A DNA stretch of 37,480 nt, taken from NCBI GenBank assembly GCA_019313245.1, contig JAFDBP010000219.1, positions 1 through 37,480 on the forward strand, read 5' to 3'. The position numbers and the translations under genes were made by a program. The notes beneath the pieces were generated by a model, which worked only from the letters and a program-made list of their open reading frames with translations, did not search any database and was not told the origin of the DNA. Shown piece after piece: positions 1-37,480 of the stretch (the first letter of the stretch is position 1; the number at the start of each line of letters is the position of its first letter). The stretch comes from Deltaproteobacteria bacterium. GTDB taxonomy: Bacteria; Myxococcota_A; UBA9160; SMWR01.

Positions 1-2
1 CG

Positions 3-575
3 AAGCGGGGCGTGCACGTCAACGACTACCTCCAGACCCGCAATCCCAACATCTACGCCGCGGGCGACATCTCGATGGCCTGGAAGTTCACCCACGCCGC
101 AGATGCCGCCGCGAAGATCGTCGTCCAGAACGCGCTCTTCCTGCGCACCGCGAAGCTCAGTTCACTCGTGATGCCCTGGTGCACCTACACGGATCCCGAG
201 GTGGCGCACGTCGGCCTCTACGAGCGGGAGGCCGCGGCGCGCGGCATTGCGCTGACGACCTTCGAGGTCCCGCTCAGCGAGGTCAACCGGGCGGTCACGG
301 ACGGAGAAGACGCGGGTTTCGTCAAGCTCCACGTCAAGCGCGGGAGCGACCGGATCCTGGGCGCCACCATCGTCGCCTCCCACGCGGGCGAGATGGCGGG
401 CGAGCTCACCCTCGCGATGACGAACAAACTCGGGCTTCGCGCGATCCTCGCGACCATCCACCCCTACCCCACCCAGGCGGAGGCGCTGAAACGAGCTGCG
501 GGGGCCTACATGCGCAGCCGAGCGACTCCGCGAATGAGTCGGATCCTCGAGCGCTGGATGGCGTGGCGCCGCTGA
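3..575 (+). CDS. FAD-dependent pyridine nucleotide-disulfide oxidoreductase, C-terminal part (5' end outside window)
   Basis: This is the last ~190 residues of a class I flavoprotein disulfide reductase (lipoamide dehydrogenase / mercuric reductase-like); the N-terminal FAD and redox-active Cys region lies before base 1. The visible part opens with the second FAD-binding signature (N-I-Y-A-A-G-D), followed by the dimerisation domain. Near the end sits H-P-Y-P-T-Q-A-E, the His-Glu pair that serves as active-site base in the partner subunit. The C-terminus runs R-S-R-A-T-P and stops without the vicinal Cys pair of true mercuric reductases, so a general mercuric-reductase-like oxidoreductase is the safer name. 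Substrate cannot be told from this part. The reading frame is open from base 3. The next gene starts 137 bases downstream on the same strand. Confidence 0.9.
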   Translation, partial: KRGVHVNDYLQTRNPNIYAAGDISMAWKFTHAADAAAKIVVQNALFLRTAKLSSLVMPWCTYTDPEVAHVGLYEREAAARGIALTTFEVPLSEVNRAVTDGEDAGFVKLHVKRGSDRILGATIVASHAGEMAGELTLAMTNKLGLRAILATIHPYPTQAEALKRAAGAYMRSRATPRMSRILERWMAWRR

Positions 576-623
576 GACGAGACCGCATCGCGAATCTGAG
601 AGATTCAGCCGCCGGTGCAGAAA

Positions 624-663
624 ATTGCCCCTGTTCGCAATGAAGATTGCCCCTGATTGGGGC
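624..663. repeat. Short direct repeat ATTGCCCCTG x2 with a small hairpin
   Basis: ATTGCCCCTG occurs at 624-633 and again at 646-655, a 22-base period. The second copy overlaps a small hairpin, GCCCC-TGATT-GGGGC (649-663). It lies in the 137-base gap between the oxidoreductase and the TerB-like gene. Repeated AT-TG-CCCC blocks of this kind resemble the multiple end repeats of IS21-family elements, but no transposase is nearby, so at most this would be a remnant end. No U-tract follows the hairpin. Confidence 0.3.
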
Positions 664-712
664 TCGCCGACCGTCGGCAAGTCCGGGTAGACTGCGTCCG
701 GAGGAGCCCCTC

Positions 713-1249
713 GTGTCACTACTTCGCTTCCTCGGTCTGGGGGAAGAATCCGACAAGAACCAGGACGCCGGCGACACCGAGTCCGTGCGTCGCATCGCCG
801 CCAACCTCGACCGGCTCGAGCCGAGCCGCGCAAAATATCTGGCCGGCTTCGCCTATGTGCTGGCCCGCGTCGCAAATGCCGATCTCGAGATCGACCCGAC
901 CGAGACCGCAGAGATGGAGCGCTCGCTATCCGCGATCTCCGATCTGTCGGAAAGCGAAATCGCGCTCGCCGTCGCGATCGCCAAATCCCAGGCGCGATTG
1001 CTGGGCGGAACCGAGAACTACGTGGTGACCCGCGAATTCCGCGAAAACTCCACACCCGATCAGCGCGGACAGCTGCTGCAGTGTCTCTACGCGGTCGCGG
1101 CCGCCGACGGCACGATCTCCACCATCGAGAGTTCGGAGATCGTCGGCATCGCAGAGGAACTCGGATTCACGCGGGCGGAAGCCAACGCGCTGAAGAGCCA
1201 GTACCGAGAAAAGCTCTCCGTACTCCAGGCCAACAACAACCCCAGCTAA
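713..1249 (+). CDS. TerB-family (tellurite resistance TerB-like) protein
   Basis: A 178-residue soluble, mostly helical protein of the TerB-like fold. Two acidic segments, A-D-L-E-I-D-P-T-E in the first half and A-A-D-G-T-I-S in the second, occupy the places of the metal-binding acidic loops of TerB domains; the surrounding helices are amphipathic and there is no signal peptide or membrane segment. I chose the GTG at 713 because GGAGGAG lies 6 bases upstream (700-706). An ATG at 647 in the same frame would add 22 residues of low-complexity Arg/Pro sequence and has no such site. TerB-like proteins are linked to membrane-associated stress and metal sensing, but the tellurite label should not be read as proof of tellurite resistance: no other ter genes are present. 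The gene converges on the P-loop protein gene. Confidence 0.75.
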   Translation: MSLLRFLGLGEESDKNQDAGDTESVRRIAANLDRLEPSRAKYLAGFAYVLARVANADLEIDPTETAEMERSLSAISDLSESEIALAVAIAKSQARLLGGTENYVVTREFRENSTPDQRGQLLQCLYAVAAADGTISTIESSEIVGIAEELGFTRAEANALKSQYREKLSVLQANNNPS

Positions 1250-1318
1250 CTGCCCGCGCAGACCATGGTAGGCGGCGCATGCGCTTCGCTGGCGGGGGCC
1301 CAGTTGGCCGGGTCGGGC

Positions 1319-2008
1319 TCAATGGCGGGTCAGCAGCAGCGTCCTCGGGTCCAGCGCGACGTGGAGTTCGGTGAGATTCGGGTTGTCGTGGTCCTTGAGC
1401 GCGCGCAGCAGCACCGCATCGTCGCCCGGTTCGAGGGCCAGAGCCACGCTCACCAGGTCGGCGACGCGCTCGACGGAAGCCGGCAGCTTCGCGATCTGCT
1501 CCTTGCTGTAGGAGACCGACATCCAGACTTCGGCCGCGAGTTCGCCCGCGAGCGCCTTGAAGTCGGCGAGGTCCTCGCGCGAGATCGTTTCGAAATCGAG
1601 CCCTTCGATCAGCAGCATCGACGGCTGACCTGCAGTCTCGGACTCGACCTTCACGGCTTCGCGCAGCTTGGCGGGCGTGAATTCGTTCTTCGGGTAGACG
1701 CGGATGCTGCGATTGCGATCGATATCGACGTGCAGCCGCGCTTCGCCCTCCAGATGCGCGGTAGCCGCCAGCTCCGCGAACACGGTGTCGTAGTGATCGC
1801 GGATGTGCGAAACCGGGTGCGCCATCGACACGTGGAGCACACGGCCCGACCGCAGCAGCTCGTCGAGCGCCACGCCGACGAGGAACGACGCCTTTCCGAC
1901 GCCGTGGCCCGCGACCACGATTCCCAGATTGCCCGGCCCCAATCCACCGTGGAGCCCCTTTTCGAGCAAGCGCAGGGGGCTGCGCGCATTCAGAAACTTT
2001 CGGTACAC
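1319..2008 (-). CDS. RecA/KaiC-like P-loop ATPase of unknown function, coupled to EF-G
   Basis: A 229-residue protein with a Walker A motif near residues 34-41 (G-H-G-V-G-K-A-S) after a short N-terminal stretch, and a Walker B-like hydrophobic strand ending in an acid (M-L-L-I-E-G-L-D) around residues 130-137. This is the minimal RecA/KaiC-type ATPase core; no extra DNA-binding or membrane part is seen. The start is a GTG at 2008 with GAGGAG about 8 bases upstream. It begins 15 bases after the EF-G stop on the same strand, so the two are probably transcribed together. I do not recognise a characterised family; the link to translation is only by position. The last Walker A Ser in place of Thr is common in this superfamily. 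Confidence 0.7.
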   Translation of the reverse strand: MYRKFLNARSPLRLLEKGLHGGLGPGNLGIVVAGHGVGKASFLVGVALDELLRSGRVLHVSMAHPVSHIRDHYDTVFAELAATAHLEGEARLHVDIDRNRSIRVYPKNEFTPAKLREAVKVESETAGQPSMLLIEGLDFETISREDLADFKALAGELAAEVWMSVSYSKEQIAKLPASVERVADLVSVALALEPGDDAVLLRALKDHDNPNLTELHVALDPRTLLLTRH

Positions 2009-2023
2009 GCTGAACTCCTCGAT

Positions 2024-4117
<2,094 letters not shown>

Positions 4118-4383
4118 TTCAGCCTCGGCAATTGCTAGGGCGCCAATTCTGGATTCGCGCCATACAGCTGGGTGGGTAGGGGGTGAGTGGCCACCCGCCG
4201 TCCGTCGTGTCGAAAATTCTAGTTGATCCCCCACGGGGATTCCGCGGGTGCTCAACCGGGAGTTGCACCGGTCCTCCAGTCGCTCTGATCGAGGGAACGG
4301 GTCCTTCTGGCCAGGGCCGCCTCGGCGGTCCGCATGACCGACCGGGACTCTGAGCGCGCTCCTTTCGGCCCGAAGGGGCGCAA
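4118..4383 (-). other. Long untranslated leader of the EF-G gene
   Basis: About 260 bases separate the predicted EF-G promoter from its start codon. The segment has no convincing gene on either strand. It contains GC-rich self-complementary patches (for example around 4365-4380 and 4317-4340 read on the minus strand) but I could not match it to a known riboswitch or leader. Together with the hairpin element at 4446-4614 and the promoter of the secreted protein it fills the 686-base gap 4118-4803. Confidence 0.35.
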
Positions 4384-4410
4384 ATTTTAGCCATTCCTGG
4401 GAAATGTCAA
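4384..4410 (-). promoter_or_regulatory. Candidate sigma70 promoter for EF-G
   Basis: Read on the minus strand there is a consensus -35, TTGACA (4410-4405), then 15 bases, then TAAAAT (4389-4384). The hexamers are excellent for such a GC-rich sequence, although the spacer is 2 bases shorter than ideal. It points toward EF-G and gives a leader of about 260 bases. It lies 35 bases from the nearby hairpin element. Confidence 0.55.
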
Positions 4411-4445
4411 GTCCGCTGCGGTGAACGGGTTTTGCTTGCTGAGCC

Positions 4446-4614
4446 GTCGAGCAGCCGGACGCGGGGAGGTCCCTCCGCGAATGGCTCGCCCGCCTGGAGT
4501 GGATCGGTGGTTTGAGGCGGTTTCGGGCACACAGCTGCGTTTCCGGTGAGCGGGGATCGGAGGCGGGCTGCGCTTTATTTCGCTGCGGGACCTCCCCGCG
4601 TCCGGCTTCTCGAC
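4446..4614 (-). repeat. Hairpin-ended repeat element, copy A (inverted relative to copy B)
   Basis: A 113-base core (4474-4586) is closed by perfectly complementary 21-base arms, 4453-4473 and 4587-4607. After one mismatch (4452/4608) six more bases pair, 4446-4451 with 4609-4614, so the stem is about 28 bp. Read on the minus strand the core matches that of copy B (5795-5905) at nearly nine bases in ten, with a 2-base length difference, including an internal GCCCGCC/GGCGGGC pair. The arms share only the inner GGTCCC/GGGACC with copy B; further out the sequences differ but remain self-complementary. The copy lies in the divergent gap between EF-G and the secreted protein gene. It has no coding potential. 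Its nature (structured RNA, miniature inverted-repeat element or recombination site) is unknown. Confidence 0.85.
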
Positions 4615-4743
4615 TCCGCCACCTGGGTGTCGGGCGGCCCGGGTCCGCCCCGATGTGGCGGTTGGCAGTGAAGGGGTTGCTCGGACTTCGGCAATCGCGT
4701 AATGAGCGCGTTTGCGCAGATGCTCCGCAGTCGCAAAAAGCGA

Positions 4744-4773
4744 TTGACCTTTCTATGCGTACCAGCACATACT
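4744..4773 (+). promoter_or_regulatory. Candidate promoter for the secreted protein gene
   Basis: TTGACC at 4744-4749 is followed after 18 bases by CATACT (4768-4773), a fair sigma70 pair. Transcription from about 4780 would give a 24-base leader carrying the strong ribosome-binding site TTGGAGGA just before the ATG at 4804. The -10 is weak, so this is tentative. Confidence 0.4.
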
Positions 4774-4803
4774 CGAAATCTAAATGCCTGAGTTGGAGGA
4801 AGC

Positions 4804-5715
4804 ATGAGATCGAGGGTGATTGCGGCGGCGCTGGGTAGTGCGGTGGCTCTCGTGGGGTTTGCGAATCCGGCCCATGCCAGCGCCACGATCGACCTGATCT
4901 GGGCGGACACCGGCACGAATCAGCTCGGCAGCGTGAGTTCATCCGCAGCCATCACGCTGCGGGTGATCCTGACCGCGGGACCCAACGGATCACAGGGCGC
5001 TACCGTCAGCGTCGACTACAGCGAAGCGTTGAGCGCGCTTTCAGTGCTCGAATACGTGAGCACGCCGAGCGGCCCGCTGCCGCTCTTAGTCAGTGCGATG
5101 ACCGACACCGGATCGCGGATCGAGAACTTCAACTCCGCCTCGTCCCCGCCCTTCGTGGGCACCGGCCTGGTGGCAGGTCAAAGCCACCAGCTCGGAACGG
5201 TCACTTTCCACAAGAACGAGATCGCCGATGGCCGGTGGGAAATTCGGTCAGACGCCAACAGCTCAAGGGACTTCGTCCTGGACCTCGACGGCAACGACAT
5301 CACTGCGACGACCACCTTCAACAGCGCGTTTCTGGGCGAACAGGCTCCGTGTCGCTGCGACTTCGCGATCCAGATCAACGCGCTTCGCGGAGGTTCGCCC
5401 ACGGTGACCGTGGGCTCGACGAAGGACATCACCGCCAAGGCCCGCATCGCGAAGGGGTCGGCCCTGCCCGATACGAAGGTCGATGCTGCGCTGCGCATCG
5501 ACGCCATCGACGGAACCGAGGTCATCGACTCGCAGTCTTCGAGCCCGATCCAGCTCGAAGTCGGCAAGGGCGGCAACGGCGACAAGCTCACGATGAACAT
5601 CGACCAGTGCAACTCGGGATCCATCGACTTCGAGGCGACTTTCTTCGTTCCCGAGCCAACCTGCAGCAACAACCCCTGCACTGCGACGAGATCGATCCGC
5701 AAGGCCTGTCAATAG
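4804..5715 (+). CDS. Secreted protein of unknown function
   Basis: A 303-residue exported protein. Residues 1-25 form a signal peptide: basic start (M-R-S-R), hydrophobic Ala/Val/Leu core and an A-H-A cleavage site before Ser26. The mature part is rich in Thr, Ser, Val and Gly with short alternating hydrophobic strands, as in beta-sandwich extracellular domains; the first ~150 residues faintly recall cohesin-like or PEP-CTERM-associated secreted proteins, but I do not recognise a family and there is no PEP-CTERM tail. Cys are confined to the second half and the tail (C-R-C-D-F, C-N-S-G, C-S-N-N-P-C, A-C-Q), suggesting disulphides. The start has TTGGAGGA directly upstream. A GAAA-tetraloop hairpin (GTCGC-GAAA-GCGAC, 5715-5728) begins at the last base of the stop codon. 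The gene is bracketed by the two inverted hairpin elements, and no partner gene is adjacent. Confidence 0.8.
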
Positions 5716-5771
5716 TCGCGAAAGCGACCTCGGCGCCCGCGACAAATCAACCCGAGCAAAGTGCTCGCGGT

Positions 5772-5928
5772 GCTTCGGGGCCGGCCGTGGTCCCGCAGCG
5801 AAATAAAGCGCAGCCCGCCTCCGATTCCGGCTCAGCCGAAACGCGGCTGTCTGCCAGAAACCGCCTCGAACCACCGATCCAGTTGGCGGGCGAGCCATTC
5901 GCGAAGGGACCACGGCCGGCCCCGAAGC
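5772..5928 (+). repeat. Hairpin-ended repeat element, copy B
   Basis: Perfect 23-base complementary arms, 5772-5794 and 5906-5928, enclose a 111-base core (5795-5905). The core matches copy A in inverted orientation: both begin GCAGCGAAATAAAGCGCAGC and end near GAGCCATTCGCG. An internal 7-bp pairing, GCCCGCC (5813-5819) with GGCGGGC (5885-5891), is conserved in both copies. The arms are G/C-rich palindromes whose outer part differs from copy A. It sits between convergent genes: 56 bases after the secreted-protein stop and 23 bases before the acyltransferase stop. A further small hairpin, CGAGC-AAAGT-GCTCG (5753-5767), lies just upstream. It has no U-tract and is not a standard terminator, though it could block transcription from both sides. 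Confidence 0.85.
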
Positions 5929-5951
5929 TCCACTCCACCGATCAGCGGCTG

Positions 5952-6602
5952 TCAGCGTGTGGTGGAGCGATCGCCGATGCTGCCGCGCGGTCTGGCGGGC
6001 TGACCGTAGGCGAGCGTGTGAGGGGGGATGTCGCGGGTCACGAGGGAGCGCGTGCCGATCACGCTGTGCTCGCCGATCGTCACGCCGCGCAGGATGGTCA
6101 CGTCCGCCGCCACCCAGACGCAGTCGCCGATCGTCACGGGTCGGGTGACTTCGGGGTGTTCGGAGTCGAGGTCGTGTTGGTCCGAGTCGAAGACGCGGCT
6201 GCCGCTGCCGATCCAGGCGCGGCGGCCGCAGCGCAGCTCGGACTTCGCGCTCAGCTGACAGCCGTTCAGGAAGCTCTCGGGCCCCAGTTCGATCCGCGCG
6301 CCCTCGAACGCGACGATGTGCACCGGTGCGATCTCGGTCCGCAGCCAAGTGCCTTCGCCGATCGACACCTCGGCCCCGGCGCCGAGCGAGAAGTGCAGCG
6401 CGCCCGCGAGGCGTTCGGTCACGACACCGGCGCCGATCCGCAGCCGCGCGCCTGCGGCGAGGTCGTAGCGCGCCGCGGCGAGATTGCTGGACGCGGCCGG
6501 ATGGATTTCGAGTCCTCGATGCCGCGCCATCAAACGCCGCAAGCGAAACCGATCGTAGGCCTGGAGGGTCTTGAGCTGGAGGCGGATGCCCGGGCCGGGC
6601 AC
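5952..6602 (-). CDS. Left-handed beta-helix (hexapeptide repeat) acyltransferase
   Basis: A 216-residue protein of the WbbJ/maltose O-acetyltransferase kind, which moves an acetyl or other acyl group from CoA to a sugar or similar acceptor in the cytosol. The hexapeptide coils run from about residue 60 to 200 with typical I-G-x-x-x and V-x-I-G-D-x-V-W-V-A-A-D spacing; the S-D-Q-H-D segment around residue 140 holds the His that acts as catalytic base in the family. A C-terminal G-Q-P-A-R-P matches the usual end of the fold. The start is a GTG at 6602, four bases after the infA stop, so it is probably translated from the infA message; a start further downstream is possible because the first 30 residues are poorly conserved-looking. 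Acceptor unknown. Confidence 0.8.
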   Translation of the reverse strand: MPGPGIRLQLKTLQAYDRFRLRRLMARHRGLEIHPAASSNLAAARYDLAAGARLRIGAGVVTERLAGALHFSLGAGAEVSIGEGTWLRTEIAPVHIVAFEGARIELGPESFLNGCQLSAKSELRCGRRAWIGSGSRVFDSDQHDLDSEHPEVTRPVTIGDCVWVAADVTILRGVTIGEHSVIGTRSLVTRDIPPHTLAYGQPARPRGSIGDRSTTR

Positions 6603-6606
6603 GGAC

Positions 6607-6846
6607 TCAGCGCGGCGCGTTCTGACCTTCCCGGAGTCGGAAGGTGACGAAGCCGTGGGTGGGATCGTAGGGCGACACGCCGACCTGCACCCGATCCCCG
6701 GGGATCACCCGAATCCGGAAGCGGCGCATGCGGCCCGAGAGCTGCGCGGTCACTTGTTGACCGCTCTCGAGGGTTATCTGGTAGCGACCGCCGCCGAGGA
6801 TCTTGTCGACGGTTCCGGTCGCCTGGATCAAATCATCGCGTGCCAA
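6607..6846 (-). CDS. infA: Translation initiation factor IF-1
   Basis: A 79-residue OB-fold protein that binds the 30S A site during initiation. It shows the IF-1 pattern: A-R-D-D start, G-x-V near residue 15, S-G-R-M-R-R-F-R-I-R in the middle, I-P-G-D-R-V and S-P-Y-D near the end. The start is most likely TTG at 6846: it lines up with the universal IF-1 N-terminus and has CGGAGG 7 bases upstream. A longer frame to 6912 would add 22 residues unlike any IF-1. A rare TTG start on an essential initiation factor is unusual. The end departs from E. coli IF-1 and is longer (F-R-L-R-E-G-Q-N-A-P-R). The acyltransferase gene follows after 4 bases. Confidence 0.9.
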   Translation of the reverse strand: MARDDLIQATGTVDKILGGGRYQITLESGQQVTAQLSGRMRRFRIRVIPGDRVQVGVSPYDPTHGFVTFRLREGQNAPR

Positions 6847-6958
6847 GCAGCGGCCTCCGATTCGCAAAATCGCGAAGGCAGGCAGGTTAGCCTCTCCACG
6901 GCCGTCGCGCACTGTGGCTGGCCCGCTGGCGCTCGCCTGCGATAGCCTTGGCGATCGC

Positions 6959-7050
<92 letters not shown>

Positions 7051-7236
7051 AACGATCCCGGGCCCCAAATGGCGAACAGCCATCGCGCGCGGCGTTCAGG
7101 AGCAATTCCCGGAGTCGTTCGTCGCCTTCCTTCGGACCGAGCCGGGAAGCACCGAGTTGCCTAAAGCTACGCAAATTAAATCCGATCCGGACCAGGCGAT
7201 TCCGGCGGGCCGGCGCCCCGGCGTGGGACTGAGCAG

Positions 7237-8487
7237 ATGAAACCGATCGTTCCGATTCTCGCCCTCCTCCTCAGCGTCGCCATTCTGCTCACCGGCCAGG
7301 GCTTGCAATCGGTCCTGCTGCCGGTGCGCGCGCAGATCGAGGATCTCTCGACGCTGATCATCGGCGCGATGGGATCGGCCTACTTCCTGGGTTTTGCGGT
7401 CGGATGCGTGATGTGTCCCTACCTCGTCAAACGCGTGGGACATATTCGCGGCTTCGTGACGATGACAGCTGTCGCTTCGGCCGCGCCGCTGGTGCATTTG
7501 ATGTGGATTTCGCCGCTGGGTTGGATCTTGACGCGATCGATCACCGGCATGAGCTTCGCGGCACTCTACGTGATCATCGAGAGCTGGCTCAACGACCGCT
7601 CCACCAACGAGTCGCGCGGTTTCGTGCTTTCCGTCTACATGGTGATCAACCTGACGGTGATCACGGCGGGTCAACTGATGCTGATGCTCTCCGAGCCGGC
7701 CGACTTCCACCTATTTGCGCTGGCCTCGATCCTCGTGTCGATCGCGGCGATCCCCGTAGCGCTGACCCGTGAAGCGCAGCCGCCCCCGCTCGAAGTCGTG
7801 AGGTTTCACCCGATGCGGATCATCTCGATTTCACCGGTGGCATTCGTGACCTGCGCGGGGATCGGCCTCGCGAACGGCTCGTGGTGGGCGCTCGGGCCAG
7901 TGTTCGCATCGGGGGAACAGCCGGACGCGACGCTCACCGCGATCTTCATGAGCGCCTGTGTGATCGGCGGCGCCATCGGGCAGTGGCCGCTGGGTCGGAT
8001 CTCGGACAGGATGGACCGGCGACGCGTCATCATCGGCGCGGCGCTGCTCGCCGCTCTGACCGGACTCGCGCTGCTCCATGCGAAGACCCATGTTCCGCAC
8101 CTGCTCTACGCCGTCTCCGCTCTGTGGGGAGCCGCCGCGTTCCCGATCTACGCGCTCGCAGTGGCGCACGCCAACGACGCCGCCAGACGCGAAGAACTCG
8201 TCGAGGTCTCGAGCGGACTCCTGCTCACCTATGCGGCGGGCGCCGTGGTCGGCCCCGTGATCGCCTCGAGCTTCATGCAGACCTTCGGCCCCGGCGCGTT
8301 GTTCGTCCACACGACCGTCGTCCATCTCGGGCTCGCGGGGTTCACGCTGGCGTGGCTCCGGCGCAAGCCGGCGATTCCCTTCGAGGATCGCGCCCCATTC
8401 GCAGAGTCCCTCCAGTCGGCCAAGACATTCTCGACCGCCTTCGATTCGGCTCGACTCGTCGAAGAGACTCCCGATCCAAAGCGCTGA
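7237..8487 (+). CDS. Major facilitator superfamily transporter (YcaD-like)
   Basis: A 416-residue inner-membrane transporter with twelve predicted hydrophobic segments split by a central loop near residue 190. The loop between helices 2 and 3 has the MFS motif A form G-C-V-M-C-P-Y-L-V-K-R-V-G-H, and its counterpart in the second half is G-R-I-S-D-R-M-D-R-R. Both fit proton-linked carriers. Overall it resembles the YcaD-like group, whose substrates are mostly unknown. It starts with ATG at 7237, 186 bases after tRNA-Ser, and ends 49 bases from the convergent symporter fusion gene. There is a short hydrophilic C-terminal tail of about 40 residues. No nearby gene reveals the substrate. Confidence 0.85.
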   Translation: MKPIVPILALLLSVAILLTGQGLQSVLLPVRAQIEDLSTLIIGAMGSAYFLGFAVGCVMCPYLVKRVGHIRGFVTMTAVASAAPLVHLMWISPLGWILTRSITGMSFAALYVIIESWLNDRSTNESRGFVLSVYMVINLTVITAGQLMLMLSEPADFHLFALASILVSIAAIPVALTREAQPPPLEVVRFHPMRIISISPVAFVTCAGIGLANGSWWALGPVFASGEQPDATLTAIFMSACVIGGAIGQWPLGRISDRMDRRRVIIGAALLAALTGLALLHAKTHVPHLLYAVSALWGAAAFPIYALAVAHANDAARREELVEVSSGLLLTYAAGAVVGPVIASSFMQTFGPGALFVHTTVVHLGLAGFTLAWLRRKPAIPFEDRAPFAESLQSAKTFSTAFDSARLVEETPDPKR

Positions 8488-8536
8488 ACGGACCGCTGCG
8501 ACGCGGTTCGTCGCGGACGCGCTTCGATCCCGAGCG

Positions 8537-10942
8537 TCAACCGGTCGGTGGGAATTGGAGGGGCGTCCCGGGCGTCGGCTCGGCTTGGGGTGTGGGCGCC
8601 GAGGACTCGAGTGTCGACTTCCCCTGCGGTTTGGGCGCCGTCGACTCGAGTGTCGACTTCCCCTGCGGTTTGGGCGCCGTCGGCTCGAGTGCCGGCTTCC
8701 CCTGCGCTGCGGGCGCCGTCGGCTCGAGTGCCGGCTTCCCCTGCGCTGCGGGCGCCGTCGACTCGGACGCGGGGGGCGGCTCGATCGATTCGGGTGCCTC
8801 GAGCGCCCCCCAACCGAAGACGTCGCGCGCCAACGACCAGCGGCGCTCCTGGCCGGGCGGCTCCCTGCCCTCGAACCAGTAGCTGAACAGGCGCGGAATC
8901 GTGCGGTCGTTGCGCTTCAGCAGAATCCAGGCGTCGATGAATTCGGCCATGCGCCGATCGTCGCGCGCGCTGGCGTAGCCCACGGGCACGCGCAGCACCT
9001 CCGGATGGGGAACCGCCACCGTGTATTCGGGATAGATGAGGGTCCAGGCCGAGCCCACCTCGGCGGCAAAGACCATCGCGTCGAAGGTCCCCTCCTCGGC
9101 GCGAAAGAACGCGCGCGGCGAATCGATCAGGGTGATCTGCGCCTCCGGCAGGTACTCCCGGATCTTCTCCGCGTAGTAGCCGCGCTCGGGAACCGCGAGT
9201 TCCAGCGACGGAATCGATCGAATCGACTTGCCGGAGCGGAATCGGTCCCGGTGATGGTCGCGGACGACGAAGGCCAGCGTCTCGTGGAGATAGGGAGTCG
9301 AGAAGTTCATCTGCTCGAGGCGCTCGGGCGTGATGGTCAGCCCGGTCATCGCCAAGTCGATCGTTCCCGCATTGAGCAGCGCGGGAAACCGACTCGTATC
9401 GCCGACGCGGAAGAATTCGACGCGCACGCCGAGATCGCGCGCCAGGGCGTGGGCCATCTCGATGTCGAAACCGACCAGTTCGCCCGGCGCGTTTCGGAAC
9501 GCGTAGGGCAGCCGGTCCGGCGCGTAACCGACGCGCAGGCTGCCCCGCGCGCGCACGCGCCGGAGTGCGTCCCCCGGGCTCTGGGGGGCCTCGGCGGGCA
9601 GCGCATCGCGGTCTCGCCAGGGCGCGGTGGGCAGCAGGAAGGATCGCTGGATGAAAGAGCGGTACCCCGTGAAGGGACTGTCGAAGCGCTGAAATCCGAT
9701 CCGAACGACATTCAGGACTCCGGCGGTTGCGACGATGGAGATCAGAATCCACAGCGCGAAGCGCCGCAGTTCGAAGCGGATCCAGGCCGCGGCGCCGCAG
9801 CCCGCGAGCAGGGCGAGCGCGATCGCGTGCATCGACCCGACCAATGCGCTGAAGCGATTGCCGATCACGCTGTCGACGACGAGAAAGAGTTCGAACATGT
9901 CGGACGGAATGCGGAAGAGATCGAGCAGGAAGGGCAGCGAGACCGCGGAACCCGCGAAGGACGAAAACAGCCCGGTTCCCGCGAGCGCGGGATAGTCGAC
10001 CGGGGAGAGGGGATGCCCCGATTGCCAGCCCGCGTAGAGAACGAACAACAGCCCCAACAGCTTTCCCGCCCCCGCCAGGGTAAAGGCGATCGGAACCACC
10101 ACGTCGACCTGGAGTTCGGCTTCCTCGCCGGCCTCGCGCTGCTCGAAGAGCTTCCGCGCGCGGTCGGCGATGATCGGGAGCACGATGAAGAGACTGCCCG
10201 TGGCGAAGGCGGTGACCAGCGCGTCGCGGCCCGCGGCGAACACCTCGCGGTACGAGAGCGGCGTGGCGGCGGCGACCAGCGCCGGGAGCACCCAGAAGGC
10301 CAGCAGCAACGCCAACGCGATATAGGTGACCAGATAGACCTGGAGGCCGGCGAGCCGCGCGACGTCGAGACTCCCGGCGGCCTCGGCTGCGATGGCGAAG
10401 ATCCCGTACGGGGCGATGTGTACCACGGCACTCGTCATCCGGCGCAGCGCGTCCTGTGCACCCAAAAATGTGTCGAGCAGCGTGCGCTTGCGCTCGCTGT
10501 CCATCAGCGCGATCCCGAACGCCAGGCTGAACACGACGACGGCCGGAACGGCACCCTCGGAGAGCGAGCGAAACGGATTCGCCGGGATGTAGAAGTCGAG
10601 AAAGTCGAGTTCGGCGCGCTCTTCCACCAGGGTGGCACTGAACAGGGTGCCGGAGGGCCAGCCCGGGAAGGCGATGGGCGCGGCGATGACGACGGCGAGC
10701 GTCGCAACCCAGGACAGCAGCAGAAAACCGCCCGCATAGCGCACGAGCGACCGCCAGCCGCGGCTGCTCAGCCCGCCCAGACCGGCGATCAGCGAGACCG
10801 CCACGAACGGGAGCACCGCCATCTGAAGCAGCAGCAGGTACGCGCGGCCGAACGCGCCCACGAAAGCAACCGACTCGCCGAACACGATGCCCAGAGCGAT
10901 GCCGAGCGCGAGGCCGACCAGCACCTTGGAGGCCAACGACAT
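8537..10942 (-). CDS. DAACS-type symporter fused to a family-3 solute-binding domain
   Basis: An 801-residue membrane protein with three parts. Residues 1-385 are a dicarboxylate/amino-acid:cation symporter (GltP/DctA type) with about eight membrane segments; the hairpin loops are recognisable at 246-258 (A-T-G-S-L-F-I-V-L-P) and 326-340. The canonical N-M-D-G-T sodium/substrate motif is replaced by T-L-A-G-A-G (288-293). Residues 396-414 form an extra membrane helix that would carry the following part to the periplasm. Residues 460-695 are a family-3 extracellular solute-binding domain (L-R-V-G-Y-A-P-D start, G-F-D-I-E-M-A, L-T-I-T-P-E-R). Residues 730-782 are 13-residue Pro/Ala/Gly/Lys repeats. 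Family-3 binding domains normally serve ABC importers, so a tether to a secondary transporter is unusual. An amino or organic acid substrate is likely. Start ATG at 10942; the aspartoacylase-like gene diverges. Confidence 0.88.
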   Translation of the reverse strand: MSLASKVLVGLALGIALGIVFGESVAFVGAFGRAYLLLLQMAVLPFVAVSLIAGLGGLSSRGWRSLVRYAGGFLLLSWVATLAVVIAAPIAFPGWPSGTLFSATLVEERAELDFLDFYIPANPFRSLSEGAVPAVVVFSLAFGIALMDSERKRTLLDTFLGAQDALRRMTSAVVHIAPYGIFAIAAEAAGSLDVARLAGLQVYLVTYIALALLLAFWVLPALVAAATPLSYREVFAAGRDALVTAFATGSLFIVLPIIADRARKLFEQREAGEEAELQVDVVVPIAFTLAGAGKLLGLLFVLYAGWQSGHPLSPVDYPALAGTGLFSSFAGSAVSLPFLLDLFRIPSDMFELFLVVDSVIGNRFSALVGSMHAIALALLAGCGAAAWIRFELRRFALWILISIVATAGVLNVVRIGFQRFDSPFTGYRSFIQRSFLLPTAPWRDRDALPAEAPQSPGDALRRVRARGSLRVGYAPDRLPYAFRNAPGELVGFDIEMAHALARDLGVRVEFFRVGDTSRFPALLNAGTIDLAMTGLTITPERLEQMNFSTPYLHETLAFVVRDHHRDRFRSGKSIRSIPSLELAVPERGYYAEKIREYLPEAQITLIDSPRAFFRAEEGTFDAMVFAAEVGSAWTLIYPEYTVAVPHPEVLRVPVGYASARDDRRMAEFIDAWILLKRNDRTIPRLFSYWFEGREPPGQERRWSLARDVFGWGALEAPESIEPPPASESTAPAAQGKPALEPTAPAAQGKPALEPTAPKPQGKSTLESTAPKPQGKSTLESSAPTPQAEPTPGTPLQFPPTG
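8598..8753. repeat. 39-bp tandem repeat, four copies
   Basis: Four head-to-tail 39-base units lie at 8598-8636, 8637-8675, 8676-8714 and 8715-8753, with a partial fifth after them. Units 1-2 and units 3-4 are near-identical pairs, suggesting two rounds of duplication. They encode the 13-residue repeat A-P-x-x-Q-G-K-x-x-L-E-x-T at the C-terminus of the symporter fusion; the reading frame is kept. Confidence 0.95.
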
Positions 10943-11061
10943 GCGCGCATCCTAACCGTTTGTGCACTCGTTTGTGGGCTTGCCGATTGGGATGCGGGCG
11001 AGATTGATTGTCGCGAATTGGGGCTTTTGAATTGGGGCTTTCGGGTGGTACGGTTCCGCGC

Positions 11062-12204
11062 ATGACGGGGGGTGTTACGACTCGGCGCGCCTTCGCGGCT
11101 GGCGTTTGCGCGCTCGCCGCGCTCGGCAGTGCCTTGCCCGGACCCGCGGCCGAGACGGTGCAAGAGCGCTGGGAAGGATTGCCGCTACTGGACGTCGTGG
11201 TCAGGCCGGGCGAGAGCCGGCGCGCCACCCTGGCTGTGAGCGAGTCCTTCGTGGGAGCGGTGCTCGACACGCCCGTGCTCGTCGTGCGCGGGATGCACCC
11301 CGGCCCGACCTTGTGCCTCACCGCGGGCATTCACGGCGACGAACTCAACGGCGTCGAGATCGTGCGGCGCACGCTCCAGCGACTGAATGCGCAGGAATTG
11401 CGCGGCACCGTGATCGGCGTCCCGATCGTCAACCTCCACGGCTTCCGCCGCTCGTCCCGCTACCTTCCCGACCGCCGGGATCTCAATCGCTACTTCCCCG
11501 GCCGCTCTCGCGGCAGCTCGGCGTCGCGCATCGCGTACTCATTCTTCGAGAGTGTGATCCGTTCGTGCGACAACCTCGTCGATCTGCACACGGGATCCTT
11601 TCATCGGACCAACCTTCCCCACCTGCGGGCGAACCTCGAAATACCGGAGACACTCGAGCTCGCGCGGGGCTTCGGCAGCACCATCGTCGTCCACAGTTTC
11701 GGCACGCAGGGGACCCTGCGTCGGGCGGCAACCGATGCGGGGATTCCCGCGATCACCTACGAGGCGGGCGAGCCGATGCGCTTCGTGCAGAGCGACGTCG
11801 AACGCGGCCTGGAGGGAATCCGTGACTTGATGGGTGCGATCGGTATGCTGAAGCCGCGCCGACGAGCTCGCGAGCCCCAGGTCTTCAACCGGTCGCACTG
11901 GGTGCGGTCCGACGACGGCGGCATCCTGATCTCGCAGGTCGAGCTGGGCGAGCGGGTCGAAATCGGCGCGTTGCTGGGCACCGTCACCGATCCGCTGTCG
12001 AACGAGAAATCGGAGCTGCGCGCCCCACACTTGGGTACCGTGATCGGAATGGCCCTGAACCAGGTCGTGATGCCGGGATTCGCCGCATTCCACCTCGGAA
12101 TTCGCGTGGGAGAAGACCCCCCTCTGCCACAGCCGGACGAGGACTGGGCGATCGAGGCGGTGGAAGATACGGCGATGGAAAACGACGAGCGGCCCGAGGA
12201 GTAG
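11062..12204 (+). CDS. Succinylglutamate desuccinylase/aspartoacylase family deacylase with a Tat-like signal
   Basis: A 380-residue zinc carboxypeptidase-fold enzyme of the AstE/aspartoacylase family, which removes acyl groups from amino acids or cuts amide-linked conjugates. Zinc ligands are H91 and E94 (G-I-H-G-D-E) and H175 (D-L-H-T-G-S); the catalytic Glu is E233 (T-Y-E-A-G). The N-terminus T-R-R-A-F-A (residues 7-12) followed by a hydrophobic stretch and a P-A-A site fits a twin-arginine signal, so it would act in the periplasm. The C-terminal third carries a beta-barrel-like domain as in AstE relatives. It is the first gene of a tight four-gene operon; the next start is 7 bases after its stop. 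The partner ATP-grasp makes amide bonds, so this enzyme may process or reverse its product. Substrate unknown. Confidence 0.85.
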   Translation: MTGGVTTRRAFAAGVCALAALGSALPGPAAETVQERWEGLPLLDVVVRPGESRRATLAVSESFVGAVLDTPVLVVRGMHPGPTLCLTAGIHGDELNGVEIVRRTLQRLNAQELRGTVIGVPIVNLHGFRRSSRYLPDRRDLNRYFPGRSRGSSASRIAYSFFESVIRSCDNLVDLHTGSFHRTNLPHLRANLEIPETLELARGFGSTIVVHSFGTQGTLRRAATDAGIPAITYEAGEPMRFVQSDVERGLEGIRDLMGAIGMLKPRRRAREPQVFNRSHWVRSDDGGILISQVELGERVEIGALLGTVTDPLSNEKSELRAPHLGTVIGMALNQVVMPGFAAFHLGIRVGEDPPLPQPDEDWAIEAVEDTAMENDERPEE

Positions 12205-12211
12205 CGCGCCC

Positions 12212-13789
12212 GTGTCTCGACCGGTCCTGTTCACCGGAATCGCCCTGCTGCTGTTCGCCATCGGCGTGGTCGGGTGGAAGGCGCTGATTCTGGACCTCCC
12301 ACTCGCGCCCTCTGGCGCCAAGGGTCTCTGGCGCGTCGAGCTCGAAGTGAGCGCGCGGGGGACCGGCCGCCGCGGAAGCGTCCGCGTTCCGCTTCCGAGC
12401 CTGGGTCCCGGTCAGGCGGTCTTCGACGAGCGGATCCAGAGCGACCGGCTGCTGTTCGCGATTCGCAACGAAGACGGCCAGCGATTCGCGATCTGGAGCG
12501 GGCGCTTCGAGGGCGTGCACGAACTCGCACACGGCTTCCGCGTGCAGCTCGATCCGTCGCGCGCCCCAGTGACCGGAGGCAACGCCGCCGCGCCTTCGGG
12601 CATCGTCGAGCGCTACGGCCCGCGCGCGAGCGAGATTCCCGCGGACGACACCACGATCCCGCAGCTGTTCGAGCGCATTTCGCTGCCCCCGGCCAGCGAT
12701 CCGGAGGGGCGGCTGCGCTCACTCTTCTCTTTCGTGGCCGATGAAGTGGCAACCCGCGATACCGCCTCCGATGACGCCATCCTGACGCTCGCCGCGCGGG
12801 AAGGCAGCCAGGTGGGCAAGACCCGCAGCCTCGTGATGCTGTTGCGAGGCGCGGGGATTCCGGCGCGCGTGGTGCTCGGCCTGAAGCTGCAGACCGGAAC
12901 GCCGCCCGAGGAGGTCGTCTGGGCGCAGGCCTGGCTCGGCGGGGTCTGGGTGCCGTTGTCGCCGGTGGAAGGTTTCTTCGGCGAGAGGCCCGCCGATCGG
13001 GTCGCGCTGCGCTTCGGATCGGATCAGGCGATCGAAACGAGTGGTGTCGAGGCCGTCGGACGGCGCTATCACGCTCTGCGCGAGCAGCTGCGACCGGAAG
13101 AACTCACCGCGCTGATGGTTCCCAACAGCGATCTGCTGGCGGCGTTGTCGCTGTACCGCCTGCCGCTGCCGACGCAGTCGGCGCTGCGCGGCCTGTTGTT
13201 GCTCCCCATCGGAGCGCTGATCGTCGCCTTGTTTCGCAACATCATCGGCGTCCCGACCTTCGGAACCTTCATGCCGATCCTGATCGCCTTCGCGCTGCGC
13301 AGTTATCCGCTGGCCCCCGGCCTGCTGCTCGTCGGCTCCGTGCTGTGTGTGGGCATCTTCGGGCGCCTCGCGTTCGAGCGGCTGCACCTGCTGCTGGTGC
13401 CGCGCCTCTCGCTGCTGCTGTGCATCGTGGTGCTGCTCGTGACGGGCGCAGCGATCGTCGGACGCGGGAGCAACATACACAACCTGCTCGCCGGCGTGCT
13501 GTTCCCGCTGGTGATCCTCACGATGTTGATCGAGCGCTTCGCGGTCACGCTTTCGGAGGAAGGTTGGCGCAGCGCACTGGAGCGGGCTGGCTGGTCGATT
13601 GCGGTTGCGATCGTCGTACACCCGGTCTTCCGCAGCGCCTCGGCACAGCAGCTGATGTTCGGCTATCCGGAGCTGGTCGTCGGCATCTCCGGATTGCTGA
13701 TCCTGATCGGCGGTTACACGGGATTTCGCGTTTCCGATCTGATCCGCTTCCGCGCCTTCGCCCGCTTCGGAGCGAGAGCTTCGCGGTGA
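12212..13789 (+). CDS. Degenerate transglutaminase fused to seven transmembrane helices
   Basis: A 525-residue inner-membrane protein of the family annotated as inactive transglutaminase fused to 7 TM helices. One N-terminal helix (residues 3-25) is followed by a large extracytoplasmic region; residues ~170-260 form a transglutaminase-like fold (R-G-A-G-I-P-A-R-V-V-L-G-L) in which the catalytic Cys position reads G-S-Q-V-G-K-T, hence probably no catalysis. From about residue 325 come seven hydrophobic segments with the family landmark R-N-I-I-G-V-P-T-F-G-T-F-M-P. GTG start at 12212. Its stop overlaps the next start (GTGA). The family is nearly always found beside a RimK-related ligase, and it may bind peptides outside and signal or pass them inward. 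That role is inference. Confidence 0.85.
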   Translation: MSRPVLFTGIALLLFAIGVVGWKALILDLPLAPSGAKGLWRVELEVSARGTGRRGSVRVPLPSLGPGQAVFDERIQSDRLLFAIRNEDGQRFAIWSGRFEGVHELAHGFRVQLDPSRAPVTGGNAAAPSGIVERYGPRASEIPADDTTIPQLFERISLPPASDPEGRLRSLFSFVADEVATRDTASDDAILTLAAREGSQVGKTRSLVMLLRGAGIPARVVLGLKLQTGTPPEEVVWAQAWLGGVWVPLSPVEGFFGERPADRVALRFGSDQAIETSGVEAVGRRYHALREQLRPEELTALMVPNSDLLAALSLYRLPLPTQSALRGLLLLPIGALIVALFRNIIGVPTFGTFMPILIAFALRSYPLAPGLLLVGSVLCVGIFGRLAFERLHLLLVPRLSLLLCIVVLLVTGAAIVGRGSNIHNLLAGVLFPLVILTMLIERFAVTLSEEGWRSALERAGWSIAVAIVVHPVFRSASAQQLMFGYPELVVGISGLLILIGGYTGFRVSDLIRFRAFARFGARASR

Positions 13790-14730
13790 AGGTGCTCAAC
13801 GCACTCCGGAGCAACGGCGTGCTCGGCATCAACGGGCGCAACGCCGCCTACACGCTCCGCTGGAATCCGCGGCGGCTTTATCCCATGGTCGACGACAAGC
13901 TGCGCACCAAGCGGCTCTGCGAAGAGGCTGGGATTCCCGTCCCGCGCCTCATCGCCTACGCCGGACACCACTTCGAGATCAAGCGGATGCTCGGCGCGCT
14001 GGAGGGACTCGACGACTTCGTGCTCAAGCCGGCCCGAGGCGCGATGGGCAACGGCATCATCGTCATCCACGCGAGGGAGGGCGACGCGTTCCTGCGCCCG
14101 GGCGGCCGGCGCGTCAGCCTGGACGACCTGCGCTACCACGCGGGGAGCATCATCTCGGGGCTCTACGCTCTGGGCGGTCACGCCGACGCGGCAATGCTCG
14201 AGGAACGCCTCGTCGCGCATCCCATCCTGGCCGCGATTTCGGAGGAGGGCGCGCCGGACGTGCGGATCGTCGTGTTTCGCGGCATTCCCGTGATGGCCAT
14301 GACGCGGCTGCCGACGCGCCGCTCGAGCGGCCGCGCCAATCTCCATCAGGGGGCGGTCGGGGCGGGGGTCGGGCTTTCGAGCGGCCGAATCGAACATGCG
14401 ATGGTCACCTACACTCCGGTGGAACGGCATCCCGACAGCGACCGCCCGCTCATCGGCGTGGAGATCCCGGGGTTTTCGCGCGCGCTGGAGATCGCCGTTC
14501 GCGCGACCGACGAAACCGGGCTCGGCTACGTCGGAGCCGACGTCGTGATCGATGCGCGGCTCGGCCCCGTGATCCTGGAGCTCAATGCGCGACCGGGGCT
14601 CGCGATCCAGGTGGCCAATCAGGCGGGTCTGCTGCCTCGGCTGCGCGCCGTCGAGGAAGACTTCCGTCCCGGATTGTCGGTCGAGGAGCGCATCGAAATG
14701 GGACGCCAGATCGAGAGGAGAGCGCCATGA
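13786..14730 (+). CDS. Alpha-L-glutamate ligase-like (RimK-related) ATP-grasp protein
   Basis: A 314-residue cytosolic ATP-grasp ligase that activates a carboxylate with ATP and joins it to an amine, as RimK adds glutamate. It matches the RimK-related group: L-G-I-N-G-R-N start, P-M-V-D-D-K-L-R-T-K (34-43), ATP-binding K81 in F-V-L-K-P-A-R-G-A-M-G-N-G, the Y-H-A-G-S-I-I-S-G-L-Y segment, V-M-A-M-T-R-L-P-T-R-R-S, and the Mg-binding end E-L-N-A-R-P-G-L near residue 270. The start is GTG at 13786, overlapping the previous stop by 4 bases; a longer open frame upstream is the shadow of the 7TM gene. Its stop overlaps the next gene as ATGA. The amino acid added and the acceptor are unknown; a peptide, a glycan-linked amine or a free metabolite are all open. 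Confidence 0.9.
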   Translation: MKVLNALRSNGVLGINGRNAAYTLRWNPRRLYPMVDDKLRTKRLCEEAGIPVPRLIAYAGHHFEIKRMLGALEGLDDFVLKPARGAMGNGIIVIHAREGDAFLRPGGRRVSLDDLRYHAGSIISGLYALGGHADAAMLEERLVAHPILAAISEEGAPDVRIVVFRGIPVMAMTRLPTRRSSGRANLHQGAVGAGVGLSSGRIEHAMVTYTPVERHPDSDRPLIGVEIPGFSRALEIAVRATDETGLGYVGADVVIDARLGPVILELNARPGLAIQVANQAGLLPRLRAVEEDFRPGLSVEERIEMGRQIERRAP

Positions 14731-15983
14731 TCGATCGCAAGCACCGCGCTGTCCGCGCATTGGTGTGCGTCTGCGCCACACTGACTGCAGGAGCGGCGCT
14801 GGCGCAGGACGATCTCGTCTACCGGGTCGACTTCGAAGTTCGCGTGGTTCCGACCGAGCGCGCCGCTCGCGTCAATGTGCACGTAACGGATCCAAAAGGT
14901 CTGCTGCGGCAGGTGAACTGGCGCATCGATCCCGAGCGCCACCGCGACTTCGCGGGCGGCGGAACCGTCGAGGTCGAGGGCGACGTGGTGCGCTGGATCC
15001 CCGAACCCGGCGTGACGACGCTGCGGTACGTGTTTCGCATCGATCACCTGCGCGACGAGCGAAGCTACGACGCGCGCTGCGCCGAGAACTGGGCCATCTT
15101 TCGCGGTGACGACCTGGTTCCCCCCGCGAAGGTTCGCACCGCGCTGGGAGCGCGCTCGGCCTCCCACCTCTACCTGCGCGTGCCGGACGGCTGGTCGGCC
15201 GTCGCACCGTACGAGCGGGCGGCTGACTCGTCCTTCCGGATCGACAATCCCCACCGCGGATTCGACCGACCGACGGGCTGGCTCGCGGTCGGCCGACTCG
15301 GCATCCTTCGGGAGACGGTCGCGGGCTCCCGAATCGCCGTTGCGGGGCCGAAGGGCCAGCGCCTGCAGCGCCTCGACATTCTGGCGCTGCTGCGCTGGAC
15401 GCTGCCCACGGTTCGCGACATGGTCGGCGAGTTGCCCGATCGGCTGCTGGTAGTCACCGCGAGAGATCCGATGTGGCGCGGGGGCCTGAGCGGACCGCGC
15501 TCCGCGTTCGTCCACGCGTCGCGCCCGCTCATCAGCGACGACGGGACGAGCCCGGTGCTCCACGAACTGGTGCACGCCGCGTTGGGATTCGAGCCCGGCG
15601 ACGGCGGCGACTGGATCGTCGAGGGCCTCGCCGAGCTGTACTCGCTGGAGGCCCTCGTCCGCTCGCGCACGATCTCGCGCAAGAGACAGGAAAAAGTGTT
15701 ATCCCGGATGAAGCAGCGCGCCAAAGCGGTCCCCTCGCTGGAGGTGGCTTCGGCCCGGGGAGAGATCACCGACCGCGCGGTCATCGCACTTCGCGCGCTC
15801 GATGCCGAGATCCGCGAGCACACACAGGACCAGCGCAGTCTCGAGGACGCCGTGCGCGTCTTGTCGGAATCGCGCCTGGACATCACGACGGCCCAGCTGA
15901 AGAACGCCGCCGAACAGGTGAGCGGAGCGGATCTGTCCGGCTTCTTCCGACAACACGTGGGTGAGGCTCGCCCGGGCCGCTGA
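14727..15983 (+). CDS. Exported HExxH metallopeptidase-like protein
   Basis: A 418-residue protein with a signal peptide (residues 1-26, ending A-L-A-Q). H-E-L-V-H at residues 279-283 is a zincin motif, and about 24 residues later D-W-I-V-E-G-L-A-E-L-Y supplies the downstream Glu ligand typical of gluzincins. The arrangement, with an N-terminal beta-rich region before the catalytic helix, resembles M61 glycyl-aminopeptidase-like proteins. It would be periplasmic or cell-surface. ATG at 14727 overlaps the ATP-grasp stop (ATGA), so translation is coupled. Other operons of this ligase commonly carry a different, aspartic-protease-like partner; here the place is taken by this zincin. Substrate unknown. 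Confidence 0.8.
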   Translation: MIDRKHRAVRALVCVCATLTAGAALAQDDLVYRVDFEVRVVPTERAARVNVHVTDPKGLLRQVNWRIDPERHRDFAGGGTVEVEGDVVRWIPEPGVTTLRYVFRIDHLRDERSYDARCAENWAIFRGDDLVPPAKVRTALGARSASHLYLRVPDGWSAVAPYERAADSSFRIDNPHRGFDRPTGWLAVGRLGILRETVAGSRIAVAGPKGQRLQRLDILALLRWTLPTVRDMVGELPDRLLVVTARDPMWRGGLSGPRSAFVHASRPLISDDGTSPVLHELVHAALGFEPGDGGDWIVEGLAELYSLEALVRSRTISRKRQEKVLSRMKQRAKAVPSLEVASARGEITDRAVIALRALDAEIREHTQDQRSLEDAVRVLSESRLDITTAQLKNAAEQVSGADLSGFFRQHVGEARPGR

Positions 15984-16121
15984 TCCCGCACGAACGCGGT
16001 CCCGATCCGCGCCCCCGCCCGCGGAGGGCACCTCGACGGGTTGAATCGCGCGAACCTGAAGTCGTGGAAATGGCCCCGGTCGAGGCAACCCGCCGTCGAT
16101 GTGGTATTCGTCGGCGCTGAA

Positions 16122-17060
16122 ATGGTGCACCTCACCGCGCTACTCGGTGGACTGGCACTCCTCGCGCTCGGTGCCGAAGGGACCGTGCGCGGCGCCCGCT
16201 CGTTCGGGCTGCGTATCGGTCTATCGCCCGTAATCGTGGGATTGACGATCGTCGCATTTGGAACGAGCGCGCCCGAACTCGTCGTCAGCACGGAGGCGAC
16301 CCTCGAAGGCGTCGACGGCATCGCGCTCGGAAACGTCGTCGGCTCGAACATCGCCAACGTCCTGCTGATCCTCGGCATCTGTGCACTCGTTCGACCCATG
16401 GAAACCCATGGCCGCATGCTCCGCGTCGAGATGCCGCTGCTGATCGGAGTTTCCGCACTCGCGCTCGGACTCCTCGCCCTCGGCCAATTCGGTCGGCCTG
16501 TGGGCGTTCTGCTCGTAGCCGGGCTCGTGGCCTACATGATCGTCACCGTCAAGCTCGCACGGGCAGAGTCCGCCGAGGTCGAAGCGCAGATCGCGGGCAC
16601 CCAACCCTCGGCGAGCGCACGACTCTGGCTGGATCTCGGCGTCACCGGGCTCGGTCTCGCGTTGTTGATATCCGGTGGCGCGCTCTTCTTGCGGGGAGCG
16701 ATCGGCAGTGCCGAGTCCCTCGGAGTTTCCCCCGCCGTGATCGGGCTCAGCGTGGTCGCCATCGGAACGAGCCTGCCCGAGCTCGCCACGTCGCTGCTCG
16801 CGAGCATCCGCGGCCATGGCGACATCGCGATCGGAAACATCGTCGGCTCGAATCTGTTCAATCTGCTCGGCGTTCTCGGGATTGCCGCCGTGGTCGATCC
16901 GATTTCGCCGGCCGGCGTCGGATGGCGCGACCTCGGCGTGATGTTCGCAAGCACCGTCGGCCTGTCCTTCTTTCTGCACACCCGAAGGCAGCTGGAACGC
17001 TGGGAGGGAGCGACATTCCTCGCGGCCTACGCGATCTACATCTACTCCATCGTCCCATAA
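16122..17060 (+). CDS. Cation/calcium exchanger (CaCA family, YrbG-like)
   Basis: An inner-membrane antiporter of about 312 residues with ten hydrophobic helices in two inverted halves. Each half has the alpha-repeat signature: G-L-T-I-V-A-F-G-T-S-A-P-E-L with G-N-V-V-G-S-N-I-A-N in the first, and G-L-S-V-V-A-I-G-T-S-L-P-E-L with G-N-I-V-G-S-N-L-F-N in the second. These carry the Glu, Ser and Asn residues that coordinate sodium and calcium. A central loop with charged residues separates the halves. I chose ATG at 16122, directly before the first helix. TTG at 16041 or GTG at 16101 in the same frame are alternatives. It follows the metallopeptidase by about 140 bases and precedes the CNNM-like gene, so this stretch deals with divalent cations. 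Confidence 0.9.
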   Translation: MVHLTALLGGLALLALGAEGTVRGARSFGLRIGLSPVIVGLTIVAFGTSAPELVVSTEATLEGVDGIALGNVVGSNIANVLLILGICALVRPMETHGRMLRVEMPLLIGVSALALGLLALGQFGRPVGVLLVAGLVAYMIVTVKLARAESAEVEAQIAGTQPSASARLWLDLGVTGLGLALLISGGALFLRGAIGSAESLGVSPAVIGLSVVAIGTSLPELATSLLASIRGHGDIAIGNIVGSNLFNLLGVLGIAAVVDPISPAGVGWRDLGVMFASTVGLSFFLHTRRQLERWEGATFLAAYAIYIYSIVP

Positions 17061-17193
17061 TCACGTGCTACTGGAGTTCGCCGATCATCCCGGTGTCTGG
17101 TGCGCAATCCGCAACGAGTTTCCAATGCGCTAACCTGCGACGAGAGCGCGTCTACTCTTGTTTTTGTGAGACCCGCTCGCGGGAGGAGATCGC

Positions 17194-18207
17194 TTGAGCT
17201 GGGCGACCTGGTTGGGCATGCTGCTCTGCCTCAGCCAATCCGCGATGTTCTCTGGGCTGAATCTGGGAATGCTGGGGCCGAGTCGGCTTCGGCTCCAGGT
17301 CGCGGCGAAGGGCGGAAATCGCGGAGCGCAGAAGATCCTGGCGCTGCGCGAAGACTTTCATCTACTCCTGACGACCATCCTCTGGGGCAACGTCGCGGTC
17401 AACACGCTGCTCGCCCTGCTCGCCGACTCGATCCTCGTCGGGGTCGCGGCGTTCGCGGTGTCCACGATCGGCATCACGATGTTCGGCGAGATCTTTCCCC
17501 AGGCGTACGTCTCGCGACACGCATTCGCAGTCGGGGGTGCGCTGGCGCCGGTGATCCGCTGTTACCGGATCCTTCTGTTTCCGGTCGCCTGGCCGACCGC
17601 TCGGTTGCTCGACAGACTCGTGGGAAAGGAAGGGCTCGGGCTGTTTCGAGAAGACGACCTGCGCGAGATGATCGAACTGCACATCCTCGACGACGATTCG
17701 GATGTGAGTCACGTGGAAGGCCGCGGCGCGCTCAATTTTCTCGCCCTCGATGACCGCCGCCTCGACCAGGAGGCCGAGCCATTCCACCCCGATGCGATCC
17801 TTTCCGTCTCGTTCTCGGATGACCGCGTGCAGTTTCCCGAATTCGAAGCGAAAGACTCCGACCCGTTCCTACGCGCGCTGGATCGATCCGGGAGCAAGTG
17901 GGTCGTTTTGACCGACCAGCGGGATTGCCCTCGACTCGTGCTCAATGTGAACCGATTCCTGCGCGCCGTACTGATGGGTTCGCCGCCCGTCGATCCCGCC
18001 GATTTCTGTCACGAGCCGCTCGTGATTTCCGACCCGGCGACGAAGCTCGAAACGGTGCTGAGCAATATCCGGCTGCGCTCACGCGAGACGAGCCGCAATC
18101 TCCTGCATCCCAATCTCGTTCTGCTCTGGAACGATCGCGACAAACGAGTGCTGACGGGTGTGGACTTGCTCGAGTACCTGTTGCGCGGCATCGCAAACGA
18201 AGGCTGA
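17194..18207 (+). CDS. CNNM/CorC-like DUF21 membrane protein
   Basis: A 337-residue protein with an N-terminal DUF21 membrane domain (roughly residues 1-145, three to four helices) and a soluble C-terminal part containing a degenerate CBS-like region. S-G-L-N-L-G-M-L near residue 20, L-W-G-N-V-A-V-N-T near 70 and F-G-E-I-F-P-Q-A near 100 are the landmarks of the CNNM family, and they resemble the eukaryotic CNNM form as much as bacterial CorC. Family members are linked to magnesium export or homeostasis. Start is TTG at 17194, with GGGAGGAG 5 bases upstream. No C-terminal CorC_HlyC domain is evident. The convergent gene is MgtE, a magnesium channel, which supports a magnesium role. Confidence 0.82.
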   Translation: MSWATWLGMLLCLSQSAMFSGLNLGMLGPSRLRLQVAAKGGNRGAQKILALREDFHLLLTTILWGNVAVNTLLALLADSILVGVAAFAVSTIGITMFGEIFPQAYVSRHAFAVGGALAPVIRCYRILLFPVAWPTARLLDRLVGKEGLGLFREDDLREMIELHILDDDSDVSHVEGRGALNFLALDDRRLDQEAEPFHPDAILSVSFSDDRVQFPEFEAKDSDPFLRALDRSGSKWVVLTDQRDCPRLVLNVNRFLRAVLMGSPPVDPADFCHEPLVISDPATKLETVLSNIRLRSRETSRNLLHPNLVLLWNDRDKRVLTGVDLLEYLLRGIANEG

Positions 18208-18339
18208 GTGCCGAAGCAACGCGGCGTTCCGCCCGCCACCCTTTGCGGGTCAGCGAAGACCTTTCTTCCATCGCTGAAGGCGCACGGTTCCGCCGCGCAG
18301 AGAACCGCCGTCTGCGCGACGTCCGTACCGCTTCTGCGG

Positions 18340-19647
18340 CTACAGCGCGCTCGCGAGAAGTGTCGCGATGCCGAGGAAGCTGAAGAACCCGACCACATCG
18401 GTGACGGTGGTGAGAACGATCGAGGACGACTGCGCCGGGTCCTGGCGGAGCGCCGTCAGGATCATCGGAATCGCAGCGCCCGAAAGGCCCGCGAGCGTCA
18501 TCGAGAGCACCATCGAGATGCCGATCACGCAGGCGAGCCCGACCGATTGGCTCCAGAGGTACACGGCCACCGAGGTCGTCAGGGCGACCGCGACGCCGTT
18601 TCCCGCGCCCGCCACGACTTCCTTGCTGACCACGCGAAGCCAATGACGCGTTCGCACCTCGCGCAGCGCGAGTCCGCGCATCGTGACCGCGAGCGCCTGG
18701 GCCCCGGTATTGCCCGACTGACCCGCGACGACGGGAAGCAGCACGGCGAGCGCGGTCACGCGCGCGATCGTGTCCTCGAACAGCCCGACCACGGCCGCCG
18801 CGAGGAATGCGGTCAGCAGGTTGATCTGGAGCCACGGCAGGCGCTTGCGGATCGCGAATAGCGGCGTCGACAACGCTCGCTCCTGCTCGCTCGCACCGAC
18901 CATCGTCACGGCGCTCGCCGTGGCCTCCGCCTGGGCGGCCTGGATGATCTCGCGCTGGCGCAGCACGCCGAGCAGTCGACCGTCCAGGTCCACCACGGGC
19001 AGGCTCGCCACCCGGTGGCTCTCGAAGGTCTGGACGACTTCGTCGCGCGATGCGACGGACGCGACACTCACTGGCGCGGCGCTCACGAGTCCATCGAGGC
19101 GTGTCGATGGCTCGGCCAGGGCGATCTTCTCGAGCGGAATGCTCCCCGTGAGCACGCCATCTGCGTTTACGGTGAAGACGTCCTGAATCCGCCGATCGCG
19201 AAAAGTCCGCAGACGTCGCAACACGTCGCGAACCGTCGCGTCGGGTCGGAACGACGTCGCTCGCGGGTCCATCAATCCGCCCGCCGTGTCGGCCGCGTAG
19301 TGCGCAATGTCGCGGAGCTCGGCCGCGAGGTCGTCGTCGAGCCGAGCGAAACAGCGCTCTCTCTCGTCGGGGTCGAGCCGGGCCAACAGCGAAGCCGCTC
19401 GGTTCGGGTTGAGCGCCGCGACCGAGCGCCGCATGACGTCCTCGGGAAGTGCGGCGAGAATCCGCGCGGCTCGGTCCGGCGTGAGCCGCCGGATGACCCC
19501 CATGACCGCGTCGCCGCCGTGGCGGGCCAGCAGCTCGGCCGACTCCGCGTCCGCGCTGGACTCGACCAATCGAACCGCCTCGTCGGGATACTCCTCGAGC
19601 ATGACCTGGGCGAGCGCCTGTTCTGCCTGTCCGGACCTTCGCGCCAT
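18340..19647 (-). CDS. mgtE: Magnesium transporter MgtE
   Basis: A 435-residue magnesium channel. Residues ~1-125 are the helical MgtE_N superhelix (repeats such as L-T-P-D-R-A-A-R-I-L-A-A-L-P), then G-G-L-M-D-P leads into a pair of CBS domains (~135-250), a plug helix, and a membrane domain of five helices from ~280. The pore signature V-A-G-Q-S-G-N-T-G-A-Q is intact, and the Asp-containing A-L-R-Q-D-P-A-Q lies in the last part. In known MgtE, magnesium bound between MgtE_N and CBS closes the pore. It is the last gene of the minus-strand run; its ATG is one base after the stop of the soluble MgtE_N-CBS gene, so the two are translationally coupled. Confidence 0.93.
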   Translation of the reverse strand: MARRSGQAEQALAQVMLEEYPDEAVRLVESSADAESAELLARHGGDAVMGVIRRLTPDRAARILAALPEDVMRRSVAALNPNRAASLLARLDPDERERCFARLDDDLAAELRDIAHYAADTAGGLMDPRATSFRPDATVRDVLRRLRTFRDRRIQDVFTVNADGVLTGSIPLEKIALAEPSTRLDGLVSAAPVSVASVASRDEVVQTFESHRVASLPVVDLDGRLLGVLRQREIIQAAQAEATASAVTMVGASEQERALSTPLFAIRKRLPWLQINLLTAFLAAAVVGLFEDTIARVTALAVLLPVVAGQSGNTGAQALAVTMRGLALREVRTRHWLRVVSKEVVAGAGNGVAVALTTSVAVYLWSQSVGLACVIGISMVLSMTLAGLSGAAIPMILTALRQDPAQSSSIVLTTVTDVVGFFSFLGIATLLASAL

Positions 19648-19648
19648 C

Positions 19649-20479
19649 TCAGCCCCCCCCGCTCCTCGGTGGGCCGAAACTCGTGAGCGCGTCGAGAAGA
19701 CCTCCCGCCCCCGCGGAGAAGAGCTGGCCGAGGGACTCGCGGACGTCGCCGTCCTCGGTCCGACCGCGCTGCATCTCTTCCTCGAGCGCGCGCAGCGTTC
19801 GATAGCGCACGGCGCCGAGGTAGCCGCCCCCCTCGTCCACGACGGGCAGCGAGTGAACCTCCTTCCAACCCGGGTGCGTCACGATGACCGATCGGTCTGC
19901 ATGCGCGTCTAGCCGCAGAGGATCGCGGACCATCAGATCCGCCAGGCGGGACTGGGGCTTCGCGAGCAGCAGCTCTCGTAGGTTCACGGCTCCCGCGAGT
20001 CGCTGCTCGCTGTCGACCACGTAGACGTTGTATCGCGCGCTTTCCGGTGTCTTGCGAATCTGTTGCAGGGCTTCCCGCGCCGTAAGGTCGCTCGGCAGTG
20101 CGAGAACGTTCGGATCCATCAGCGACCCCGCGGTGTTTTCGCGAAAATGCAGCAGTGCGCGCAGCGCGCGAGACGAACGAGGGCCGAGTTTCTCGAGGGC
20201 GGCTTCCGCGCACTCCGCCGGCAGGCGCCGGGTCAGGCGCGAGGCGACGTCGAGCGGCAGCGCTTCGAGTACACTCGCGAGTTTCGCTGCGTCGAAGCTC
20301 TCGAGAACCGCGGCCGAAAACTGCGGCGGCATCCGCCGAAGTACGGGAGCCGCGGTACTCGCCGGTGCCTTGGCGAGTACGTGCGCCGCCTGCTCGACTC
20401 CGAGCCGCGAGAGCACACCCGCAGCGCGCTCCGGATGTTCGCGCACCAGTTCCTCGGCAAGGCTTCGCTCCAGACTCAT
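19649..20479 (-). CDS. Soluble MgtE_N-CBS protein without a membrane domain
   Basis: A 276-residue cytosolic protein made only of the regulatory half of MgtE: helical repeats at residues ~5-115 (for example R-M-P-P-Q-F-S-A-A-V-L), a G-S-L-M-D-P linker, and two CBS domains up to ~235, then a short Gly-rich tail. There is no hydrophobic helix. It resembles the N-terminal half of the MgtE encoded next and directly precedes it with a 1-base gap. A heteromeric gate or a separate nucleotide/magnesium sensor for MgtE is a reasonable inference. The start ATG at 20479 follows a GGAGG-like site and lies 40 bases after the MscS stop. A frameshift remnant of a second full MgtE is unlikely because the reading frame ends cleanly at the next start. 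Confidence 0.82.
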   Translation of the reverse strand: MSLERSLAEELVREHPERAAGVLSRLGVEQAAHVLAKAPASTAAPVLRRMPPQFSAAVLESFDAAKLASVLEALPLDVASRLTRRLPAECAEAALEKLGPRSSRALRALLHFRENTAGSLMDPNVLALPSDLTAREALQQIRKTPESARYNVYVVDSEQRLAGAVNLRELLLAKPQSRLADLMVRDPLRLDAHADRSVIVTHPGWKEVHSLPVVDEGGGYLGAVRYRTLRALEEEMQRGRTEDGDVRESLGQLFSAGAGGLLDALTSFGPPRSGGG

Positions 20480-20519
20480 GGGAACTCCCCTCCTCGCGGA
20501 CCGCCGCGCATAGCAGTAA

Positions 20520-21356
20520 TCACCGTATGACGACGAGATCGAGGAGCCTGGCGTTGGGTATGCTCCACGACTTCTCTTCGTTACGAAGCACCGTCTCGGT
20601 CGGCCCGATGCGCTCGACCATCCCGCGCTCGCCCTCGATTTCGACGTAGCAATCTCGCGGAAGGCTCTGTCTCAGAAAGTGCCCCGCGAGAATGTGCGTG
20701 ACGATCGGCCGAGCACCGAGCGCGAACGCGAGGCCCGCGGAAAGCGCCGCCGCGGCGAGCACCGCGGTGAGAGGCGCGATCAGGACATTGGTGCCGATGC
20801 CGAGCTGCTCGATCGCCACCACGAACACGAGTCCCGAAACCGCGATCTGGATCGCGACTCCGAGTCGGGGAGCGGTCGGAAATCCCGCCGCGGCTGCGGC
20901 CGAACTCGCCACCTTGCCCGCGAATCGCGCGAGCAGCAGACCGAGCAACACGATGAGTGCCGCACCGATCAGATTCGGGATGAACGCGATGAGTCGGTCG
21001 ATCGTCGAAGTGACGGCCGTGAGGCCCAGCGTCTCGACGCCCGAGAGCACGAACGTGAGCATCAGCAGCCAGAAGACCAGGCGCGCGACGATCTCAGACA
21101 GCGTCATCGTGACGCCGGCGCGTTCGAGAACATCGCTGATCTTCATCCGCGTCGCCGCGCGATCCAACCCGAACGTGCGCAGCGCCCTGCCGGTCGCAGC
21201 CCCCAGTGACCGGGACAGCAGCCAACCGATGATGAGAATGAGCACCGCGCCCAGGAGACTCGGAAGGAAGCCTGCAATCTTCGTTCCGAGTTCGGTTACC
21301 GCTTCGACGAAAACCGCGCGCCACTCGGCAATGTCGGGAAATTGCTCCACTGGCAT
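20520..21356 (-). CDS. Mechanosensitive ion channel, MscS-related (TM-helix repeat type)
   Basis: A 278-residue inner-membrane protein with about five hydrophobic helices; the paired helices resemble the conserved TM_helix repeats of small MscS-related channels (CmpX type): I-I-G-W-L-L-S-R-S-L-G-A-A-T near residue 43 and its copy L-L-G-L-L-L-A-R-F-A-G-K-V near 137. The end (G-E-R-G-M-V-E-R-I-G-P-T-E-T, I-P-N-A-R-L) is the MscS beta domain that follows the pore helix. ATG at 21356 lies only 2 bases after AGGAGG, so the in-frame GTG at 21350 (spacing 8) may be the real start. The AGGAGG overlaps the ATP-grasp stop, linking the channel to the ligase genes. It probably senses tension or releases osmolytes; a link to the ligase product is inference. 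Confidence 0.8.
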   Translation of the reverse strand: MPVEQFPDIAEWRAVFVEAVTELGTKIAGFLPSLLGAVLILIIGWLLSRSLGAATGRALRTFGLDRAATRMKISDVLERAGVTMTLSEIVARLVFWLLMLTFVLSGVETLGLTAVTSTIDRLIAFIPNLIGAALIVLLGLLLARFAGKVASSAAAAAGFPTAPRLGVAIQIAVSGLVFVVAIEQLGIGTNVLIAPLTAVLAAAALSAGLAFALGARPIVTHILAGHFLRQSLPRDCYVEIEGERGMVERIGPTETVLRNEEKSWSIPNARLLDLVVIR

Positions 21357-21362
21357 GGCCTC

Positions 21363-22346
21363 CTATTCAAGCATCCTTCGCTCCAGCGCGCTGACGACCG
21401 CTTCACTGAAATCCACCTTCTCGAAGAGCTGTGCACTTCCCAGGCCGCCAGGGCTGAAGACGTTGATCTCCATGAGCTTCTCCCCGGCGATGTCGAGACC
21501 GGCCAGAAACATTCCATCCTCGGCGAGTTTCGGCCCGACGGTCTCGGCCAACCGCAACATGGTCTCGTCGACTTCCGCCCTTCGCAAACGGCCGCCCGCG
21601 TGGAGGTTGCTCCGAAGATCGTCGCCGGTCCGGATGCGGCGGAACGCCGCGAGATGACCCTCGTACTCCAGCGGCCGGCCTTCGAGCATGAACAGCCGCG
21701 TGTCTCCGTCTGCGGCTGCGGGAAGATACTCCTGCGCCACCACGTAGCCATCGCGCGACACGGCGCGGATGATCTCTGCGACGTTGGCGCGATCCTTCGG
21801 TCGCACGATGAAGACGCCTCGGCCCCCGTAACCCTGCAGGGGCTTGACCACGATCGTTCCCTGCTCGTCGGCGAATTCGCGAATTCGGTCGCGGTTGCGA
21901 GTGATGAGCGTGCGCGGCCTTACCGCCTGGGGGAACTCCTCGAGGTAGAGCTTGTTCATCGCGTTCGCGAGACCGTTCGGATCGTTGAGGACGACGACTC
22001 CACGGTTGGCGAGTATGCGGCCGAAGTGGAGCGGCGCGTGCTGGGCCCACGGCGTCTGCACGGCCGGGTTGCTTCGCAGCAGGACCAGGTCGAGTGCGTC
22101 CGCCTCGATCCAGCCAGACTTGGCCTGGCTGCGCAGCGCGGTCAGATAGGACTCTGCGGAGTCGTAGCTCGCGGGAGGCGCCGCCCGAGCATGAGCGAAT
22201 ACCCGACCGTCGGATTCGAGCGCGAAGCTACCCGCCGTCATCACCCAGACCTGATGGCCGCGTCGCAGCGCACTGACGGCGAGGCGGTAGGTCGTCTGCC
22301 CGCTCTCCTCCGTCCCGACGACGTTCACCGCGATGCCCAGCTTCAT
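21363..22346 (-). CDS. Glutathione synthetase-like ATP-grasp ligase, second copy
   Basis: A 327-residue ATP-grasp enzyme of the GshB-like group, cytosolic. It begins with a Rossmann-like N-domain (M-K-L-G-I-A-V-N), has N-D-P-N-G-L-A-N-A-M-N-K-L around 120-133, the glycine-rich ATP loop V-K-P-L-Q-G-Y-G-G-R-G-V-F, and the metal/ligand end L-M-E-I-N-V-F-S-P-G-G near 290. These match glutathione synthetase, but N-domain differences mean glutathione itself should not be assumed. It is clearly paralogous to the ATP-grasp encoded 138 bases upstream. The stop codon overlaps the ribosome-binding site of the MscS gene. Two ligases in series could build a tripeptide-like product or act as a heteromer. 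Confidence 0.87.
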   Translation of the reverse strand: MKLGIAVNVVGTEESGQTTYRLAVSALRRGHQVWVMTAGSFALESDGRVFAHARAAPPASYDSAESYLTALRSQAKSGWIEADALDLVLLRSNPAVQTPWAQHAPLHFGRILANRGVVVLNDPNGLANAMNKLYLEEFPQAVRPRTLITRNRDRIREFADEQGTIVVKPLQGYGGRGVFIVRPKDRANVAEIIRAVSRDGYVVAQEYLPAAADGDTRLFMLEGRPLEYEGHLAAFRRIRTGDDLRSNLHAGGRLRRAEVDETMLRLAETVGPKLAEDGMFLAGLDIAGEKLMEINVFSPGGLGSAQLFEKVDFSEAVVSALERRMLE

Positions 22347-22390
22347 CGCACACCTACTGCCCGTCGCGACGCGCGCGTGTAGAACGGCGC

Positions 22391-22404
22391 CAGATATGTA
22401 TCTG
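22391..22404. promoter_or_regulatory. Palindrome between the two ATP-grasp genes
   Basis: CAGATA-TG-TATCTG is a perfect inverted repeat with 6-base arms in the only sizeable gap (138 bases) of the minus-strand run, 45 bases before the second ATP-grasp start. The AT-rich centre stands out from its GC-rich surroundings and could be an operator or part of an internal promoter. No clear -35/-10 pair was found. Confidence 0.35.
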
Positions 22405-22484
22405 CGGTCCGGATCTTCAGTTCAGACGCCACTCATTCCGCTGACCTACCTGCGCACGGCGTTCGGGCAATCGGCCGACCGTGG

Positions 22485-23531
22485 CTACAGGGTCGCCATC
22501 TCCAGGTTGTCGAAGTTGCGGCGGTAGTACGACATGTAGTCGACCTTGCGCTCCAGCGCTTCGATCACCGCGTTCGCGAAGTTCACCTTCTCGAACCGCT
22601 GTGCGCTGCCCAGTCCGCCCGGGCTGAACACGTTGATTTCCATCAGCTTGTCGCCGACGATGTCGAGCCCGACGAGGAACATGCCGTCCTGGACGACCTT
22701 CGGGCGCACGATCTCCGCGATCCGCAGGTGCTGATCCGTGATGGTCGCCTCCCTGAGTTTGCCCCCGGCGTGAATGTTGCTGCGCATGTCGTCCCCCGTG
22801 CGCACGCGCCGGAACGCCGCGTACTTGCCGCGGTGGCGCAGCGGCTGACCATTCATCAGAAACAGGCGAGTGTCGCCCTCCTGTGCGGCGGGCAGGTACT
22901 CCTGCGCGATGACGTAGCCATCGCGGCTGACCGCGTCGACCATCTGGTTGAGATTCGATCCGTCGCCTTCGCGAACCAGGAAGACCCCCTGGCCTCCCGA
23001 TCCCTGCAGGGGCTTGAGCACGATGTTTCCGCCCTGCTCCTTCCAGAAGTCGCGGATCTCGTCGCGGTCGCGCGTGATCACCGTCCGCGGTCGGACCTCT
23101 TCCGGGTAGAGCTGGAAGTACATCTTGTTCATCGCCTTCGAGAGGCCGTTCGGGTCGTTCAGCACGATGAGCCCGCGCCGCATCGCGACGCGTCCGAAGA
23201 TGATGCCCGTCCCCTGGGCCCATGAGCGGTGGGCCAGGTCGGCCGACGGATCACTGCGCAACAGCAGGACGTCGAGTTCATCGACGCTGATGCGTTCGAG
23301 CTTCGCGCGGCGGCCCTTCAGATCGGCGATGTACGCATCCGAGGACTTGTATTGCGACTTCGGCGCGGACGTGGCGCGTGCCCGGATGGATTCGTCTTCA
23401 TCGTAGGCGAAGTCCCCGGCGCCGATCACCCAGGCTTCGTGGCCCCGATTGATAGCGGCCATCGCCAGACGCGTCGTCGTGTAGCCTGTTTCCTCGGTCT
23501 TGACGTCGTTGACCACGAATCCAATTCTCAT
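22485..23531 (-). CDS. Glutathione synthetase-like ATP-grasp ligase, first copy
   Basis: A 348-residue cytosolic ATP-grasp ligase, first of the tandem pair. N-terminal M-R-I-G-F-V-V-N-D, then N-D-P-N-G-L-S-K-A-M-N-K-M, ATP loop L-K-P-L-Q-G-S-G-G-Q-G-V-F, R-T-G-D-D-M-R-S-N shared with its sister, and the metal-binding end L-M-E-I-N-V-F-S-P-G-G. It has an extra ~20 C-terminal residues (Y-M-S-Y-Y-R-R-N-F) absent from the second copy. ATG at 23531 overlaps the stop of the QEGLA gene as ATGA, so it is translated in series with it. A longer open frame upstream is a shadow. In other genomes a single ligase of this type accompanies the QEGLA zincin and an N-formylglutamate amidohydrolase; two here is a local duplication. 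Confidence 0.88.
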   Translation of the reverse strand: MRIGFVVNDVKTEETGYTTTRLAMAAINRGHEAWVIGAGDFAYDEDESIRARATSAPKSQYKSSDAYIADLKGRRAKLERISVDELDVLLLRSDPSADLAHRSWAQGTGIIFGRVAMRRGLIVLNDPNGLSKAMNKMYFQLYPEEVRPRTVITRDRDEIRDFWKEQGGNIVLKPLQGSGGQGVFLVREGDGSNLNQMVDAVSRDGYVIAQEYLPAAQEGDTRLFLMNGQPLRHRGKYAAFRRVRTGDDMRSNIHAGGKLREATITDQHLRIAEIVRPKVVQDGMFLVGLDIVGDKLMEINVFSPGGLGSAQRFEKVNFANAVIEALERKVDYMSYYRRNFDNLEMATL

Positions 23532-25489
23532 CGTCGCCCCCCCTTCACGAGATTGAGCACGGAGACCCCTCTTCGTATCTCCTCCAGTCGATCGATCGCC
23601 GCCGGGTCGTCCAGATAGCGCGGCTTCAGCGGCGGAGCAGTCAGGACGTTGCGCCACTGCAGCTCCTCGACGATCGGCACGTGTTCTGCGCCGAGCTTTC
23701 CCACCAATAGCGGATCCAGTTTGCCGCCTTCGCGCAGGTACGCGAGCAGGTCGACAAGCCCCCGGAGATACACCGCGTCTTTCGTCAATCCACCTCCCCG
23801 GAACACGCGCATCGCGACCGTGAATGCGGTTCGCTGCGCAAAGTCGTGCGCGCGATCGAGTTCGCGAAAGACCTCGACGAAGTTCGCGCCCTCCACCATG
23901 CGGTGAACCGCGAGCACGCGCGCGGCCAACAGCCGAAGTCGCGGCCGGCTGAACCCACCCACGAGAAATTCGGAGAGTACCGCGATGCCCTCCTGGAGTT
24001 CATCGTAGCCGGGAAGCCCCACGTACAATTGGCGGAATGGCTGGGCGCGCCCATTGATGTAGGTCACCACGTGGGTGCCGACCTCGTGCGCGATGAGCGC
24101 CTCTACGCGAGACCGGGGAACCTTGAGCTGCGCTCCGACGAGAAGATTTCCGCGCGAGACCATCAGGCCGGAGAAATCCTTGCGAACCTCGACTCGGGAG
24201 CGGACTTTCGGGTAGAGCGCGCGGTAGTGCTCGATCTCCTTCTCGGCGCTGGCCGCGAAGGCCTTCGCGTCGATCGCGCCGCGCGGCGACTCGTCTCGGC
24301 TTCGCGGCGGCACGCGGTTGAGAATTTCGTACGCGAGATTCAGCAGCGATTCATCGACGCCGCCGTAGAGCTGGAGACTGCCGTAGAGAAACTGCGGCGT
24401 ACCGCGGTCGTGCAGCAAGGTCAGCTTCCGGTCGAGTTCGACCTGCTGATCCAGGAACAGCTGGTAGAGCGTGGGGTCCTCGATCTTCTCGATCGGGATC
24501 TGGAAGAGCTTCCGCTTCGAGAGCGAGGGTTCGAAGCGCAGCGGGCGGGACGAGAAATCCGGCGCCGCGTCGAATCGCTTCCTGCGGAACTCGCTCCAGG
24601 CCGAGTCGGGATTCGTCGGCGTGACCTGAAGCAGGAAGTCGAAGCCGTTGCTGACCTCCGCGAGCTTTCGATCCACCTCCCAGACCGCCTTGACCACGCT
24701 GTGACGGCCGAGCGCCTGGTAGTGCGGCGGGCGGTGCGAGGTCTGACGCCGGGTAAACTCGAACACCGCCCGCTTGAGCGCGCGCGCGATCCCATTGTGG
24801 AGTGCCCGGCGGACCAGCGGGTAGCTCGTGCCCGTCTCTTCGTCTCGAAAGGCCGGCTCGATCTCGATTCCGATCACGCGCACGTTTAGCGCCGCGGCCA
24901 GATCGCTCGGGATCAGCTGCTGCAATCCGGGCGGCCGCACGCGCACCGCGCTGCTCACCTCCACGCCCGCGAAGGTTCCCTTGATCTTGACTTCGCTCAG
25001 CGCTCGATCGAGCGCATCGACTGTGGAGGTCATCCGACCGCGCTTGGGACGCACGATCCGAAAGCCGGGCTTCCAGGAGGCTCCCGCAGCTTCCGCTTCG
25101 GCCTCGGGAGCCGACCACATCTCGATCACGAGAAAGGCGCCGAAGCTCGCCGACATCACCTCCGCGATGCCCGCGACCAACCGCGACAAACCCTCTCGTG
25201 CGCTTCGCTCGCCAGAAGCGAGCAGATAGCAGGCCTCACCGACGGCGAGCCGCTCCGTGCCCTCGTCCTCTCGATCCGCGGGCCGGCGATAGACGACGAG
25301 GAAGGGCAGCGGGCGGTCGATGTGCAGACGTCCCCAGGGCGGAACCTTTCGGCGCACCGGCTTGCCCTCTTTCAGGCGCTGGCAAGCGCTCGCTACGAAA
25401 CTCTCCGAAATCAGCTCGACCGGCTTCTTCTTGACCACGATCGTCTCCGGAGCGCGCGCGATTGCGGGCTCGATCGCTCCCGCGCTCAA
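23528..25489 (-). CDS. QEGLA-motif zincin-like protein (DUF1704, MATCAP-related)
   Basis: A protein of about 653 residues of the DUF1704 family, annotated elsewhere as flavohemoglobin expression-modulating QEGLA motif protein. The zinc motif H-E-V-G-T-H is at residues 468-473, and the name-giving Q-E-G-I-A (here Ile for Leu) at 499-503 supplies the next Glu. The N-terminal ~230 residues form a separate domain. The eukaryotic members of this family are tubulin tyrosine carboxypeptidases (MATCAP), so a carboxypeptidase acting on a peptide end is a good guess for bacteria too. No signal or membrane segment. The start is uncertain: TTG at 25489 overlaps the amidohydrolase stop as TTGA; a GTG about 50 bases later is an alternative. 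Its stop overlaps the ATP-grasp start. Confidence 0.85.
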   Translation of the reverse strand: MSAGAIEPAIARAPETIVVKKKPVELISESFVASACQRLKEGKPVRRKVPPWGRLHIDRPLPFLVVYRRPADREDEGTERLAVGEACYLLASGERSAREGLSRLVAGIAEVMSASFGAFLVIEMWSAPEAEAEAAGASWKPGFRIVRPKRGRMTSTVDALDRALSEVKIKGTFAGVEVSSAVRVRPPGLQQLIPSDLAAALNVRVIGIEIEPAFRDEETGTSYPLVRRALHNGIARALKRAVFEFTRRQTSHRPPHYQALGRHSVVKAVWEVDRKLAEVSNGFDFLLQVTPTNPDSAWSEFRRKRFDAAPDFSSRPLRFEPSLSKRKLFQIPIEKIEDPTLYQLFLDQQVELDRKLTLLHDRGTPQFLYGSLQLYGGVDESLLNLAYEILNRVPPRSRDESPRGAIDAKAFAASAEKEIEHYRALYPKVRSRVEVRKDFSGLMVSRGNLLVGAQLKVPRSRVEALIAHEVGTHVVTYINGRAQPFRQLYVGLPGYDELQEGIAVLSEFLVGGFSRPRLRLLAARVLAVHRMVEGANFVEVFRELDRAHDFAQRTAFTVAMRVFRGGGLTKDAVYLRGLVDLLAYLREGGKLDPLLVGKLGAEHVPIVEELQWRNVLTAPPLKPRYLDDPAAIDRLEEIRRGVSVLNLVKGGRR

Positions 25490-26280
25490 GGGCGAGTTCC
25501 CAGTTTCTCCAGGGTCTCGAGCAGCCCCGGCAACGTCGATTCGAGGGCCCGCGGGATCGCCTCGAACTCCTCTGCGTCGACTTTGCCCGTCCACTCGTCC
25601 ATGAAGAACTTCTTGAACTCGATCGCGAGGCAGCAGCCCGAGCGCGGAAAGTTCTCGTGGATCCAGGCCGAAAGCCGGCCGCCCCGAAACTTCACGTTCT
25701 CCCGCACGTCGAGCTGTCGCCCGAGAAAATCGAACGCCACGAGATCGCCCATGAAGCGATCGACGAGCTGGCCCCAGCGGCTTCGATCCACAGTTCCGGT
25801 GCCGATGTTGACCTCCGGATTTTCAGCGGGATCGTCGGGCGGCTCGCCCGGCCCCTGGCGGCGGTGATTGTACGAGTGGAGATCGAGCACGACGAAGCAG
25901 CCGAAGCGGCGCTCCATCTCGCTGAAGACGCGGTGCGCCTCGGCGTAGAACGCGTCGTACTCTGCGAGCGACCGCTCGATCAGCTCCTCGGGCGGGTTCC
26001 GTTTCCAGATCTCGAGCCCCCAGGCATCTGCGGGCGTGCGGTAGACGGCCGTCTCGCGCGGACGATTCAGATCGACCTCGAAGCGCGACCGGTTCACGAC
26101 GAGCTGGGTCGTGACGACGCTCGCCACGATGCCCGTGTGGGGGTCCTCCTCGCGCAGGCGATCGGATCCCGAAAGGGCCATGATCTCGGCGACCTCCTTC
26201 CGCAGCGCGTGGCCATTGTGGATCGCCGTTGCCGCCAACGGCTCCTGGCCCTCCACGATTTCCGCAAATCGATCTCGCAT
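25486..26280 (-). CDS. N-formylglutamate amidohydrolase family protein
   Basis: A 264-residue cytosolic hydrolase of the N-formylglutamate amidohydrolase (HutG-like, carboxypeptidase-fold) family. Recognisable parts are A-I-H-N-G-H near the N-terminus, V-D-L-N-R-P-R-E near residue 80, and V-L-D-L-H-S-Y-N-H (~137-145), which hold the expected metal-binding and substrate-binding residues. ATG at 26280 has AGGAGGAG about 8 bases upstream; the frame remains open 27 bases further but without a better site. No hut genes are nearby, so histidine degradation is unlikely. With the QEGLA zincin and ATP-grasp ligases downstream it forms the known but biochemically undefined cluster. It probably cleaves an acyl-glutamate-like amide. 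It is divergent from the XRE regulator. Confidence 0.87.
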   Translation of the reverse strand: MRDRFAEIVEGQEPLAATAIHNGHALRKEVAEIMALSGSDRLREEDPHTGIVASVVTTQLVVNRSRFEVDLNRPRETAVYRTPADAWGLEIWKRNPPEELIERSLAEYDAFYAEAHRVFSEMERRFGCFVVLDLHSYNHRRQGPGEPPDDPAENPEVNIGTGTVDRSRWGQLVDRFMGDLVAFDFLGRQLDVRENVKFRGGRLSAWIHENFPRSGCCLAIEFKKFFMDEWTGKVDAEEFEAIPRALESTLPGLLETLEKLGTRP

Positions 26281-26413
26281 GCGCACTCTCCTCCTAGCGT
26301 GACGCACTTCTGTATGGAGCGGGAGATGACCGGGGCGATTCTGGCGGTCGGTGGGATTTTCCGCGTGGGGTGGATGGATGTCGATCGGACTCGGCCATTG
26401 CGAAGGCGTATCC

Positions 26414-26428
26414 TATCGTATTACGATA
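26414..26428. promoter_or_regulatory. Perfect palindrome, probable operator of the XRE regulator
   Basis: TATCGTA-T-TACGATA is a perfect inverted repeat with 7-base arms, AT-rich in a GC-rich setting, ending 5 bases before the XRE start codon and lying in the 153-base divergent gap to the amidohydrolase gene. Size and symmetry suit a Cro/CI-type dimer, so auto-regulation and control of the divergent operon are plausible. Confidence 0.65.
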
Positions 26429-26433
26429 ACGCC

Positions 26434-26787
26434 ATGCAAGATCCGCGCGACGCGAAGGGGATCTTTCCGCGCCGCCTGCGCGCGGCGCGCGAGATGCGCG
26501 AGCTCAGTCAGCTGGACCTCGCGCGACGCGCAAAGCTGCAGCAGGCCGCCGTCTCCCACTACGAGAGCGGCGCGCGGCGGCCCTCGCTGCGCAATCTCAG
26601 AAGGCTCTCCGAGGCGCTGGAGGTCACCACCGATTTCCTGGTCGGCCGCTCCGACGATCCCGCGCAACCTCCCACGACCGACGACCCGCTGTTTCGGGAC
26701 TTCGGGCGGCTGACGATCGCCGATCGAGAGCTGGCGCGTCAGCTCGTCGCGCAGCTGGCGCGGCGTTCCGAATCGAGACCGACGTGA
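26434..26787 (+). CDS. XRE-family helix-turn-helix regulator
   Basis: A 117-residue DNA-binding protein. Residues 14-70 form a Cro/CI-type HTH: L-R-A-A-R-E-M-R-E-L-S-Q-L-D-L-A-R-R-A, then Q-A-A-V-S-H-Y-E-S-G recognition helix, and R-R-L-S-E-A-L-E-V-T-T-D-F-L-V-G closing the domain. The last ~40 residues are a short helical tail that may dimerise. No ligand domain is seen. The start ATG at 26434 has no ribosome-binding site: the operator palindrome occupies that place, so the message may be leaderless or weakly translated. It is divergent from the amidohydrolase-QEGLA-ligase run and followed after 73 bases by cdaA on the same strand. Confidence 0.88.
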   Translation: MQDPRDAKGIFPRRLRAAREMRELSQLDLARRAKLQQAAVSHYESGARRPSLRNLRRLSEALEVTTDFLVGRSDDPAQPPTTDDPLFRDFGRLTIADRELARQLVAQLARRSESRPT

Positions 26788-26860
26788 GTTCCGCAAGGGC
26801 GCGGCGCGGTCGCCGCGTTCGCCCCTGCGACCGGCTGCGCCCGCCAGGTACATTCGCGCC

Positions 26861-28057
26861 ATGACCGAGGCCCTGCTCTCGATTCGCTGGGCGGAACTCG
26901 TCGACCTGGCCGTGGTGTGGCTCATGGTCTGGGCCGGCATCGCGTGGTTGCGCGCCACGCCGGCGCGTCTCGCGATGGCGGGTCTCGGAATTCTCGTCGC
27001 CATCTACCTGGTCGCGAAGCAGTTCGGCCTCGTGCTGACGACCTGGATCTTCCAGGGCTTCGCCGCAATTGCCGTGCTCGTCGCGGTCGTCGTGTTCCAG
27101 CAGGACCTGCGGCGCCTGTTCGAGCAGATCGCGGCGCTCGGGCTGCGGCGCCGACTGCCAGCTCCCGGACCCGATGCTGTCGACACGCTGGTGCGCGCGA
27201 TCGCGAACCTGGCCGAGCACCGCCGCGGAGCGCTGATCGTGTTGCCGGGGCACGAGCCCGTCGAGGGGCACGCTGACGGGGGGCTGATCCTCGACGCGCG
27301 GATCAGCGAACCCCTGCTGCTCTCCCTATTCGACCCGAATTCGCCCGGGCACGACGGTGCGGTGGTCTTCTCGGGCGATCGCGCCACGCGCTTCGCCGTG
27401 CACCTGCCCCTGTCCGCGAACCGGCGGCAGCTCGGTCAACGCGGCACGCGGCACGCCGCGGCCCTCGGCCTCGCCGAGCGGACCGATGCGCTCTGCATCG
27501 CGGTCTCCGAGGAGCGCGGCGAGGTCTCCGTCGCACAAGCGGGCCGGATTCGAACACTGCGCAGACCCGAGCAGGTCGCCGACGAGATCCGCAGCTTTCT
27601 GGCACAGCTCGGGCCCGCAGACGACGAGAGCCCGGCCTGGCTGAACCGCCTCGTTCGTCAATGGCGCCAGGCCCTGCTCGCGCTGCCGATCGCGGGGTTG
27701 CTCTGGGTTCTCGCCATTCCCGGAGGCACGGTGGTCGAGATCCAACGCGAAGTCCCCGTCTCCTTCAACGGCGTACCGCAGGCGTTCGAAGTGGCCTCGG
27801 TCGAACCGGAGCGCGTGCTCGTGACCCTGGCCGGCCGTCGGCGCGACCTCTTCTTCCTCGGAGCCGAAAAGCTCGGAGTCCGCGTCGACGCGATTCTGAT
27901 CGAACTGGGCCGCCGCAGCTTCGCGCTGTCTGCCGCGAACGTGCGGCACCCCGAGAACGTCGAGGTGCGAAACATCGAGCCCGATCGCGTGAAGATCGCA
28001 CTCGTGGAGCGCCCGGCGGGAAACGACAAGAAGTCGCAGGGGAGCGGCAACCGCTAA
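26861..28057 (+). CDS. cdaA: Diadenylate cyclase CdaA fused to a YbbR/CdaR-like domain
   Basis: A 398-residue membrane protein that would make cyclic di-AMP from two ATP. Residues 1-80 hold three membrane helices ending in F-Q-Q-D-L-R-R, as in CdaA. The DAC domain follows: H-D-G-A (164-167) holds the catalytic Asp-Gly-Ala, and G-T-R-H-A-A-A-L-G (195-203) is the RHR motif, in which the last Arg is Ala (RHA). V-S-E-E-R-G-E-V-S is the usual closing segment. After a fourth helix at ~270-287, residues 290-385 form one YbbR-like repeat (V-P-V-S-F-N-G-V-P, V-L-V-T-L-A-G), the domain of the CdaA regulator CdaR, normally a separate gene. ATG at 26861. Loss of the last Arg leaves activity in doubt; the rest of the site looks intact. 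Confidence 0.88.
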   Translation: MTEALLSIRWAELVDLAVVWLMVWAGIAWLRATPARLAMAGLGILVAIYLVAKQFGLVLTTWIFQGFAAIAVLVAVVVFQQDLRRLFEQIAALGLRRRLPAPGPDAVDTLVRAIANLAEHRRGALIVLPGHEPVEGHADGGLILDARISEPLLLSLFDPNSPGHDGAVVFSGDRATRFAVHLPLSANRRQLGQRGTRHAAALGLAERTDALCIAVSEERGEVSVAQAGRIRTLRRPEQVADEIRSFLAQLGPADDESPAWLNRLVRQWRQALLALPIAGLLWVLAIPGGTVVEIQREVPVSFNGVPQAFEVASVEPERVLVTLAGRRRDLFFLGAEKLGVRVDAILIELGRRSFALSAANVRHPENVEVRNIEPDRVKIALVERPAGNDKKSQGSGNR

Positions 28058-28240
28058 ACCCACCGGGCCAAACCGCCTGCTCCCGGTCGACCGTCGCGAA
28101 ATCGTGTCGCGCGGCGACCACGCCAACCGTTTCCGCTGTGCACGAAAACGAGCGTGTCAACCGGTCTGCCCGACGGGGGTTCGAACGCGCCTCGCGCGGG
28201 CACCCCAGCCCGCGCGCTCGGCCACCCGAGCGCCGAGCCG

Positions 28241-28272
28241 CTTGACACGCGCCGCGCCGTGCTCAGCCATTT
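28241..28272 (+). promoter_or_regulatory. Possible heat-shock-type promoter before the Hsp20 genes
   Basis: CTTGAC at 28241-28246 followed after 18 bases by AGCCATTT (28265-28272) resembles the sigma32 form CTTGAA / CCCCATNT, at slightly long spacing. It lies about 60 bases before the first Hsp20 start in the 277-base gap after cdaA. That gap also holds a perfect 8-bp hairpin, GCGCTCGG-CCAC-CCGAGCGC (28214-28233), without a U-tract. Low confidence. Confidence 0.3.
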
Positions 28273-28334
28273 CTCGTCGGGCCGCTCGTCGCGGGCGACC
28301 GGCGAAAGACAAAAACCGAGAGAGGAGATCCCAC

Positions 28335-28784
28335 ATGGCACAATTCAGCGTTTACCGGCCCTGGGTCGTCGAGCCGCGGAGCGCGTTCGACGAACTCCGC
28401 CGCGACCTGGATGCCGTCTTCGGTCGTTTTGGCAGCCAGGCTCCGAGCGTCCGGCGCGGCGTGTACCCAGCGGCCAATCTCTACGAGACCACCGATGCCT
28501 ACGTCCTGACGGCGGAGCTTCCCGGGGTGTCGCCCGACCAGATCCAGATTTCGCTCGAAGGGTCGACGGTCACGCTCCACGGCGAGCGGAAGATCGACTA
28601 TGCGGCGGACATGAGTGCGCACCGCCTGGAGCGCCAGTCCGGAACCTTCCGTCGCGCTTTCGACCTGCCCGCAGCCGTCGATCCGGACAAGGTCGAGGCG
28701 ATTCACAAGAACGGCGTTCTCGAACTTCGCCTGCCGAAGACGCCGGAAATGCAGCCGCGCCAGATCGCGGTGCAAACGGGTTAG
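28335..28784 (+). CDS. Small heat-shock protein, Hsp20 family (first)
   Basis: A 149-residue ATP-independent chaperone that holds unfolding proteins. The alpha-crystallin domain spans residues ~45-140: Y-P-A-A-N-L-Y-E-T start, A-E-L-P-G-V motif, G-E-R-K-I-D, G-T-F-R-R-A-F-D-L-P and the closing N-G-V-L-E-L-R-L-P-K. The N-terminal arm (W-V-V-E-P, F-D-E-L-R-R-D-L) is typical of class A bacterial sHsps. The ATG at 28335 has AGAGGAG 7 bases upstream. A second Hsp20 gene follows after 12 bases, so they form a pair. A longer frame upstream is spurious. Confidence 0.93.
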   Translation: MAQFSVYRPWVVEPRSAFDELRRDLDAVFGRFGSQAPSVRRGVYPAANLYETTDAYVLTAELPGVSPDQIQISLEGSTVTLHGERKIDYAADMSAHRLERQSGTFRRAFDLPAAVDPDKVEAIHKNGVLELRLPKTPEMQPRQIAVQTG

Positions 28785-28796
28785 GAGGATTGCGCG

Positions 28797-29207
28797 ATGT
28801 CGAGCGAAGTCACCAGGGCACCTGAACTCCAGGTGAGAGAAAAACAGCAGATTGCGGAAGAGGGAACGCGGCCGGGCGCGGTATTTCGGCCCGATGTCGA
28901 CATCCTCGAGCACGGCGACGAGTACCTGATCTACGCGGATTTGCCGGGCGTCGACGAGCAGCGCGTGCGCATCAACCTCGACAAGCGCGTTCTGAGCCTC
29001 GATGCGGAGCTCGCCGCGGACGTGGATCCAGCGTGGAGCGCACTGCACACCGAGTATCATCTCGGGGGATTCCATCGCGAATTCCGGCTCTCCGACGAGA
29101 TCGACGCGGCGCGCGTGAGCGCCTCGATGCGGGACGGCGTGCTCGAGCTTCGCCTGCCAAAGAACGAGGCGCATCAGTCGCGAAAGATCGAGGTTCGCGC
29201 GGCCTGA
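28797..29207 (+). CDS. Small heat-shock protein, Hsp20 family (second)
   Basis: A 136-residue Hsp20 relative. The alpha-crystallin domain runs from about residue 30 (F-R-P-D-V-D-I-L-E) to 128, with A-D-L-P-G-V, F-H-R-E-F-R-L-S and D-G-V-L-E-L-R-L-P-K. It lacks the usual N-terminal W/F-rich arm; instead it starts with a charged stretch (V-R-E-K-Q-Q). TAGGAGG lies upstream of the ATG at 28797, and the gap to the first Hsp20 is 12 bases. The two proteins are only moderately similar, suggesting the class A / class B two-partner arrangement seen in many bacteria. Confidence 0.93.
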   Translation: MSSEVTRAPELQVREKQQIAEEGTRPGAVFRPDVDILEHGDEYLIYADLPGVDEQRVRINLDKRVLSLDAELAADVDPAWSALHTEYHLGGFHREFRLSDEIDAARVSASMRDGVLELRLPKNEAHQSRKIEVRAA

Positions 29208-29337
29208 TCGACCACCGACGCGCGGGGGGCAGGGAGCCGTTTCCCCCCGCGCGCGGTCCCATCGCTGAAGCCCCCGTCGCGGCCGCCGCTCGTCTAACAT
29301 GCGAGCGACTCGATCCCACCACGGAAGGTTTCCCGAA

Positions 29338-30753
29338 ATGAGATGCTCGAGTTCGACCCGAGCGCGCGCGCGGAGTGCGCGCGCATTCGGTTGGCTGCAC
29401 GCGGCGGTCGGTTTCGCGTTGCTGACCCAGCTGGCATTGGCGTGGCCCGCGCGATCCCGACAGCCCGCTGGAGAGCCGCCCACGCTCGCAGACGGGAACG
29501 CGCTCGGCGTGATCGAGAGCGTTCTTCCCCCGACGTTCTTCGAATACCACGTGCTGAACATCGCGCTCTGGCAGTGGATCGCGCTTCTCGCGCTCGTATT
29601 CGTCGCCGCAATCGCGTCGTGGATCGCGACGGTTGGCATCGTCTGGGCCGTGCGACCTCTGGTGCGCCGAACCGACAACCCACTCGACGATGAAATGCTC
29701 GAGCGCGCCACGAGCCCCATCCGGATTGCACTGGGCGTTGCGGTGTTCCGGGTGGCGGTGGCATTCCTCGGCCTGAACGATCAAGCCCTGGAGTTCATCT
29801 CGCGGTTGCTCAGCGCCATCTTCGTCCTGGCCGCGACCTGGCTCGTGCTCCGCGGCGTCGACATCCTCTCGGCGAAAGTCGAGCGGCGGCTGCTGGAGCG
29901 CAGACAAGACGCGGCCATCACCGCCGTGCCACCGGGTCGCAAGGCGGTCAAGGCGATCGTCTTTCTGCTCGCATTCGTCGCGATCCTCGACAACTTCGGC
30001 TTCAGCGTGACCGCGCTGCTCGCGGGCCTCGGCGTGGGCGGTATCGCCATCGCTCTCGCCGCCCAGAAGACGATCGAGAACCTCTTCGGAGGCTTGACGC
30101 TCTACGGTGACCGCCCCGTTCGCGTGGGTGATTTCTGCCGCTTCGGAGACAAGATCGGAACCGTCGAAGAAATCGGCGTTCGCTCGACGCGCGTGCGCAC
30201 GCCCGACCGCACGGTCGTCTCGGTTCCCAACGCGGAGTTTTCGAACCTGCAGCTCGAAAACTACACCGCGAGGGATCGCATGCGCCTGTTCGCGACGATC
30301 GGCGTTCGCTATGAGACCACGCCCGATCAGCTCCGCTACATCCTCGTCGAGATTCGCAAGCTGCTCTATTCACACGAGCGGGTGACGGCGGATCCGGCCC
30401 GCATCCGATTCGTGGGATTCGGCGCCTACTCGCTCGATCTGGAGATCTTCGCCTACGTCGACACCACCGACTGGAACGAATTCCTGGGCGTTCGAGAGGA
30501 CATCTTCCTGCGCATCATGGACATCATCGAAGCCAGCGAAACGGGCTTCGCATTTCCCTCGCAGACGCTGTATCTGGGCAGGGACGAGGCGCCTGCGAGC
30601 GAGCGCGCCGAGGCCATCGCCCAGGAGGTCCGCGGTTGGCGCGAGCGCGACGAGCTCTTCCTGCCGAACTTTCCGCCCGAGCGGATCGCGGAGATCGAGA
30701 AGTCGATCGCCTTTCCCGCGGAGGGCTCGCCCGATCACAGGAGCGGATCGTGA
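29338..30753 (+). CDS. MscS-family mechanosensitive ion channel
   Basis: A 471-residue channel that opens under membrane tension. An N-terminal hydrophobic signal-like helix (about residues 15-40) is followed by a helix near 80-110, a further pair, and the pore-lining helix with the Gly/Ala pattern L-L-A-G-L-G-V-G-G-I-A-I-A-L-A-A-Q near 235-255. Then come N-L-F-G-G-L, the beta domain (G-D-F-C-R-F-G-D-K-I-G-T-V-E-E-I) and V-P-N-A-E-F, and a C-terminal alpha/beta domain. I chose ATG at 29338 because GGAAGG lies 9 bases upstream; ATG at 29299 in the same frame would add 13 residues. It resembles YbdG/Ynai-size channels. A terminator-like hairpin lies about 130 bases downstream. Confidence 0.9.
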   Translation: MRCSSSTRARARSARAFGWLHAAVGFALLTQLALAWPARSRQPAGEPPTLADGNALGVIESVLPPTFFEYHVLNIALWQWIALLALVFVAAIASWIATVGIVWAVRPLVRRTDNPLDDEMLERATSPIRIALGVAVFRVAVAFLGLNDQALEFISRLLSAIFVLAATWLVLRGVDILSAKVERRLLERRQDAAITAVPPGRKAVKAIVFLLAFVAILDNFGFSVTALLAGLGVGGIAIALAAQKTIENLFGGLTLYGDRPVRVGDFCRFGDKIGTVEEIGVRSTRVRTPDRTVVSVPNAEFSNLQLENYTARDRMRLFATIGVRYETTPDQLRYILVEIRKLLYSHERVTADPARIRFVGFGAYSLDLEIFAYVDTTDWNEFLGVREDIFLRIMDIIEASETGFAFPSQTLYLGRDEAPASERAEAIAQEVRGWRERDELFLPNFPPERIAEIEKSIAFPAEGSPDHRSGS

Positions 30754-30881
30754 TCGTCCCGAGAAACGGAATTCCCGCCCATCGGTGCCCGAGAGCTCCG
30801 CTCGAAGGCCCCGAAATCGGGCCGGAATCTCGGGATCTGATGGCGGAGGCATGCGCCGGTTCCGGCCGCTTTACCGCGCCT

Positions 30882-30900
30882 CCCCCGTAGTGGGGGTTTT
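30882..30900 (+). terminator. Rho-independent terminator-like hairpin after the MscS gene
   Basis: CCCCC-GTAGT-GGGGG followed by TTTT (30897-30900), and embedded in a wider CGCGCC/GGCGCG pairing. Stem is short but all G-C. It would end the MscS transcript before the ffs promoter 70 bases later. Apart from this hairpin, the ffs promoter and ffs, I see nothing in the gap 30754-31249. Confidence 0.6.
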
Positions 30901-30971
30901 CGGCGCGCAGATGGCTCGCCCCGTCGTCGCGCCCGGCTCCGCGACGACCTCCGAGGCCGCCGGGCGACCGA

Positions 30972-31000
30972 TTGACCCCCTCGGACGGGGCGAGTAGAGT
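30972..31000 (+). promoter_or_regulatory. sigma70 promoter of the SRP RNA gene
   Basis: TTGACC (30972-30977), an exact 17-base spacer, then TAGAGT (30995-31000). The first paired base of the SRP RNA, G at 31008, lies 8 bases after the -10, the expected distance for a start site. This supports the RNA's 5' end. Confidence 0.75.
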
Positions 31001-31007
31001 CGAGAGC

Positions 31008-31144
<137 letters not shown>

Positions 31145-31249
31145 CATCGCTGTATTTCGGTCGACCGCTTCGTTGTCGGTCCAGCTCCATCGTCGATCCA
31201 ACTGGACGGAACAGGATCCCATGACAATCCCCGACCCCCGCGGCGCTCG

Positions 31250-33034
31250 ATGAGCTACCAGGTTCTCGCCCGCAAGTGGCGCCCCCAGAATTTCGACGAC
31301 GTCTACGGCCAGCCGCACGTCACGACGGCGCTGCGCAACGCGATCCGCTCGGATCACGTGCCCCACGCGATCCTGCTGACCGGACCGCGCGGAACGGGCA
31401 AGACCACCCTCGCGCGGATCCTCGCGCGCTGCTTGAACTGCGAAAAGGGGCCGACCGACACGCCCTGCGGCGAGTGCATCTCCTGCACCGAGATCGCCGC
31501 CGGAAACTCGACCGACGTCCGCGAAGTGGACGCGGCGAGTCGAACCGGTGTCGACGACGTGCGCGAGTTGATCGAGGCGATCCGCTACGCGCCCTCGCCC
31601 GGCAAGCACCGGATCTTCGTCGTCGACGAGGTCCACATGTTGTCGAAATCGGCCTTCAACGCGCTGCTCAAGACGCTCGAAGAGCCGCCGCCGCTCAGCC
31701 TCTTCGTGTTCGCGACGACCGACCCCGACAAGATCCCCTTCACGGTGATCTCGCGCTGCCAGCGCCACGATCTGCGGCGCATCGCGGTCCGCGAAATCGT
31801 CGAGAGCCTCACCGCCATCACCAAAGCCGAGGGCGTCGACATCTCGCAGCAGAGCCTGCTCGCGATTGCGCGCGAGGCCGACGGTTCGCTGCGCGACGCC
31901 CAGACCTTGCTCGATCAGATCATCGCATTTGGCGGAGCCTCGATCGACGACGAGCAGGTGGTGCACATCCTGGATCTCGTCGATCGGAAATTGCTGCTCG
32001 CAATTGTCGAAGCCTGCGTGCACGGCGACGCGGCCGCGGCGATCGAAGCCTGCGCGCGCGCGGGTGCAGGCGGCATCGAAGCCAAGAAGCTCGGCGAAAA
32101 ACTGCTCGAGCTGTTGCGCGATCTGCTCGTGTTGCGCATCGCTCCGAATGCAGAGGGACTCGTCGACGGGGGCGACGCGGAAATCGCCGAACTGCGCGCG
32201 CTGTCCGAGAAGTGCGAGGAGGCCCGGCTGCGGCGAATGTTTCGGGCACTGCTGAAGGAACAGGAGGATCTCGCCTGGGCCCCCCAGCCCTTCGCGGTGC
32301 TCGAAATGGCGGTGGTCCGGCTCGCGACGATGTCCGCGGGCGACGACGTCGCGCAACTGCTCGCGCGGATCGACGCGCTCGAACGCGCGCTTCGAGGGGA
32401 CCCGGCCGGCGGCGGGTCCGGCGGCAACACGCCGCGCGGCGAACGCCGCAAGGCGGCTTCGACCGCGAGCTCGACCCGAGCGCGCGGCGCAACACCGATC
32501 AAAGGCGACACCGCGACCGCGGAGGCAACACCGAAAGCTGAGCGTCTGCCGAACGCCGCAGCGCTCCCGGAGAGGGCCGAACCCGAGACCGCGCCGGCCG
32601 ATTCGGCGCCGAGCGACGGGAGTTTCGACGCCCACCCGGCCGTGGTGCTCGACCGCCTGCGCGGCTTCATTCGCGAGAGTCACCCGGGTCTCGTCGCGGC
32701 GCTCGACGGTGGCAAGCTGCTCGAGCGCGACGACCAGCAGTTGCGCATCTTCACCCCCGAACCCTTCGCCGCCCAACGACTGAGAGACCGGCTCGAATCG
32801 CTAGAAGCGGTCTGCTCGGAATTCTTCGGACACCCGATGCGGGTTCGAATCGAAACCGCCGAAGCGGATGTCGGGGCCGCGAGCGGAGAGGCGGCGGAGG
32901 CGAAGACGACACTCAGCGCGGAGGCACTGCGCGAACTCAGACAGCGAGCGCTGAAGAACCCCGCAGTCAACCGAGCGGTCGAGATCCTCGACGCCGAGAT
33001 CGTCGAGATCCGGCCCGCGGGACACACGCGATGA
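31250..33034 (+). CDS. dnaX: DNA polymerase III subunit gamma/tau
   Basis: A 594-residue clamp-loader ATPase subunit. It starts S-Y-Q-V-L-A-R-K-W-R-P as DnaX does. Walker A is G-P-R-G-T-G-K-T-T (residues ~44-52), followed by the four-Cys zinc module C-L-N-C...C-G-E-C...C, Walker B V-D-E-V-H-M-L, sensor 1 and the I-S-R-C-Q-R arginine-finger motif. From about residue 380 an Ala/Pro/Thr-rich linker leads to a C-terminal domain of ~140 residues that should bind the polymerase. I chose ATG at 31250 by the conserved N-terminus; the open frame extends upstream into ffs but that is not coding. No A-rich slippery stretch was found that would give a short gamma form. Its stop overlaps the ybaB start (ATGA). 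Confidence 0.96.
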   Translation: MSYQVLARKWRPQNFDDVYGQPHVTTALRNAIRSDHVPHAILLTGPRGTGKTTLARILARCLNCEKGPTDTPCGECISCTEIAAGNSTDVREVDAASRTGVDDVRELIEAIRYAPSPGKHRIFVVDEVHMLSKSAFNALLKTLEEPPPLSLFVFATTDPDKIPFTVISRCQRHDLRRIAVREIVESLTAITKAEGVDISQQSLLAIAREADGSLRDAQTLLDQIIAFGGASIDDEQVVHILDLVDRKLLLAIVEACVHGDAAAAIEACARAGAGGIEAKKLGEKLLELLRDLLVLRIAPNAEGLVDGGDAEIAELRALSEKCEEARLRRMFRALLKEQEDLAWAPQPFAVLEMAVVRLATMSAGDDVAQLLARIDALERALRGDPAGGGSGGNTPRGERRKAASTASSTRARGATPIKGDTATAEATPKAERLPNAAALPERAEPETAPADSAPSDGSFDAHPAVVLDRLRGFIRESHPGLVAALDGGKLLERDDQQLRIFTPEPFAAQRLRDRLESLEAVCSEFFGHPMRVRIETAEADVGAASGEAAEAKTTLSAEALRELRQRALKNPAVNRAVEILDAEIVEIRPAGHTR

Positions 33035-33366
33035 CCAACCCGGACTTCGCCGATCTGTTCCAGAAGGCCCAGCAGGCCCAGCAGAAGATCGCCGAATTGC
33101 AGCGCGAACTCGCGCAGCGGCGGGTCGAGGGAGAATCGGGTGGGGGAATGGTGACCGTCGTGGCGACGGGAGCGCTGCGAATCCTCGAAATCCGCATCGA
33201 GCCGTCGCTGCTGGAATCGGGCGACGCGAGCATGATCCAGGACCTGACTGCGGCGGCCGTCAACGCGGCGCTGACCAACGCGCAGCGCATGGTCCAGGAG
33301 GAGTTCCAGCGCGCCTCGATCGGTATCCAGCTACCGGGGTCGATCGATCCCGGAAGCGCCCAATAA
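33031..33366 (+). CDS. ybaB: YbaB/EbfC nucleoid-associated protein
   Basis: A 111-residue DNA-binding protein that dimerises by a long N-terminal helix. F-Q-K-A-Q-Q-A-Q-Q-K-I near residue 10 and the glycine-rich V-E-G-E-S-G-G-G-M-V-T-V, typical of the family, are present, with a final amphipathic helix. It sits in the usual dnaX-ybaB-recR order; ATG overlaps the dnaX stop by 4 bases, and recR starts 5 bases after its stop. Confidence 0.93.
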   Translation: MTNPDFADLFQKAQQAQQKIAELQRELAQRRVEGESGGGMVTVVATGALRILEIRIEPSLLESGDASMIQDLTAAAVNAALTNAQRMVQEEFQRASIGIQLPGSIDPGSAQ

Positions 33367-33370
33367 GCCG

Positions 33371-33970
33371 ATGCGGAACACGCCCGCGCCGATCGAGCGT
33401 CTGATCACCGCCCTCAAGCGACTGCCGGGCATCGGCGAGAAGAGCGCCACGCGGCTCGCGTTCTATCTGCTGGGCGCTCCCGATCCGGTCGTGCGCGAAC
33501 TGGGCGAGGCCATCGAGCGCTTGAAGCACGAAATCGTACTCTGCCAGATCTGCTTCGATCTCACGGATGAATCGCCCTGTGCGATCTGCCGCGACGATCG
33601 CCGAGACCCCTCTGTCATCTGTGTCGTCGAGGAACCGGCTGATCTCGTAGCGATCGAGCGCAGCCGGGCCTTCAGGGGTCGCTATCACGTGCTGGGCGGG
33701 ACGCTCTCGCCGATCGATGGCGTGGGGCCGGATGATCTGAGGATTGCAGAGCTGGAGGCCCGCCTGAAGGGCGGAGAAGTGGTGGAAGTCATCCTGGCCA
33801 CCAATCCGAACGCGGAAGGCGACGCGACCGCCCATCACATTTCCACGCGGCTCGCCGAGACTGGCGTGAAATGCAGCCGGATCGCCTGCGGAATGCCCCT
33901 GGGAGGAGATCTCGAGTACGCGGACCACGTCACGATCGGCCGCTCGATGGCGAATCGCGGCCCGATCTGA
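33371..33970 (+). CDS. recR: Recombination mediator RecR
   Basis: A 199-residue DNA repair protein that loads RecA together with RecF/RecO. An N-terminal helix-hairpin-helix (L-P-G-I-G-E-K-S-A) is followed by the zinc module C-Q-I-C...C-A-I-C (near residue 57), a Toprim domain (V-V-E-E-P-A-D-L), and the C-terminal Walker B-like and G-G-D-L-E-Y-A-D segments. All the family parts are present and the length is standard. Third gene of the dnaX operon. Confidence 0.97.
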   Translation: MRNTPAPIERLITALKRLPGIGEKSATRLAFYLLGAPDPVVRELGEAIERLKHEIVLCQICFDLTDESPCAICRDDRRDPSVICVVEEPADLVAIERSRAFRGRYHVLGGTLSPIDGVGPDDLRIAELEARLKGGEVVEVILATNPNAEGDATAHHISTRLAETGVKCSRIACGMPLGGDLEYADHVTIGRSMANRGPI

Positions 33971-34120
33971 AGCCGCGCGACTTCGCCCATCGAATCGCGC
34001 CGCGTCAGCTCGATCATTGCGATCCCATCGGATGGGGGGAAACGCTCATCGATCGCCGGAACCCGCGTATCGGACTAAAGCCGCGTCCCGAGTGCGCCGA
34101 ACCACTCGCGGGGCTCATGC

Positions 34121-34158
34121 TTGCCGGGAGTTTGGCCTACGCGGTAAGGTGCGTAGGC
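34121..34158 (+). promoter_or_regulatory. Candidate mglBA promoter with a palindrome around the -10
   Basis: TTGCCG (34121-34126), 18 bases, then TAAGGT (34145-34150) make a moderate sigma70 promoter. A perfect 8-base inverted repeat, GCCTACGC (34135-34142) and GCGTAGGC (34151-34158), brackets the -10. This would suit a repressor, or an RNA hairpin if transcription starts further upstream. It lies 42 bases before mglB; no U-tract follows. Confidence 0.45.
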
Positions 34159-34199
34159 GAAAGCACTGGCTATCCCACTGCTTATCGAGGCTATTGCCG

Positions 34200-34694
34200 A
34201 TGAATGACACGCAGCTGGTGATGTACGACGAGGATTATCGAAAGATCCTGGGCGTCATCCAGAAGCTCGTCAAAGACGCAAACGCCAAGGGAATCTTCGT
34301 CGTCGATCGCAACGGTCAGTTGATCGGCGAGGCGGGCGAGATGCGGGGAATCGACACCACGAGCCTCGCGTCGCTGACCGCGGGCTGTATCGCGGCGACC
34401 GGAGGCCTCGCCAAGATCGTTGGCGAAGAGGAATTCCCGATCCACTTCCACCAGGGTCAGCGGGACAATCTCCACATCACCCTGGTCGCACACCGAATCA
34501 TCCTGGTCGTCATCTTCGACGAGCGCAGTTCGCTCGGACTCGTCCGGCTGCGGGTGAAGAAGGCCGGGGCGGAACTCGCGAAGGTTTTCGAGCAGATCCA
34601 GAAGCGATCGGAACAGGCCAGTGCGGGGGGAGGTGGCGATGCGCCTTTCTCCGAAATCACGGACGAAGACATCGACAACCTCTTCTCGATGTAG
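34200..34694 (+). CDS. mglB: MglB, roadblock-domain GTPase-activating protein
   Basis: A 164-residue Roadblock/LC7 protein, the GAP partner of the Ras-like GTPase MglA that sets front-rear polarity in myxobacteria. The fold is clear: helix K-I-L-G-V-I-Q-K-L, strand G-I-F-V-V-D-R-N-G-Q-L-I, A-S-L-T-A-G-C-I-A-A-T-G-G-L-A, H-F-H-Q-G-Q-R-D-N-L-H-I-T-L, and S-S-L-G-L-V-R-L-R-V. A C-terminal tail of ~25 residues is Gly/Asp/Glu-rich. ATG at 34200 has GAGG 9 bases upstream; the frame is open further upstream to 34017 without support. mglA follows 9 bases after the stop. Confidence 0.92.
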   Translation: MNDTQLVMYDEDYRKILGVIQKLVKDANAKGIFVVDRNGQLIGEAGEMRGIDTTSLASLTAGCIAATGGLAKIVGEEEFPIHFHQGQRDNLHITLVAHRIILVVIFDERSSLGLVRLRVKKAGAELAKVFEQIQKRSEQASAGGGGDAPFSEITDEDIDNLFSM

Positions 34695-34703
34695 ATCGGA
34701 TCA

Positions 34704-35294
34704 ATGTCCTTCATCAACTACTCCTCGCGCGAGATCAACTGCAAGATCGTCTACTACGGACCCGGTCTGTGCGGCAAGACGACCAATCTGCAGTTCATCT
34801 ACAACAAGACCAATCCCGACCTCAAAGGGAAGATGATCTCGCTCGCGACGGAGACCGAGCGCACCCTCTTCTTCGACTTCCTGCCGCTCGCGCTGGGGCA
34901 GATCCGCGGCTTCAAGACGCGCTTTCACCTCTACACGGTTCCCGGTCAGGTCTTCTACGACGCGAGCCGCAAGCTGATCCTCAAAGGTGTGGACGGCGTG
35001 GTCTTCGTGGCCGACAGCCAGATCGAGCGGATGGAGGCAAACCTCGAAAGCCTCGACAACCTGAAGCTCAACCTCGCCGAGCAGGGTTACGAACTCGAAA
35101 AGACGCCCTACATCATCCAGTACAACAAGCGGGACCTTCCCAACGCGGCGCCGCTCGATGAGATCCGCAAGCTGCTCAATCCCAACGGCATGCCGGACTT
35201 CGAAGCCTGCGCGACGGTGGGAACGGGCGTGTTCGAGACGCTCAAGGCCGTGGCCCGCGCAGTGCTGAGCGACCTCAAGCAGATGAGCAAGTAG
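34704..35294 (+). CDS. mglA: MglA, Ras-like polarity GTPase
   Basis: A 196-residue cytosolic small GTPase. P-loop G-P-G-L-C-G-K-T-T (residues 19-27), switch region around [11 protein letters not shown], switch [10 protein letters not shown] in which the usual Asp is Thr as in MglA, and N-K-R-D-L for base recognition near residue 140. Length and order of motifs match Myxococcus MglA, which with MglB controls cell polarity, gliding and type IV pili. Encoded directly after mglB, as usual. Its presence does not prove motility, since MglA-MglB occur in non-motile bacteria too. Confidence 0.96.
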
Positions 35295-35364
35295 GCGCTC
35301 CCGACGCCCGCGCCGCGAGCCATCGATCCTTCAAATTCGAATCGGGTAGCGGTACCATGCGCGC

Positions 35365-36177
35365 GTGCCCCACGCCGTCGTCCGCTCCCGCAAGATCTAC
35401 TACGAACTCCACGGAGAGCATCCCGGAATTCCGCTGATCCTGATCATGGGGACCGGCGGATCCTGCCGCGGCTGGCTACCCATCCAGGTTCCCGAATTCT
35501 CCCAGCAACACCGCACGCTGATCTACGACCACCCGGGCGTGGGCCGGAGCGAAGATTCGGGTGGCCCGCTCACCACGGCGAGCCTCGCAGATGACGCGGT
35601 CGACCTGATGGACGCGCTCGAAATCGAGAACGCCAACGTGCTCGGCGCTTTCATGGGCGGCATGATCGCGCAGGAGATGGCGCTGCGGCATCCGGATCGC
35701 GTGCAGCGCCTGATTCTCGCGGGCACCTATGCGCGCCCCGACGCCAAGCGGCGAATGCTCATCCAACAGTGGCGAGAACTATCGCTGAGCGGCGCCTCCG
35801 TCGAGGTGATGGTGCGCGAGCGCATGCTCTGGACGCTGCAGGACGAGACCCTCGAGCAGACCGATCTGATCGACCAGATGATCGAGTTCTTCATCCAGGA
35901 CGGAGCGCCACTCACCGAGGAGGTCTTCGCGCGACAGTGCGACGCCTGCCTCGCGCACGACACCGCGGACCGACTGCGCGACATCCAGCAGCCCACGCTC
36001 GTGATCTGTGGTCGGCGGGATCAGCTCACGCCGCCCCATTTTCACCGCGAACTGGCGGACGAGATCCCCAACGCCCACCTCGTGACGATCCCCTATGGCG
36101 GGCATGTCGTGATGGTCGAATCCGCGCAGCAATTCAACCACATCGTGCTGCAGTTCCTCGCGGATCAACCCAGCTGA
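35365..36177 (+). CDS. Alpha/beta hydrolase-fold protein with Phe in the nucleophile position
   Basis: A 270-residue alpha/beta hydrolase. The oxyanion segment I-M-G-T-G-G is near residue 27, D-H-P-G-V-G-R-S near 55, a catalytic-acid candidate in C-G-R-R-D-Q near 218, and the His in Y-G-G-H-V near 250. The nucleophile elbow, normally G-x-S-x-G, reads G-A-F-M-G, so the Ser is Phe96 (codon TTC at 35650-35652). A single base change would restore Ser (TCC). It is therefore probably inactive as a hydrolase, or the base is an error in the sequence. GTG start at 35365; an ATG at 35357 is in another frame. It stands 70 bases after mglA and converges on the methyltransferase gene. Confidence 0.85.
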   Translation: MPHAVVRSRKIYYELHGEHPGIPLILIMGTGGSCRGWLPIQVPEFSQQHRTLIYDHPGVGRSEDSGGPLTTASLADDAVDLMDALEIENANVLGAFMGGMIAQEMALRHPDRVQRLILAGTYARPDAKRRMLIQQWRELSLSGASVEVMVRERMLWTLQDETLEQTDLIDQMIEFFIQDGAPLTEEVFARQCDACLAHDTADRLRDIQQPTLVICGRRDQLTPPHFHRELADEIPNAHLVTIPYGGHVVMVESAQQFNHIVLQFLADQPS

Positions 36178-36186
36178 GGCGGCTCT

Positions 36187-36906
36187 TCAGCGGCTCCGGG
36201 ATTTGCGAATCGTGAACCGCGGCACGGTCGCGGAAAGCGTCGGGTTGCGCGCCAGCGCCGCACGCAGAGCCCGACCCGAGAGCGGAAACCCGGCTCCGAC
36301 CACCACCCGGTTGTCGTAGCCCTCGATCTCGATCCGCAGCGTGTTGTCGAAGAGTCGACGCATCTCGCGAGCCACCGAGACGGTTTCGTCGATCGTATTG
36401 CTGACCAGGATTCCGCCGGGCCGCAACCGATCGCGGGCGAGTGCGAGGCCGGGATTGGGCAGCCAATCGGGCTTGCGGACGGTTCGCCGGTTGCCCACGA
36501 AGACGTCATCGAGGACGACGTCGAAGCGCCTGCGGGTCCGCTCCAGATAGTGTCGCGCGTCGCCCTTGACGACTTCGATGCCGAGCCCGTCGAGGTCGAA
36601 CCAGCGGCGCGCCGCGCGCACGACCCCGACGTCGATCTCGATGCCCGTGATCCGCGCCCGGGGTGCGAGTGCGCGCGCGACACGGGCGGCGCTGCCGGCG
36701 CCGAGACCGAGAACCAGCACACGATCTCGCCTGGACCTGGGCAGCAACAGCAAGGGCGCTGCCAGCGCATCCCAGACCGAGCCCGTGACCGCTTTGCCGG
36801 GTTCGTACCAGGACGCGAAGGTGCCGTCGATCCGGAGTGCGCGCCCCTTGCCGCTCCGCTTGACTTCCACTCGGTTGGCGCGCGACTCTCGAATGCGGGG
36901 GGGCAT
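36187..36906 (-). CDS. Spermidine synthase-like class I methyltransferase-fold protein
   Basis: A 239-residue protein with the Rossmann fold of SpeE-type aminopropyltransferases and related methyltransferases. V-L-V-L-G-L-G-A-G-S-A-A-R-V-A is the glycine loop (~residues 65-80), G-I-E-I-D-V-G-V the acidic strand end that holds the nucleoside (~90), G-D-A-R-H-Y-L near 115, and F-D-V-V-L-D-D-V-F the active-site D-D (~130). The N-terminal domain is short. ATG at 36906 has AGAAGGAGA 5 bases upstream; the open frame continues upstream without support. True polyamine activity cannot be told; many such short forms are of unknown substrate. It is convergent with the hydrolase gene, 9 bases apart. Confidence 0.8.
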   Translation of the reverse strand: MPPRIRESRANRVEVKRSGKGRALRIDGTFASWYEPGKAVTGSVWDALAAPLLLLPRSRRDRVLVLGLGAGSAARVARALAPRARITGIEIDVGVVRAARRWFDLDGLGIEVVKGDARHYLERTRRRFDVVLDDVFVGNRRTVRKPDWLPNPGLALARDRLRPGGILVSNTIDETVSVAREMRRLFDNTLRIEIEGYDNRVVVGAGFPLSGRALRAALARNPTLSATVPRFTIRKSRSR

Positions 36907-37088
36907 CCGGTCTCCTTCTGTCCTTCTGGCAGAGCGTCGGCGACCGCGGGCGCAAACCCGATCTCCGGATTCGGGCAACGCCGCGGTGCGGATCCGCAGG
37001 ATCCGTCGACCAGGTAGGAGTATCGGAGACTGCGGGTGGCCGCCATCGGAATCACCGCTTTGATTGCACGAGCGATAGACTGAGCGCC

Positions 37089-37480
37089 ATGGATCAACCG
37101 CTCTTCCCGCTCGAGCGCTGCGACGTCGCCCGCATCGCGTTGCCCGTCCCGGTGGATGAGCTGTTCGAGTACGCGGTGCCGCCGGAACTCGACGAGTGCG
37201 CCCAGCCGGGCTGTCGCGTCCAGGTTCGCATTCGGGATCGCCGGCTGACGGGCGTGATCGTCGAGCGCACCGCCCACCCGCGATTTCAGGGCCGACTGCT
37301 TCCGATCGAAAGCGTGGTGGACCTCGAACCCGCACTCTCGACGGCCATGCTGGAAATGCTGCGAGAGGCCGCGGCCGAAGTCATCTGTCCATTCGGGATC
37401 GCGCTGGCCACCGCGCTGCCCGCCGGCTCGGCGCCGCGCACGACCGCGGGCTACGCGATCACCGGCACCGGCCGCGCGGC
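37089..37480 (+). CDS. priA: Primosomal protein N' (PriA), N-terminal part (3' end outside window)
   Basis: The first ~130 residues of the replication-restart helicase PriA. They form the 3'-DNA-binding domain: V-A-R-I-A-L-P-V-P-V-D-E-L-F-E-Y-A-V-P near residue 15, G-C-R-V-Q-V-R-I-R-D-R-R-L-T-G-V-I-V near 42, and L-L-P-I-E-S-V-V-D-L-E-P-A-L near 70, all standard. The helicase domains would follow past base 37480. ATG at 37089 is the first start matching the family; no stop is reached in the window. Confidence 0.9.
   Translation, partial: MDQPLFPLERCDVARIALPVPVDELFEYAVPPELDECAQPGCRVQVRIRDRRLTGVIVERTAHPRFQGRLLPIESVVDLEPALSTAMLEMLREAAAEVICPFGIALATALPAGSAPRTTAGYAITGTGRA

Follow-up and report, generated by a model that had tools for sequence, protein, structure and literature searches.

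Flytrap domains fused to a membrane unit are familiar from the ABC importers GlnPQ and OpuA, in which they are joined to the permease and transport is primary and driven by ATP. Among elevator transporters the family studied best is DAACS/SDF/SLC1 (PF00375, TC 2.A.23), which comprises GltPh, GltTk, the EAATs, DctA, and SstT, and with them the glutamate transporters of humans. As for secondary transport dependent on a solute-binding protein (SBP), the authors who proposed TAXI-GltS in 2025 recognized TRAP and TTT as its only earlier examples (PMC12344293). TRAP transporters such as SiaPQM consist of DctM and DctQ, of a DASS-like fold, and soluble SBPs of the DctP or TAXI type, and work as monomeric elevators (PMC10774421, PMC8276074). 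In TAXI-GltS a TAXI binding domain is coupled or fused to the glutamate-type elevator carrier ESS/GltS; in the fused proteins, 14 of which are present in InterPro, mostly from Lachnospiraceae, the SBP is located N-terminally (PMC12344293).

The window analyzed here, a stretch of 37,480 nucleotides from a deltaproteobacterial assembly (contig JAFDBP010000219.1), carries a gene whose product combines a DAACS-type membrane domain with a family-3 SBP, hereafter called the SDF-SBP protein. Its features are as follows.

8537..10942, minus strand: whole fused SDF-SBP gene, an uninterrupted open reading frame of 801 codons plus stop, with full-length relatives
9788..10942, minus strand: SDF/DAACS (SLC1-fold) membrane domain, residues 1-385 (Pfam, Foldseek, hhalign)
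10139..10252, minus strand: HP1 hairpin, residues 231-268 (AlphaFold model, profile alignment)
10064..10081, minus strand: TLAGAG (residues 288-293), the TM7 sequence aligned with the NMDGT motif (profile alignment)
9917..10003, minus strand: HP2 hairpin, residues 314-342 (AlphaFold model, hhalign)
9791..9901, minus strand: TM8, residues 348-384 (AlphaFold model, family residue counts)
9686..9769, minus strand: residues 392-419, the additional helix TM9, following a basic, predicted cytosolic turn (model, alignment)
9569..9685, minus strand: predicted periplasmic linker, residues 420-458, poorly conserved (family alignment)
8867..9568, minus strand: family-3 solute-binding (Venus-flytrap) domain, residues 459-692 (Pfam SBP_bac_3, Foldseek)
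8807..8845, minus strand: conserved C-terminal motif, residues 700-712, RWSIIRxVLxWV in the family (family alignment)
8589..8765, minus strand: 39-bp tandem repeat, 4.5 copies, in the tail (repeat detection, 92% match)

Pfam assigns residues 4-362 to SDF (E 1.8e-48, 165.9 bits against a curated cut-off of 27.9) and residues 469-691 to SBP_bac_3 (E 8e-26, far above the cut-off), not to a GltS (ESS) carrier with a TAXI SBP, and it finds no DctM/DctQ, DctP, or TAXI match in the protein. The AlphaFold model of the 801-residue protein, built from a 32-sequence family alignment (pLDDT 83, pTM 0.76), gives the order HP1 (231-268), broken TM7 (273-307), HP2 (314-342), TM8 (348-384), a helix (392-419), and the SBP domain (about 459-692). 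A first-pass annotation of the window had placed an SDF fold (1-385), an added helix (396-414), and a binding domain (460-695) in one chain, and the modelled boundaries lie close to these. The conserved protein ends near residue 712, and residues 713-801 form a lineage-specific tail outside the conserved part; the 39-bp repeat encodes its Pro/Ala-rich sequence and is absent from most relatives.

Compared with the systems above, the SDF-SBP protein has the fold and profile of the DAACS/SDF/SLC1 family, but it lacks the NMDGT motif, the Na+ and substrate residues, and the HP2 tip, and adds TM9 and the fused SBP. It resembles TAXI-GltS in joining a binding domain to a glutamate-type elevator carrier, whereas both the carrier and the SBP of TAXI-GltS are unrelated to its own parts, and its SBP_bac_3 domain is C-terminal. 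SBP-fed secondary transport by an elevator, as in TRAP, is the working proposed for it below, although its components and its presumably trimeric state differ from those of TRAP. GlnPQ and OpuA tether their flytraps to the membrane unit in the same way, yet the membrane fold is unrelated. Finally, its SBP domain is similar in fold and sequence to the family-3 SBPs of ABC importers and to cyclohexadienyl dehydratase (AncCDT-1, 5t0w), but an ABC partner is missing and the Asp161-type ligand residue is not conserved. TRAP had been named in the first-pass annotation as the main precedent for such transport; TTT and TAXI-GltS also pair an SBP with an elevator-type carrier (PMC12344293). The concept of an SBP-dependent elevator thus has precedents, while for a protein combining SDF with SBP_bac_3 no description was found in the open full-text literature. 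One member is labelled by NCBI (PGAP) as a "cation:dicarboxylase symporter family transporter", all NCBIfam equivalog models score far below their cut-offs with the SDF-SBP protein, and a search of a viral structure library with it gave nothing useful.

The same architecture, for which the first-pass annotation had suggested a search, recurs widely and is old, as judged from genome scans and trees. A scan of genome contigs yielded 33 loci. Of these, 32 align over both SDF and SBP, and in the majority a single open frame spans residues 1-711. Full-length relatives were found in six searched groups, among them Nitrospirota, cyanobacteria, Gammaproteobacteria, and Bacteroidia, so that the SDF-SBP protein is present in at least six taxa, and apparently far more widespread than the TAXI-GltS fusions. 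In a profile search of its own phylum, members, either full-length or cut by contig ends, were detected in 19 of 284 genomes and scored 700-940 bits when complete; below them, partial hits aside, only classical DAACS or free SBPs appeared, at 102 bits or less. The corresponding counts, each including the genome used as the centre of its group, are 6/274 for Gammaproteobacteria, 3/244 for the cyanobacterial phylum, 2/148 for Nitrospirota, and 2/247 for Bacteroidia. A member is also carried by the large plasmid of Pseudoalteromonas xiamenensis. The genome from which the window derives contains a second member, on contig C187 (a frame of 731 aa), and one classical DAACS.

A frameshift or a sequencing or assembly error joining two genes, a case named beforehand as fatal to the fusion, was rejected on the strength of these relatives: dozens of independent, unrelated genomes encode the same architecture in an open frame. 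Only the fragmented state of the window's assembly (308 contigs) speaks for such an error, the probability of which we regard as negligible. No unfused member of the SDF subfamily was found in samples of five groups comprising about 1,200 genomes, and three half-length SDF-side hits that were checked (in genomes G080, G022, and G245) all end at contig ends. The one true SDF-only piece found is a truncated copy in a cyanobacterial MAG (locus L008, 6625-7539), which encodes 304 aa from TM1 to HP1, is followed by stop codons, and lies directly upstream of an intact fusion. In a Nitrospirota-phylum genome (G937, C57:21977-24122) the coding sequence of a member changes frame near profile position 320 and contains one internal TAG, the result of either pseudogene decay or a sequence error. 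Some genomes carry several copies, the extreme being an alphaproteobacterial MAG with five matching places (copies or fragments). In one alphaproteobacterial MAG with five matching places two long ORFs lie near each other, at positions 428-2719 (764 aa) and 4302-6533 (744 aa) of locus L028; the second is a fused member, and the first, which belonged to the set of flanking genes whose scan produced a single SDF match, may be a second copy.

In maximum-likelihood trees, whose comparators all come from the window's own phylum, which limits the clade test, a branch of 1.9 with UFBoot 100 divides the 43 fused SDF domains from the 12 classical DAACS, and one of 1.1, again with UFBoot 100, divides the 47 fused SBP domains from the 10 free SBPs. 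As the fused sequences of either half thus group to the exclusion of unfused homologues, a single old fusion event is likely. The distances of the SDF and SBP halves are also correlated (Mantel r 0.65, reached in 0 of 5000 permutations).

The membrane part retains the elements of the SLC1 fold, HP1, the interrupted TM7, HP2, and TM8, as seen in the model and by Foldseek. The best Foldseek matches are the "ancestral uncoupled aspartate transporter" structures 9bgy, 9bgz, and 9bh0 (TMt 0.78-0.83), followed by GltTk and GltPh, and in hhalign the family aligns with classical DAACS along 370 columns (probability 99.9%). These similarities would fit an ordinary Na+-coupled amino-acid symporter of the DAACS type to which a binding domain has been added, a reading that we nevertheless consider very improbable, as N310, D312, T92/S93, D405, R397, N401, and the GxPG tip of HP2 are all absent. 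According to the profile alignment, in which the register of TM8 could be off by about one residue, neither the Na+-site set (S/T92-93, N310, M/S311, D/E312, and D/E405 in the reference definition; PMC12668577) nor the set of substrate residues D394, R397, and N401 is kept in the SDF-SBP family. The N310 column holds Asn in 12 of 12 classical DAACS and Pro (residue 290 of the window protein) in 29 of 32 members, and the D394 column holds Asp in 8 of 32 members, the window protein not being one of them. HP2 has a tip six residues shorter than in classical DAACS, with GxPG among the residues lost (hhalign), and HP1 carries the family motif FATGx..IVLP in place of the classical F[S/T]TxSS.ATLP. 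The TLAGAG sequence (288-293) falls exactly on the NMDGT column, as had been noted from the sequence; F-P-x-x-G is, however, the norm of the family at this place, and the L-A-G-A-G of the window protein is an outlier among its own relatives. The H+-coupling signature described for DAACS, a hydrophobic residue at 92, L311, and N405 (PMC12668577), is not reproduced either: position 92 is hydrophobic, yet position 311 is mostly S, T, N, or D, and there is no conserved Asn at 405. The fixed or nearly fixed residues are others, namely Phe329 (32/32), Trp306 (31/32), and Arg363 (31/32), which sits about two residues off the R397 column, and in TM8 His372 is frequent (23/32). By predicted fold the membrane part can be considered a divergent SDF branch, though one without the residues by which coupled DAACS symporters are defined.

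The distribution of conservation has changed as well. The family-wide ratio of conservation in the transport core to that in the rest of the protein is 0.87, against 1.49 in classical DAACS, and the highest conservation lies on the scaffold side, in TM2, TM4, and the TM3-TM4 periplasmic loop, whose mean identity is 0.51 against 0.26 in classical DAACS. In close pairs the core has a dN/dS of 0.10-0.21, that is, it is under purifying selection not clearly weaker than that on the rest of the protein, which indicates that it is not decaying. Divergence of the core from branch to branch, combined with constraint inside each branch, is the pattern to be expected if substrates differ.

The turn between TM8 and TM9 is short and variable. 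Two or more of its residues are basic in 31 of the 32 members, and in 29 of 32 it lacks acidic ones. By the positive-inside rule, such a basic, acid-free turn ahead of the hydrophobic TM9 (mean hydropathy 2.25) places the flytrap domain in the periplasm. For this domain Foldseek finds AncCDT-1 (5t0w, TMt 0.87) and other family-3 binding proteins. In amino-acid SBPs we take Arg77 of LAO to be the residue that holds the carboxylate and Asp161 the one that holds the amine. The carboxylate-Arg column is Arg541 in the window protein and is Arg in 23 of 32 members, being absent from the other nine, whereas the amine-Asp column is Ala626 and, with S, T, A, L, M, or V among the members listed, Asp is not conserved there. 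Glu628 is invariant, His498 and Trp633 are nearly so, and all three are specific to the family. Because the pocket Arg is common, the amine Asp is not conserved, and Glu628 is invariant, the ligand is probably either an organic acid or an amino acid bound in another manner, and may well vary from branch to branch. Cyclohexadienyl dehydratase activity of the domain was considered and rejected: the column of the catalytic residue, presumably Glu173 of that enzyme, is Val629 here and varies in the family.

The reading we prefer, with a probability of roughly one half, is that the SDF-SBP protein unites in a single polypeptide an elevator carrier, devoid of the canonical Na+ sites, and the binding protein that feeds it. 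Its SLC1-type domain would assemble, like those of its relatives, into a trimer whose scaffold supports moving transport domains, TM9 would bring the C-terminus to the periplasm, as the turn charges support, and up to three Venus-flytrap domains would be tethered above the trimer. Each flytrap would catch a scarce, probably carboxylate-bearing solute and deliver it to the substrate site in its remodelled form; the flytrap would likely dock on the conserved periplasmic loop between TM3 and TM4. With the three canonical Na+ sites absent, coupling would not run through them; the drive could come from H+ coupling via other residues, or from the solute gradient combined with the affinity of the binding protein. 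In favour of the carrier are the fixed fusion, every intact member found being fused, its probable single origin with both halves co-diverging, the periplasmic topology of the SBP, the SLC1 fold kept under purifying selection, the raised identity of the TM3-TM4 loop, and TAXI-GltS and TRAP as precedents for SBP-dependent elevators (PMC12344293, PMC10774421). The numbers of copies or fragments, up to five per genome, and the varied SBP pockets are as in nutrient carriers. Against it stand the loss of the canonical substrate and ion residues, the SBP pocket with its unconserved Asp and an Arg that nine members lack, and the lowered core-to-rest ratio, which would suit a scaffold-centred role too.

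Two other readings compete with the carrier. In the first, the SLC1 domain would move no solute and would relay flytrap closure conformationally to a partner encoded elsewhere, as a receptor or co-sensor; DctA acts as a co-sensor with DcuS/DctB. The lost Na+ and substrate residues, the shift of conservation away from the core, and the conserved C-terminal motif after the SBP agree with it, yet the protein has no cytoplasmic domain, only the short and variable TM8-TM9 turn, the core is constrained in close pairs, and no conserved kinase, cyclase, or chemoreceptor neighbour was seen in the neighbour scan of its relatives; we hold this reading to be unlikely. In the second, the SBP would gate the SLC1 anion pathway between scaffold and transport domain, so that the protein would act as a channel or uniporter opened by its flytrap. 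SLC1 proteins are well known to conduct anions in an uncoupled manner, and both the lost coupling sites and the top conservation on the scaffold side would suit such gating; however, no pore is apparent in the sequence, prokaryotic DAACS offer no precedent, and the core is under purifying selection, so that this gating is rather improbable. Scarcely more probable is its general form, a trimeric SLC1 fold devoid of ion-coupled symport and driven or gated by three tethered flytraps, as uniporter or anion channel; if true, a gated SLC1 trimer would be a prokaryotic parallel to ionotropic glutamate receptors on an elevator scaffold. The first-pass annotation had left the choice between a new way of feeding a secondary carrier and a receptor. 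Selection on the core, the numbers of paralogues, and the lack of a cytoplasmic output module or conserved partner gene incline us to the carrier, though the sequence leans that way without settling the choice.

Should the SDF-SBP protein work as an SBP-fed carrier, it would join the SBP-dependent elevators. The authors of the TAXI-GltS study proposed that something in the elevator mechanism permits the use of an SBP, an idea that further classes would test (PMC12344293), and a widespread SBP-tethered branch of SLC1 makes it directly testable. The loss of the Na+ sites also provides a naturally occurring test case for how an elevator is driven when it no longer has ion coupling, the same question that was raised by the reconstructed uncoupled ancestor of the DAACS/SLC1 family (PMC12668577).

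Arranged head to head with the SDF-SBP gene are four consecutive genes on the plus strand (window 11062-15983), encoding an AspA-like deacylase, a 7TM-transglutaminase (RloB-like) protein, a RimK-like ligase (TIGR02291), and a 418-aa protein for which there is no Pfam, NCBIfam, or PDB match. In the 65% identical relative L001/L076 the same four genes (L001 3095-7898) lead directly into the fusion in one direction. The run was not seen in the other relatives, among them the closer L080, whose short contig extends 2.8 kb on that side and contains no AspA there. As the neighbour scan of about 30 relatives revealed no recurrent partner gene, the neighbourhood was dropped as a clue to the substrate. 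RloB and RloC have been tied to osmotic stress in Pseudomonas (PMC12239564), which gives no substrate for the SDF-SBP protein either. Two further loci of the window are worth mentioning. At 18340-20479, on the minus strand, a full MgtE adjoins a same-strand protein with MgtE_N and CBS domains only. At 21363-25594, also on the minus strand, a MATCAP-family (tyrosine carboxypeptidase-like) protein is encoded near a glutathione-synthetase-like ATP-grasp enzyme, and the two could possibly form a peptide ligase/carboxypeptidase pair.
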